A model generated the notes under the pieces. The model was given only the letters and a program-made list of their open reading frames with translations, was not told where the DNA came from and did not search any database. Of a DNA stretch of 64,000 nt, positions 1-64,000 are shown piece by piece; the first letter of the stretch is position 1, and the number at the start of each line of letters is the position of its first letter. Source of the DNA: Mactra quadrangularis. Lineage: Eukaryota; Mollusca; Bivalvia; Venerida; Mactridae. Made by a program: the position numbers and the translations under genes. Where the stretch lies: NCBI GenBank assembly GCA_025267735.1, contig CM046299.1, positions 37,772,887 through 37,836,886 of the forward strand, given 5' to 3'.

Positions 1-3000
1 ATGTTCTGTATCACCATGTCACCTAAAACTGCTTTCATTCAAAGAAAACCCAGCCCACCCCTCTGAATTTTGCAAAATGTTCGTCTGCTGCATTATTTTT
101 ATGAATAAAATGGCTGCAGTCAATGAATGACGTATGTGGGCCGGACTAAGCGCTGTCGAATTCAGTGGAAAAAATAAGAAGCCCACCGAGGGTTGTTTAG
201 TTCCCGGTGCAAAAATTGCGTTGACATAAAACATACTTTTTCAATGGATTTGCATCACAGGTCTTGTAAAAATAAAGCGTTCTTGAATAAAAAATATACT
301 TAATTGAGACATATCAAGGGTTTAAAGGTTTTTAAAAAATGAACTACCAAAATGTGCAAAAGTGAAATATCTTTCAAACTCTTTGTTTAAAACCTGCTTC
401 TTCCATGTTAACAGGAGCCAGCTGAGAAAATTATATTTAACATTCCTTTTTTTCCATTTAAAAGTTTTTCCCAGGCGTTTTAAACTTTTTTGCGATAATC
501 TGTTACTTCTGTTAATCAACTTTGTCCACTTTTTTACGTGGATTAACATTTGAAAGGGCCTCAACAAAATGCCGCGATATTAAAGAACTTAGAGATTATG
601 TAAGTAGGTCAAATATGGCTGTCCATTTCTGGAAATTCCCACGCTTCATTGACATGGATTTTAAAACAATTGCTGCCAGTTATAGAGGGAAGATGACAGA
701 AAATGATAATACATAAATAGTTTAAAAGTAACTTATTATTGTTTTATTGTTTTTGTTGAAACTGTTAGTACCGCGATATTACCGAACTCCATCCTAACCA
801 AACAAAGAACTACAAGCATGTTATATTCACTGATTTATCAGTCAATTTCTTTTAAACATATTATAATCTTCAGTTTACGAAAAACCTGACAGAATAAGTT
901 AAACTAACACCATTCTTTTATCAGTTGTGTAATCTGCCGTCTTTGTTCTCAAATATGTATTACCGGTGATGAGGTATAAAATCTCCCAAGGTCAGTGACA
1001 TCATACGTAAACAGCAAAGTAAATGTGCGCAGTTAAACTTTCAACCCATTTTAATCAATCGATAAAGGAAAATTTCTAACTGTTATTTATTTTTCTTTTA
1101 AACAATAACTAAAAAAATAGCATGTAATATTTCTATATTTTCTGTCGGATTTATATAAAAAAATGGCGAGTAAAAAATATTTATATTCATTCCTACGTAA
1201 AAAATGACATTTTAAAACAACTTTCACTCCAGAAAAATGGCAGAAACCAACGTAAAGAAATAACAAGAGACAAAGAAATCTGTTAGCTGCGCATGCGTCA
1301 ATAATCGGGATATCTTTGTAATCACCGGTGTTTCAGGTTCACCGGTAATTGCCATATTCAGTAAATTCAATGGCATAATCGTATTTCGTTTTTAAACTCT
1401 GCCCACATTGCTCCTCCCACCACACTCCCCAACTTTATTTTTCCATATGGATTTTAAACTTACATTTTCTGAATGGGTGGTATTTTCCCTAAAGACAATG
1501 TTGATACATTTTGATTTTTCTTTTCTTGCTCAGGAGAAGCACAACAACCTGATACTTTATAAAGACGTTACACAACTATTGGGACTTACTTCAGCTGTGT
1601 TTTGACCATAGATCTACCAGTCATGATTCAGTAGTAATAGGGTAGGTATAAATTTCATGTATTTTTCTGGCAAATGAGAAAAGGTTAATTATTAAATATA
1701 ATTAACCGATTGTTTTACAAATGGTATCTTAATTTGATAGATCTATTTGTAGTTTAATAAGTCATAATGAGTGCTTAAAGGTTTACTCTTCACTGAGGAA
1801 AGTAAGAAGACAATAAATATAGTGTTGTTATTATCAAAAATATATTTTGAGTAATGAGGGTACTCAGTACATGTTATGGCTTATGATTTTTGTTTCTAAT
1901 TAGTTCTGTTGGTATGCTTAATGTCTTTTAAAACTTCCTGTTGAAATAAATAAAAATTATTGTTAGGAAATGGTAAGTAATTCATATTTTACACAGGCCT
2001 TCTATATATGTTGGTTCTTATCTAATCATTCATGTGTATACAAATGTGTAATATTATTCACTGGTCATTAAAAATTATTCAAACTTTGCATATTTGTATG
2101 ACCACTCATATTCATAAGTTCTACAATAGATAAACAGAAGAGCCAATACATTGATGCGCTTGTATTTCTTATGACTGATTTAGTGATGGATGTGCTTTAT
2201 CCTTTTTGAGTCAAACTATTTAGTATTATTTTATTTTTTACAGATAGAGGTGATATACCTGGTTGAGTACAGCCTAAAACAATGCTATGATGTGAACACA
2301 AGCACCAGAATAGCTAACTTCAGCCTGTGTTAAATGAAGCAGAAATTTACTCAATGTCACATTCACCACCATGAGAGATGATACAAAAATCATTTACAAA
2401 ACTGTATTGCAATTCATAATATTTGACTTTCACGAAAATGAGATAATATTAATTGAATATTAAATTATATCTAAATGAATGGAATATGAAACAAACAGCA
2501 CAATAAATATTGAAAATATACATATTGTTCTAATTATTCTATGTTCAGGCAATGTGTAAAAACATAATTTTATGCTCAGTCAACTATCAAACATGTAGAC
2601 ATAGGTAGTACATTGATATTTGATATAGCATGCGCCTACCCATTAACATTTTTATGTATACACATCTACGTGTAGTAATGGAAAAACAACATTTCAAATT
2701 ATCATGTGAATTATCCTAGTTGCAATGTTTTCTCAAGAAAAGTACATGTATTGCTACAACTACACTAATTTTGCCTGCAAAAAATATTCACCATTTTGTT
2801 CATTCCAATCTTCCAAAACTTTAAACTTAACCACGTAAAGCATGTTAAAATGATCATGTGCATTCTAACTGCTTTTAAGTTGATACATTTCAAATTGTAA
2901 CTTGATTTAAGTTTATTTGTGGTAATTATTGTTTAAAAAATCACGAAAGTTCACATTTCTTGATGAAAAAAATATTTTGGCCTAGCTAAATATGTCTGGA

Positions 3001-4261
3001 ATGGTTGCTATGGTAACGTTTTTGTTCTGAAAAATAATGAATGGATAGATATGTGAACGTTTTAATTTGATAATTGAATAAATTTACATAGCAGTTATGT
3101 GAAGTGTTCTAAGATTTACTAAAACTATGAGCATGACAAAAAAAGCAACAATCTGTCCTCTCTATTATGACTTGTCTTCCATATATACATATTGGTTTCT
3201 TTAGACAACTAACAATTTATGTCCTATCATTATCATTTTGATAAACTGATTGTGTGCAATTGTACTTAATTCTTTCCAATACACTTTTTCCTGTTATATG
3301 CAGTAGTGGCATTGAATTTCACAACAAATAATTCAAATTTTACATAAATAGTGCTATAAACCGCTAATATATGGTTGCCATGGAAACATTGTGAACTTCG
3401 TGTAGTTGAATAATATACTTTTTTGTCATTATGTCTTAAGATATTATGTAAATATTGTTTAAAAGGGAATTTACATCTAAGATGTCTCTTTTTTTTTTCG
3501 TTGTAGAATATATCTGTAGTATACATAAAGACTGATAAAATTTCGTCCCGGTTGCCCTAAAATATTTTCGTGCATCATACATTCTTAAGAACCCTATAAC
3601 TTTTTAACCACTGGTCAAAATCATCTGAAATTTTCACAACTTATGTTTGAAAATATATAGTTTCAGAAAATTGATTTTTTCGCCATTGGCCTGGTTTTGC
3701 CATGGGGCGTCACATTTTTATTAATTTTTTTTTGTTTTACTCGAGTCTGGTGTTTACATTTACTTACTTTAACAACAATTAATTGAAATTATCAGTTGTC
3801 TTCCGAAACAAAGAGCGCCGACTACGGCGTCACTTTACAATCAAAGTATTGTAATGACAGTTCATGTGCAAACTCAGAAGAAAGGTACAGCATATACTCA
3901 CAAGTTTTGACAGTTAATTAGGGGACCAATATAATTGACATGCGTTTATACAACACTTAGATTTGTAAGCTGTGAAGAACGGTACTTTCATCTTCCATTT
4001 ATTTCCTAATCTTGGACAGATAATAGGGGGTCATAGCAACAACGTAATTGGTATGTGTTAAACAATAATTATCCTACCTGTAAATAGGCTTCATAAAATA
4101 TGATTTTAATTGAAACTTTGTTATATGGGGTGAAATAGAAAAATACGTTTTTTTTCTGAAAATATTTAAGATGCATACATTTAGAGAATTTTTAAAACAA
4201 ATTGTTTTGCTTTTGTATTATTTTAAAAGCATTACTTCCAATAGCATACATGTTCTAAATG

Positions 4262-4366
4262 AAAGGGGGGGAAGCAAATGTCCGCCCTTCAAAAAAACTT
4301 GGGGGGGGGCAAATGTCCGCCCTGTCAAAACACTCGAGGGGGCAAATGTCCGGGGGCAAATGTCCT
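4262..4366. repeat. Degenerate G-rich tandem motif (caaatgtccgccc)
   Basis: Four degenerate copies of a motif around GGGGGCAAATGTCCG are separated by runs of 5 to 9 G. The G-runs could form quadruplex structure. No gene or known element is recognised; it precedes a block whose inverted copy lies at 7350-7390. Confidence 0.6.
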
Positions 4367-4495
4367 AGAATCAAACAAATTTATCAGCTTTAACAATTTT
4401 CTTGACGCCATCTGGATTAGATAGAAGTTGTTAGCATACATTGATAATGGAGACAGTCCACCTATCACTAGGACTTAATTTAACTATATTATAAC

Positions 4496-4537
4496 AGTTT
4501 GCGATTAGTGATAATTGATTCTATTGATCACCTAACA
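4496..4537 (+). repeat. Inverted dispersed repeat, left copy
   Basis: About 42 bases centred on GATTCTATTGATCACCTAAC recur as a reverse complement at 7350-7390 with only a few mismatches. The pair may be the ends or fragments of one dispersed element; the family is not recognised. Confidence 0.5.
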
Positions 4538-5966
4538 CACACAGGATGTACGTCATCTCATAATGTACCATGTAAAGTCTTGTGTCAGGCTCTAAAATCA
4601 ATAAATAGCTATCATAAACACTTAAAGATGTAGATGTTAGCGTGTACAATCAACAAAGTGACACTTTTATGATCAAATACTTATGTATTGCGTTATACGT
4701 CTTGATCAGTTTAACCCATATCGGGGTCGTGTTTTACGCCCGTACTGGCCGTAAAATCTCCGCAATAGTGATATTTTTTGCTAACAAAATCAAGTCACTG
4801 CAAATTTCGACTTTTTGTGCGTGCATAGAACATGTATATAACTTGTAAAGTAATATTTACAAAAAGCTCAATAGCAGAAACAATTTATTGGATGGAAATA
4901 AATTTCTAAAGATTTATTCTTTTTAAACTAAGAAAGGTCAAAATTGATGACATTATACAAAACAAAACAGAATTTATTACAAACAGCATAAACACATATT
5001 GTGTTCGTCGCCATTACAATACAGCATTATAAACACGTATTCAAAAAATAACGAGGTCACATTGTACTTTCTATTTCAAACGAAGCTAACATTTTTACTC
5101 ATAAAATTTGCAAAGGGTTATTAAAGAATTATCACAATTAATTTTAAATAATTGTGAAAATTTCACAGTTTAACTATGATACATTTAAGTCTAATAGGCC
5201 TATTTATTAATTGTTTTTTTCACACCTTGATCGTTTATCAGCAAGTATTAATTTGGTTTTTATGGTTCTACCAAGGACGTGCCCTTGCGTCATTGCCGCG
5301 CAAAAAAACGAATGTCGCATAATAATTCACACAGATGCACCATCTTCCAACAGCGACGTTGCCGAAATTAGTATTTGCAATCGCTTTAAATATACAAATC
5401 TGATTGTTTGTTTACAAGACAATAATTAATTGAATAAGATCACTAAATTCAATGCTTGATGACGCACAGAACTTACTTCGATACACTTTACTTCACTGAA
5501 AGATAATTTACGTAGGGTCGTGAAAATACGTTACAATTTTGACATGTAAAATATTTTTCATCGTCAATTAAGTACACTGTTTTATAAGAAAACAAGTACA
5601 TGATTTAATCATTCCAGAAATTCATGTTAAGTCTGAATTGTTTACACGATTTAGTCAGTTATGTTTATGCCATTCACAAGCACTTCCAGTTTGGTTCTTT
5701 TTTTAGAACGATATCAATTTATCCATTTATGCTTTAATGCTTATGTATTGAACAATTAAAAGAGCACAAACATGCTGATAGTGGGGACCAAAAGCTGCTG
5801 TATCATCTGCTCATATCTATGACATTTGGCTTTCAACAGGATATCATCATCCAATGAGACAAGAAAGCACCGACTTCATTTTTGTCGCGACTTCCTTTTT
5901 TGTCGCGAAACTAACTCAAAGAAAAAAAACCAGGGCTAGCCCTGCTATCACCTGACATAATTATTG

Positions 5967-6052
5967 GTCACCTCTCAATAGCAGCCACCTTACATATGGG
6001 TCACCTCTCAATAGCAATTGCCTGTCACGCAGGCCACCTCTCATTAGCATAT
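5967..6052. repeat. Three-copy degenerate tandem repeat (ggtcacctctcaatagca)
   Basis: Three imperfect copies of an 18-base core, GGTCACCTCTCAATAGCA, spaced about 32-34 bases apart, lie just 5' of the first recognised tim exon. Nothing more can be said from the sequence. Confidence 0.6.
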
Positions 6053-6185
6053 GGTTTTGAGGAATTGAAATTGATTTGAAATCTTATTGGAAACAATTAA
6101 CCAGATACTATTAACAGTCCTTACTTAATTCCGTGTGTTATGAATACTGTATGAATGATTGGTATGATATTACATATATTTTCAG

Positions 6186-6319
6186 GCTGGAGAATATGAT
6201 CTGTTAGAATCAGATTGTGAAACAATAAATCATTGTTTATTATTGATGCGTAATTTATTATATACAGCTGATACACCTGATCGAGGTAGTTTATCTGACA
6301 TCAGTGTTGGCTACGTGAG
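6186..6319 (+). CDS. tim: tim exon A (first recognised)
   Basis: The exon follows TTTTCAG and ends at CGTGAG|GTATGT, beginning in phase 0 and ending with two bases of a codon. It encodes a segment with [17 protein letters not shown], corresponding to the armadillo-like Timeless N-terminal domain (insect counterpart: DQINNCLLLLRNIL). It starts mid-domain, so earlier coding exons must exist. Confidence 0.85.
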
Positions 6320-9300
6320 GTATGTTCTGTATTAGTTTTATCTTGCTTTAATTAGATTTCCTTCGAGCATTTTATGGTCTGCAAAGTTAAATAATGATAG
6401 TTGACTCTTACTTGCAGCAGTAGTCCAGTGATAGGACACTTGCTTAGGGATTTAGAGGTCATGGCTTCAAATCCTATCTGGGGCCCTGCAAACTTTCTTT
6501 AGCAAGAAATTTACCTGTGTTTGCTTCACTTCACCCAGGTGTAAATGGGTATCTATGAAGATTGAATAATTCCATAAAGCCCACGTGTTAGCTGCACTTA
6601 GCAGAGTAAACGACCCACTAGTTAGATTGATAGATAAATACCAATGCATTGACCAGAGGTAATAACCGTTAAATTGGTACATTAGCATGAATCTTAGCCT
6701 AACTCAATGTTATTATGTTTTTAGGTGTTTATTTCAATGTAGAGTAGATACAGTGTTATTATTACTTTTGAATACTTCACAAAAGGTAGGTTTAGTTCTC
6801 TTATTACTGTTAATATATTTTTTTTGTGATGCTTGGGTGAATCAAGTCTATTTAATAGGAAAATTTGATTATTCTGAAAGAGCATTTAAGTTCAACAAAC
6901 TAACCGTCATTTAAGTACATGAAATAAAAACTTGTTTAGTAGTTGTTATGATCATAATGAACATTTGAAGGTTGATATTTCTTCTTTTTATGTATAAGAT
7001 CACTATGACTCCTTTAGCTAATTACTCTGTATGTGCCAATGGGAGTTGCATAAATTGATGATAAAATGAATAAAATTTAACAATACCAAGTACAATGGAA
7101 TATAAGTCTAACAATAGGTCTACTAAGTACACGATTGAAGGACAAAAAGTCCCATAGACAAAAAGGCCCATGTCATTTTTGACATGGGTGGACAAAAGGT
7201 CCCATGTAGTTTTGCCACCCTGGACAAAATGTCCCATCTCAGTATGACTGGGGTGGACAAAAAGTCCAATGTCATTTTTTTGCTGGATAACTGGCTCACC
7301 TCAATTTGACTAATGTGATGATAAGATCCTCATTCAGTTTTGTCCCATTGTTAGGTGATCAATAGAATCTAGTATCATTTAATGCAAACTCTATTTATAT
7401 CAATACATCAAGCTGTCATACTTGACAATTACATGATGGCGCTAAGAAAATGAGAAAAGATATAAAAGAGATGTAGATAGGAAAGTAAGTAACGGTCAAG
7501 TTTTGGGAGAGTTGCCAAAATAGTAAAGATAGAAAAATAAGAAAAGAAACATAGGGCCGATTTACGACACTTGGTGATGAAAATCCCATTAGAAGGGCTA
7601 GGCAGCAAGCTCCTTCTTAAATGATGCTAAATAAGAAGCCTCAGCAATAGTTGCTGGTAACTGGTTCCAGATCTTGATGGTTCTGAGGAAAAAGCTGTAT
7701 TTAAAAGTATATGTTGATGCAGCATATACTAGGTACTTCAGGGAGTGAGAGGATCTAGTTGAAGACAGACTTGGAGGGTGTTAGGTATGTAGAATATCAA
7801 TAAGGTCATGTGTGATCTTGTACAAATTTGTCAACTGGTTCTTGGTTCGACTGGACTCGAGGCTTTCCCAGCCTAGATGGTCAAGCATGGATGTTACACT
7901 GCTTGTGTTGTGGTAGCGGTTTAAGGTGAATCGTGCTGCCCTTCTCTGTACCATCTCAAGCTGTCTAATGTGATCCTATCAGTGGGCTCCATGTAGATGA
8001 ACAGTACTCTAAGTTTGATCGAACCAAAGCGATATAGGCGTTAGTTTTGGTGGTCTGGTTAGCAGATCTAAGATTGCGCCGAAGGAAGCCGAGCATATTG
8101 TTAGCCTTCTTAGTTATTCTGCTGATGTAGTTTTTTCAAGATAGGTTGGCTTGGAAATCAACACCCAGATATTTGGTGGAGGATTCTTCTGCTAGGAAGG
8201 TGCCTTTCAGCTGGTACATGAAGTGTCTAGAAGTTTTCGATCTTGTAACTCTCAGGTAGCTAAACTTCCGAGGGTGAAATTCCATTCCCCACTTTTCTCC
8301 CACTCAGCCAGTCTGTGGAGGTCCGCCTGCAGGATAGCTTGGTACTGGTCTGTTGGTATTTGGCGGTATACAATGCAGTCATCCGCAAATAGGAAAGTCT
8401 TGGAAGCAAGGTTGCCTGGTAGATCGTTTATGAACATGAGGAATAGCAGTGGCCCCAAGACTGAGCCCTGTGGGACACCACTGACAACTGTTGCAGTGTC
8501 CGACGATTTCCCTTCAACCGTGACCTGTGGGTACGCTTGTGTAGGAATCACGTCATCCAGCTGTGGGTATTGCCCCGTAGCCCGTAATGGTGGACTTTTT
8601 TCAGTAGTCGCTGATGGGGGACACGGTCGAACGCCTTCGAGAAGTCTAGGACTACCATGTCTGTCTGGATCCTGTCGTTGAGTAAGGAGGCAAGTTCATG
8701 GTAAAGTGTGAGAATCTGTGTCTCACAACTTCGCCTGGCTCTGAACCCATGTTGGCAGTCGGTCATGATATTGTTGTTGACTAGGTGCTTCATCGCATGG
8801 CTGACAATTACATGTTCCAGTAGTTTACCACAAAGACTGGTGAGGGATACTGGCCGATAGTTGGCTGGATCCTTTTCTTGTAGATTGCTGTCACATGTGC
8901 ATGTCGCCAGTCTTCTGGGACTGTTCCTTCCTGTAAGGATTTGTTGAAAATGACATTAAGAATGGGTGCACATTCCCTAAGGAAACGGGCAGGTATCTCA
9001 TCTGGACCTGTAGCTTTCCTAGGGTTGATGTTCTGTAGTAGCTTGCAGATACCCTCATGTGCACATGTGTTTCATGTGTTTCCACCATCTCTGCGGCGGG
9101 GGCTCCCTCTGGATCAGGTATATTGGTCTGATCTTCTTGGGTGAACACCGACAATCACCTTTGTCCGGCTCCCTAAGTACAATGTACTTAATAAAGTTAT
9201 TTTATATTGCAGCACTACTGGAGAGTCACTTTGGTTCAACTTATAACATTGTTATACAAAGATATGGTGAGTTCATTTGTTACATTTGATTGTTTAGTAG

Positions 9301-12300
9301 TTTCGTTAATTAAAACTTTAATTTCGTGCCTTTTAAATCAATGATTTGAAGCTGAATCTCTCTGAGTTTTTTTAACCGTTTTTTCTCATTTATTCCAAAG
9401 ATTCATTTTATATAAAACATTTCATATTATACATTCAAACGAAAACACAAATATTAATACAAGATTATACACTGGGTGTGTTAACAAAATATCTTTCAGA
9501 AATCTTTCCAATTAATGTACAGGTATAATTTTGTATGTATGATAGGAATTGTCAAAACACACTCACTAACTCATTTTCTCGCTTACTAACTCATTCACTC
9601 ACTCAAACACTACCTCACTCACTCAAACACGACCTCACTCACTCAAACACTACCTCAAACACTACCTCAAACACTCACTCACTCAATTTAATCAATCATT
9701 CACTCGCTCACATTCTCCTTATCAAAAATATACCCCATGATAAGGATTGAAGCCCCCCCCCCAACATATCTGACCTTTGTTGAGTATTTATTTTGATATT
9801 TTTTTTAAATCTTTCCATTGCTTCATAGCTTTAAGTTTTGTCTTTTATGATAGATATTTCACCATCAATGTGAATTTGATGTTTGAAAAAAAAAGTTTTA
9901 AAAGTGGGAATTTAGGTTTTGCATTTTGTTTTAAAGATATAGTATTTCATCAGCATTATAATGTAATCGAGTAAAATATTCTTTTTAATATTTTTAATTT
10001 CTCGCACAAGGAGCACATCTATTTTATTTATTGTTGTATTAAAATACTTATTGTTTAGTAGGTTAGAAAGATTACACCACAATGCTTGACTAGTTTGACA
10101 TTCCCAGAATAAGTGTTTAATAGTTTCAGAATTACATTGACAAAAGTCACAGAGACTAGATTGTTTGATTTTACATGTGTGAAGGTGGTTATTTGTGGGA
10201 ATTATCATCAACAAGCATTTATATTGAAAACATCGTAGGGATACATCTATAGTAGTTTGAAAGGGTACCATGTATATTGCTTCCCATTTAATGTTAATAT
10301 CATTGCCTAAATATTGGTTCCACTTTTGCTCTACTTTATGATTAATATGGGTATCAACTTGCATTATGTAAAAATATTTATTTAACTGTTTTGTTTGGTT
10401 TATTTTTTCTAATAAATTATGACTTTCGTAGTTTTGATTTTTAAAAGCCAGATTTAGTTATTTCATACAAAAACTGTATTTGCTCAAAAGTACATCAGTT
10501 TTTTGTTCTAAAATCAAACATTTGTCCGAGGTATTTGACGCCTTTGTTAAACCATTGTGAATAAAATAATAATTTACCGTTTTGCTTTATATTTGAATTG
10601 TTCCATAATATTTCTTTTCCAATATTTATTTCTTTTTTGTCTTTATATATTTGGTTTATTTCTGTCCAACTCATAATAACACCATGAAGAAACGTATTAC
10701 TTTGGACAATGTTTTTAACACCTTTAGTTGAAATATTACTATCATATATATATAATATAAATATTAATTTGTCGCCAAACCTTTTTTGGTTTCCTTATAT
10801 ATATATATATTTCTTCCATTTCCCTTTATTGTTGACATTTACGTATCGCCTAACCCAACATGATTTAAAGGATTTTATAAATAGGTTTATATCCAGTAAT
10901 TTTTACCCACCGTTTTTGTAAGTTTGTGTTAGGCGTGAAAGTTCAATTTTATCAGGTTTTCCGTCCCATACAAAATCAAATATAGCCTTATTTATTTTTT
11001 TGATCACGTCAGTTGTTTGATTTGGTAAAACATTCAGAGGGTATATTAACTTTGGTAGAGCAAAAGTCTTCACCACAATTACCTTTCCCATGAGCGTTAA
11101 TTTTCGATGTTGCCATTGTTTTAATGTTTGAATGAATTCTTTAAGTTTAGGTTCTAAGTTATATTTTGCATTTAATTCTTTATTATTACTAAAATTTATG
11201 CCTAATGTTTTTGCGGATGTAGATGTCCAGATGAATGGTTGCTCATTACAAAATTTTACGTTTGAATTTGTTAATGTTTCTAATCTAAGTATAATTGATT
11301 TTGATGTGTTTAGGTTCAAACCTGAAATTTTACTGAATTTTGACAAGGTTGCTATCAGTTCTTCAAAGGAGTCTTTTGCGCCACCAATAAAGAATGTACC
11401 ATCATCAGCAAAATATGTCTGTTTAATTTCTTGACCTTCAACTTTAAAGCCAATTATCTTATTGTTATTATTGATGAAGTTGGATAAAAATTCAAAACAT
11501 ATTATGAATAAGGACAATGAGAGTGGACCGCCTTGTCGCACATCTTCGTTGATTGAAAAAGATTCAGTATCCATTATCAATGATTACACTTGATTTATCA
11601 GTATAAAATAATCTAATCCATTGTATTTGATCCGAACCAAAATTAAGTTTTTCTTAACATTTAAACATGAATTGATGATTTAAACTATCAAAAGCTTTTT
11701 CAAAGTCTGCAAAAAATAGAAGCCCGGGAATTTTTTTCATTTAACTAGTCAATGATTTCAAATATAGTTTTAACATTTTCATTAATTTATCTATTTTTCA
11801 TGAAACCTGTTTGATCAGCTAATGATGCTTGGAAGAACCTTTTAAATCCTGTTTGAAATAGTTTTAGTCGCAATTTGTAATCAACATTTAGTAGAGTATA
11901 GGTCTCCAATTAGATAGATAGTCAAGATCTTTACCTTGTTTTGGAATTCAAGATATAACGCCTTATTTTTGAAGTTGAGTTAAATTACAATTTAATTATG
12001 AGAAGTTTAATGATTTTATCAAGTAACTTTTTAAATGATTCCAAAATATTTTGTAGAATTCTACGTTAAGACCATCTGATCCTGGACTTTTATTGTTCAT
12101 AATACTTTTTAATGCTATTCCGCATTTATGCTCGTTTATTTCACCTTCGCAGGGTATACTTTCATTTGCATTAAGATTTATTATATTATCATTTAGAAAA
12201 GCATTATTAATGTATTAAATATCATCGTGAGTTTTTGTATCGCTATAAAGTTTTTTGAAGTAGTCATTTTCCGCTTTCAACACGTCATGTTTTCCATTTA

Positions 12301-15300
12301 TGTATTGTTCACCTTTTTTCAGCTTTATGTGTTTCCATATTAGCAAAATAAGACGAATTTTTCTTGTTGTTTGCTACATAAATCGCGTTGGAGCGCATAA
12401 GTATACCATTTATTTTTTTATCTATAATTTTATCTAGGTCTTGTTTTTTTAAATGTTTAGTCTTATTTCATTTGTGTTATTTGTAGTTGGATCTAGGAAT
12501 TTACTTTCCAGCTCGGATATTTCTGTATACAGTTTTGATTCTTCAAGGTTCATCTATTTATTTTTATGTGTAGTATATTCAATTGTTTGTTTCTAATGGT
12601 ACCTTTAATGATTTCCCATAGAGTATTTAGATTACATCCTGTAAATATCAGTTACTTTATTTATGCCTTGTATTAATTTTGATTGGTAGTCCTTATCCAT
12701 TAAGATGGAATTATTGATTTTAAAGTATCCTGGCCCTTTTTCCATCAGAATTTCATCGATTGTTATCATTATCATAGAATGCTCCGTTTTTTAGCCGTGG
12801 CTTTTTATAATGTTACTTAATGAATTAGACATTAAAAAGTAATCCAGCCTGCAGTGTATAGGTGGATTTGTGTTCGAGTGCCATGTAAATTGTATTTTAT
12901 CATTGTTCTTGTTACGCCATATATCATTCAGCTCGCAATTTTTTTTTCGTTTATTTTGGTTCAACATTTTTATGTGCATCTTTGTTTCATTTTTTTGTCT
13001 AATTTTGTATCAATTATAGTGTTAAGATCTCCCCTAATGACAAAATGCTTATCATTATTTTGTAAAATATAAGTTTCAAGAATATTGAAAATGATAATGT
13101 CGTCTTTATTAGGACTATATATATATTAATAAGCGTTATTTGTTTGTTTTGAATGGTTGTATCACATGCTAGTAATCTTACTTTTACTATTTCGGTTTTA
13201 TTTTCAAATTCTTTTTTTGTTTGGATGATTTAAATTGCCAACGTCTTACTATTGGTATTATCACCGCTAAAAAAGTAATTGCTTTATATTCATGTTTCCA
13301 TTTTTATACGCCCGAAGGGTCGTATTATGTTATGGCGCCACTCGTCCGTCCGTCTGTCTGTCTGTCTGTCTGTCCGTCCGTCCGTCCGTCCGTCCGTCCG
13401 TCCGTCCGTCCGTCCGTCCGTCCGTCCGTCCGTCCGTCCGTCCGTCCGTCCGTCTTCCTTGTGCGGACAACTCCTCCCTCATTTCTGGGCCAATCTTCTT
13501 CAAACTCCCTCTGATGATAAACATTGATGCCTAGTTGTGCGTAAAGTGGAGATAATTCAATTTTGTTCATTCGACTTTGAATTACTTCCCCTTTCATATA
13601 TCTCTATATATGCCATATGTTAATAAAGTCAAAATGGCAAGCAATGAAAAACTTGTCCGGACAATAACTGAACCACCAATGTATCTAGGTTCACCAAATA
13701 TTATGTAAGGGTAGCCCTTGTGTCAAGGTTATGCCCTATTGGTTGTGGGGCTCCTGGGTCAAAGGTCAAGGACACAGGGGCATCATATTGAAAAACCTTG
13801 TCCGGACAATAACTCCTCAACGACTGTACCTAGGTTCACAAAATTTTATGTGAAGGTAGCCATTGTGTCAAGGATGTTCCCTATAGGTTTTGGGGCCCCA
13901 GGTTCAAAGGTCAAGGTCACAGAGGCATCATATGGAAAAACTTTGTCCAGACAATAACTGAACCACCAATGTACCTAGGTTCACCAAATTTTATGTGCGA
14001 GTAGCCCATGTGTCAAGGGTATGCCTTATTGGTTTTGGGGCCCCTGGGTCAAAGGTCAAGGTCACAGGGGCATCATATTGAAAAACCTCATCCGGGTAAT
14101 AACTCAACAACGACTGTACCTAGGTTCACAAAATTTCATGAGAAGGCAGCCCTTGCGTCAAGGATGTGACCTATTGGTTTTTTGGGCCCCAGGTTCAAAG
14201 GTCAAGGTCACAGAGGCATCATATGGAAAAACTTTGTCCAGATAATACCTGAACCACTAATGTACCTAGGTTCACCAAATTTTATGTGCGAGTAGCCCAT
14301 GTGTCAAGGATTTGCCCTTTTGGATTTGGGGCCCCTGGGTCAAAGGTCAAGGTCACTGGGGCATCATATTGAAAAACATTGTCCGGGTAATAACTCAACA
14401 AAGACTGCACCTATGTTCACCAAATTTCATATGAGAGTTGCCCATGTGTCAAGGATGTTCCCTATTGGTTTTGGGGCCCCTGGGTCAAGTTTAAACCATC
14501 AACCAGAAGATATCAAATTACCAAGCAGTGACTTCAAATGTTCAATCAATATGTTATTAAGTCAAAATGGCAAACAATGGAAATGATGCTATATTTAATA
14601 AGTAACATGAAATAAGTGTACCAAACCTTATGTGAGGGTAGTCCATGTGTCAAGGATTTTTTTCCCCTATTGGTTTTGAGGCCCCTGGGTCAAAGGTAAA
14701 GGTCACAGGGGCATCATATGGAAAAACATTGTCACAAAAATAACTAAACAATGCTTGTACCTAGGTTAACCAAATTTTATGTGGATCAGCCCATTTGTCA
14801 AGGAGTAATGTGTTGATAGCTCTTTGGTAGAAAGATTAATTCATATTGAAAATTTTCCGGACAATGACTCAATAATGATTGTACCTAGGTTCACCGCATT
14901 TTATTTAAGGGTAGCCTAAATGTCTAGCATATGCCCCTTTGGTTTTAGGCCCCTGGGTCAAAGGTCAAAGTCACAAGGAAATCATGAGGAAAAACCTTGT
15001 CCAACAACCAACTTTATCTTATATCACCAAATTTTATGTACCAATACTCTTTGGGTCAAAGGTGAGAACTTTTGGTTCTGAGGCCCCAGGGCAAGGTCAC
15101 TGGAAGTTTGTATGGGAAAATTTGTGCCGGTGATAACTCAACCATGGCTGTACCTAGGTTCTCAAAATCTTTGCTTTGGATAGCCCTCCAGTTAAGGATG
15201 GGACCTATTCTGATATCCAGGGGTCATTTATCAAGGTCACAGGGACTTCATATGAGATAGAACACAGCATGGACTGCACACGGGCGTATAATGCCCCGCC

Positions 15301-18300
15301 CAGCGGAGCTCTTGTTCATATAAGCTATTAGTAAAAGGAGTTTCTTGTAACATGTATATTGATGCATTTGCATGTTTTAACCATTCGAATACTTGCAACA
15401 GTTTTTGTTTGTTACCTAAACCTCTTACGTTCATTGATACTATTGTCGTTTCCATTTAATTGTTTTATATGCATTAAAACTCTCAACAAAGGTCAGATTG
15501 ATGTTAAAAAAAAGATACTTTGTATATAATTAGGTAGTGATTTTTGTCACACACGTATATACTGACATTTTTATTAGATATAATCATATTTTGCTTACTA
15601 TTATCAATTTCCTAGAACAACTTAAGAATTTTAAAGGAGCTTAATGGAATACAATGTTTGAACAGCTGAAAGACGCGTATGAATCTACTTTGCAAAAAAA
15701 GATGGGGAAAAAACTAACCAATTCAAGGTCAAAGAATAAAAGTAGTACAATGTATACATTAAAAAATTTAAAGAGCACATAACTATAGTAGTTTTCATTG
15801 CTAAACCATTATTATTTCCAATTTGCCGCTATGTAATTATACCCATACAATAGTAATGTACTGATAGCATTACATTAATATTATACCAGTCATACATGTT
15901 ACTAATAATTATATATTAAAACCATATATATTAAAACCATATATAACACACAAAAAACAACATTTTCGTTCAGTAGTCTTGTGATACATTATATTTTAGT
16001 ATAATCTAAAAAAGAATGTCTATTGTGACCTATAAAACCTCTTTCACGCCATACAGTAAGTGATATCGACAATTGTGTTGAGTATAATGACATATGGTCC
16101 CTAGCAATTTATCGTCAACGTACCTATATTAAAATTGGTTAAGTACTGTCCCCATAATACACAGTATTACATTTATCCAGTAGAATAAACAATACTCACA
16201 TCAAGTATCATATACAAGAAATATATACAGTTTATTAAATACTACCATTAAAAAGTACACATAGTATGACACATAATTTAACTTAAGCACCATACTGGAA
16301 GTGAAAAGTGCAATTTATCAACTATTATGACATATGATTGCCTGATGATTATTTATTCAAGTGGGTCGCTCTAACTGTCATTAGGCCCTCTGCTGACCAG
16401 AACTATTAAGTCTCTACATAGATTTTAATAGTTGTTTGTAGTGATAAACCTTATAAAAACTTATAAGTCCTTGGACTCTTCAATATTGTTATTGCAATAT
16501 CCTGGACCAAAACTGTTAGTAAAGATTTTGCAGGTGAAAATAGCCTTGTGTAGAACGGTCGTCTAGAATTACGAAACTCTGGAGCAGAAACAACTGTGGC
16601 TAAGAAAGCTAAATTAAAAACCCACTGCATTGTCATCAAAAAAACTTGGCTTGACTTTAAAGTATGCTATTCTAATTTATATTAATGACTATTTTATTCT
16701 GCTTAGCGGACCATTATAAAGTAATATTTTGTAAAAAGAAAATTAGCAAAAAGTGTCATTTAATTTAAACCTCTTTGCTAATCAATTTTTCCATCATTTG
16801 AAGTAATTATGTTCTTTTTGTATGTTACTAAAACGTCGGTTTTTGATGCCTGTATTTCTGATGAAAATCACAAAGCTTGTGTTAAGGTCTTAAGGCATCG
16901 TTTTTGTATATTATATAACTTATAAAACTAATTTTAATTATAGCAAAATTAATGAAGATTTTGTTGAGATAATATGATTATATTTATAGGTCAATGACAT
17001 ATTTTTTGGTCACCTTGACGATATGTCTTCATGCACTGAAGACTCGTGTGATTCGTCAAATTGTTCACGATGTGAAACTGCGCTGGATCTGGTTTTACGG
17101 TTTAATCCACCATACGAAAGTCAGTCAGATCGTTCTTTAGATGGAATATCTGATTATAAAATTGATGAAGGTAGTAAGGTTGTGATGAGTGATGTTACAA
17201 ACTCTAAACCAGTTACAGTTAAAGACACGGTGGGTTGTCAAGGTTCGTCATTGTCTAAGTGTCAAGAACAATGTCAGATTGAATCAGTGTCAGGCCAATC
17301 TAGTGTTGAGAACGGTAATACATTCAGTGAATGTGTTCATGAGGAGATAAGTAAGTCCATATGTGGTGATAGTACCTGTACAATAAAAAGTTCAGTGGAA
17401 AAAATACTAAGGTCTTCGTCAGGAAACTCAAAAAGTTCTGCGTCCACATCGTCTATGGACGAGTTAAGGTAAGTTTTGATTTGATTTTAACAACCAGTGT
17501 TTAGATGATATGAGTTTAACTTGTCTATTCCTGTTGTGTTTTTTGGTCCTGAATTTAGGGTCCTACATGAGGGAGTGGTTATGATGTCTGACTTTCGGAC
17601 CAGTGTTAGGAATTGATTATGATGTTTGATGGTAATTAAAAGATAGTCTGTGTAAATTTGCTGGTTTGGTGGCATCCTTAATGTTTTTTGGGGTATCATG
17701 GATAAGATGTCTCTGTTATAGCATACGATTGGTAAACATTGGATTGTCACATTGAATTGCTTTGAATTACAACCAAAACCGACATTATTGTTTCAATTCT
17801 GATTATCACTGAGAAGCATTGTGTTTGCAAAAAGCAATAAAAAGCTATGTTTTGTCTAACCAGATATGAAATGGTATAACCACAGATTACTCTGTTTCAT
17901 TGATATAATAATGTTACATATAGTGTTACCAGTTCCTATACTGGTATTATTCTATAATATATATTTTCAGGTCTCAACTTACAGAATTTACATTCATGCT
18001 TCTACAAAATGGTTTCATGAATCTATTCAACATACTCAAGGTAGGTTTAAATGATTGACCGTATTGTGTTAGATGTTTCTAATTATAGGCATGATCTTCT
18101 TGTTGCATTGTATGCTTCCATTGTATAGAGTCCTATGTATTCCTTATATAGTCTCACTCTGTTTCTCGACAAAGGTGTGTTTTCTCATACCATATTGACT
18201 CCACTCTTTCTTTGTCTTAAGGTGTGTTTTAATTTTGAATAATAAATAAAAGCGTATACTGGTTTATGATGTAAAAGGACCTATACTTCGTATATTTCTC

Positions 18301-21300
18301 TGTATACTTTATTTCCAACGTGATGTTAAATGTTATGCTGCAGACTAAAACACTAAAATTGGAATTCTGGATGAAGAAGTTTAATTTTATTTATTTGAAT
18401 ATAGAAATTTGACTTCGGTTGACATTTCATGCATACCTTTTGCAAGAACTTGAGGGCAGACCCCTGACACGCTGATGTATATTCTATGTATTAGACCTCT
18501 GTGAAGTAAAAGACCATTCCGTGTGCGACCTTTTTATTTGAATAACAATCTATTTACCCACAAACATAACCATGTGCTCTTTTGTTAACACCTTGTTTGT
18601 GGGTCAAAATTGAACTGTAAACCTTTGTTAATTATGCAAATAGGTTAAGTCATTGAAAGGTCCGTTGTGTTTTGTCAATAAAATATGTCTAAAGAATACC
18701 TTTATGAGAATTTAAATTAATGTCTTTATATAGTTATAATATTATTTCTATTTATCTTGGTAGGATACATTGATGAGCATATCAGACAAGTCAACAAAAG
18801 ATCTCGATGATTCTTATTTCTTATGGAGTGTTGCCTTCTTTCTGAAACTTTCCAGAAGAAAAGAGATTGAGTTTAAAAAAATAAGGTGAGTAACTCTGAT
18901 ATTTGTATCAGCAGAATGGGGGGACTCTAGAGCTATCAATAGCTGGGCTCGAAGCATATCGATAATATTGATATATCGAGAATTAAATGTCAACTATACA
19001 GCAATATATATCAATACATTCGCTGCAGTACTATACAGACCATATATGTTGTATTAACTCATAAAATATGTGCACTTTTCATGAAAGAAATGCAACCATC
19101 TGTGGAACAGGGCTATTTTGTCAGTGGTAGTGCCATCCATGTTTAGATCTATCCGTTCTCAGAAAATACATATATTACTCAATGGTAGTACATGTATGTG
19201 CTCACCTCGCAGTTTATTAGGCAGTAAATTTGTACTTTTAACCATTTAGAATTCAGTAATTTTGTTATGCTATAAATATCTGCAAAATTTGCTATCAAAC
19301 CTTAGGAGAAAGGAACTGACGGAAACCCTAAAAAGTCTATGATCGATATATCTAATTATAACTGAGTAAATCTGTTCACTCAAGTATATACTAGTATATG
19401 ATATTGAAGGATTTGTGAATACAGTCTCTACAGAAATCTATATTATTGAAGATAGTTTTAAGTAATATATATCACTTATGTAGAGTTTTAAAGATTCCCT
19501 ATATATCTATAAATTGGCACAGTATTAGCAGTGATTTTCTTGCCTCAAAATAGGACTGAAATGAAATCTTTTTGCAATGGAAACAATTGGAAACATGACC
19601 AAAATTTCACAATTAATAGCAGATAATTTTAAGCCACTTTTAACACTTTTTCGCTCATTGTTCCCACATTTTTTCACTATTTTTGAGTATAAAGCTAGAA
19701 CATTCACAGATTGAACAGCTAGGGCTGTTTTGATGAAAAAATATCAGCCTTGTCTAATCATATGTAAATAAAGAAGGATGAAGATTAGTTTTGCACTTAT
19801 CCATTGATTTAGTACAATATACTTCTTATAATTATGTACTTGTCATAAGGAAACAGTTTTTGTATAATATAAAATATAATCTTAGAAAAACTGCAATATC
19901 CACTATGGCTTCTATCTCTGTTGCCATAGATATATTGGGAAAGAACTATAAGGCCTCAGATGCATTATACCTTGAGTCTGTGTAACCTTGTCCATGCCTC
20001 AGTGTGCTGATAGTTTCTTAGATAGTCTGCCGTGTCTATTAGCAGAGAGAAGTTGATAATTGGATGGTTACACGCTAGGAGGTTGTTATTGCTTTACATG
20101 GATATATTGTCTTACAATATATTTTTATTTGATTATAGAGTATAGACTAAATAAAAGAAATTTACTTGTTTTTGTAATTTAATCATGGAAACTTGCATGT
20201 AATTCAGAAAGTGTTACTAATTGCATGTCAATGTTACATGTATGTATGTACAAGCTTCTCCTAAAATATATCAGTTAGGGCTGTCATTGATAGAACATTT
20301 TGTATCAATATATTGAATGGCAAGTATCGGTGATAGACCGATATATCAAATAATACAAGGAGTGTACCCCGGTAATAGAAGCCGCTAGAACTCAAGTTTA
20401 TATATACTATACTTAGGGAATTTTTTTCCCGATCGTAAGTAGTGGCGTGTAATGTTAATGCCCGCTTGAAAGTTTAGTGGTGTGTAGCCTGCCTTAACGT
20501 CCGCTGCACTTATGTCCGCCGCTACTTACTGTCCGCCAGCTTGATTTCAGTCATTCGGAACAACTTCGGATATTATCGTCAGTTTAAGAAATCACCAAAG
20601 CGGTTTCGAATGTGATTTCAGTTGTTGCGGAAACTTTTTTGCCGGATACTCGAAGAGAATCAACACTTAGCTCAATCACGAAAAGATGCGCCTAAATACA
20701 AAATGCAAACTATTTCGAATAGATTTTATCGGAAAGAAAAAACATACCAGCAAATATAGAAACTTAGAAATGTAAGGTTCAAAAGACATTTTTACACGTA
20801 AAAAGATTTAAGCTACAGTCCCATAAACATAAAAATAGCCGTAAGGGCAACGTACGGGCGCCGTGCGACCAAGCATCGTAAAGCCCCGTACGAACTCTTG
20901 CGTACCCGTACGAACTCTTGCGTACCCGTACGGACTATTACGTTTTTACCAGGGTCCGTGCGTAAGCCGTAGATACTCGTATCAGTTTTAAAGTCAAATC
21001 GTGAACAAAATCGTGGCCAAGCATGGAATAAAATTGCTTATTTTCCAGCTACGGCTCCGTACGGGTCTGTTGTTTTAAGCCATGTCATGTTTGTACGGTC
21101 ACCTTTATGATCACGTGCGACATGGTAACGTATAATTTGATTTCGTTTGATGTATATGATCGAGGGCCGGATCCAGAAGGGTCGTAAGTGAGGGGCACTA
21201 GGGGTGGGTTCGGGAGGGGTACCCCATCCCGGCGGTATGAAAATTTTTGAATTTTCACATGTCAAAGGTGCAAATCTGAGCACTTTAAAATGCTCCTTTA

Positions 21301-24300
21301 AACAAGAAATGTCTTTAAAAAAGACAAACGGCGTCGATTTAAAAACAACATTTGCAGACCAGTTTCGCAGACTTGGCACATGATTGCCTACCGTAAACAA
21401 TATGACAGCCAATGCAATTGCCGTACACTGATAACCTGCAGCTTGTGAGCATATCTGACCTTGGTGAAATCGACCGTTAATAATCCTTACCATTGTTTTG
21501 ATCTCCGTTGCCCGTTCAATGTTGTTTTCTTCTAACCGCCTTCTAACCGCATTGCAACGCATTCTTTCCCAGTTTACACTATTACACTAAAAGTAGTTCT
21601 GGAATTAATTGCAATATATCTTTCTCTTGAAACCAGATTGCGTGCTGTATTCGTTTTTCATAAACAATACATGAAATAATACATCATTAATGCTACAAAA
21701 CAAAAATTATGAATTTATTCTTAAAAGTTACGTACCAATAACTCTGCGGATTAATAAATATATGTGGAGCTGTGACTCTCAAAGTGTAAACCCCGGAAAC
21801 TGGACGTAGTGAGGCTAACTTAATAATTATTGGGTAATATGTCAGACTTTTTACTAGAAACCGGTTCACATCTGGAGACGTAATTCATTTTACCCATAAA
21901 ATATTGTGTTTGACACGTAACTTTTTATTGTTACAGTATAAAAAAAACACTTTGGAAAGCAATAGAAGTCTACCCAAAAAAAAATCTACGAACGAAGCAA
22001 AATTTCGTAAAACACTGCATTACAATAGTGTGGCCTTTATTTTTTCGCGCGTGTCAGGGCCATCTAATCGAAGAGGGGATTTTCTCTGTTTCCCCCGTAC
22101 GTCATTTTCAGTGCTTATAAAATCATCCAATAGAACGGCGGATTTCCGAAATCCCAGACAGACGTCATTATACAGAAATGTAGATCAAAATCCAGCTTAG
22201 ACAGCTACGCCGAAAAAATAGAATGAAGCTAAAACTAGATTAATTATCATTTTCTCCTGTAGATAAGTAATGCAGTGCGTAATAATCCAGATTCATGCCA
22301 TTGATTAACTTTTAATAAATAAAATAAATAACGGAAATGCATGCATGTAAGTTATATCACAGGGCCTGATCCAGATGGGTCGTTAGTTGGAAGCACTGTT
22401 GGGGTGGGTACGGGAGGGGTATCCCCTCCCGATGATGTGGAATTTTTTTTAATTTTTGCATGTCAAAGGTGCAAATCTAAGCACTTTTAAACACTCTTTA
22501 AAGGATAAAATGAAGCTAAAATTTGGTAAATAAGCATTACATTTTAACAAAAAGTCAAAGGCTTAAATTAAAAACACGTTAGTTCATTTAATACCGCTGC
22601 CCTTAGCAATGTAAAACATTTATTAGAAAAAATATGGATTTCTACATATTTGGCATAATCCATATTCTATAAATATCAAACAGTTTATACCAATATTTAA
22701 ACAGAGGCTTTTTGACGAGTTTTTACAATCATGGTACAGCAAAAAGGAATCTAGTAGTTCTTTAAAACTCTACAATTCTATTAAAGACTCTTTTTGTTTA
22801 GAACCATACTTGAATACAATTATATCTCGAAAATATAGACTATATCTTACAAACATACGTATTTCTGGCCTTAATTTAAGAATTCAGACAGGTCGCTACT
22901 CAAACACCAGAGTCGAACGAAATCAGCGATTTTGTCAAATTTGTAATTTAATAGACGTCGAAGACGAGCTTCATTTTATTTTTAAGTGTCCTATGTATGA
23001 CCATGTTCGAAAAATTTACATAAAGACATTTTATAGAACTAAACCGAGTATGTTCAAATTCATTAATCTTTTAAACAGTAGTGATAAATCTGAATTAATT
23101 TCTCTCGCGAATTATGTAGAAGAAGCTTTTATAATTCGAAATAATGTATTAACCCAAATCAATTAGTATAAGTAAATGTAAATCTATTACAAAGTAATAT
23201 ATTATAATAGTTATGTTTTGTTACTATTCTATTACATCAATACTTGATGTGTATATTGTCATTGTCTATGTTGTATTTATTTACTTTATAAACCTATCAT
23301 TATGTTTTTGTCTTTTGATTTACATTTAGTATAATCAGACATTTCTCTGATATTATGTCTCTATGTTTGTCATTGTCGTTGAATAATCTTGTTCACCCTT
23401 GTCAAATTTTTTCATGTCATTGTAATATTGTAATATTTTCACGTCATTGTAATTTTATGATGTTGTCTTATCATGTTATGATCGTATTGATTGTGATTTA
23501 ATCATTGTATTGTTATAACTGTTAATCACTAGAAACTGTATAGTTTTTGTGAATAAATGTATGTTTTGTTCTGTTCTGTTCTGATAATGTCGTATACTCT
23601 CACAAACTTGTTGTTGAAAACCAAACTGATAAGATACATTAACAGATTTTTTTATTGCTTGACAAACAATTAAACAAGATGTGGTTCTCTTGACTATTTG
23701 TGGAGAGTCACACAGCTCGAGGCCATGTGACTTTGAGCTCGAAAGATTTCGAATAGAAGTAGTCGAGTACATGTACATATATACTGACACAAAAAAGAAA
23801 CTGTGCACTTTTATATCGATTATAACATTTTTATTTCTAAACAAGGAAAAATAAAATTTTCCACCATGCGTGATAAAGCCGTGGTCTACATATTGCTCAA
23901 CTCGACCGACTTTTTCAGCCAGTGGTCGTCCTTGAAAATGACATAACGCTATTATGCAATTTTTGGCACGTGCAGCCCGTGCCGTGTGTGTACAAGGACA
24001 GTTTGTTATTGACCGATATCTTTAGAGGTTACCAAATGATAAAATCACCAGTCGTTTGAATTTCACTAGTTTTAAAGATACCACGGCTTCGAGAAAACGA
24101 GAGAATTCAAGCACTTTTGTAACTTGCATCTGGCGTCAGCGTCACTGACGTCGCCAGGCAATTCAATTGCCATCGAAACACCATAACTAACTTGCGTCAG
24201 CGCTACCGACAAACTGACACTGTTAAAGACTTGCCGCGGTCCGGTAGATCAAAGGTAACGACAGTACGTCAGGACAGATACATGACGTTGACGCACTTAC

Positions 24301-27300
24301 GTCATAGGTTCAAAACAGCAACAAGCACTGCTGTAGAGCTTTGGGTGAGTAGGCAAACCGTTTTAAATCGTCTTCGAGCCAATGCTTATCCATTAGGGGT
24401 TAGGAGACCCTATGTTGGTCAGATCCTCACAAATCGTCATCGCAACCTTCGATTGGGCTGGACCCGACGTCATCTTCGTTGGAACCGTGCTATGTGGTCA
24501 AGGGTGCTCTTGAGTCGCGTTTTAATCTGAGCATTGCTAATGGGAGAGTTCGCGTGTTCAGACGTAAAGGTGAACGTTTTGCCCCAAACTGTTTGTTGAA
24601 GAAAAACCGTTTTGGAGGGGGAAGTGTTATGGTATGGGGAGATATTATGGGTGGAAGAAAAACGGAACTTGTAGTAATTCCTGGAAATTTAAATGCCCAG
24701 GAATATGTGAACCAAGTGCTACGTCCAGTAGTCGTTCCACTTTTGAGACAAAATCCCGGTTGTTTAATGCATGATAATGCAAGACCACACACGGCTTTGT
24801 TGACCAGAAATTCCCTTGCAAGACATAACGTCAATGTCTTAGAATGGCCTGCATGCTCACCAGACATGAATCCCATCGAACATCTCTGGGACTGGCTGGG
24901 ACGGAGGGCTAGAAAACACCATGTCATAAACAATATCAACGATCTCAAAAGAGCACTGATTAATGACTGGGACGCCATACCTGATGACGTCATAAGACGC
25001 TATGTCAGGTCAATGCGTTCCAGAATACTTGTACTGATGCGCAGACAAGGAGGACATAACAGATATTGAATAATTGTTACATTTCTAAAATTGTTTATAC
25101 CCTGACATACGGGGTACTATTTGAAACATCATTTGTAGTTGTATGTCCATTTGCACTAAAATTGTCATTATCAAAACACTATTTTCTGCTCCCAAAAATG
25201 TTTCCATACAATTCAGATAGTTTTTGAAAAAGTTGATGTTTAAGTTGAAATAAGTACCTTTAACTAAGATTTTTTGTCTCTCTGTATAAAAGTTACCGTT
25301 GAGATTATTAAACTCTCAGTATATATTACAGGATGATTTCTAGACGGATTCCATGAGGGGTTTTTTGTGTGAATAAAAGTTTGATGGCTTCACTTATGTC
25401 TTAATTTTAATCAGGGGCTTGACCTGCAAATCACTTGTAAATGCTTGTGTTATGAAACAAAAGAAAGCTTTGAAATAAATACAGTCGAATACACTTTATA
25501 CAAGTTTTAGTTTAATGTAACTTGATAATGGTTTAGTAGCTTATACTACATTTCAACATTATATCAGTAATACGTATACCTTATTTGCATATGCCCTTCT
25601 ATATTTAATATGACTTTATATTATAAATCACATACAGACCAGCTACTCAGTCCAAAATTCTTTTACAGACTTTCACAACATACAAATCAACTGCACAACA
25701 ACAGTTTTTGATATTTCCGAAAGGCATAATTAAATTGAAACAACCTCCGAACAGCAACACGCTTTAGTCCCTCCCAGTGGGTGATGTTTAATTATTCCAA
25801 CTTGCCCATATGTTTCTTGGTATGATTTATCGATCTCTGTTAATATCATAACTGACAGGAAGTGTTTAAACACATTTGCACATGAAATTTAGTTTCCGAA
25901 ACACCCATTCTCTTTATTCCTTTGAGTTGGTATACTTGTAGTTGGGAATACATCAAATTTGGTATGAAGGAACATATATATGAATGAATTAGGACTACAT
26001 CAAATTTAGTATGAAGGGATATAAGTATGAATAAATTAGGACTACATCAAATTTTTATGAAGGGACATAAGCTAGTATAAATGGATTATTTTTTAAATAA
26101 TGCCATTATATGTACCTACCATATATCTTAAAATCTAAGCTCTGTCATCTCAGCACTATGTTTTAACTTATACAAAGCCCTTTCAAAGTTGAGCATGCCT
26201 TAACAAAGCCCCTTTAAAGTCCAGTGTGCCTTAGACTGCTCTTGTTTTTTCGTGCTATCAGATATTGTTCATTGTTAGTATGTAAAACTTGTACATGTAC
26301 ATGGGTGAAAATTTTCAGTATTAAAATTTCAGCATTTCGGGACAAACTTCTCCGTGTTATTTAAATTTGAAATATGTCTGTTTCAGTGTTTTGAAAATGG
26401 GTTTGCAGTGTTTTCAAAACTTTCAACCATCCATCCATGATCAAGTATAATATATTTATATTTACAGAGATGTTTTCACACCTGATGTATTTGGTTTCCT
26501 GGTGTATGTAGCTATCAGCAATGGTGAAGAAGTCTTGTTAAGTTATAAGAATAACAAATCTTATACACTCACTATGAAAAGGTAAGAATGATAGTTACAT
26601 CTTGTCTACATAAACATAGGTCAACATCCTTCTTCTTTCTTTACATGTAGTTAAACAAGATTTGTGTTGACCCATTGATATGTAATACTTACATTTAGTA
26701 ATACTTGTAATATAAATAGATCCCTGAAAAATGCTCTCTATACTGTAAACAATGTATAGAGCTTTTTCAGGGGCCTTTTTTGTACATTACTTGGGGGAAT
26801 TGCATCGCAATTTTATTGATAGAGGAACAAAAAAAATCCAAGATAAACTCCAAATTTGGGAAAAACCGCATGATTTTAAAGAAATGTCAAGATGAGAAAG
26901 CTCCTGTAAACGGCCTCTGTTATTATAGGGAAAAATTTTTTTTTTTCATTTTTTGAGCCCAAAATATTCAAGGAAAGCTATTGTGGCCTATCTATTTGGT
27001 ATTTGTCTATGGGGGTATAATAAAGCAAGAAATAAACCATCTAATTGTCAATTGACAGGCGTGATTAAAACTGGGCGGTATAAATAATCAGAAAGATCAA
27101 GATAAACCTACCATACCATAAAATTGTTAAAATATGCAATTAATATATTGAATAAGATTTTTTATATATATATATATATTCAGATTACATTTAAGTGTAA
27201 GTGCACTTAAGGAGTTGATAAAATCCTTGACATTCCATAGAGAAAAAAGTACGAATGCAGAAGATCAACAATATATTAATAACATGCAACGTAAGTATAA

Positions 27301-30300
27301 AGGGGTCAGTTAGAATGTAAATTGAGTTTTTGTAATGAGACAAATTGATATCTTGTAAATCTAAGTAGAACCAATGTTTGGGTAAATTTAAATAAGAAGT
27401 TTAAAATTATATGATATACTAATCAGAAATGGCCCCTTCACCTGTAGCATAATGGACAAGACTAACCTATACTATTTCTAAATATGACCCCTTAGTCCTT
27501 ACCTGAAACATCATTCTACTAAAGAGCAATCTTTGATTGTGTAAAAAACTTCTTTTATCCTTGACATTTTTTTTACATTTTCTCATATGCAGTTTGATTG
27601 AAATTCAACAGTATATTAGGTATCAATAAAAAGAACTGGTGTGGTTGATTGGTACTTGAGATTGGTAATCAGTGGAGAGCAAACTCCACGTCAGTTCAAA
27701 TCCCATCTATCTACCCTTGTTGTTTCCTTGAGCAAGAAACTTTATCCTACTAGCTCAGTACTGGGGAACCAGGAAGTGGACTCAAAAGTGATTTATCTAA
27801 GTTGTAAGAACTTGTTTCACATCTGAGCTAAAATGAATAAGTAGATACAGTATAACATCTGCTTAGTGACCCTCTGTACATAACAAATCTTCTGAACAAC
27901 AACAGCTTTTGGCATTTCCTGTAGGCATATTTATAGTAACAGAGCATCAACCTCTGAACAGCAACACTCTTTAGTACCTCCCAGTAAAAGTCGCTCAAGG
28001 CAGGTTGTACTATACTTTACTAAACAATGTTACAAATAATTGTATCCCTTTATTTTTCAGGTGATTTGTCCAACATGAGTGACCTACGGCAATTGTTTCT
28101 ATGGTTAATACGTATGCATCTACCTAATTGTCATGGGATGTTATTTCTACGTGACGTCATACTAACAAATCATTATTATTTATCATTGTTAGATGAATGG
28201 ATCAGTCTTGATTTCTGTGTTGATAAAAAAATGAACATGTTGGATCATGTCAAACAGTAAGTATTTAGGAATCTTTTGTTTTTTTAATGATGAGTAGAGG
28301 GGCATGACTCTCAGGCGGGGTTTAAGCTTGGTCATGAAATAATTTCTATGGCCTTTCTCCCTCCTACTATTGATTCTTAATCATGTAGGACAATTGTCAT
28401 TCACTGATGAAAGTAAGCACTTAGTTACTAGTTTACAGTATAATACAGAGATTTAGCCTTTCTGAGAACGGTGAGTAGGTTGACTGCTGTTAAACCCAAC
28501 CAACAAAATTTCCACCGACACTGATGAGATACAAACAACATATTTACACAAAATTGCTGAAAAGCAGAAGGTTCAAAATTATTCCTTATATTCTCTGCAC
28601 ACACACGGTTAATCGTAATTGTAAAAAATCTGGATGAAGTCAATTTTATGATTATTCTTTATTTCAGATTTGCTTGTAATAGCGTGATGCAAAGATATGG
28701 TTATCTGTTGAAAAATTTTTTTCGAAATGGTCATCATGTTAATAATTGTATATTTACGATGATGCATCATGTAGCTGGTGATTGTTTATGTCCAGAATCC
28801 TTACAACAAGTGGATATATTAAAAACCTTCTTGCTTATAGTTGACACTGGTGTACCCATCACTCTGGTCAGTTGAAGTTCTGTCTTATATTTTAGCTTAA
28901 AATATCTTAATGTTTCTGACTTCCGGACAAATCTTATTTAGCTAGTCACAGCAAAACTCAACAGTTTATTACAGGACAGAAGGACTTGTGAAGATCAAAA
29001 TTTTACAGGACCAAACCAAGTCTTACAGGACCGAATACATTTTACTTATTTAGATGATATAAAAACTATGTGGATGAGATCCCATTCTTTGCCAGACAGT
29101 CGTCCTGTAAACCTGCGGATTTATATGGGCCTTCAAATTTATTTCAGGATTTGTCTTATCAGTACACAATGTTTGGCGGTGACTACATTATCGACAATAA
29201 AGTGTTCAAGTCCAATTGACTTTTTTGTCAAAAATTAGAAAATAACAAATATTTGCAAAATTAGGTAATTAGTCACAAAAATTTGACTCTAAATAAAACA
29301 ATGTCCAAACTTGAAACACATGAAAATGAAAGTATAATAAAGATATTGTATATATATTTCAGGACATGAAAAATTTAATGGAATATGTAATACATCAGTT
29401 TTTATCTAAGGATGAATTATCTATAGAAACTGGAGACATTCAGGAATATATATTGATGGAAGGGTAAGTTACTTTCTTTGTACTGTAACCAATTCGGGTA
29501 GGCAGCGCAGTTGGTAGTGCACTGGGATTTCGAATCTAGTGTCTCAAAAGGGGTACGGGTTCAAATTTCACTCGGGGGGGGGGGGGGGGTATACACTTCC
29601 ATGAAAATTTGACAATTATGTCAATTTTCCTCCATGTATAAGGTATATAGAGAAGTTTCCAGCCTTGTGGAAGGGTAGGTGAGTACTGGTTATGAACAAG
29701 GGCCAAGGAAAGCTAGGTTTGGTGTGCTGGATGCCCTAAAATTAACAAACTGGAGTAAGAACCAGTGTAGGTAAGTATACACAGTAATAAACCTACTGTT
29801 ACCTCGGATTGGCAGGACATACTATAAGTTTAAAAAGGACTTGGCTATCAGATATAAAATATCAGAGCTTAATAGTGAGATAAAATCAAAGCGCTGAAGG
29901 CTCTTAATTTGTTCGGGTTTGAAAAGTGGAATTAGACTTCCGGCTCCAACAAAACATTTGTTCACAAAGAACAGTTCAGTGATATTAGTTTGATAGGTAG
30001 ACCAGCACTGTTTTGGTTCAAAACACTTCATACAATCGACCTATAAATAAAACAGGTAAACCGGACAGGCGAACTCACTACTGATTTTTTTCACACAATC
30101 ACCACAAGTCAAAGGGGTCATTCTTAAAACAATTCAATTACTGCCGCTTAAATGTTATCATTCATGCACATTTATTCTACTGCATCTGTATGTAAAATAA
30201 ATGAAGTCTACTATTCAGACTTCATTCAAAGTCACTTACTACGATCTTTAAACTATCAAACTACGTCTCGATTCGGCAAATTTTCAAAGCGGGAAAGTGT

Positions 30301-33300
30301 CTGAAATACGGTAATTATATTTGTTCAGGACTGAAGTCCGGAACAAATTAAAACGATACAAAATGCTTTCTAATTTGCTTTATGATCAATGCATACATGT
30401 AGGCGAACATTTTCATGTCTGGTCCTGAAATTTAGGTTTTAGGGTTCCAAGGAAGCTGCTGAAATCATGTGAAGTTCAGCAATTTCAGGATTGTGATAAG
30501 GCCATGCCATATCAGAATTTTGTTAAGCGTCCGCGTGCACGTTGGTTTTAAAGTCCTCTATCAAAATAAAAAACAAAATTTTCTTGAATAATTCCGATGT
30601 TTTGGGATTCGATACGACAATATAATTCAGGGAAAATTGAGTTCGGCAACGACGTTATTCATCATAAGCAGTTTATGATAACCGTGTCATTAATACAATA
30701 TATATTTTACGCGAAAAAATAATTTATATCATTTATATTAAATTCAGACCATTGTTTCATGTTAGGAGGATGTTATCCCATTGAAAAAATATGTATAATG
30801 TATTGTATTTAGCCGTAAAAATATTTGTGTTTTCGTTTTCGGTTTGTGTGTTTTTGTGAATAGGTACCTAGGTTTGTCAAATTTGAGTTGACGCTTAACA
30901 GAATTCCAATTTGGCATGGCCTAATTTTGAACTTACCTAGCTTCTTGTAAATTGTGTATATAATCAGAAATAATGTTTTTACAGTAAATCTGAGAAAATT
31001 CAAACAAAGTTAGCTGAGATGGGTGTAAACAAAACACAACTTGAGGTATATATGCTTTTCAATTTGAATAAAACAGATCTCAATTCTCTGATTGCTCACT
31101 CTATCACTCTTATGTTACATTTGACAAGTTCTCAGTATATGGGTCATTTTCAGCTGCCTTTGCTATTAAATCATATCATTATTAAATTCATGACCCAATT
31201 TTCAACAAATCGTCTGATCACAGCTAATGAATAACATGCTTCATTAAATGATCTAGCAAAGTCTATATAAAAAAAATAAGAGATTCGAAGTTTTTATGCT
31301 ATTGATGGTGTTTTATGTAGATTGAGAGTGATAGAATCTGTTGCTGACTCTAATTTGACATCAATTAAGATGTAGATAAAGTTTTGTCAATCAATCCCAA
31401 ACATGGAAGAAATACACTGAACAAAAGTTCTAACCGATCACTTTTCAAATTTTAATTATTTTATAACGGGCCAATGGATCCTTTTTAAATTTTGCAGAGG
31501 TGATTTTTGTGTCATTTTCTACCGATTTGTGGAAAAAAATAATTTGATACGGTCCGATGCACTCAATCGGCACTCAGGGTGTGGTTTACACATTTTGACA
31601 CGAAATGTTCGTGCAGAGTGTGGTGAGTATTATCCTTGAGTGCATGCATCCTTGTTAACTTTATAAGTGAAAAAACATAAAACATTGCACGAATGTCGAT
31701 GCAGGATCGTGGCGTAGCCAATGGAATGTTGAATGCTGGAGCCTCTATCAAACAGGTGAGTGGCTGTTCATGGAAACATCTTTAAAAAATATTGATAAAG
31801 TATTGTTGGAATAGAAAAATGCTATAATTTTATTATTCTCAATGTGTTCATTCCTATTTCAAGTTGCACGACACTTTAATCGAGTCTTCTCGACGATCGC
31901 GACTTTGGACGATGTAACAAGGGACCGAAATCGTTTTTAACTGACGCCGAAGACCAAGAACAAAGGTTACAACTCGCCGACAGGATCGACATTCGTGCAA
32001 TGTTTTATGGTTTTTTTTCACTTATAAAGTTAACAAGGATTCATGCAAAGTGAAATTTAATACTAGTACTCACCACTCTCTACACGAACATTTCGTGTCA
32101 AAATGTGTAAACCACACCCTGTGTGCCGATTGAGTGCATCGGACCGTATCAAATTATTTTTTCCCACAAATCGGTAGAAAATGACACAAAAATCACCTCT
32201 GCAAAATTTAATAAGGATCCATTGGTCCGTTATGAAATAGTCAAAATTTGAACAGTGATCGGTTAGAAATTTTGTTCAGTATATATTTGACTTCAGAACA
32301 AGTTGAACGATTTGTTAGTCAGGATAGGAACACGATATGAAACTACAATAACGTGAGACAAGTTTAACATGTTACTATTCTTAACTATAATATATTTATA
32401 GCGTAACATGCTTGTACATGTGAGATGTGTTTGTTCACTGTAAACAAGTTGAGAGAGGTTATTATATGTACTTGAAAAATACATGTAATACATGTGTTCA
32501 TAATTTAAAGGGATCGGCCTAGAACTTAGTACAGGGAATTTGGGCTACAAAAGGGGCTGGGTGTATTTGTTTGGTGTAGGTTTTGATAACCCTTCAATGT
32601 TATAGATAAAGTTATTTTGCAAGCTTTAAGTGGGGTGGAAAAAAGAGCAATGGGCACTGAATGGGATTGTGTTGTAGTCAAAAGGGGTTTTATGTGATTT
32701 TGTCTTATGATTGGTTGGGTTTTTACTGAATCTAGGGAGGGAGAAAAAAGACAGAGGTCATTACGCTGAGATTTTGCCTTAGAATAGTCATTTTATGTAT
32801 TTATTTTTATCCTTCATAACACCTCCTTAAAATACTACCATCAAATAACACCCACCTCGCATTAATTTAGTAGAAATCTTAAATTCATGCCTGTGGTTCA
32901 TTGTCTTCCATACGTACTGTATGACCTTGTGCATTTTCTTTTTTTAAAAATGACCCTTTTTGTAATCTCCTTTATTTAACTCTTTTTAGTAAGTCTGGGC
33001 TCATTCATTTAATGCATTCAATGTATAATTGAGTAAGAAATCTTGTTATCCACTTATTTCTTCACAAGCCAGGACACACAAGTCTACTGATCGCAGGATC
33101 GTAGTTTTGATTCCCGAGTGGGACATACTCTCGTGGAGTTTTGTCAAGAAATAATGCCCACGGGCATTCTCTCTGCTATCACTCTAATTTATGTTGGGCA
33201 ATTGTCAGCCAGTGACTGAAGTATGCATGTAGTAAAAGGTTCACATTACATGTACATGTATAGCCAGAGATTTTGACTTTTTCAGAAAGGGAGAGTAGGT

Positions 33301-36300
33301 TGACTGGCCGCTGTGAAATAACATGTACAGTGTATTAAATTAAAGAATCTTCACATTCTTCGCTTCCTGCACATGCTTGGGTTCCTTCACATGCTTCAAA
33401 TTTGTCACATGTTTTGATACTTTTTTTGACTGTTAAATTGAGAATCTTTGTGGTTCCTCATGCATTTACAGGAGATTGGTAGAAATTCTTATTTTGTAAA
33501 CAAGTTAATGGGAGGTGTGGGCAATACTTCAAGAAGATATTAGCACTACTTGTGTTTATAGTTCTTTCTATTGTTGAAACCATTGTTGGTTGCCAGGAGT
33601 AACATGTGTTTGAATAGTATGTAGTCTGTACTCAGTAGGCTTGACGGTATTGATGTACTTATGCTTACTAGTTAATGGTTGTTTTGTGGTTTACAGAAAT
33701 TTGATAAATAATGGAACCATCCTTGTATGACTCTAAATAGAAGCTTAAATTAACACAGTCCAAACCAAGTGGATGATGTTTAAAATAAAACACTTGAGAA
33801 GATTTTTCTTCTTCATTTGAGAAATAGTCAATGTATGAATAGAAATTATATAGAAGTTGAACTGATTTTAGAACTTAAATTATACAAAGATTAGACTTAT
33901 TTTAAATATTTTATGGAAACGGGACTATGTTTATATACTCTTAAATTTGGCTATATTGATATTTTTTCATTTTTGGGTCAATTTGCCCATTCAAAATCTT
34001 CAGAAAATATAAGGATATTTTAATTTAAGAAAAACTCATAACAATTAAACTGTTCTACTGATACATTAGAATATAATAATTGTTTGGCAGGTTTTCAGTT
34101 ACCGTTATAATATCATCATGGTTTGTTAAAAGTTAATTGTATTTGAATACAACTTGAGTATTGATGTACCGCACTCATAGCCTAGTGGTAGAGTATCCCC
34201 TTCCATGTGTGAGAGGTCAAGGCTCTGATCCTGGCATTGTCATGCTATAAATAAAAATGGTATTAGCAACTCCCTTGCTTGGTGTTAAGCATTACAAGGA
34301 TAATGCTCGAAAGATTGAGTAAAGCAGCCATGTAGGTATACAGTCACTAACATAAGTGGGTGTCCAGTTGTCTGGGACAACCCATTTCTAGTGCGGACAA
34401 CCAAAATTTCTTTTGGGCAACCAAATTTCTACAAACGAGATATAGTGCTAACTCCTAAATTGCCCTATTGGGCAACCACTTTCATATTCATAGACTGGTA
34501 TACATTAGTAAATACCTTGTTTGCCACACAGTAGCTTTATAGCTAATGTCATTTGTTGATAATATGCAAAGCTTAATGATACTTATTTATCATATGTTTG
34601 TCTTTATACATTTAAGGCAGGAAGTAGTTTGACAGTAGAAGCTAAAGATGAGGATAGAGCTAAGAACAAGGATTATATGAAAACATTAGAGGAATTATCT
34701 AAACTAGATAAAGACAAAGTTATACCACATTGTGTAGAAAAAATGAAAGAAGAAAACTTAACAGAACAATTACAGTTTATACAACATAACCTTCTGGAAG
34801 CGGCTTCTATTAAAATAGGTAAGTATATGAGTAAAAAGACTTCCAAAGGGATATTAATAGAAAAATACCAGTAGCCCAATGACCAGGGGTAATAGCTGTT
34901 AAGTCGGTGAACATGAAACTTAAGACTATAAACTGCAGTTATGTTACTTACTATTTTGATAAAACGTTTACAAATGATCAGGTGTGGCAAAGCGGTTACA
35001 AGTTTGACTGGTAATCATTGAATAGTCAGCTCTGCATTAGTTCAAACCCCAGTCTTGAGCAAGAAACTTTATTCTACTAGCTCAGTACTGGGGGACTAGG
35101 AAGCAGAATCAAAAGTGATTAATCTAAGTTGTTAGAACTTGTTTCGTTATTGTGCTAAACTAAATTAATATTTACTAATCGATCATTCGTTTACTAACAG
35201 ATGACAACTATACAGAAAAAAAGTTTCTCTTGGAACCCATCTTCAAGTTTCATTACGCTAAAGCTAAGGCATTACCAATAATATATTTTAATGAGGAACA
35301 TGAAAAGATCAGAGATAATGTATATATGTTAGCTTTATTACAACAACTTGGTCTTGTTAGTGAGGAGGAGTCAGGGTTAATGTATCCCAGAATTCCTCAC
35401 GAGATGTCGGTTATTGAGTTGTTGCAGAAAGCAAGGATGCTTGGAGAAATTGAAGGTAAGCATTGACGACAGTGCATTCATTTTTAAATCAATCATTCAA
35501 AGAATAGTTGGTAGCCTGCCGGCAAAATCATTTGATAGCATACAAGTATACTGATCGAGAGAGTTTGATTCGCAGACCGGGCATACTTACGAGGAGTTTG
35601 GTGATGAAATAATTTCTAAAGCCATTCTCTTATTCTTAATTATGTAGCGCAGTTGTCTGTCACTGATGGAAGTATGCGCCTTGTTGAAACTAGATATTTT
35701 GCCTTTTTGTAAATGGTCTAGTAGGTTGACTGACCACTGTGATATGACCTATACAATGTGTTGCTATAGTGTTAAACATTACCAAAACTAAAGAGAACAG
35801 TAAGGACTATTCTATGACTGTTGTTGTTCATGATATGTTTGCTTACACCTTTTTAAGAAAAAGGAGGTACATGTATATTATCAATCCTTTTCATTATCTT
35901 TATTTCTGATTAAATTTTTGTATCCAACTAGGGATAAACAATAACGTTTTGGGTTTATGAATGGTAGTCAACTCATCTTGTAGCCGCCCGGCTAGCTCAG
36001 TTAGTAGCACGCAAGTCTACTAATCGAGGGGTGGTGGGTTCGATTCCCGGGCGGGGCTTACTTTCGTGGAGCTTGGTCATGAAATTATTTCTACGGTCAT
36101 TCTCCCTTCTACCAATGATGTTTAATTATGTAGGGCACTGACAAAAGTATGCGCTTAGTAGTTGGTTAACAGCTAAATCCAGAGATTTAGTCTTTCCAGG
36201 AGGAGTGAGTAGGTTGACTGACCGCCGTTATATGACCTATACAATGTGTTGCTACGGCGTAAAACCCAACAAACAAACATCAACTCATATTGTGAACATC

Positions 36301-37119
36301 CAGTTGTCAACATGGAAGATTGGATTTATCCAAATTTGTGGCCTCATTGAATTAAGTCTATATTATTGTCATTATTATTAAATGTTGTTTAAATATTTAC
36401 AATGTACTATGTTAAATTTGATATAAATTCTACTGCTGATCAAATCACTATGATTACCAAAGATGATATGCTCAACTTTAAAAAGCTGGACAAATCTACA
36501 ATGTATGTTTACATTCTTATATTACAAGTATAACATCTTATTAATGTAGTCGCAGCCACCAGTATTTAAAAAAAAAACAAGAAAATACAGTTTGTTTTAG
36601 TTTGTTTTGGCGAAGAAACAACTTTTTACATCTTGCATAACATCATGAGAGCATTATATAGTACATGTTTTATATATCCTGGAGTTCTAGTGGCTTCTAT
36701 TACACTCCTTGTCTGACTTGATATATATCGATATATCACCGATACTTGCCTTTCGATAAATTGATACAAAATTTTCTATCAATGACAGCCCTACTGTAAA
36801 GTCATTGAATGTGTATAAGCATGAAACTTAGACTATAAAAAGTCATTACTTTAATTACTTTACAGATGTTAAAAAAGGGCAAGAAAAACTGGCATAAAAA
36901 TCAGTTTAAAATCCTCCCTCTTTTGAAAACTTAAGTCATTATAATATGCTTTATCAATATTAAACATTTATTTTTTCACTTACAGACAAAAAGACAACAG
37001 TGAAGATACCCTCTGTGACTTGGATGCAGCTGAATTCTGGCTATAATTCTACTGAGAATCAATCATTAAGTGCTAGCAGACAGGCATGTTCATCTACACA
37101 TAATACGAACTGTGAATAA
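6186..37119 (+). CDS. tim: timeless, circadian-clock type; 15 exons, 5' incomplete
   Basis: This gene encodes a TIMELESS-family protein. In insects the family member partners PERIOD in the clock's negative feedback loop and is degraded after light exposure. Exons by splice sites and phase: 6186-6319, 6725-6785, 9213-9266, 16990-17468, 17971-18040, 18764-18885, 26468-26581, 27184-27290, 28061-28256, 28668-28866, 29363-29463, 30985-31045, 34617-34818, 35201-35455, 36986-37119. They join in frame into 762 codons plus TAA, which makes chance improbable. Diagnostic blocks are [42 protein letters not shown] and [14 protein letters not shown]. These look closer to insect-type TIM than to the replication-fork paralogue TIMEOUT; that comparison is from memory. 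Odd points: the N-terminus is missing from the window, introns reach 7.7 kb and are full of transposons, and the C-terminus stops inside a satellite unit, much earlier than in Drosophila TIM. Confidence 0.9.
6415..6670 (+). mobile_element. tRNA-headed SINE-like insertion
   Basis: A polymerase III-like head has box A-like TAGTCCAGTGATAGG and box B-like GGCTTCAAATCC, followed by an unrelated body containing GACCAGAGGTAATAACCGTT. The tail block resembles 34855-34930. It sits in the short intron between tim exons A and B. Confidence 0.5.
6725..6785 (+). CDS. tim: tim exon B
   Basis: The exon runs from TTTTTTAG to CACAAAAG|GTAGGT. Its first base completes an AGG codon from exon A, and it ends in phase 0. 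It encodes [16 protein letters not shown] followed by NTSQK, matching the insect TIM stretch with NLFIQSIDKLLLYL. Confidence 0.85.
7130..7275. repeat. Degenerate tandem motif (ggacaaaaagtcccatgtc)
   Basis: About five imperfect copies of GGACAAAAAGTCCCATGTCA are interspersed with GACATGGG inverted counterparts, so the stretch can fold back on itself. It lies next to the inverted copy of the 4496 block. It is intronic within tim, and no gene is recognised. Confidence 0.6.
7350..7390 (-). repeat. Inverted dispersed repeat, right copy
   Basis: This is the reverse complement of the block at 4496-4537, sharing GTTAGGTGATCAATAGAATC. The two copies are about 2.8 kb apart in opposite orientation. Confidence 0.5.
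7560..9160 (-). mobile_element. CR1/jockey-like non-LTR retrotransposon, 5'-truncated and decayed
   Basis: On the minus strand the reverse-transcriptase motifs come in the order expected of a [20 protein letters not shown] (fingers/palm), [15 protein letters not shown] and FADDCIVY (catalytic YADD box, with F for Y). Downstream sequence to about 7560 carries thumb and connection-like remnants. The endonuclease domain is absent, so the copy is 5'-truncated. The insertion ends about 50 bases from tim exon C. Confidence 0.85.
8252..9154 (-). pseudogene. Reverse transcriptase of CR1/jockey-like LINE (frameshifted)
   Basis: Three open pieces (8891-9154, 8548-8793, 8252-8551) form one broken reverse transcriptase. 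The first includes [19 protein letters not shown], typical of the linker before the RT domain; the second has [20 protein letters not shown] and the [11 protein letters not shown] motif; the third has [20 protein letters not shown] and FADD. Frame changes between the pieces mean no full enzyme can be made. Confidence 0.88.
9213..9266 (+). CDS. tim: tim exon C
   Basis: This 54-base exon lies between TATTGCAG and GATATG|GTGAGT, in phase 0 at both ends, and encodes [18 protein letters not shown]. The insect TIM counterpart is FWGVTMVQLIALIYKD. It is followed by a 7.7-kb intron. Confidence 0.88.
9540..9712. repeat. CTCA/CACT-rich low-complexity tandem repeat
   Basis: The stretch is built from CACTCACTCAAACACTACCT-like units with a CTCA core, some units repeated exactly. 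The open frame through it is a by-product of the repeat. It lies in the large tim intron. Confidence 0.8.
9912..10364 (-). pseudogene. L1-like ORF2 C-terminus with zinc finger
   Basis: This 150-residue open piece carries a C-x2-C-x7-H-x4-C arrangement in [19 protein letters not shown], typical of the zinc finger at the end of LINE reverse transcriptases. It ends at a natural-looking stop at 9912, so it probably represents the element's C-terminus. Confidence 0.8.
10903..11580 (-). pseudogene. L1-like reverse transcriptase core fragment
   Basis: This 225-residue piece has [20 protein letters not shown] (the R-Q-G-x-P-L-S palm motif) and [13 protein letters not shown] (catalytic F-A-D-D), then [10 protein letters not shown] and [18 protein letters not shown] in the thumb. 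The family's usual RQGDPLSP is altered to RQGGPLSL. Upstream pieces of the same domain are in other frames. Confidence 0.85.
12791..12979 (-). pseudogene. L1-like endonuclease C-terminal fragment
   Basis: This 62-residue piece contains [18 protein letters not shown] and [10 protein letters not shown], the D-x-W...FTW...S/C-R-L-D-Y pattern of the last part of L1-type endonucleases. It continues the fragment lying 5' on the minus strand beyond the nested insertion. Confidence 0.8.
13346..13454. repeat. (TCCG/TCTG)n microsatellite
   Basis: About 27 tetranucleotide units, mostly TCCG with an early block of TCTG. The arginine/proline/serine- or threonine/aspartate-rich open frames in several phases are artefacts of this repeat. 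Confidence 0.97.
13681..14490. repeat. 145-bp tandem array with 290-bp dimer structure
   Basis: TAGGTTCACCAAATTTTATG-like landmarks fall at 13686, 13831, 13976, 14121, 14267 and 14412, spacing 145-146. Units alternate between an AACCACCAATGTACC type and a CAACGACTGTACC type, so the higher-order unit is a 290-bp dimer. More divergent units continue to about 15230. Open frames across it arise from the repeat. Confidence 0.9.
15300..15455 (-). pseudogene. L1-like endonuclease N-terminal fragment
   Basis: The fragment begins [20 protein letters not shown] and continues to [13 protein letters not shown], matching the N-terminal strand and E-T motif (metal-binding glutamate) of apurinic-like LINE endonucleases. 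LINE coding stops abruptly where the nested element begins; open codons after that belong to the insertion. Confidence 0.85.
15471..16989. other. AT-rich tim intron, no gene seen
   Basis: No coding frame, RNA gene or clear repeat stands out between the LINE end and tim exon D. The single short open frame on the minus strand lacks any recognisable motif. Confidence 0.6.
16990..17468 (+). CDS. tim: tim exon D (serine-rich linker)
   Basis: The exon follows ATTTATAG and ends GAGTTAAG|GTAAGT. Reading is open from the acceptor in phase 0 ([20 protein letters not shown]), so the ATG at 17023 is internal and not a start. The segment is acidic, cysteine- and serine-rich, ending [18 protein letters not shown], a plausible kinase-target cluster as in insect TIM's equivalent acidic/serine linker. 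At 479 bases it is the largest tim exon here. Confidence 0.85.
17971..18040 (+). CDS. tim: tim exon E
   Basis: Bounded by TATTTTCAG and ACTCAAG|GTAGGT, the exon encodes [20 protein letters not shown], then ILK. The pattern parallels the insect segment LKEFTVDFLLKGYSYLVEEL. The first base completes a split arginine codon. Confidence 0.88.
18764..18885 (+). CDS. tim: tim exon F
   Basis: Bounded by ATCTTGGTAG and AAAATAAG|GTGAGT. It encodes [20 protein letters not shown] and [20 protein letters not shown]. The [12 protein letters not shown] block matches the helix conserved in both TIM and TIMEOUT families. It is followed by a 7.6-kb intron holding four transposon remnants. Confidence 0.9.
20265..20405 (+). 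repeat. Dispersed repeat, copy 1
   Basis: A roughly 140-base block including GGGCTGTCATTGATAGAA and GGCAAGTATCGGTGATA recurs as a reverse complement at 36660-36800. Both copies are in tim introns. The family is not recognised. Confidence 0.6.
20876..20943. repeat. GC-rich short tandem repeat (cgtacccgtacgaactcttg)
   Basis: A 20-base unit, CGTACCCGTACGAACTCTTG, repeats about two and a half times within a region dense in CGTACGG. The block is much more GC- and CpG-rich than its AT-rich surroundings. Confidence 0.7.
21038..21562 (-). pseudogene. Protease-like N-terminal fragment of a second Helitron-related ORF (tentative)
   Basis: This 174-codon open frame includes [20 protein letters not shown]. 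The H-Q-G...A-G-x-Q-C-x-x pattern resembles the start of the protease-like domain in the Helitron ORF at 50761 (HQGD...RGKQC). After about residue 60 the resemblance fades, so it is at most a fragment. Part of the frame overlaps a dispersed repeat (21161-21305). Identification rests on one short motif. Confidence 0.35.
21161..21305 (+). repeat. Direct dispersed repeat, copy 1
   Basis: A block of about 145 bases with CATGTCAAAGGTGCAAATCT and a GGGAGGGGTACCCC inverted core is repeated in the same orientation at 22362-22505. Confidence 0.75.
22362..22505 (+). repeat. Direct dispersed repeat, copy 2
   Basis: This is the same-orientation partner of 21161-21305, 1.2 kb away, sharing GGGTACGGGAGGGGTA and CATGTCAAAGGTGCAAATCT. 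The pair may flank or belong to one composite insertion. Confidence 0.75.
22640..23583 (+). mobile_element. Non-LTR retrotransposon 3' end with TTCTG tail
   Basis: A C-terminal coding remnant (below) is followed by about 400 bases of non-coding sequence ending in TGTTCTGTTCTGTTCTG at 23566-23583, a short tandem tail as used by several LINE clades. The 5' part, including the reverse transcriptase, is absent. It lies in the tim intron between exons F and G. Confidence 0.65.
22680..23166 (+). pseudogene. LINE C-terminal zinc-finger fragment
   Basis: Open from about 22680, it encodes a helical segment with [13 protein letters not shown] and then [20 protein letters not shown], a C-x2-C...H-x4-C finger typical of the region after LINE reverse transcriptases, ending at TAG 23164. 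No catalytic domain remains. Confidence 0.7.
23782..25321 (+). mobile_element. Tc1-like (DD34E) DNA transposon, inactive
   Basis: The element is bounded by TA dinucleotides with degenerate terminal inverted repeats: TACTGACACAAAAAAG at the left and the reverse complement of TACTGAGAGTTTAATAATC at the right, with ACTTTTATA matched further in. The length of about 1.5 kb suits Tc1 elements. It contains one broken transposase gene and lies in the tim intron between exons F and G. The ends are moderately certain. Confidence 0.75.
24099..25069 (+). pseudogene. Tc1-like transposase with stop and catalytic deletion
   Basis: The N-terminal helix-turn-helix region reads [20 protein letters not shown], followed by [17 protein letters not shown]. 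An in-frame TAA sits at 24120. At about 24509 the usual VLFSDESRF box is reduced: roughly 7 bases are missing, which removes the first catalytic aspartate and shifts the frame into the 24479-25069 ORF. The rest is intact: [11 protein letters not shown], the second aspartate in [10 protein letters not shown], and the glutamate of NPIEHLWD exactly 34 residues later. Confidence 0.92.
25640..25790 (+). repeat. Dispersed repeat, copy 1 (partner at 27850)
   Basis: Shared stretches include CTGCACAACAACAGTTTTTG-like and CCTCCGAACAGCAACACGCT sequences, ending TTTAGTCCCTCCCAGT. A diverged same-orientation copy is at 27850-28000. Possibly an old SINE or MITE. Confidence 0.6.
25944..26075. repeat. 47-bp tandem repeat, about three copies
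   Basis: CATCAAATTT landmarks at 25951, 25998 and 26045 give an exact 47-base period with a unit containing ACTACATCAAATTTAGTATG. Intronic. Confidence 0.85.
26468..26581 (+). CDS. tim: tim exon G
   Basis: Bounded by TATTTACAG and ATGAAAAG|GTAAGA. It encodes [20 protein letters not shown] and a tail ending KSYTLTMK, matching the insect block with TYDVLSYLTYEG. Split codons join cleanly on both sides. Confidence 0.88.
27184..27290 (+). CDS. tim: tim exon H
   Basis: Bounded by a TA-rich tract ending TTCAG and ATGCAAC|GTAAGT. It encodes [20 protein letters not shown] and then [16 protein letters not shown]. This corresponds to the RRMHLVVTAIREFL helix of insect TIM. Confidence 0.88.
27635..27840 (+). 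mobile_element. SINE family B copy
   Basis: A tRNA-like head ends in box B-like CAGTTCAAATCCC, followed by a body with GAGCAAGAAACTTTATCCTA and CTAGCTCAGTACTGGGG. Related copies occur at 34980-35165 and 62005-62170. The short open frame through it is not a gene. Confidence 0.7.
27850..28000 (+). repeat. Dispersed repeat, copy 2 (partner at 25640)
   Basis: Shares AACAACAACAGCTTTTGGCA-like and CCTCTGAACAGCAACACTCT blocks with 25640-25790 in the same orientation, with moderate divergence. Confidence 0.6.
28061..28256 (+). CDS. tim: tim exon I
   Basis: Bounded by TATTTTTCAG and GTCAAACA|GTAAGT. It encodes [20 protein letters not shown] and [24 protein letters not shown]...LF and TNH...LLD are strong Timeless-family anchors. 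Confidence 0.92.
28285..28510 (+). mobile_element. SINE family A copy, head-truncated
   Basis: The body matches the complete copy at 35985: GCTTGGTCATGAAATAATTTCTA, a CAGAGATTTAGCCTTTC block and GTGAGTAGGTTGACTG. The tRNA-like head is mostly lost. Confidence 0.65.
28668..28866 (+). CDS. tim: tim exon J
   Basis: Bounded by TTATTTCAG and ACTCTG|GTCAGT (a less common but valid GT donor). It encodes [20 protein letters not shown] and [12 protein letters not shown]. The [10 protein letters not shown] string is almost identical to insect circadian TIM and differs from the equivalent NHCIVKMLHR-type string of TIMEOUT, which supports the clock paralogue. Confidence 0.93.
29363..29463 (+). CDS. tim: tim exon K
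   Basis: Bounded by TATATTTCAG and ATGGAAGG|GTAAGT. It encodes [20 protein letters not shown] and ends ILMEG, matching insect WSDLIEYVIHKFMN. The last two bases of a glycine codon are completed by exon L. Confidence 0.88.
29494..29670 (+). mobile_element. tRNA-headed SINE-like copy with poly-G
   Basis: Box A-like GCGCAGTTGGTAGTGCACTGG and box B-like GGGTTCAAATTTC mark a tRNA-derived head. A run of 16 G (29574-29589) follows directly, an expansion of the head's 3' G-run or of the head-body joint. Confidence 0.5.
29671..30984. other. tim intron, no gene seen
   Basis: Only short open frames without recognisable motifs are present, and nothing repeats elsewhere in the window that I can detect. 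Confidence 0.55.
30985..31045 (+). CDS. tim: tim exon L
   Basis: Bounded by GTTTTTACAG and CTTGAG|GTATAT. It encodes [20 protein letters not shown] after completing the split glycine. It is lysine/glutamate-rich and helical, corresponding to the variable linker before the C-terminal block of TIM. Confidence 0.8.
31413..32282. mobile_element. Mariner/Tc1-type deletion derivative with about 290-bp inverted repeats
   Basis: The left arm (31413-31702) and right arm (31985-32282) are near-perfect inverted copies starting ACTGAACAAAA and flanked by TA. The roughly 280-base centre keeps a broken transposase start ([20 protein letters not shown], then [12 protein letters not shown] and a [12 protein letters not shown] block) resembling the Tc1-type DNA-binding domain. 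The catalytic domain has been deleted. The element could fold into a long hairpin in the tim pre-mRNA. Confidence 0.85.
32283..33059. other. tim intron, no gene seen
   Basis: AT-rich sequence with no recognisable coding or repeat content other than short homopolymer runs. Confidence 0.5.
33060..33350 (+). mobile_element. SINE family A copy
   Basis: Shares with the 35985 copy a head segment ACAAGTCTACTGATCG, a body with CTCGTGGAGTTTTGTCA, and the tail GAGTAGGTTGACTGGCCG. Diverged but traceable along its length. Confidence 0.7.
34170..34350 (+). mobile_element. tRNA-headed SINE-like copy
   Basis: A head CATAGCCTAGTGGTAGAGTA (box A-like) is followed by a degraded box B (CTCTGATCCTGG) and a body with GGTATTAGCAACTCCCTTGC. 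It is not clearly the same family as A or B. Confidence 0.45.
34617..34818 (+). CDS. tim: tim exon M
   Basis: Phase 0 requires the acceptor ACATTTAAG|GCAGGA, an AAG-type site, rather than the nearby GGCAG. The donor is AAAATAG|GTAAGT. It encodes [20 protein letters not shown] and then [20 protein letters not shown], ending LLEAASIKI. Highly charged and helical. Confidence 0.82.
34980..35165 (+). mobile_element. SINE family B copy
   Basis: Head GTGGCAAAGCGGTTACAAGT, box B-like GTTCAAACCCC, then GAGCAAGAAACTTTATTCTA and CTAGCTCAGTACTGGGG as in 27635. It lies just 35 bases 5' of tim exon N. Confidence 0.72.
35201..35455 (+). CDS. tim: tim exon N
   Basis: Bounded by TTACTAACAG and ATTGAAG|GTAAGC. 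It encodes [37 protein letters not shown] and [20 protein letters not shown]. The P-I-x-x-x-N-E-E and L-G-L/I...x-R-I-P-H pattern matches the C-terminal conserved block of insect TIM. Confidence 0.9.
35508..35790 (+). mobile_element. SINE family A copy
   Basis: Aligns to the 35985 copy through AAGTATACTGATCGAG, GAGGAGTTTGGTGATGAAAT, AGTAGGTTGACTGACCAC and GACCTATACAATGTGTTGCT. Two family A copies sit within 500 bases of each other here. Confidence 0.75.
35985..36290 (+). mobile_element. SINE family A, most complete copy with tRNA-like head
   Basis: The head reads like a tRNA: GCTAGCTCAGTTAGTAGCAC (box A), GGGTTCGATTCCCGGGC (box B). A unique body with CTTGGTCATGAAATTATTTC follows, then the tail AGTAGGTTGACTGACCGCC, ending GTTGCTACGGCGTAAAACCC. 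It is not a tRNA gene: the acceptor stem is imperfect and the body continues for over 200 bases. Confidence 0.8.
36660..36800 (-). repeat. Dispersed repeat, copy 2 (inverted relative to 20265)
   Basis: Shares TATCACCGATACTTGCC and TTCTATCAATGACAGCCCT with the reverse complement of 20265-20405. Confidence 0.6.
36986..37119 (+). CDS. tim: tim exon O (terminal), stop inside satellite unit
   Basis: After CACTTACAG the frame encodes [20 protein letters not shown] and ends THNTNCE with TAA at 37117-37119. VTWMQL parallels the P-x-W-x-Q-L motif of insect TIM, but insect proteins continue far beyond it. The final codons and the stop fall in a diverged first unit of the 41-bp satellite. Confidence 0.82.
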
Positions 37120-40100
37120 AGTCTATTGGCTGCGGAACACGTAGTATGGACTGAGAATAAAGTCTATTGGCTGCGGAACACATAGTATGGACTGTGAATA
37201 AAGTCGTTTTCCTGAGGTACACATAGTATGTACTGTGAGTAAAGTATATTTGCTGAGGAACACAAAGTATGCACTGTGAGTAAAGTATATTTGCTGAGGA
37301 ACACAAAGTATGCACTGTGAGTAAAGTATATTTGCTGAGGAACATGTAGTGTGCGTTGTGAGTAAAGTATATTTGCTGAGAAACACGTAGTATGGACTGT
37401 GAGTAAAGTATATTTGCTGAGAAACACGTAGTATGGACTGTGAGTAAAGTATATTTGCTGAGAAACACGTAGTATGGACTGTGAGTAAAGTATATTTGCT
37501 GAGAAACATGTAGTATGCACTGTGAGTAAAGTATATTTGCTGAGAAACACGAAATATGGACTGTGAGTAAAGTATATTTGTTGAGGAACACGTAGTATGC
37601 ACTGTGAGTAAGGTATATTTGCTGAGAAACATGTAATATGCACTGAGAGTAAAGTATATTTGCTTAGGAACACGTAGTATGGACTGTGAGTAAAGTATAT
37701 TTGCTGAGAAACATGTAGTATGCACTGTGAGTAAAGTATATTTGCTGAGGAACATGAAGTATGGACTGTGAGTAAAGTATATTTGCTGAGAAACATGTAG
37801 TATGCACTGTGAGTAAAGAATATTATTTTTGCTGAGAAACATGCAGTATGCACTTTGAGTAAAGTATATTTGCTGAGGAACATGTAGTATGCGTTGTGAG
37901 TAAAGTATATTTGCTGAGTAACATGTTGTATGCACTATGAGTAAAGTATATTTGCTGAGAAACATGTAGTATGCACTGTGAGTAAAGTATATTTGCTAAG
38001 AAACACGTTGTATGCACTATGAGTAAAGTATATTTGCTGAGAAACATGTAGTATGCACTGTGAGTAAAGTATATTTGCTGAGGAACACGTAGTATGCACT
38101 GTGAGTAAAGTATATTTGCTGAGAAACACGTAGTATGCACTACGAGAAAAGTATATTTGCTGAGGAACACGTAGTATGCACTGTGAGTAAAGTATATTTG
38201 CTGAGAAACACGTAGTATGCACTACGAGAAAAGTATATTTGCTGAGGAACACGTAGTATGGGCTGTGAGTAAAGTATATTTGCTGAGAAACACGTAGTAT
38301 GGACTGTGAGTAAAGTATATTTGCTGAGGAACATGTAGTATGCGTTGTGAGTAAAGTATATTTGCTGAGGAACATGTAGTATGCACTGTGAGTAAAGTAT
38401 ATTTGCTGAGAAACACGTAGTATGGACTGTGAGTAAAGTATATTTGCTGAGAAACACTAAGTATGGACTGTGAGTAAAGTATTTTTGCTGAGAAACACGA
38501 AGTATGGACTGTGAGTAAAGTATATTTGCTGAGAAACACGTAGTATGGACTGTGAGTAAAGTATATTTGCTGAGAAACACGTAGTATGGACTGTGAGTAA
38601 AGTATATTTGCTGAGAAACACGTAGTATGGACTGTGAGTAAAGTATATTTGCTGAGAAACACTAAGTATGGACTGTGAGTAAAGTATATTTGCTGAGAAA
38701 CACGAAGTATGGACTGTGAGTAAAGTATATTTGTTGAGGAACACGTAGTATGCACTGTGAGTAAGGTATATTTGCTGAGAAACATGTAATATGCACTGAG
38801 AGTAAAGTATATTTGCTTAGGAACACGTAGTATGGACTGTGAGTAAAGTATATTTGCTGAGAAACATGTAGTATGCACTGTGAGTAAAGTATATTTGCTG
38901 AGGAACATGAAGTATGGACTGTGAGTAAAGTATATTTGCTGAGAAACATGTAGTATGCACTGTGAGTAAAGAATATTATTTTTGCTGAGAAACATGCAGT
39001 ATGCACTTTGAGTAAAGTATATTTGCTGAGGAACATGTAGTATGCGTTGTGAGTAAAGTATATTTGCTGAGTAACATGTTGTATGCACTATGAGTAAAGT
39101 ATATTTGCTGAGAAACATGTAGTATGCACTGTGAGTAAAGTATATTTGCTAAGAAACACGTTGTATGCACTATGAGTAAAGTATATTTGCTGAGAAACAT
39201 GTAGTATGCACTATGAGTAAAGTATATTTGCTGAGGAACACGTAGTATGCACTGTGAGTAAAGTATATTTGCTGAGAAACACGTAGTATGCACTACGAGA
39301 AAAGTATATTTGCTGAGGAACACGTAGTATGCACTGTGAGTAAAGTATATTTGCTGAGAAACACGTAGTATGCACTACGAGAAAAGTATATTTGCTGAGG
39401 AACACGTAGTATGGACTGTGAGTAAAGTATATTTGTTGAGGAACACGTAGTATGGACTGTGAGTAAAGTATATTTGCTGAGGAACATGTAGTATGCGTTG
39501 TGAGTAAAGTATATTTGCTGAGGAACATGTAGTATGCACTGTGAGTAAAGTATATTTGCTGAGAAACACGTAGTATGGACTGTGAGTAAAGTATATTTGC
39601 TGAGAAACACGTAGTATGGACTGTGAGTAAAGTATATCTGTTGAGGAACACGTAGTATGCACTGTGTGTAAGGTATATTTGCTGAGAAACATGTAGTATG
39701 CACTGTGAGTAAAGTATATTAATTTTGCTGAGAAACATGTAGTATGGACTGTGAGTAAAGTATATTTGCTGAGGAACATGTAGTATGCACTGTGAGTAAA
39801 GTATATTTGCTGAGAAACATGTAGTATGCACTACGAGAAAAGTATATTTGCTGAGGAACATGTAGTATGCACTGTGAGTAAAGTATATTTGCTGAGGAAC
39901 ACGTAGTATGGACTGTGAGTAAAGTATATTTGCTGAGGAACATGTAGTATGCACTGTGAGTAAAGTATATTTGCTGAGAAACACGTAGTATGCACTGTGA
40001 GTAAAGTATATTTGTTGAGAAACATGTAGTATGGACTGTGAGTAAAGTATATTTGTTGAGAAACATGTAGTATGCACTGTGAGTAAAGTATATTTGCTAA

Positions 40101-41365
40101 GAAACACGTTGTATGCACTATGAGTAAAGTATATTTGCTGAGAAACATGTAGTATGCACTGTGAGTAAAGTATATTTGCTGAGGAACACGTAGTATGCAC
40201 TGTGAGTAAAGTATATTTGCTGAGAAACACGTAGTATGCACTACGAGAAAAGTATATTTGCTGAGGAACACGTAGTATGCACTGTGAGTAAAGTATATTT
40301 GCTGAGAAACACGTAGTATGCACTACGAGAAAAGTATATTTGCTGAGGAACACGTAGTATGGACTGTGAGTAAAGTATATTTGTTGAGGAACACGTAGTA
40401 TGGACTGTGAGTAAAGTATATTTGCTGAGGAACATGTAGTATGCGTTGTGAGTAAAGTATATTTGCTGAGGAACATGTAGTATGCACTGTGAGTAAAGTA
40501 TATTTGCTGAGAAACACGTAGTATGGACTGTGAGTAAAGTATATTTGCTGAGAAACACGTAGTATGGACTGTGAGTAAAGTATATCTGTTGAGGAACACG
40601 TAGTATGCACTGTGTGTAAGGTATATTTGCTGAGAAACATGTAGTATGCACTGTGAGTAAAGTATATTAATTTTGCTGAGAAACATGTAGTATGGACTGT
40701 GAGTAAAGTATATTTGCTGAGGAACATGTAGTATGCACTGTGAGTAAAGTATATTTGCTGAGAAACATGTAGTATGCACTGTGAGTAAAGTATATTTGCT
40801 GAGAAACATGTAGTATGCACTGTGAGTAAAGTATATTTGCTGAGGAACACGTAGTATGGACTGTGAGTAAAGTATATTTGCTGAGGAACATGTAGTATGC
40901 ACTGTGAGTAAAGTATATTTGCTGAGAAACACGTAGTATGCACTGTGAGTAAAGTATATTTGTTGAGAAACATGTAGTATGGACTGTGAGTAAAGTATAT
41001 TTGTTGAGAAACATGTAGTATGCACTGTGAGTAAAGTATATTTGCTGAGGAACATGTAGTATGCACTGTGAGTAAAGTATATTTGCTGAGGAACACGTAG
41101 TATGGACTGTGAGTAAGGTATATTTGCTGAGAAACACGTAGTATGGACTGTGAGTAAAGTATATTTGTTGAGGAACACGTAGTATGGACTGTGAGTAAAG
41201 TATATTTGCTGAGAAACATGTAGTATGGACTGTGAGTAAGGTATATTTGCTAAGGAACACGTAGTATGAACTGTGAGTAAGGTATATTTGCTAAGGAACA
41301 CGTAGTATGCACTGTGAGTAAGGTATATTTGCTAAGGAACACATGGTATGCACTTCGAATACAAA
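37100..41365. repeat. 41-bp minisatellite, about 104 units
   Basis: Unit: TAGTATGGACTGTGAGTAAA followed by GTATATTTGCTGAGAAACACG. From the landmark at 37115 to its last clear copy at 41317 is 4202 bases, equal to 102 x 41 plus 20; the 20 bases are four +5 variant units (near 37816, 38969, 39713 and 40661). Variant spacing shows internal duplications of 28 units (1153 bases) and 23 units (948 bases). Reverse-strand frames are open in all three phases because the unit lacks stops there; no gene is implied. Confidence 0.97.
37115..37202 (+). promoter_or_regulatory. Three AATAAA poly(A) signals in the first satellite units
   Basis: AATAAA occurs at 37115-37120, 37156-37161 and 37197-37202, exactly 41 bases apart. 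The first overlaps the tim stop codon. Later units have AGTAAA instead. These are plausible 3'-end processing signals for tim mRNA, but a signal overlapping the stop implies an extremely short 3' UTR unless a later one is used. Confidence 0.5.
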
Positions 41366-41384
41366 TTTATATTTGCTGACAATA

Positions 41385-42119
41385 ATGATGATTCTAACAT
41401 AGACACGTGCGTTTTCATTCTTTATTTAATGTGACGTCATCTATGCTTTAATATTGAACAAAATATAAACTCGTGACGGCTGTTATAACTTTACTCCCCA
41501 CGTTAAATGAACAAAGCCGAAAATAGTGCCCGAGTTTATAAGGGATTGACTTTAACAGGATTGACTTTAACAGGACCTTGGTTGTCCGTAATAAACATGT
41601 CAGTAAATGTAAAACATGTACTAACTACTTGAAGTGAAATGATCTAAACTGAGTTTAAAACGATTCTAGCATAAAAAAGACCTACTTCAAGACGTATCTG
41701 TAACACTTGAACAGTGTATTGACCTTAGATAATGAATGCCAAATGTATTATTTTGTAAAATATCTGATAGTACTTAACTTACAACATGACTCAATGGTTG
41801 CCTGCAAGACTGTTGTAAGTGCATTGCGTTAAAGAGCGAGTTACTACAGTCTTTTGGGCAGCCCTAGATGTACATTAAAATATTATTTTATAATAGTCAT
41901 TTAAAATTGATACTAAATAGTGTCCTAATAGTGGTCCAATATACAAAAGTATTATTTTAGTTTATTTTGCCTATTGTAAAAGACAGTTAAAAGTGTGTGT
42001 TCAGGTTTTATTTTCAATTTGTCCCAATATAACTCGAGTTTTACATTGTGCTGATTGTTCTACATGCATGATGTAACTTTGTATTGTTGTCATCTTTTTT
42101 TATACGTTTTCATTGATTG
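41385..42119. other. Intergenic, no gene seen
   Basis: Between the satellite and the Harbinger element I see no coding frame, RNA gene or repeat shared with the rest of the window. Confidence 0.55.
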
Positions 42120-42540
42120 TTAATGCTTCAGTCACACTACTGTACACCGCATAGCATCCGTTAACGGACGCCAAACGCAAAGAAAAATGCGACTGAAAGT
42201 TATCCGGTGATGAAAAGCATTTCCCGCTGCTGCTCGGTGCTCTCATGATCGCTGTACGGGGCGCATAAAACGTACAAAACGCACAATGACCGAACGATCG
42301 ACGCACATATACCGGATGAACGACGTACAGTTAACGGACTTCAACGTACTAGTAACGGATTTGTACCGCACAAAACGTACACGCAGCGCATGAAGAACTG
42401 ACAAAACGTTCTTTGAACGTTCGACGAGCGTATTTCTACCGGTCACGTGACGGACAAAACTGGTATAAATAGTCCGATATTTTTTTTCGTTTCGTCATAA
42501 TAGTTTCCACGCTCTCAAAGATCACACACGTGCTCCAAAA

Positions 42541-42915
42541 TGCCAAAAGCCAAGGCTACCAATGCTGGGAAGGGTAAGGCCAGGGGACGGAGGAATACTC
42601 CAAGGTCACCCTCTCCTCCCCCTGATAATGATGCTGTTCAAGAACAAGAAACCATTGAAGTTACTGAGGAGGAAACACTCCGTCTGTAAAAAATCCAAAA
42701 GACTCAGATCTACCAAGTGATTCATCCATGCCGTCTACTCAGAAAGTCAGTCAAAGAAACCAAAGAAATCTTGCCGCCTCCGTGATGAGCAGGAGGAAGG
42801 TCAAGTCCTGGAATGGATTGCGGAACATCACTGTCTATGGAATTTAAAAAACAAGGACTAAAAAAACAAGGCTTTGAAAGACCGCCTCTGGGAGGAAAAA
42901 GCTGAAGAGCTCTAA
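42541..42915 (+). pseudogene. Harbinger accessory MADF/Myb-like protein, broken
   Basis: The frame starts MPKAKATNAGKGKARGRRNT, a basic tail, then an acidic stretch, a frameshift near 42690, and a MADF/SANT-like segment EGQVLEWIAEHHCLWNLKNK with an internal TAA before KNKALKDRLWEEKAEEL. In active Harbinger elements the second protein binds DNA and helps nuclear import of the transposase; this one is disrupted. Confidence 0.75.
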
Positions 42916-42989
42916 TATGACGGTAAATTCAAATACATTAATCTGAATTTATAATTATCATTATTATTGTAACGTTTCAGTGTCTTATA

Positions 42990-43560
42990 TTTCTGTAGTA
43001 ATTTGGCATTTCGTACATCATATATTAATTCCAATTCAGCTGGAAGCTTGAAGACCTGGTATACTGACTTGAGGGACTGGAACACCAGGCTCCATGCCCA
43101 ACGATCTGGGGACGGATACGATGACAGAGATGGTGTTGTGAGGTATCCTACAGGCAAACCGCATGTTGAAATACTTTGACCCTGACGCAAGATGTCTGAG
43201 TGTAACGGCTAACTTCATTCCAGGGTCAAGAGGGGTTCTGTATGTAGTATACTGTTTTGTTATTCTGGGACCCACACGTTCCAGAATCTCATCAAACATC
43301 TCAGGAGGCATCCTCATGAAGTTCGTAAATGACCGCTGGTCTTCTCTCCACAGCTCCATCATGAGTTGATCGTAGAGACCAAACATCGGCGTCTCTCATG
43401 ACCCAGCCAAGCCTTTGACCACCACCTCCGCAGTCGCCTTCTCCTTCTCCTATTTTCATAAGCGACAATAACTACATTCGCATCCAACAGGTCAATACGT
43501 GCCTGGATCACGGCCGCTTGATACTGCAGGCGGGCTCTAACGCGACACTCTATGATATGT
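42990..43560 (-). pseudogene. Harbinger transposase N-terminal fragment (HARBI1-like)
   Basis: On the minus strand an N-terminal piece (QYQAAVIQARIDLL, arginine-rich tract, WWSKAWLGHE) is followed after an apparent one-base shift near 43385 by LYDQLMMELWREDQRSFTNF, MRMPPEMFDEILERVGPRI and LKLAVTLRHLASG-like sequence with IPHNTIS. All this precedes the catalytic DDE domain in the family, and that domain is missing. Confidence 0.85.
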
Positions 43561-44106
43561 GGATCATTAACTCAAACTATCAAAGTTTCAGAAGGTCCTT
43601 TCACTTAAAATGCAGGAAAATATATGACAGTTATAACCAGGGAAACCTCGTTTTATTCATCATCAGTTTTGTGCGGTGGATTCATGTCTGTTATTTATCA
43701 GTTCTTATACGTCTCTTGTTCGTTATCGTCCGTTTAATCTACGTTACATCCGCTGCATGTCCGTTAATAGTCCGGCCGTAAATCAGGTCCACCGGGCAAG
43801 AACGGACTCGAACCGGACAAGTACAGAATAAGGAACGTACGAGTAACGGACAAAACGCATACCAGCGCATGGTTACCGTACATCTGACGGACAACTTTAT
43901 CCGGTGCTGTACGTTCCAAATTTTGAACATGTTCAAAACTTTCCACCGAACGAAACGAACACCGCCGGACATCGCCGGACAAGAAGCGCAAACGCCGCAT
44001 GATAAACGGAAAGGAAACGCATGCGAACGGACATGGACGGATTGAAAATTTTGTTATGCGTTGGACGCCCGTTAACGCTATACGGTGTAGTGTGACTGAT
44101 CCATTA

Positions 44107-46344
44107 GAATTCAATCCTTAAATTATATGTATATTCTGTTGTTTTTTTCAACTTTCAAAACTTGAATATTTCACAGTTAATGAATATTTCCACTTATACC
44201 CTTATACAAGGGAGACATTGACTCAACAAGCTAGGCTATTGGTCTTTCTTACCCAATCTTAACACATACTATTACAATACAAATCAAAGCACTGAAAGAA
44301 CAGAAATACTTTTTGGGGGGCGCCTTGGAACTTAACAGACCCAAGAAGGCAATCAAACAATAGTTGTTGTTTATGACTTATGTATACTTAGGCTTGAATA
44401 ACTGGACATCATAAATGTACAGTACTTTGAATTGTGCTAAAGCAAAACCTACACAGGTAGGCCCCACATGCTGTTTAGGAATTTAACAACCTGAGTATGA
44501 TAGGACTAGTATAATTTGCTAATGATTACCTAAAAGGGGGCCTATGACAAAAAGTTCTGGCGACTTATACAAATGACTATAACCTAAATCAAATTAAAGC
44601 GTTGAAAGCAAGACTGGACTGATTCGTACGCATAACTGCATTTTTGTGTTTTGTTATATAGTTCTCACTTTTAAACAGACTTTTGTAATTCTGCAATCAG
44701 GATGCATTGTACAATGTCATGTATATTATAAAATTACATACCCCAAACCATACATAGGCTGAAAGATCTATCTATTCCGGACAAAAAGATCAGTATTAGA
44801 AAAAAAGTTACGCAACTTATATGAAAATAAAATTCGATTGAAAGTTCCTACCATGAAAACATCAATGTTTTTCATTCATCACAAGCCGTACATAGTTACC
44901 TCCCCTTTTAACCACTCTTCAAGAGCAAACAAAGTAGATCCATTAATTTTTTGCATAGTTTCATAGGAAAAGCATTGTCAAAGACATAAATCCTCTTCAA
45001 TATAAAAAAGCACCCCAAATGAGGACACCAGGTACTTTCAAATAATGAATATGCGGCATGTCACACTTTCTTTTTCGAGCAAATTACCGCTTCCGATGAA
45101 CATTTAGTGGTATGTAACCTATGTAGAATTGTCGTCCACGTGTACATCTCTAATGGCCAGTCTACAGGGTTATCATGTATACTCGTGTGATATGAGATTA
45201 TGCAATACCAATATATTATGGTTGGTCACGTGACTACAGATCCTCATGTACAACTAATTCATTCATAATTTTTCATGAATGAATTCTAAATTGATCCATG
45301 GTGCTTGGGTATGTAACTGTACAGGTGGGCACAAAACACTGAGAAAGTTCTATTTCTTTTTAAGTATTGATGGACAAAAGTAAGAGTTACGGAATAAATT
45401 TAAAGTAGTTCTATAATTTGTATTAAACGATATATGTCAGATGATTGACGGAACTACTTTTTATCGCGTATAAATTGACCGGGTGATAAATTGGTGATAA
45501 GACAATTATATGAGGGCTGATCAATAAAAGTTTATATTGCTATAACACAAACTCGATTTATTACTTGAAAACTGCGTATGAAGTTTAACAACTCAATTAA
45601 TACAATAATATGTTACTTGCTTTATAATGATACTCTGCATGGTGCATGCATATAATACGTAAAAGGTATGTTTCTTAACTTACAGTGTTATATCTTCCAA
45701 TTTTGATGTATTTTTACAATTCTGCATGGTTGTATGGTGAAAAAAGCATTCAATTAGATGTTTTGTCAAATTAAAAGGCGTACTCGTGACGGTTGATACT
45801 CGGATACATTGATATATGTTAGCTTCATATGTAAGCGTACACGATGATTGATGAGTTGCATAATTATTTGACATGTTTAATGGCATTGTGATAAACAAAT
45901 TTCTGATGAATTAAGTCATGAAGGAATTCGTTACGATTTGATTGTCGACCCTCGTAGTATCTCTAGGCGGTTAATATAGGCCTTTGAATCGTCGATAGAT
46001 TTCGAGCTGTGGTATAACTTAAGACTTTCTGGCGAAAATCGCCAAAAAGTAAAAAAATCACTGTGAAATCAAATTATTCACTTTTTGACAGTTAAGAAAA
46101 AAACAGGCACGATGTTGCTTAATTGACCATATAAATCTATAGTCATGTTGTGTCAGCTATAGCCATTGTAATTTTGTTAGAATTTTAGTTAATATACTAG
46201 TTATGTATTGAGATTATTGTCAATATTTATTGTATGAGTATAACTTTTTTGAGTTTTATGTTACATCTAAATCATTATTTGGAACGTGGGTTTTGTAAGA
46301 TTTTGTTTTCATTTGGTACACTATTCATCTTATATGTCAGAGTC
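44107..46344. other. Intergenic, no gene seen
   Basis: No coding region is supported. A GGTCACGTGACT palindrome (E-box core CACGTG) occurs near 45228 and CCACGTGTAC near 45138, but no promoter or gene is linked to them. Confidence 0.5.
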
Positions 46345-46906
46345 ATGTGACATTATGTTTAGTTTATATGACATATTATGCATAATCATTTTACATGGTA
46401 TTTGTAAACATTATGTGACATTTTACAAATATTATGTGACATATATTTCAAATTAATTTGTCATTTTTTTCATTATCATTCGCCACACATAATTATGTGA
46501 CATGATATAATATTATTCTTATGTGACATATTTATTACATGTGACATACGATTTCCACTGGCACCAGAGTCTTCACACTCGTTAAATACGCATATATTTA
46601 ATATTTTGCCAACTAACACAATTAAAAATCGGTCCCATATACATTACCGTGTACGAGTTATAACTACAAATGTACTTTCATTAAAATATATAAGGTAGTG
46701 TACATGTACGTATGCACAGGGAATTATATATAGGGACGTACGCACTTTTATGATCATAAAATATGGACTCTGATGCCAGTGTTCATTTCTTATGACACTC
46801 TCTTCATAATTGTATCATAATTTGTTATTATCTCATGTGACACATCTGGTAATTATGTGACACATTCATCATGAATTATGTGACATTTTATTTATCTCAT
46901 GTGACA
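46345..46906 (+). repeat. Cluster of ATGTGACA motifs, all on the plus strand
   Basis: Ten exact ATGTGACA octamers start at 46345, 46413, 46433, 46495, 46521, 46539, 46835, 46855, 46878 and 46899, in two groups, mostly 18-70 bases apart within each. All have the same orientation, often preceded by ATT or CTC. They may be a degenerate tandem repeat or a binding-site array. Confidence 0.7.
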
Positions 46907-47357
46907 GTATACATGTATATTCATCTTATGTGAGTACATCATTGATAATAATAATATTGTGTAGAATGTTTATAACTGTGATGTACAATCTTGTTTCAGT
47001 GTATAGTTATTCCATTAATTATGTGATCTGTTGTATAGTCCTATTTTATTAAGGGTTTATCATTTGTTGAAAATGAAAAAATCTATCAAGTGGGTGGGGT
47101 AACTATAGTACAAGGAAATAGCATAATAACATCAGTTCAATCAACGGAGGAAAATTAGCCAGGGGGAAAGATCTATAACATCATTTGGATTTATGAAAAG
47201 AGAACTTTAATTATGTGTTTGGACTGACGTTCGGAATGCCATTTCAAGGTTAGGCTAATTTGTTTTCATTTCTTTCTAAATGTCTTATTTGTTGAGTTTT
47301 TTTTATATTTTCACTGTCACGTCTATACACTTAATGCATCACTTACAAAATATATCA

Positions 47358-47431
47358 AAATTATTTGGAATTTATGGATATTTTGATATAATTATAATTA
47401 TATCAAAATCTCCATAAATTCAAAATAATTT
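47358..47431. repeat. 74-bp near-perfect palindrome
   Basis: Two 37-base arms meet without a spacer at 47394/47395 and pair with two mismatches, centred on ATAATTATAATTATAT. It is capable of cruciform or hairpin formation and has no coding content. It may be a minimal MITE. Confidence 0.85.
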
Positions 47432-48153
47432 AAGATATGTGCTTAGAACTTGGATTCAGAGACAACAAGCACAGCTGACTACCATGATATAAATCGTTGG
47501 AAAACTGAGTATAGCACAAACATGATATAAGTTCTAACTAACAACTGTATAACAGCACATATATTAATACAAATGAACAAAATTCTTACATCTGATAATT
47601 TTAGCTGTTTAGTTTATCACCAGGTCTGTTCACTTTTTTGTTTTTCTAATGATTTTGATCAATAAAAATGTTTTGGGTCTTATTATTGTCTTTTATATTT
47701 TATTTTTTCAAGAATTTTTTTTGGTCAGACTTTTGAAGAATTTCAGTCTGTTATGCAGGAGTAGTCCCAGTAATCAGTTGTACAAAGAAGTACATACTCT
47801 AAAGTTGATTCTTGCTTTGACTGGTTATCAGTGCAGTGAGTAATAAGTATCTATTGAACTGTCTGAATTTTTAGCTAAAATACTAGTTTTAATTTGTTGA
47901 AATTGCCTAGACCTCAATTTGAGATTCCATAAAAGATCAGATTACGGTAATCAATGTGGGACATAACTAAAGATAGGAGTAGTGTTTCTGTTGCATCTTT
48001 ATCCAAATATTTTCATATACTTTTGATACCTAAATAATCAAACATGGCAGTTCCACTTTTCATTTTGTGATCTCAAGTTTCATCAAGAAAATCACCTAAT
48101 TAGTGTTTAAGTCTTCACATTTTTCTTCAGATTTTATAGTTTCACCAGCTATG

Positions 48154-48390
48154 TTAATTGACTGGGTAGAGCATGTATTCCACTGCTTTGCTTCCAAACA
48201 TGATAAACTCTGTCTTTAAGTTGTTCATTTTTAGTTTATTTTCATTCATCCATAAATTTATTGTTACAGCACACTTTTCAAGTAAAGGAATTGCATTTGA
48301 TTCCTCATTCTGATTGCCAGGGTAGAATCTTTTATTGGCGGAGTGGTCATCTGCAAAACCATGCACTGGTATAACAGATGGAATAACATC
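48154..48390 (-). pseudogene. LINE reverse transcriptase fragment
   Basis: The piece includes HGFADDHSANKRFYPGNQNE and INLWMNENKLKMNNLKTEFI followed by MFGS. F-A-D-D-H-S is the catalytic palm box, and W-M-x-x-N-x-L-K-x-N...K-T-E is the next conserved RT motif of jockey/RTE-type LINEs. Nothing else of the element is clear, so this is a short relic. Confidence 0.8.
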
Positions 48391-49390
48391 AAATAAGAAT
48401 CATGTATAGGTGAGATAAAGCCACAGACCAGGACAACTAACTACCTGCGCACCTTTTTACTAATTAATCGTACGATGAAAATCATCCCAAGCCAAAAGCA
48501 AGAAACATTAATAATACAGTCATTTTTTTGGCCAATCAATTTCAAATATTACTGAGTTATGTAGAATATTGTATACCCTTTGAATACTAAATAATAGATA
48601 GCTTTATCATCCTCCTGACTTCGAAATGCAATTTTATGAAATTGACTTACGATAACTTTTTTAAGAATTTTTGTGAAAAGGTGTACTGGTTGATAAGATA
48701 TGACAAAGAATGAAGATATTCATTAACATTTTTGGAACGATGTCCTAAGACATCGTTCCAATGGTAACAAGAAAGTATAAGATTACTCTTTTCACGCTTC
48801 AAAAATTTTCAACATAGAGAAAGAGGCGTACTTCAAGCGTTACACTCATTAGCATCTCATTTTAATGTAATACAACGCCGGCTTGTGTTGTCGGTCGTTG
48901 AAATCATTCACAAACGTATATAGTTAAGTTATTGCAAAATCGCTAGATGGCGCTGTGGCCGAGCATTGAGACGGATAATTATGCAAAGATCTCATACGTT
49001 ATTCATACTGAACTATTAAAAGAGGGTGGGGTACCGTGATCACTCATGCAAACCTAAGTGAACCAAGACTACAAAATTGTGATTACTAGTATAGATCTAA
49101 ATTGTTTTTTTTTAAGTTATGAGCCAATATATTTATCAAAATCACCTAGGGAAGTATGTGTAAGTATAAATATATTTGCACCCTTTGAGGGTTGATAAAA
49201 AGTTTCCTGTATTAAAAGTTTCTTTTTATTCGTACATGCCATGATTGACCATTACTTATAGTTGATGTATATATCATTACTACAGTTTATATGTTTATTA
49301 ACATAGACGATTTTGAATGGTTGCAATAGTGGTATTAATAGCCCACGTCCGGAAATCAAATATTTGGATTTTCTCCTCCGGTTCAAACAC
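48391..49390. other. Intergenic, no gene seen
   Basis: Only the hairpin at 48732-48761 stands out. The 5' end of the Helitron-like element may fall in this stretch or just after it, but no terminal signature is recognised. Confidence 0.4.
48732..48761. repeat. Perfect 13-bp hairpin with 4-base loop
   Basis: TTGGAACGATGTC and GACATCGTTCCAA flank the loop CTAA with no mismatch. It lies 2 kb upstream of the Helitron ORF. Subterminal hairpins are a Helitron feature, but position and following bases do not match the canonical end, so this is only a candidate. Confidence 0.75.
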
Positions 49391-49398
49391 TATATAAA
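49391..49398 (+). promoter_or_regulatory. Candidate TATA box upstream of the Helitron genes
   Basis: CACTATATAAACAC is a good TATA element about 1.37 kb 5' of the large ORF. Transcription starting about 30 bases downstream would give a leader reaching the donor-like AACAAC|GTAAGT at 49909. No transcript evidence is available. Confidence 0.35.
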
Positions 49399-49399
49399 C

Positions 49400-50502
49400 A
49401 CTCTTCGTTACAATGATAGATCTAATAGAGTACAAAGAAAACTATGATCTAAAATCGATAGTGTGTGCTATATTTATAAAAATGATGAAATGAAAGTGGT
49501 ATTTTTTGTAAAATTCACACGAGTGCAAATAATGATCAGAAGAACAGTTTAACTATAACGGTCTTATGATTGCAAAAAAATAATCTGACATAATGTAGCG
49601 TACAGGTTGTGCACATTCGCCTTTTAAAACTTTTTGATCGACCCTTATTACTGAGGGTAGCGAGTGTGTTAAGCCTAACAAAATAGTGCGCATTAGTAAG
49701 TTATTTATGAACTCATGAATTTTTATCATGCATTTTTTCTTTTCTTCATTGTAAAAGTAATATATGTAATTATTTGAAAACATCAAGAACTACTTGATTT
49801 AATCGTGTCTTCTATATCGGTGTCAATCGCGCAAGGATACATTCCCGCGAAAATTACTGAACCCACGCTATCTTGACCCACTTAGCTGAGGAGAAGAATA
49901 AAAACAACGTAAGTTTTACCGTTTATTTTCATGATATATTCCGTGTTTATATTTTTGTTTATGTTTTGTTTAATGTTTATCTATTTATTGATTGTGTATA
50001 TAACCTTCTGTAGTCATTTTATATTCGTGTGATTAGAGGGATCCAATATTATTGTCCGGAGCCGTCATGCGTGTTGTCTGCGTGTTCATTGATTGAGGTA
50101 TAGTTGATACTTCAACAATTATTTCTAGTATTATTTCTCATTGATCTGTGTAGATAAATCCCAGCTAAACCTTACCAGCAGTATTAAATTTCTAGCACCA
50201 GTATGTGATAATCTGAGCGTTGCTGGTTTGTATCGTTTGCTGTTTGTTTACGTTCGACATCCCGATCTGACCTACTTTCAGTTTATGATAAGGGAAATAA
50301 CTCATTTCCTCATACCGAAACAGTTGTCCTTCAAATTGTTATGTGATGTGTGTTTTTTTCTTGAAGAGGTGATTTCAAAGTGCTACATACATTAATCTTG
50401 GTTTACTCATTAAATTGATTAATTCACTGTTTTGGAAATTGGTTCTATATATGCTGATATTGACTGTTTGCTTCATTTATTTTAAACTATCAAAGCTTGG
50501 AG
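49400..50502 (+). other. Putative leader of the Helitron genes, non-coding
   Basis: No conserved coding frame. A strong donor consensus, ACAAC|GTAAGTTTTACC, at 49909 could end a leader exon. Acceptor-like sites exist further 3', and the clear one is at 57255, immediately before the RPA-like ORF. Confidence 0.35.
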
Positions 50503-50716
50503 TTGAATTTCCTGGTACTCAAATCTTGGCATTGAATTCTGGAGCTCACTTCTTGGAGATCAATTTCATAGATTTCAAATTCAAGAAAATACCAGCCATT
50601 CATTGAACACTGAATTTCATGGTACTCAAGTCTTGGTATTGAATTCTGGGGCACATTTCTTGGAGATCAATTTCATGGATTTCAAATGAAAGAAAAAAAC
50701 AGCCATTCAACTCTTG
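50503..50716 (+). repeat. 107-bp direct duplication in the ORF leader
   Basis: Two copies 107 bases apart share TGGTACTCAA, CTTGG(C/T)ATTGAATTCTGG and TTCTTGGAGATCAATTTCAT. The second copy ends about 45 bases before the start codon of the large ORF. Confidence 0.9.
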
Positions 50717-50760
50717 ATTGACTCGGAAGTATTTTGTTGACTTGAAAGTGTAAATATTTT

Positions 50761-53700
50761 ATGATGAGTTGGTCAATACTTCATGCATCTGACAGACATC
50801 AAGGTGATAGCTGCTTTCCATGTGATGCCAGAGGTAAACAATGTGTAACTTGTTGTTGTATGTTTCTTGTACATGTAAATAATTCACAAAGTTGTGAGAA
50901 CATTGATTCTAACTGTTTAACAGATCTATTGTTTGCTGGAAGTCAGTTATATTGTGCTTTGAAACATTCTGTGCAATCTTTAGAATTTGTTAAACCAGAA
51001 CAATTGCCACAGTGTGTTGTTTACAATAGTAAAACTGTATATATTAAACACTTACAAGTTTTATCTGGTTTATTGCAACAGTCTGCACACACGGATGGTT
51101 TTAATGTGTTCAGTTTGGAAGACGTATTTTCCCAAGTATGTCAAAATTCCAAAACATGTAGCATTATTTTCGTATTTCATGGGGTATCAATTGCTATTTA
51201 TTTTAAAAATTATGTTTTTTATACATATGATAGTCATTCAAGGGATAATTACGGTATGAGTTGTCCAAATGGCACCAGTGTTGTTGGTAGTGTTAGGTCT
51301 GTTCATGATATTACCGCATATTTACGTAATTTAGCTACATCTTTGGGCTGTATTGAAGGTACTCAGTTCGATTGTCATATGTTTTCTTTTACTAAAAGAT
51401 ATCAACAATTTTCGCTGAAAATAGTTCTCCATAATGATATGCAGGGCTTCAGTTATATAAATGCAAGTACACAGAATGAACGGGTATTGTGCACTTCAGG
51501 TACAAATCCAATAGCCAAAAAACACAAACTAACAGATGAAAGACAGGGGTTGCTGTTAAGTAAGTCTGACTTATCGGGATCACCCTTGCAAGTACCTACT
51601 AGTAAGAAAATTGTTGTCGGAACAAAGCAGTCTTGCCATCCGTCTTCAGCAAAGAAAACCCAGATCAATTCACTTGCTTCAGTAAAAAATATAAATGTAA
51701 GCTTACAGAATAAACAGGTATTATGCTCTTCAGGTGCAAATCCATTGGCCAAAAAACTCAAACTGACAGATGAGAGACAGCAGTTACTGTTAAGCAACTC
51801 TGACTTTACCGTATCAGCCTTGCAAGAACCTCTTAGTAAGGAAATTGTAGTACGCAAAAAGCAGTGTTGCCTTCAGTCTTCAGCAAAGAAAATCAAGATC
51901 AATTCACTTGCTTCAGTTAAAAGCAAGATTGCTCATAATAGATCTCATTCAAATCCTCCCAAAGAAATTCCATTAAATGAACAGCTAAAAAAAATTGTTG
52001 AGCAGTTTAAAGTTCTTGTTTCTTTTGGACCAGATTACATTTGCTCTTGCTGCACTCAAACATTTTTCAAGCATTCTGTTAGTAATGTTGCTAGAGTATC
52101 TAACACAAATAAAGCTGCAATTTCAAAGTACACTACAGGTTATATAAGTGTGGGTGGCAATGAATGGATCTGCAGAGGCTGTCTTTCAAGTTCCCGTGAA
52201 GGAAAAATTCCTAAGTTTTGGTTGCAAAATGGTCTGAAATTTCCTGATAAACCTATTGAATTACAGCTTTCTAGTTTAGAGGAAAGACTAGTGGCTCCAA
52301 GACTGCCATTTATGCAATTGCGTGAAATGCCAAGAGGTGGTCAAGTTAGCTTAAAAGGAAATATTGTTAATGTCCCTGCAGATGTGAATGGTACAATAAA
52401 AAAGTTGCCAAGAATGTTGTGTGAGACAGAAACTATCATGCTGAAACTTAAACGAAAACTTGCTTACAAACATCATGTTGCTTTCGAAAACATTAGGCCA
52501 AACAAAGTGTTTGAGGCTGCAAAGTGGTTGGTTACTAATAGTACATTATTCAAAAATGAAGGTATATGTATTGATGAAAAATGGCTTCACCATTCTCAAG
52601 AGATAAATGTTCAATCATTAGAGCATGAGCATGACTATAGTGATAAAAATCAAGGTTTGAATTCAAAGCAGAATGATTCAAATTCAGATAATTGGACTGA
52701 GGATGACGAATTTATGAATAGACCAACTGGCAATCTTGACACATGTCTACAGCCTATAGATTATAGAGAATTTAATCAAGTGTTGACTGTTGCTCCTGGT
52801 GAAGACAACTCACCTATAAGTGTGTTTCAAGACATTCATTCAGAAACTTTGTCATTTCCATCAATATACTGTGGTATGGCACGTGTTGATAACAATTCTC
52901 GATTAATTCCCTTGTATTATAGTGACATATGCAAATGGGAATTACGAAATATTGACAGAAGAGTGGCTTTATGCATTCCAAATTTATTCTTTAAACTGAA
53001 AAGATTGCAGATTAAACAGATAAAAGATAAAGTGCATTTAGCTATTAGAAAATGCAAAACAAAAGGCACGAGATTGACTGCTGGAGATATACTTTCACCA
53101 GGTTTTGTGGATAAAATTACTATGCAAAATGATGGTTTCAGAGTTTTGAGAACATTAAGAGGCTCACCTCCTTATTGGGAAGCTGCCAAAAGGGATGTAT
53201 TTGCTATGATTAGACAGTTAGGGATTCCAACCTGGTTTTGCTCTTTTTCTGCCGCGGAAACGAAATGGAAATCATTGCTACGGTCACTTGCTAAACTTGT
53301 TCAGGGAGAAAACTTATCGGATGATGAAATAGATGTTATGTCATGGCAAAGAAAATGTGAATTAATAAAATCTGATCCTGTTACTTGCGCTCGATATTTT
53401 GATTATCGGGTTCAAATGTTTATAAAGAATGTTTTGCATCATAAATGTAACCCTATTGGTAAAATTGTTGATTATTTCTATCGTGTTGAATTTCAACAAA
53501 GAGGTTCCCCACATATCCATATGATTATTTGGGTAGAAAATGCCCCTAAGTATGGTATTGATGCAGATTTGTCGTTATCTCAGTTTGTAGACAAATACGT
53601 CAAGTGTTTGAAAAATGATTCAATCCCAACCCTGATCAATTATCAGACTCACAGACACGCAAGTACATGCAGGAAACATGGCAAGGCTTCCTGTCGCTTT

Positions 53701-56700
53701 AATTTTCCTTTACCGCCAATGCCAGAAACCACTATTTTGTATCCTTTGTCAGAAGAGGAAAAACATGAAAACTGTAATCAAATATACAACAAAATAATAG
53801 AGCAAATTAATATTCTGTATGGGAATGAAAGAAATATTTCCTTTGAAAATTTCCTTTCCATTCTTGAAATTGACTCTGAAACATACATTAATGCTATAAG
53901 ATCATCATTGAAAAGGCCACGTGTGTTCTTGAAACGAACAGTTGCAGAGACTAGAATAAACAGTTACAACCCTGTATTGTTGGAAAGCTGGGAAGCTAAT
54001 ATGGACATACAATTCATTCTGGATCCATATTCTTGTGTATCATATGTAGTATCTTACATTTCTAAAGGTCAAAGAGGATTGTCAAATCTGTTGAAAGATG
54101 CATGTAAAGAAGCGCAAGAAAAGGACAGTGATATTAGACAACAGGTGAGAAGAATAGGCAATCAATTTCTTTCAAGTGTAGAAATAGGAGCTCAAGAAGC
54201 TACATACCTGATTTTACAGTTACCTCTAAGAAGAAGCACACGGGATGTGGTTTATGTTGACACTAAGAAAGCCGACGAAAGAACATCCTTGGTCAAACCC
54301 TTCTCTGATTTAAAGGAAATGCCTTTAAACTCACATAATGTTGAGATGGATAATGTTATTAAAAGATACAAACGTAGACCAAAGAATATGGAAAACATGT
54401 GTTACGCTGAGTTTGCTTCATGGTATGATTTAAAACCAAGAAACAGAAATCAAGTTGTAAGGGGTGAATCAGAACTACCTGAAGAACTGTACAATCATGA
54501 CGATGCTGATGATATTGACCCAACTGTATCTGATAGTGACAATGAAGAAGATCATTCAAATCAAGAAATTGTATTGCCCTGTGGTACAACTTTGCATCGT
54601 AGGAAAAAACAAAAAGTGATATACAGTCATGTCACACCTTCAAACAAAGACAGAGAAGAGTATTTTAGAGAAAAGCTTATGTTGTACACACATTGGAGAG
54701 ATGACGAAAATGATCTTTGTGGCAAAAATGAAAGTTATGAGGACAGTTATTTGAGACAGGAGAATGAATTGATTCAAGTAAGAGTTATGTTTGAACGAAT
54801 TGATGATGAAAGTTATGATGACTTTCCATCAGATCAGGATGATGATGTTAATCCATTTGTCGATGCTGAAGGACAACATCAAGATCTCATTGACATACAT
54901 GATAGGTCTACTCATGTTGGCTGCTTTGATCCTGACTCTGGAAGTGTTCATGCAGAAAATTATGATATTGGTGAAGACATTGGCTTGAACACACGGCACC
55001 CTTGTAATGAAATACTACCACAAAAAGAAATGAATAATGAGGACTACTTACGTAATGTAACTCAGCTTAATAAAGAGCAAAAACGTTTTTTTTATTATAT
55101 TCTCAAGAAGGTTAAGACTGACATTTCTCCATTTTATGTTTTTCTATCTGGTGGTGCAGGTTGTGGAAAGTCAGTCGTTATCCGTGCTATAAGTCAGGCA
55201 TTGTTGAAATTTTACAATCACCAGTACAATTCAGATCCTAGCAATGTTAGTTTACTTTTATGTGCACCAACTGGAAAAGCAGCGCACAATATTGATGGAA
55301 GTACTGTTCATTCAGCATTTTGCATTCCTGCTAATCAGGGTTTTCACTTTAAACCTCTTGATATGCAGCAGTTGAATACAATGAGAGCTCGGTATCAAAA
55401 TTTGAAAGTCTTGATATTAGATGAAATATCAATGGTTGGAAGGAGAATGTTCAATTTCGTTAATTTAAGGTTACAAGAAATTATGGGCTGCACAAAACCA
55501 TTTGGTGGTGTAAGCATTCTTGCAGTTGGGGATCTTTATCAACTTAAGCCTGTTCTTGATGCATGGATATTTGCACAAACAAATAAGGTAGATGATATGC
55601 AGAGTCTTGGGACTAATTTATGGGTAGAGATGTTCACTTTCTTTGAGTTAAATGAAATAATGCGCCAAAAAGATGACTTACACTTTGCTCAATTGTTAAA
55701 TAGATTAAGGGAAGGCCTGTACTTACAATCTGATATTGAAACATTACAAACCAGACTTGTTAGTAACTTAGACTTGTGCCCTGTTTCATTGCGAAACTTG
55801 CCGCACTTGTTCTGTACGAAACTTGATGTGTTTAATCATAATGAAAATATTCTTTCTTTTATGTCAAAATCAGATTTGATTACAATAAATGCGATTGATA
55901 CTGTGTCTGGCAATGTAAGTCAGAATTTGCATGAACAAATAATTTCCAAAATATCTACTGATCCAAACCTAACTATGGGGTTACAGAAAAGTCTTGTTCT
56001 TGGCATTGGCTTGCAAGCTGAATTATGCTCAAATGTTGACACTTCTGATGGCATGACTAATGGTGCTTCTTGCATTGTAAAAAAATTTGATTTAAGAGTG
56101 AAAAACTCGACAAGGTGTAGTATTGTTTGGGTTGAATTTGAACAACAATGCATTGGGAAGAAATGGCGATTAAAGTACCAGCATCTCTATGTTCATGGCA
56201 TACCTAACTCTTGGACTCCAATTCTGGAATTATGTAGGAAATTCTCATGGCGTCATTACAAAACATACCTTATCACTCGGCGCCAATTTCCAATTTACAT
56301 GGCTGCAGGTAAAACCATTCACAAATCTCAAGGCTCAACATTAAAAAGTGCTGTTGTGGATTTTGGATCAAGAAAAATTGACCATATTCATTATGTAGGT
56401 CTAAGTAGGATGACGAGTCTCAAAGGAGTTCATATAATAAACTTAAATTCTTCCAAAATAAGTGTATCTTCAGCTGTGGAAAGTGAAATGGAACGATTGC
56501 GTTCTAGTAGAATGATAGTACCATTTCTAGCTGACATGCCTAGTGATTCAATGAATGTTCTAAAAACTGGATTCCATAATTGTAGGTCTTTACAGAAACA
56601 CTTTCAAAGTATTAGGACAGAACCTGATTTTCTATTGTGTGACATTATAGGTTTAGCCGAAACCAGGGTTTTTGAAGCAATAGACAAGTATAAAATTGAT

Positions 56701-57195
56701 GGCTTTAAGATGTTGTGTTCCAGTAGAAATCATTCTTGTCATGGTGTATCTGTTTACATAAGGGAAAATTTGTCATTTAATAAGTGCTCTTTTTTATCAT
56801 TTTCATCCATAGAATGTGCTGTTGTGCATGTGTTTAGTAATTTAGTTCTTGTTTATGTGTATTGCCCACCTAAAAACAGTACTATTGAAAATTTAAGTAA
56901 TTTCCTGAAATGTTTGTCATGCAATTTGTGCTCATGTTTAGACAATGATCTTTTCAAACAAGTAAGACTTATTTTAATGGGCGACTTTAATTATGACTAT
57001 AGTAAGGACAGTAGACATGCTCAAGTATTTTCAGATGTTGGTTTAAAGCAACTGATACATCATGCTACCACAGATTTTCAGAGCTGTCTAGATCACATTT
57101 ATACAAACATAGACAGTGAATGTATTTATTCTTATGGTTCATTAGAGTCCTATTTCTCTGATCACAAGCCACTTATGTTTACCTTAAAGAATTGA
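50761..57195 (+). CDS. Helentron/Helitron2 transposase: protease-like, Rep, PIF1 helicase, endonuclease
   Basis: One intact 2144-codon ORF for rolling-circle transposition; an in-frame TGA at 50743 supports the first ATG. Domains: residues 1-230, papain-fold protease-like, with Cys28 in RGKQC and Asp157/His159 in YDSHSR, a Cys...D-x-H layout resembling C76-type (herpesvirus tegument) deubiquitinases. Residues 233-388, a 78-residue unit repeated twice, each with AKK(H/L)KL. About 410-560, a cysteine-rich Helitron-associated region with PFMQLREMPRGGQ. About 770-1110, HUH nuclease with GSPHIHM (His918, His920) and YVVSYISKG (Tyr1095, Tyr1099). About 1420-1900, PIF1 helicase with GGAGCGKS (1464-1471), LDEIS (Asp1554) and IHKSQGST. 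About 1930-2144, EEP endonuclease with Asn1940, Glu1967, GDFN (Asp2075) and SDH (His2135). All catalytic motifs look intact, suggesting recent activity. The protease assignment is the least certain. Confidence 0.95.
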   Translation: MMSWSILHASDRHQGDSCFPCDARGKQCVTCCCMFLVHVNNSQSCENIDSNCLTDLLFAGSQLYCALKHSVQSLEFVKPEQLPQCVVYNSKTVYIKHLQVLSGLLQQSAHTDGFNVFSLEDVFSQVCQNSKTCSIIFVFHGVSIAIYFKNYVFYTYDSHSRDNYGMSCPNGTSVVGSVRSVHDITAYLRNLATSLGCIEGTQFDCHMFSFTKRYQQFSLKIVLHNDMQGFSYINASTQNERVLCTSGTNPIAKKHKLTDERQGLLLSKSDLSGSPLQVPTSKKIVVGTKQSCHPSSAKKTQINSLASVKNINVSLQNKQVLCSSGANPLAKKLKLTDERQQLLLSNSDFTVSALQEPLSKEIVVRKKQCCLQSSAKKIKINSLASVKSKIAHNRSHSNPPKEIPLNEQLKKIVEQFKVLVSFGPDYICSCCTQTFFKHSVSNVARVSNTNKAAISKYTTGYISVGGNEWICRGCLSSSREGKIPKFWLQNGLKFPDKPIELQLSSLEERLVAPRLPFMQLREMPRGGQVSLKGNIVNVPADVNGTIKKLPRMLCETETIMLKLKRKLAYKHHVAFENIRPNKVFEAAKWLVTNSTLFKNEGICIDEKWLHHSQEINVQSLEHEHDYSDKNQGLNSKQNDSNSDNWTEDDEFMNRPTGNLDTCLQPIDYREFNQVLTVAPGEDNSPISVFQDIHSETLSFPSIYCGMARVDNNSRLIPLYYSDICKWELRNIDRRVALCIPNLFFKLKRLQIKQIKDKVHLAIRKCKTKGTRLTAGDILSPGFVDKITMQNDGFRVLRTLRGSPPYWEAAKRDVFAMIRQLGIPTWFCSFSAAETKWKSLLRSLAKLVQGENLSDDEIDVMSWQRKCELIKSDPVTCARYFDYRVQMFIKNVLHHKCNPIGKIVDYFYRVEFQQRGSPHIHMIIWVENAPKYGIDADLSLSQFVDKYVKCLKNDSIPTLINYQTHRHASTCRKHGKASCRFNFPLPPMPETTILYPLSEEEKHENCNQIYNKIIEQINILYGNERNISFENFLSILEIDSETYINAIRSSLKRPRVFLKRTVAETRINSYNPVLLESWEANMDIQFILDPYSCVSYVVSYISKGQRGLSNLLKDACKEAQEKDSDIRQQVRRIGNQFLSSVEIGAQEATYLILQLPLRRSTRDVVYVDTKKADERTSLVKPFSDLKEMPLNSHNVEMDNVIKRYKRRPKNMENMCYAEFASWYDLKPRNRNQVVRGESELPEELYNHDDADDIDPTVSDSDNEEDHSNQEIVLPCGTTLHRRKKQKVIYSHVTPSNKDREEYFREKLMLYTHWRDDENDLCGKNESYEDSYLRQENELIQVRVMFERIDDESYDDFPSDQDDDVNPFVDAEGQHQDLIDIHDRSTHVGCFDPDSGSVHAENYDIGEDIGLNTRHPCNEILPQKEMNNEDYLRNVTQLNKEQKRFFYYILKKVKTDISPFYVFLSGGAGCGKSVVIRAISQALLKFYNHQYNSDPSNVSLLLCAPTGKAAHNIDGSTVHSAFCIPANQGFHFKPLDMQQLNTMRARYQNLKVLILDEISMVGRRMFNFVNLRLQEIMGCTKPFGGVSILAVGDLYQLKPVLDAWIFAQTNKVDDMQSLGTNLWVEMFTFFELNEIMRQKDDLHFAQLLNRLREGLYLQSDIETLQTRLVSNLDLCPVSLRNLPHLFCTKLDVFNHNENILSFMSKSDLITINAIDTVSGNVSQNLHEQIISKISTDPNLTMGLQKSLVLGIGLQAELCSNVDTSDGMTNGASCIVKKFDLRVKNSTRCSIVWVEFEQQCIGKKWRLKYQHLYVHGIPNSWTPILELCRKFSWRHYKTYLITRRQFPIYMAAGKTIHKSQGSTLKSAVVDFGSRKIDHIHYVGLSRMTSLKGVHIINLNSSKISVSSAVESEMERLRSSRMIVPFLADMPSDSMNVLKTGFHNCRSLQKHFQSIRTEPDFLLCDIIGLAETRVFEAIDKYKIDGFKMLCSSRNHSCHGVSVYIRENLSFNKCSFLSFSSIECAVVHVFSNLVLVYVYCPPKNSTIENLSNFLKCLSCNLCSCLDNDLFKQVRLILMGDFNYDYSKDSRHAQVFSDVGLKQLIHHATTDFQSCLDHIYTNIDSECIYSYGSLESYFSDHKPLMFTLKN
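51457..51924 (+). repeat. Coding tandem duplication, 2 x 234 bp (78 codons)
   Basis: Residues 233-310 and 311-388 of the Helitron ORF are direct repeats; for example NPIAKKHKLTDERQGLLLS against NPLAKKLKLTDERQQLLLS. The frame is preserved. The unit lies in the linker between protease-like and Rep-associated domains. The basic KK-x-KL cores could serve in nuclear import (inference). Confidence 0.95.
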
Positions 57196-57255
57196 AACAT
57201 ATTTTGTTCATATATTTGTGACTATGTTACATAACTTGTTTTTATTTCATTTCAG

Positions 57256-57462
57256 ATGAGTACTATATCAAGTGTTTTAAAGAAAAAGGCTTCTGGTCCT
57301 TATCAGAAAGCCTTAAAAGTGACAGTGGTTGCTTTGGGCCAAGAAGTCAAATATAAGTCTAGAGATGGGTCAGATAAGAAATTGTTATCAGTTGCCATCA
57401 GTGATGGGGATGAAGTGATAAAGTGTGTCATATATGACACAACTAAATTTTCAAGGTTTAAG
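57256..57462 (+). CDS. RPA-like gene, exon 1
   Basis: Starts at the ATG immediately after the acceptor ending at 57255 and ends TTTAAG|GTATGA. It encodes MSTISSVLKKKASGPYQKAL and most of the first OB-fold barrel, ending TTKFSRFK. Confidence 0.85.
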
Positions 57463-60400
57463 GTATGATACCAGTTACTTTGGCCTTTTGTTCTTCAATT
57501 GCGTCATGAGTTTTCTTATAATAGTCAATTTCTAGATAGTTTTCCATGTCCAAAGATGTCCTTCAATGGCCTGATTGATAGTCAACCAAGTCAAGTATTT
57601 ATCTAACTCTCGAGGATAACTTAATACACATCAATTCATAAACATATATGTATGTATGAGTGGTATATAACTGTTTTGAATCAATTTCAATGCAGAAATG
57701 TTATTAATAATGATTTGTATTGAGTAAACAACATAAACAATGGAATTAATTCTTAACAAGGTATGAATATAAATAGGAAAAAAAGTGACCAAGTTTTTGG
57801 ACACACTTGTAAAGAAACTGTATGTACAGCATTATTTACTGGAACTAATTACAATGGAAATATTAATCTTGTATTAACCAATCATTTTTCATTTTTCTGT
57901 AACTTGATTGTTGGGATTATAAGTAAATCTTTACTAGGGCTGCTGCTAGGATCTGGGTACTCGGATAATTGCAATCTCGGCCAGAAAATAGAAAATGAAT
58001 ATTTGTCACAACCGAAATTGTCGGAACGCAATTTAGCTTTGGGAAAAAAATTATTAAAGCTTAATTACCACTGAAAACGAATCACTCTACTAATGGAAAC
58101 TTAAATTTGTGTAGGGACCAAATTATCTAGAAAATGTCAGCAGCCATAAGCATGGTCTCAATGGGTGATAGTATACCTTTATGCATTTACAGTGTCTTGT
58201 ATTTGTGTTAACACATTTATTTTTGTTCTTTATTTAGGTTGGCAATTCTCTTGTCTTAAGGGATCTCATTAAGAAAGAAGACGGGTCAGTGGTTGTTACT
58301 AGTGCAACCAAAGTATATATCACAGCTCCCCTGAGTGTTCCTCCTGGTCATGAGGATATTGGAATGAGGATTTTAAATCCAGCACCAGCTCCTGAAGTGA
58401 AAATTCAGGAAGCCTTGAATTCACCACCCAGGAAGAAAATTTCCATCTCAGGAAAAATCACTCAGGTAAAGAAATCATGTAACTATTAGTGTATTCTACA
58501 TACTTATGAAATTTAATTACTTCACCCAAGAGTTGATAGGTTAAGTATATTAAATGTTTCTTACTTGGCTGTGAGGAGTAACCTAGTATATTTGTAATAT
58601 ATACTGTTTATACATTTCTTATTTGTAATTGTTCATGATTGACCATTAATGTCAACTAATGTTTTGTTCTTCTTCAATCCTAAGAACAATGTTATTATGG
58701 CCTTTAGTAGTTTATATCAGAAAACAATGTTTTCAAGAATAATTTTGTCTGAGCCATGTCCTTGCTGACAAGAGGCAATGTTTTTTTCAAAACTTCTTGT
58801 GCTGAAGTATTTCATTCAAGTGCATATTTTACCCAAGTTATGTATAACCCACCCTGATGGGTTTAGTTTTTGAAAATAATTTTTAATCAAATAAACCATG
58901 GTAAATGCATTTCAACCTTATAATAATATGATGATATGAATTTTCTTGTGAAATAAAAAATAGTGCTTAATACTGAAACATTGAATTCTTACTGCAGTTT
59001 GTATTGTCATAGTTGCCTGGTGCAATATGCAGTATAAAAGTGTCACCCCTACTAATTACACATTTCATGAAAAGAAATCTTTGATAAATCATACTGACTC
59101 AATACATGTATGTTTTTATGTGTTTGTGTGAGTATTGATAATATTCTCAAACACTTAAAATTGTACAGGACTGGTACTGATGTGGAACTTGTATTCAACA
59201 ACGGCAGTTTAACTTTTCTTGTATAAGCACTGGTTTTTATATTTTATTTCTCAGGAAGAGGAACCAAGACAAGTTACAGTCAGGGATGAAGCTGTGACGA
59301 TAAAAACAATCACAGTTGTTGATGATACAGGCACCAGTAAGGTGACACTTTGGAGGGAGGCAGCTAGTAGTCCTGTCCGCCCTGGGGACCATGTTGCCAT
59401 AACTGATGTTGTTGTAAATCACTACAACAACAACATCACTCTTCAAACAACAAATCCTTCTAAAATAAAGGTTTGTGAAAAAAGTTCATACTTTTGTTAG
59501 GCATTTATAAAGTAATGTTTCAGATTTTAACTGAGGTTATTTCAGCTTACTGTGTTGCAAAGGTAAAAATTGCTATTTTGTCAAACACAATTATGCAAGA
59601 CACACAAAACAAGAATTCATATGATACATTGATGCATGAGATTGATATCTCATGAAAGCTGTTGTACTGTTTTTCATCAAGAATTCTGTTCTGGTTTAAA
59701 GGAAATCCTAACAAATACCTATTTACCTGTAATTTGGCCAAAAGTGGACAAAATGATATGCATAAAATTCCTAATTAACCACTACTTCTTTGGTAAGGTG
59801 AAACTAGAATATGCTTTTATGGAAATATTTGCCAAAATGTAGGGCATGTAAAGTTGATGTGACTATGTATTTAACCAGTCTGAGTCATTGGACAGAACTT
59901 GAGAGCATGATTTCTAAGCTTGTCCCTAAGCTTAACTCATTCCTTCCGTTCAATGTTGATTTTTATCCATTAGGAGAACTACATGCCTCTTTCGGAAGGG
60001 TTAGGGTATATTAATAAGTTGAATAAGTTGAGTTAAGGAAATCTTGATTAGTGAGTCTTATTCCATACATACCTTAATCATCATGTTGATAAATAACATA
60101 AAATTAATTTGGAATATAATAAAACTTTAGAGCTACTACATTTTGGATTAACATAATTCTTAATCATTCAATATTACTGAGAATGTAAAAAATCAGTAAA
60201 GATGTCAGCATGTGCCAGTGCTTTAAAATAGTCATAACCAAGAATAAGGAACCTTTAGACTTGTCTTGGAAATATGTTAATGTCATCACCTGCCTATATG
60301 TAGCTGCACTGGAATCAACTTATTGTTAAAAGCATGCAAACATAAGTCTCTAAATGATTTTATTGCATTGCCTTTCAATCTTTAAATTCAATACAAGCTT

Positions 60401-60993
60401 CTCCTCTTTAATGAGTCCTTTCATAGAAGAAACTAAAATGATGACTAACAATATATTATATAGTAAATGATACATTGCCATGTGTAAATGGTAATGAGTA
60501 CATTTGTCTGATATATTTTATTTGTTCATTTTATTCATAATCTTTACACCTATGAATTTACATGAACTTGGCAAGTATGATAATTTACTAAAAGCCAAAC
60601 ACAATACCACATTTTTGCACATTTACAAAGTATATTACATTGAAATTACATTAAAATTTAAATTTTACGAAATTTTATGATCATGCAATCAAGGCAAATG
60701 CATTATTGTTTTAGTAATTTCAGTTTATTTCTTCATAGTGTCATTGTTTATCTTTTCTCTCTTTTCAGAAGCTAGAAACTCCTGAAGAAGAAAGACTTAT
60801 TATTGTAGAAGCCATTAGTATTAGTAATGGTGTAGCAGATGTCCTCACGCCCTCTGGAGAAAACCTAACCATCCCTGCTGAAATTCTTCAGCAGGCAATA
60901 GGAGATGTTGAAGAGGCTGTCTCTACAGGACCATTCACTATTAAGATCACCTCAAGAGGTTCTGATGTTTCCTGTGTTGAAAAAGTCATATAG
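57256..60993 (+). CDS. RPA-like OB-fold ssDNA-binding protein, four exons
   Basis: Exons 57256-57462, 58238-58465, 59255-59470 and 60769-60993 all break in phase 0 and join into 291 codons ending TAG. Exons 1-2 form an OB fold (KALKVTVVALGQEVKYKS, SVAISDGDEVIKCVIYD, VGNSLVLRDLI); exon 3 forms a second (VTIKTITVVDDTGTSKVTLW, RPGDHVAITDVVV). This two-fold layout recalls RPA1 DNA-binding modules, and some Helitrons carry RPA-like genes. It lies 60 bases after the transposase stop on the same strand, so it is probably the element's own ssDNA-protecting protein. The ATG is the first base after the acceptor TTCATTTCAG, so the mRNA must start in an upstream leader exon. Alternative: a host gene next to the insertion. 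Confidence 0.85.
58238..58465 (+). CDS. RPA-like gene, exon 2
   Basis: Follows CTTTATTTAG and ends ACTCAG|GTAAAG. It encodes VGNSLVLRDLIKKEDGSVVV, finishing the first fold, then a proline-rich linker (ILNPAPAPEVKIQEALNSPP) and KKISISGKITQ, the first strand of the second fold. Confidence 0.85.
59255..59470 (+). CDS. RPA-like gene, exon 3
   Basis: Follows TATTTCTCAG and ends ATAAAG|GTTTGT (weaker donor). It encodes the core of the second OB fold, with KTITVVDDTGTSKVTLWREA and GDHVAITDVVVNHYNNNITL. Confidence 0.85.
60769..60993 (+). CDS. RPA-like gene, exon 4 (terminal)
   Basis: Follows CTCTTTTCAG. It encodes KLETPEEERLIIVEAISISN through PFTIKITSRGSDVSCVEKVI, ending TAG at 60991-60993. The short beta-rich segment may be a third, minimal OB-like module or a C-terminal tail. 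Confidence 0.85.
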   Translation, partial: KLETPEEERLIIVEAISISNGVADVLTPSGENLTIPAEILQQAIGDVEEAVSTGPFTIKITSRGSDVSCVEKVI

Positions 60994-62004
60994 TTAAATG
61001 TTATTATAATGTATGACTTCTCAATCATATTATAAATGATACCTTCTGATGTTTGTTTAAGGAGTTACGCCCCTTTCATATTTTACACATGAATTACATG
61101 GATGAAAGTTTTTCGGGACTGATCCTGAAGTACAGGAATTTTGGAACAGAGAAATGGCTCAGCCTCTTTTTATATGGTAATGTGGCCTAAAATGCCAAAA
61201 CACAAAATTCAGGAATTACAAAATATTGACCTTTCACACGTATGGAATTATAACTAATGCTTGACAGATTTATTTAGTTAGAAAACAGAGCCTGTCTTGG
61301 AAGTACTTTTGTTTAAGATAGCCTTTTTGTCAACCAAGAACTAGAAAAGTTAAGAGCTTTGTCCTTGAACTGCTTTTGTTTTCTTTTACATCATGTATGA
61401 AGTTTTTTTATTTGTTCATGTTAATTTATTGTGGCCATTTAGGCCAATGTGTTTTTAAAAAGCTATATTGTTGTTATGTTTTGTAAGATATGTTTTTAAA
61501 GTTTTTAAACATAGTCAATTTGCTTACTTGCTAAGGCCTTAAATTGAGAGAAACTATTGTTTAGCATGGATGAACATTTTTTATTTATTAAAACTGATCA
61601 AATTTTGTATCAATAATGCAATGTTTTGGACTTTTTTGTTTCAGTTGGTTATTTGCTTGAATATTTCTTTAAGATGGCATTATTGAACCTATTTTAATTT
61701 CAGGCACATTGACACATAAGGCACTATTGCTGTATAAAATCAAGTACTTATTTTCCTTGGTATACATGCCTTCAAATGGGATGTAAATTGGCTATGACCA
61801 TTTGTTTATTTATCATGTACTTAGTATATTATGTATTGTTTATTTATCATGTACTTTGTATATTATTTATTGTGGTAACTTTTTGCTAGACTATTAAGAT
61901 AATAGTATTTTCCCCTCAGTTTTGTGTTGGTGACTATGGCGCAAATATTGGTTAAGTTTTAGGTGCAATATTTTGATACTTTTGTAATCTTCACTGTACC
62001 AGTT
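60994..62004. other. 3' region of the Helitron-like locus, no gene seen
   Basis: AT-rich, non-coding. A 34-base direct duplication (TGTTTATTTATCATGTACTT and following) occurs at 61802-61870. The 3' end of the element was not identified. Confidence 0.5.
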
Positions 62005-62170
62005 ATCATTAGATGACTAGCTCCGCATTAGTTCATACCTGATTTTAAATTTTCTCTACTGTTTCATTGAGCAAGAAACTAATACTACTGGCTTATTACT
62101 GAGGAAGCAAAAAGTGTAAACAAAAGTGATTAATTCAAGTTGTCAGAACCTGTTTCAAAATTGAGCTGTC
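62005..62170 (+). mobile_element. SINE family B copy, diverged
   Basis: Matches 27635 and 34980 through GAGCAAGAAACTAATACTAC, GGCTTATTACTGAGG, CAAAAGTGATTAATTCAAGT and TCAGAACCTGTTTC. Older than the tim-intron copies, judging by mismatches. Confidence 0.65.
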
Positions 62171-63299
62171 AGTAAACCAGGGATGAGAACTCGTACACGA
62201 GTATTAAAAGTATAAGGGTTAATTTTTCCATACTTGCTATATAACTCAGTACTAGATTTAAAATGAATTTTTAATTAATCTGACCTGTGTATGAACTCTA
62301 AATCACTGGTTCAAGTTCTTGTTTCTGGTTCAATATTCATGCTTTCGATTAAAAATAACATATTAGTGAAAATGAAGAAAAATGTTTTTAGCTCGACCTT
62401 ACAAAGTAAATGGAGAGCTGTCTGATTGGCCTTATCGTCAACACCCATGTCCTTATTTCTGACCTAAGTTCTTTTGCAGTTAAATATTTTCACAATAATC
62501 TCTTTACTTCTTAAGATATCAATTTAAAACTTCAAATAAATATTCCTTAATATCAACCATATCTCATGTGACAAGATTCATAACTCAAAACATCTTTCAG
62601 AATTGTCCCCCCTTGAATTGAAAATCTTTAAAAAAACATTTTTTTTTACTTAAACCACTTAGTATCTTACGGTATTAACTTCAATTTCTAAATAAACATG
62701 TATGTTCATTATCATCGCCAACATGTTGTATGATATGATTTATAAGTCTAGCACACATGTATTAATAAAGTATTCCCCTTGTTTCTATGAATAATTGTAC
62801 CTCATTTTAATTTCATTTACTTTAGCTCCCTTCTTACTTACTCAAACATTCTGTCTCTACTGACAGTTCTTGTTGACTTTCCCTTTGAATCATACCACAG
62901 ATTATTATATTATACATATGGTATTCAACCGTTTTTGGAGTGATGCACACTCGAGCTGCTTTTTTGTATTTTGTAATATGACTGGACGACAGGACTTGTG
63001 AAACCTTTTCCTTTTTTAAGCTGACACATAGTTAAACAAAACTGGTATTTAATGGTCATTTCAGTAACTTTACTTTTGTTTGCATAGATTGGGATACACT
63101 GTTGACTTCCGGTATAATACACAGTTTCATGATATACCTAATGATTGATCTAAGATAATGAGAAAACTTATATTTGATCACAGAAAAATAGTTCAATACC
63201 ATGTGTATAATAGTAACCTATTGCTCATTTAAAAACAATTATTAATAAGAGACAGTGTTTTCTTTGTTTCTTCAATAATATTATTTTTATAAAGCTTAG
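62171..63299. other. No gene seen
   Basis: AT-rich sequence without supported coding frames or RNA genes. Confidence 0.5.
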
Positions 63300-64000
63300 A
63301 TGATGTCTAGGGTTCAAAGTTACATGGGTGAAAGTTTTCCGTATTTTGACGGAATTCCGTATTTTCGACGGCCGCCAAGGCCATTTTTCCAATTCATGTA
63401 AATCCGTTGAGAAATTTGAGGGGGGGGGGGGTAGGGGGTGAGGGTGTCAAAATCGATGTTTGGCGATCGTAATCACTAAAAAGGGAAGTAATTTTGACGG
63501 AAATACGGAATTTACCAATGTCAGTGACACGTTAAAATGTATCTAATAGCATGCGTCATTTGACGTAACTTTTTCAATTTAATTTAACAACGGTACACAA
63601 ATATTTGCTGCTAAAAATAACTTTGACGGAATTACAAGTCATTTTTTCGGTGATCAGTAGATCACTAAATACGGCTTTTATATTGCATACGACGCAGGCA
63701 TTTGGTTACGAGGTATCAATTTAAAATAGTGATCTTGTCTTATAACTTTACTATTTGTCTCAAATCGTCTTTATATTTCATTAATAACCAGCGATTGAAT
63801 TCAATTTAATCCTTTGTTTGGTTACAAATTTACACATGCTTGACATTGTTAAGATGTGTGTCCTGTCGGCTTTTTTCACACTCTTTGATGTTTTATTACA
63901 CAGCAATGTCTTAAATGCAACGTCTCAGTGTGTCATCATAGCGTTAAGTTTGATTTAATTGTTTATATAATTAGTTATGCTTAAAACAAGAATGACCTAG
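63300..64000. other. No gene seen; CCGTATTTT repeats and G-tract
   Basis: TTCCGTATTTTGACGGAATT occurs next to a second CCGTATTTTCGACGG, with an inverted partner (GACGGAAATACGGAA) near 63497. Between them is a 12-G run followed by GTAGGGGGTGAGGG, potentially quadruplex-forming. Possibly the edge of an unrecognised repeat that continues past the window. Confidence 0.4.

Follow-up and report, generated by a model that had tools for sequence, protein, structure and literature searches.

Does the long open reading frame found in the genome of the bivalve Mactra quadrangularis belong to an intact, recently active mobile element, and if so, where does this element begin and end? The frame lies in the window, i.e. 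the whole analysed stretch of 64 000 nucleotides (assembly GCA_025267735.1, contig CM046299.1, positions 37 772 887 to 37 836 886). A preliminary description, made from the letters alone, had proposed an autonomous Helentron with protease, Rep, helicase and endonuclease in one ORF. We are confident that the locus is an autonomous-type Helentron that has recently transposed; it extends beyond the ORF and has a second gene, and the copy in the window is interrupted.

The reading frame and its domains

ORF1 was confirmed as a single frame of 2144 residues without a stop (Table 1). The possibility of a chance frame was rejected: in 200 first-order Markov sequences of 64 kb each, trained on the dinucleotides of ORF1 itself, the longest open frame had only 238 codons (mean 146), so a chance origin is excluded.

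Table 1. Features of the Helentron within the window
Feature	Position	Strand	Basis
Helentron, part in window	48729..64000	+	5′ end common to 4 copies, 3′ end common to 4, copy alignments
5′ terminal palindrome GGAACGATGTC-CTAA-GACATCGTTCC (palindromic subTIR)	48734..48759	.	11-bp repeat also near 3′ end
Putative splice donor GTAAGT, 5′ leader (which has three such motifs)	49909..49914	+	inference only
ORF1, VTD - DUF6570 - Rep - helicase - EEP, 2144 aa	50761..57195	+	reading frame, Pfam scan
VTD / Herpes_teg_N domain, residues 12-187; candidate catalytic C28, D157, H159	50794..51321	+	Pfam E 3.4e-9, 8ADD
Tandem duplication, 234-bp, in-frame, in linker after VTD (78 residues, 83% alike)	51455..51922	+	
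DUF6570, residues 481-609	52201..52587	+	Pfam scan
Rep: Helitron_like_N, residues 794-923, with RGSPHIH; YVVSY at 1095-1099	53140..54057	+	Pfam, motifs
PIF1-type helicase, residues 1435-1652, and C-terminal part to 1904	55063..56472	+	Pfam E 7.5e-27, PIF1 structures
EEP (AP-like) endonuclease, residues 1940-2135	56578..57165	+	motifs, weak matches, Pfam below cut-off
Gene 2 exon 1; ATG immediately after ..TTTCAG	57256..57462	+	
Gene 2 exon 2	58238..58465	+	GT-AG, phase 0
Gene 2 exon 3 (OB fold)	59255..59470	+	
Gene 2 exon 4 with stop	60769..60993	+	
Nested element, part in window (3556-bp whole; TIR CATGGGTGAAAGTT; 6-bp repeat AAGTTA on both sides)	63323..64000	.	

The profile searches that the preliminary description had suggested recovered Rep and helicase (the latter by PF05970, with PIF1 structures matching too) and, weakly, the endonuclease. 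The catalytic residues that it had listed were found conserved among the 120 homologues listed, most misses being alignment gaps: the HUH histidines H918 and H920 in 119 each, the Y-x3-Y tyrosines Y1095 and Y1099 in all 120, Walker A K1470 in all 120, Walker B D1554 and E1555 in 119 each, and the EEP residues N1940, E1967, D2075 and H2135 in 109, 107, 97 and 96, respectively. Rep motif 2 shows aromatic-x-R and G-S-P before H-x-H (..FYRVEFQQRGSPHIH..); S916, the Helentron-diagnostic serine between G and P, is kept in 119/120 homologues listed. G-S-P in Rep is given as a Helentron criterion in the available text of Thomas, Vadnagara and Pritham 2014 (PMC4067079).

As the Pfam EEP score of ORF1 is below the cut-off (20.2 versus 24.5 bits), assignment of the endonuclease rests on the N/E/D/H motifs, on weak matches to APE2 (E 1.3e-4) and to the exodeoxyribonuclease structure 5CFE (E 9.8e-4), and on sister families. 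The EEP of ORF1 and the EEP region of sister family L014 share 40% identity, and two of the three other Helentron families scanned in the same genome (L014 is not listed there) pass the Pfam EEP cut-off. A C-terminal AP/EEP endonuclease of the Helentron kind is thus predicted.

The N-terminal ‘protease’ turned out to be a predicted deubiquitinase-type, herpes-tegument-like domain (VTD; PF04843, 37.0 bits, cut-off 25), which matched structure 8ADD at E 2.8e-7 (E 3e-28 in a profile search). An OTU protease in this place was rejected: with an E limit of 0.1, the Pfam scan brought up Herpes_teg_N but none of the OTU families. Of the 64 homologues for which PF04843 is listed, all have D157 and H159 and 61 have C28, with alignment gaps accounting for the three misses; by hand count, 64 of the 120 homologues listed carry a VTD. 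Both units of the 234-bp duplication that follows this domain were also matched in the other three copies of the element (C16, C9 and C15; see below).

Comparison with an 82%-identical copy (L012) gave a dN/dS of 0.17 for ORF1 overall, 0.11 for Rep, 0.12 for the helicase, 0.19 for the VTD and 0.26 for EEP; ORF1 is under purifying selection in every domain measured. Selection on the VTD is clear, if somewhat looser than on Rep or helicase, which makes the role of a deubiquitinase in a transposon easier to test. One could guess that the VTD would most likely strip ubiquitin off the element's own protein or off host factors, thus protecting the transposition machinery; Erven et al. 2022 make the same guess (PMC9741609).

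Ends of the element

The coordinates 50761-57195, initially taken for the element, delimit the ORF only: the Helentron extends past the window end to C7:37841506, a span of 19 892 bp including a nested 3556-bp insertion (∼16.3 kb net). TTTTT (48729-48733) precedes the 5′ palindrome, whose 11-bp subTIR sequence recurs 24 bp from the 3′ end; a hairpin, AGCAC-CTTCA-GTGCT, stands 6 bases before the terminus, which is GATT. All four copies agree at every position of the first 201 bp; the last 200 bp are 100% identical in three, with the C15 copy short of one base. These subTIRs and the 3′ stem-loop are terminal features of a Helentron. Earlier placements of the boundaries were dropped: a 5′ end at 49156, as wider flanks put it at 48729; a 3′ end at 63322, as the C15 and C16 copies continue beyond it together; and supposed truncations at 49900 (C15) and 61820 (C9), as all four copies proved to have both ends. 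The nested TIR element sits inside the Helentron near its 3′ end; the term ‘intact’ therefore holds for ORF1 but not for the copy as a whole.

Copies in the genome and recent activity

A search of the host genome, which the preliminary description had called for along with definition of the ends, found four near-identical copies (the window copy included) on four contigs, each with both ends. The window copy shares 99.1-99.8% identity with the other three in the main blastn alignments, and ORF1 divergence between copies is 0.11-0.23%, in agreement with the recent activity claimed for the element. Activity thus appears recent, as judged from the near-identical copies; present mobility is putative. 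A fragment at C11:61573096 (94% over 357 bases) is part of a truncated remnant with two blocks at 88% and 90%.

We see it as a serious possibility, somewhat short of an even chance, that this Helentron is now dead, with its burst over and the open frame a chance survivor. ORF1 is open in the window copy only; the other three each carry one single-base indel and are frameshifted. Moreover, all four copies are interrupted by later insertions, as each spans more than the net length; the interruption was read directly in the window and C16 copies and deduced from spans and alignment breaks in C9 and C15. The window copy may no longer be mobile. Against a dead element stands the very low divergence. 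Relative to the remainder of the element, ORF1 has diverged less between the window copy and C16 (7/6434 against 49/9889, p 1.3e-5) and between the window copy and C9 (p 0.036); the third comparison, window versus C15 (p 0.056), was not significant at 0.05. Any loss of activity would therefore be very recent.

The multiple copies also bear on a host origin of ORF1. A unique host gene, named at the outset as one finding that would overturn the proposal, was rejected with four copies in the genome. Domestication of a Helentron-derived gene by the host would fit an ORF1 that is open and under purifying selection, and VTD genes are domesticated in other settings according to the accessible part of PMC9741609; with four near-identical copies bearing transposon ends on four contigs, and with other Helentron families having open ORFs, we find it very improbable.

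The insertion site was seen in a paralogous empty site, C15:28610498-28610736, which matches the joined flanks of the C15 copy at 96%. The empty site has 7 T versus 6 T, the element and 1 T in the filled site, indicating that the element entered an oligo-T run and left the target unduplicated; the match is not base-exact, as the first five bases right of the T run fail to align with the filled flank. A second, more distant empty site has 6 T. The target is thus T-rich (TT) and not duplicated, as seen in one close empty site, with the exact T not fixed.

A canonical Helitron inserts at A^T and has a CTRR-type 3′ end. Helraiser is of this Helitron1 type, with ends unlike those of our element, and is not known to have a VTD or an EEP. 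That our element is a Helitron1 with an unusual fusion is hardly credible: the Rep-helicase core is common to both (the profile matches Helraiser, PDB 7LCC, at E 1.4e-23), but the element has EEP, the G-S-P signature, palindromic subTIRs, a T-run target and a GATT end. Protein and terminal features together identify it as a Helentron, as first proposed.

A second, spliced gene

Rep, helicase and endonuclease do share a single ORF, as described initially, but the element also has a second gene 3′ of ORF1 (57256-60993, + strand), predicted to encode 291 aa in four GT-AG exons; gene 2 of a second Helentron family has an identical four-exon layout. The predicted protein matched SHLD2_OB1 above the cut-off (E 2e-10) and, among structures, SSB (E 3e-6) and replication factor A (6.7e-5), with weak matches to the RPA70 chains listed (E 0.16-0.94). 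Gene 2 is thus likely to code for an OB-fold, SSB/RPA-like protein of the ssDNA-binding type. Querying the protein database with gene 2 yielded a single distant match (E 3.9e-7, 23% identity); our guess is that matches are scarce owing to poor prediction of intron-containing genes.

The spliced gene 2 is the least expected part of the element. In two families, whose gene-2 products share 44% identity, CAG|ATG stands at the start of the gene. One could speculate, rather doubtfully, that one promoter serves both proteins, with the 5′ leader spliced either into ORF1 or past the 6.4-kb ORF1 to the acceptor at the gene-2 ATG. If true, alternative splicing would yield a transposase with built-in deubiquitinase domain and the element's own single-strand-binding protein.

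From the biology of the family, the Y-x3-Y tyrosines and HUH metal site of Rep would serve to nick the 5′ T/GG junction. A single strand would be peeled away by the PIF1 helicase and coated by the OB-fold protein, and the hairpin before the 3′ end would mark termination; the EEP domain may open the T-rich target that the strand would join. Since near-identical copies, a close empty site, both ends and two genes are available from a single genome, the copy set lends itself to in vitro studies of animal rolling-circle transposition, for which it supplies defined termini and a second gene.

Known systems and short relatives

The element was initially rated the best candidate for an unusual system. 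Helentrons with a deubiquitinase-type VTD have been described, molluscs being among the hosts named in the available text (PMC9741609). Nor is this the one open Helentron of the Mactra genome, where 7 of 36 Rep rows sit in open frames of at least 1995 codons. Publications also exist on RPA-like genes, on ends of this type and on short relatives; the domain set itself is not new.

The Helentrons of Thomas 2014, as far as the accessible text goes (PMC4067079), share with the Mactra element Rep, PIF1 and EEP in one ORF with the G-S-P signature, palindromic subTIRs, a 3′ stem-loop, a T-rich target without duplication, a separate RPA-like gene and short non-autonomous relatives (HINEs); they differ in having OTU proteases instead of an N-terminal VTD, and the mite RPA-like ORF there has no introns versus four exons in gene 2. 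The VTD Helentrons of Erven et al. 2022, zebrafish DrT1/DrT2 and others, have the same tegument-like domain with Cys and D-x-H, in what is available of that paper (PMC9741609); DrT1 has two VTDs, the Mactra element one, with deubiquitinase function predicted.

The 36-bp 5′ terminus occurs at 238 genome places with ≤2 mismatches, the four full copies included (reversed-pattern control, 0); in a first-look search 40 of 1264 candidates were scored. Two of the eight other 5′-terminus loci read are complete 1.46-kb non-autonomous elements (L049 and L051). Both of their subTIRs are identical to those of the Helentron over 11 bp, which reaches the threshold of at least 11 bp that Thomas and co-workers set for membership in the same family; with gaps counted, 65% and 68% of alignment columns agree for L049 and L051, and similarity rises to 91-94% only in the last 35 bp.

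Cg_HINE of the Pacific oyster, in the consulted portion of PMC7492417, likewise resides in a bivalve genome, with a left module of subTIR and complementary repeat, a right module of subTIR and palindrome, and a TT target without duplication. Unlike Cg_HINE, the one complete short element scanned here (L049) has a minor 16-bp array only (2.4 copies). In oyster, the same portion relates none of 10 autonomous elements to HINEs, whereas in Mactra one autonomous element has the 11-bp subTIR in common with the short ones and matches them at ∼94% over the first 175 bp.

The ORFs at 37-41 kb of the window are frames through a 41-bp minisatellite.

Copies, extent and domains of the Helentron

As far as sequence can tell, the window carries a recently active Helentron with a well-preserved coding part. 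Recent activity had been claimed in the preliminary description, and it is borne out by four copies with both ends and a pairwise ORF1 divergence of 0.11-0.23%. In the search of the 979-Mb genome for near-identical copies, ORF1 matched over its full length at three further loci; other genome matches were at most 83% identical, save one 357-base fragment at 94%. We delimited the element by stepwise copy alignment and then by a genome search with both termini, which found both ends in all four copies. The 5′-end lies at 48729; 50761-57195 had been given correctly for the ORF, but the Helentron itself is larger, running from 48729 to C7:37841506 (the window copy aligned over a net 16 330 bp).

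The 3556-bp element nested in the window copy has no open frame of at least 120 codons. The C16 copy has a 1243-bp insertion at a different site; judging from spans and alignment breaks (sequences partly read), the C9 and C15 copies must hold further insertions.

Helentron copies, nested element, ORF1 domains and gene 2 exons
Feature	Location	Size or remark
C7 copy (window)	37821615-37841506	19892 bp
C16 copy	41715570-41733203	17634 bp
C9 copy	7386612-7412160	25549 bp
C15 copy	28490263-28509110	18848 bp
Nested element, window copy	63323-66878 (extended; end = C7:37839764)	3556 bp; TIR CATGGGTGAAAGTT, 6-bp flanking repeat
Herpes_teg_N	ORF1 residues 12-187	Pfam, above cut-off
DUF6570	ORF1 residues 481-609	Pfam, above cut-off
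Helitron_like_N	ORF1 residues 794-923	Pfam, above cut-off
PIF1	ORF1 residues 1435-1652	Pfam, above cut-off
Exo_endo_phos	ORF1 residues 2065-2135	Pfam, under cut-off
Gene 2 exon 1	57256-57462	phase 0, GT-AG
Gene 2 exon 2	58238-58465	phase 0, GT-AG
Gene 2 exon 3	59255-59470	phase 0, GT-AG
Gene 2 exon 4	60769-60993	phase 0, GT-AG

ORF1 is indeed a single stop-free frame of 2144 codons on the plus strand, far above chance length since open frames reached 238 codons at most among 200 Markov sequences, each 64 kb long. Among the domains announced for it, Rep (Helitron_like_N) and PIF1 helicase passed the profile cut-off; the endonuclease (EEP) profile did not. The EEP part matched APE2 (E 1.3e-4) and, in a profile search, an exodeoxyribonuclease structure (E 9.8e-4). 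The ‘protease’ exists as an N-terminal domain, its type being Herpes_teg_N (VTD). Searched as a single sequence it hit 8ADD with E 2.8e-7, and a 21-sequence profile reached 3e-28; PMC9741609 describes 8ADD as the crystal structure of a Helitron-encoded deubiquitinase from zebrafish. The same profile gave 1.4e-23 with the Helraiser transposase and 1.6e-14 to 6.7e-6 with herpes tegument structures. Helentron VTD domains, with active zebrafish examples and occurrence in molluscs, are reported in that paper.

Database homologues of ORF1 numbered 231 (E ≤ 0.001). By hand count, PF04843 (VTD) was present in 64 and an OTU domain in 10 of the 120 listed, in whose alignment with ORF1 the catalytic residues are mostly conserved, those of EEP least, chiefly owing to gaps. 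Among the matches listed, 25 of the 34 organism-named homologues came from bivalves (hand count), the two best from Ruditapes philippinarum, which makes a bivalve host likely.

Divergence and selection

A single-base indel was present in ORF1 of each of the other three copies, so that the frame is complete in the window copy alone; these indels may be assembly errors. Outside ORF1, divergence was 0.00-0.58% and varied with region and pair; the 0.00 values came from a stretch of 816-820 bases. Compared with the rest, ORF1 diverged less between the window copy and the three others (p 1.3e-5, 0.036 and 0.056).

With L012, a copy from a family 82% identical to the window element, as reference, dN/dS of ORF1, measured on 1970 codons, was 0.17, and none of the aligned codons was an in-frame stop; by part dN/dS was 0.19 (VTD), 0.31 (linker, 51 codons), 0.11 (Rep), 0.12 (helicase) and 0.26 (EEP). 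A similar pattern was observed with L013; L014 and L016, with synonymous changes near saturation, were left out of selection inference. The linker between VTD and DUF6570 contains an in-frame tandem duplication of 78 residues (51455-51922), a stretch skipped in blastn alignments to the L012/L013 family.

A predicted spliced second gene

Downstream of ORF1, four exons encode 291 residues (gene 2). Both exon 3 alone and the spliced protein gave OB-fold matches to SHLD2_OB1 (above cut-off, E 2e-10), SSB structures and then RPA. That gene 2 is genuine and part of the Helentron is best supported by conservation of the four-exon structure in a second Helentron family (L014 and L052): the exons follow ORF1 in the same order, GT donors and AG acceptors are positionally conserved, and the proteins are 44% identical. 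In both families CAG immediately precedes the exon 1 ATG; gene 2 would be reached via splicing from a shared leader. Two observations count against gene 2: no Pfam family matched exons 1, 2 or 4 searched singly, and only seven of 20 fetched Helentron loci, including the three near-identical copies, had a match at E ≤ 0.01; many of these loci stop before or near the expected position.

RPA-like genes in Helentrons, as well as HINEs (short non-autonomous Helentrons), are already described in PMC4067079, whose passages on introns present Helentron ORFs as intron-free with no mention of splicing. Splicing of maize Helitron transcripts is treated in PMC4528327. Among the open-access papers listed in searches on Helentrons and Helitrons, no title or abstract opening mentions a spliced second gene in a Helentron.

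Termini and target site

The 5′-end reads TTTTT-GGAACGATGTC-CTAA-GACATCGTTCC; at the 3′-end GACATCGTTCC stands 24 bp before the terminus, followed by the hairpin AGCAC-CTTCA-GTGCT and TTTGATT. The joined flanks of the C15 copy match an uninterrupted site, C15:28610498-28610736, at 96% identity. This empty site has 7 T, and the filled one 6 T before GG plus 1 T after GAT, therefore insertion was within the T run with no duplication. The site places the insertion to the T run rather than to the base, since its next five bases fail to align with the filled flank and a second, more distant site has 6 T. The repeat unit adjacent to the C16 copy (6 T, against 5 T before GG plus 2 T after GAT at the filled site) fits a T-run target, not an identical T count. 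Such ends and target are among the Helentron features described in passages of PMC4067079.

Relatives in the genome

The search with PF14214 (Helitron Rep) gave 36 genomic rows, two of them overlapping; seven fell in open frames of at least 1995 codons. Among three full ORFs from other families, one had VTD and two neither VTD nor OTU (E ≤ 0.001); EEP was above cut-off in two and unlisted for the third, L014, which has GDFN and SDH motifs and is 40% identical to the window element in the EEP region. PF04843 occurred at 18 places, 16 of them no more than 4 kb from PF14214; the exceptions (C19:23402366-23402827 and C15:4937163-4937585) would be either remnants of broken Helentrons or VTD genes standing alone.

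Allowing up to 2 mismatches, the 36-base 5′ terminus was found at 238 places, against 0 for the reversed-pattern control. Among 40 scored places for the 201-bp 5′-end, four were the full copies and 36 matched at 92-95% over the first 175-193 bp; in all eight read of these 36 the palindrome follows at least five T, with a shorter form in L048. Two of the eight, read to their 3′-ends, are complete short elements (1462 and 1464 bp) and have an identical subTIR and a similar hairpin. By the rule published in PMC4067079, a shared 11-bp subTIR defines a family and the last 60 bp the subfamily. The short elements thus belong to the same family, the subTIR being common to both, and not to the same subfamily, as the last 60 bp agree at 65-68%; so the window Helentron is a candidate, not a proven, autonomous partner. 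Bivalve HINEs are on record in PMC7492417, where passages report no matching autonomous element in oyster.

Other features of the window

Shortly before the Helentron 5′-end, an open frame at 48157-48399 (−) looks by eye like a reverse transcriptase fragment (FADD stretch). Fragments of DDE_3 transposase and reverse transcriptase, with zf-RVT nearby, lie at 24479-25069 (+), 10903-11580 (−) and 9912-10364 (−). Gene-like open frames (up to 696 aa) at 37109-41354 were rejected as mimics produced by a 41-bp minisatellite of ∼103 copies, which coincides with the strong GC skew here. The single Rfam tRNA match, 6414-6485 (+), scored 31.3 bits (gathering score 29) and could be the head of a SINE. A tandem repeat with 145/291-bp periods occupies 13645-14488.
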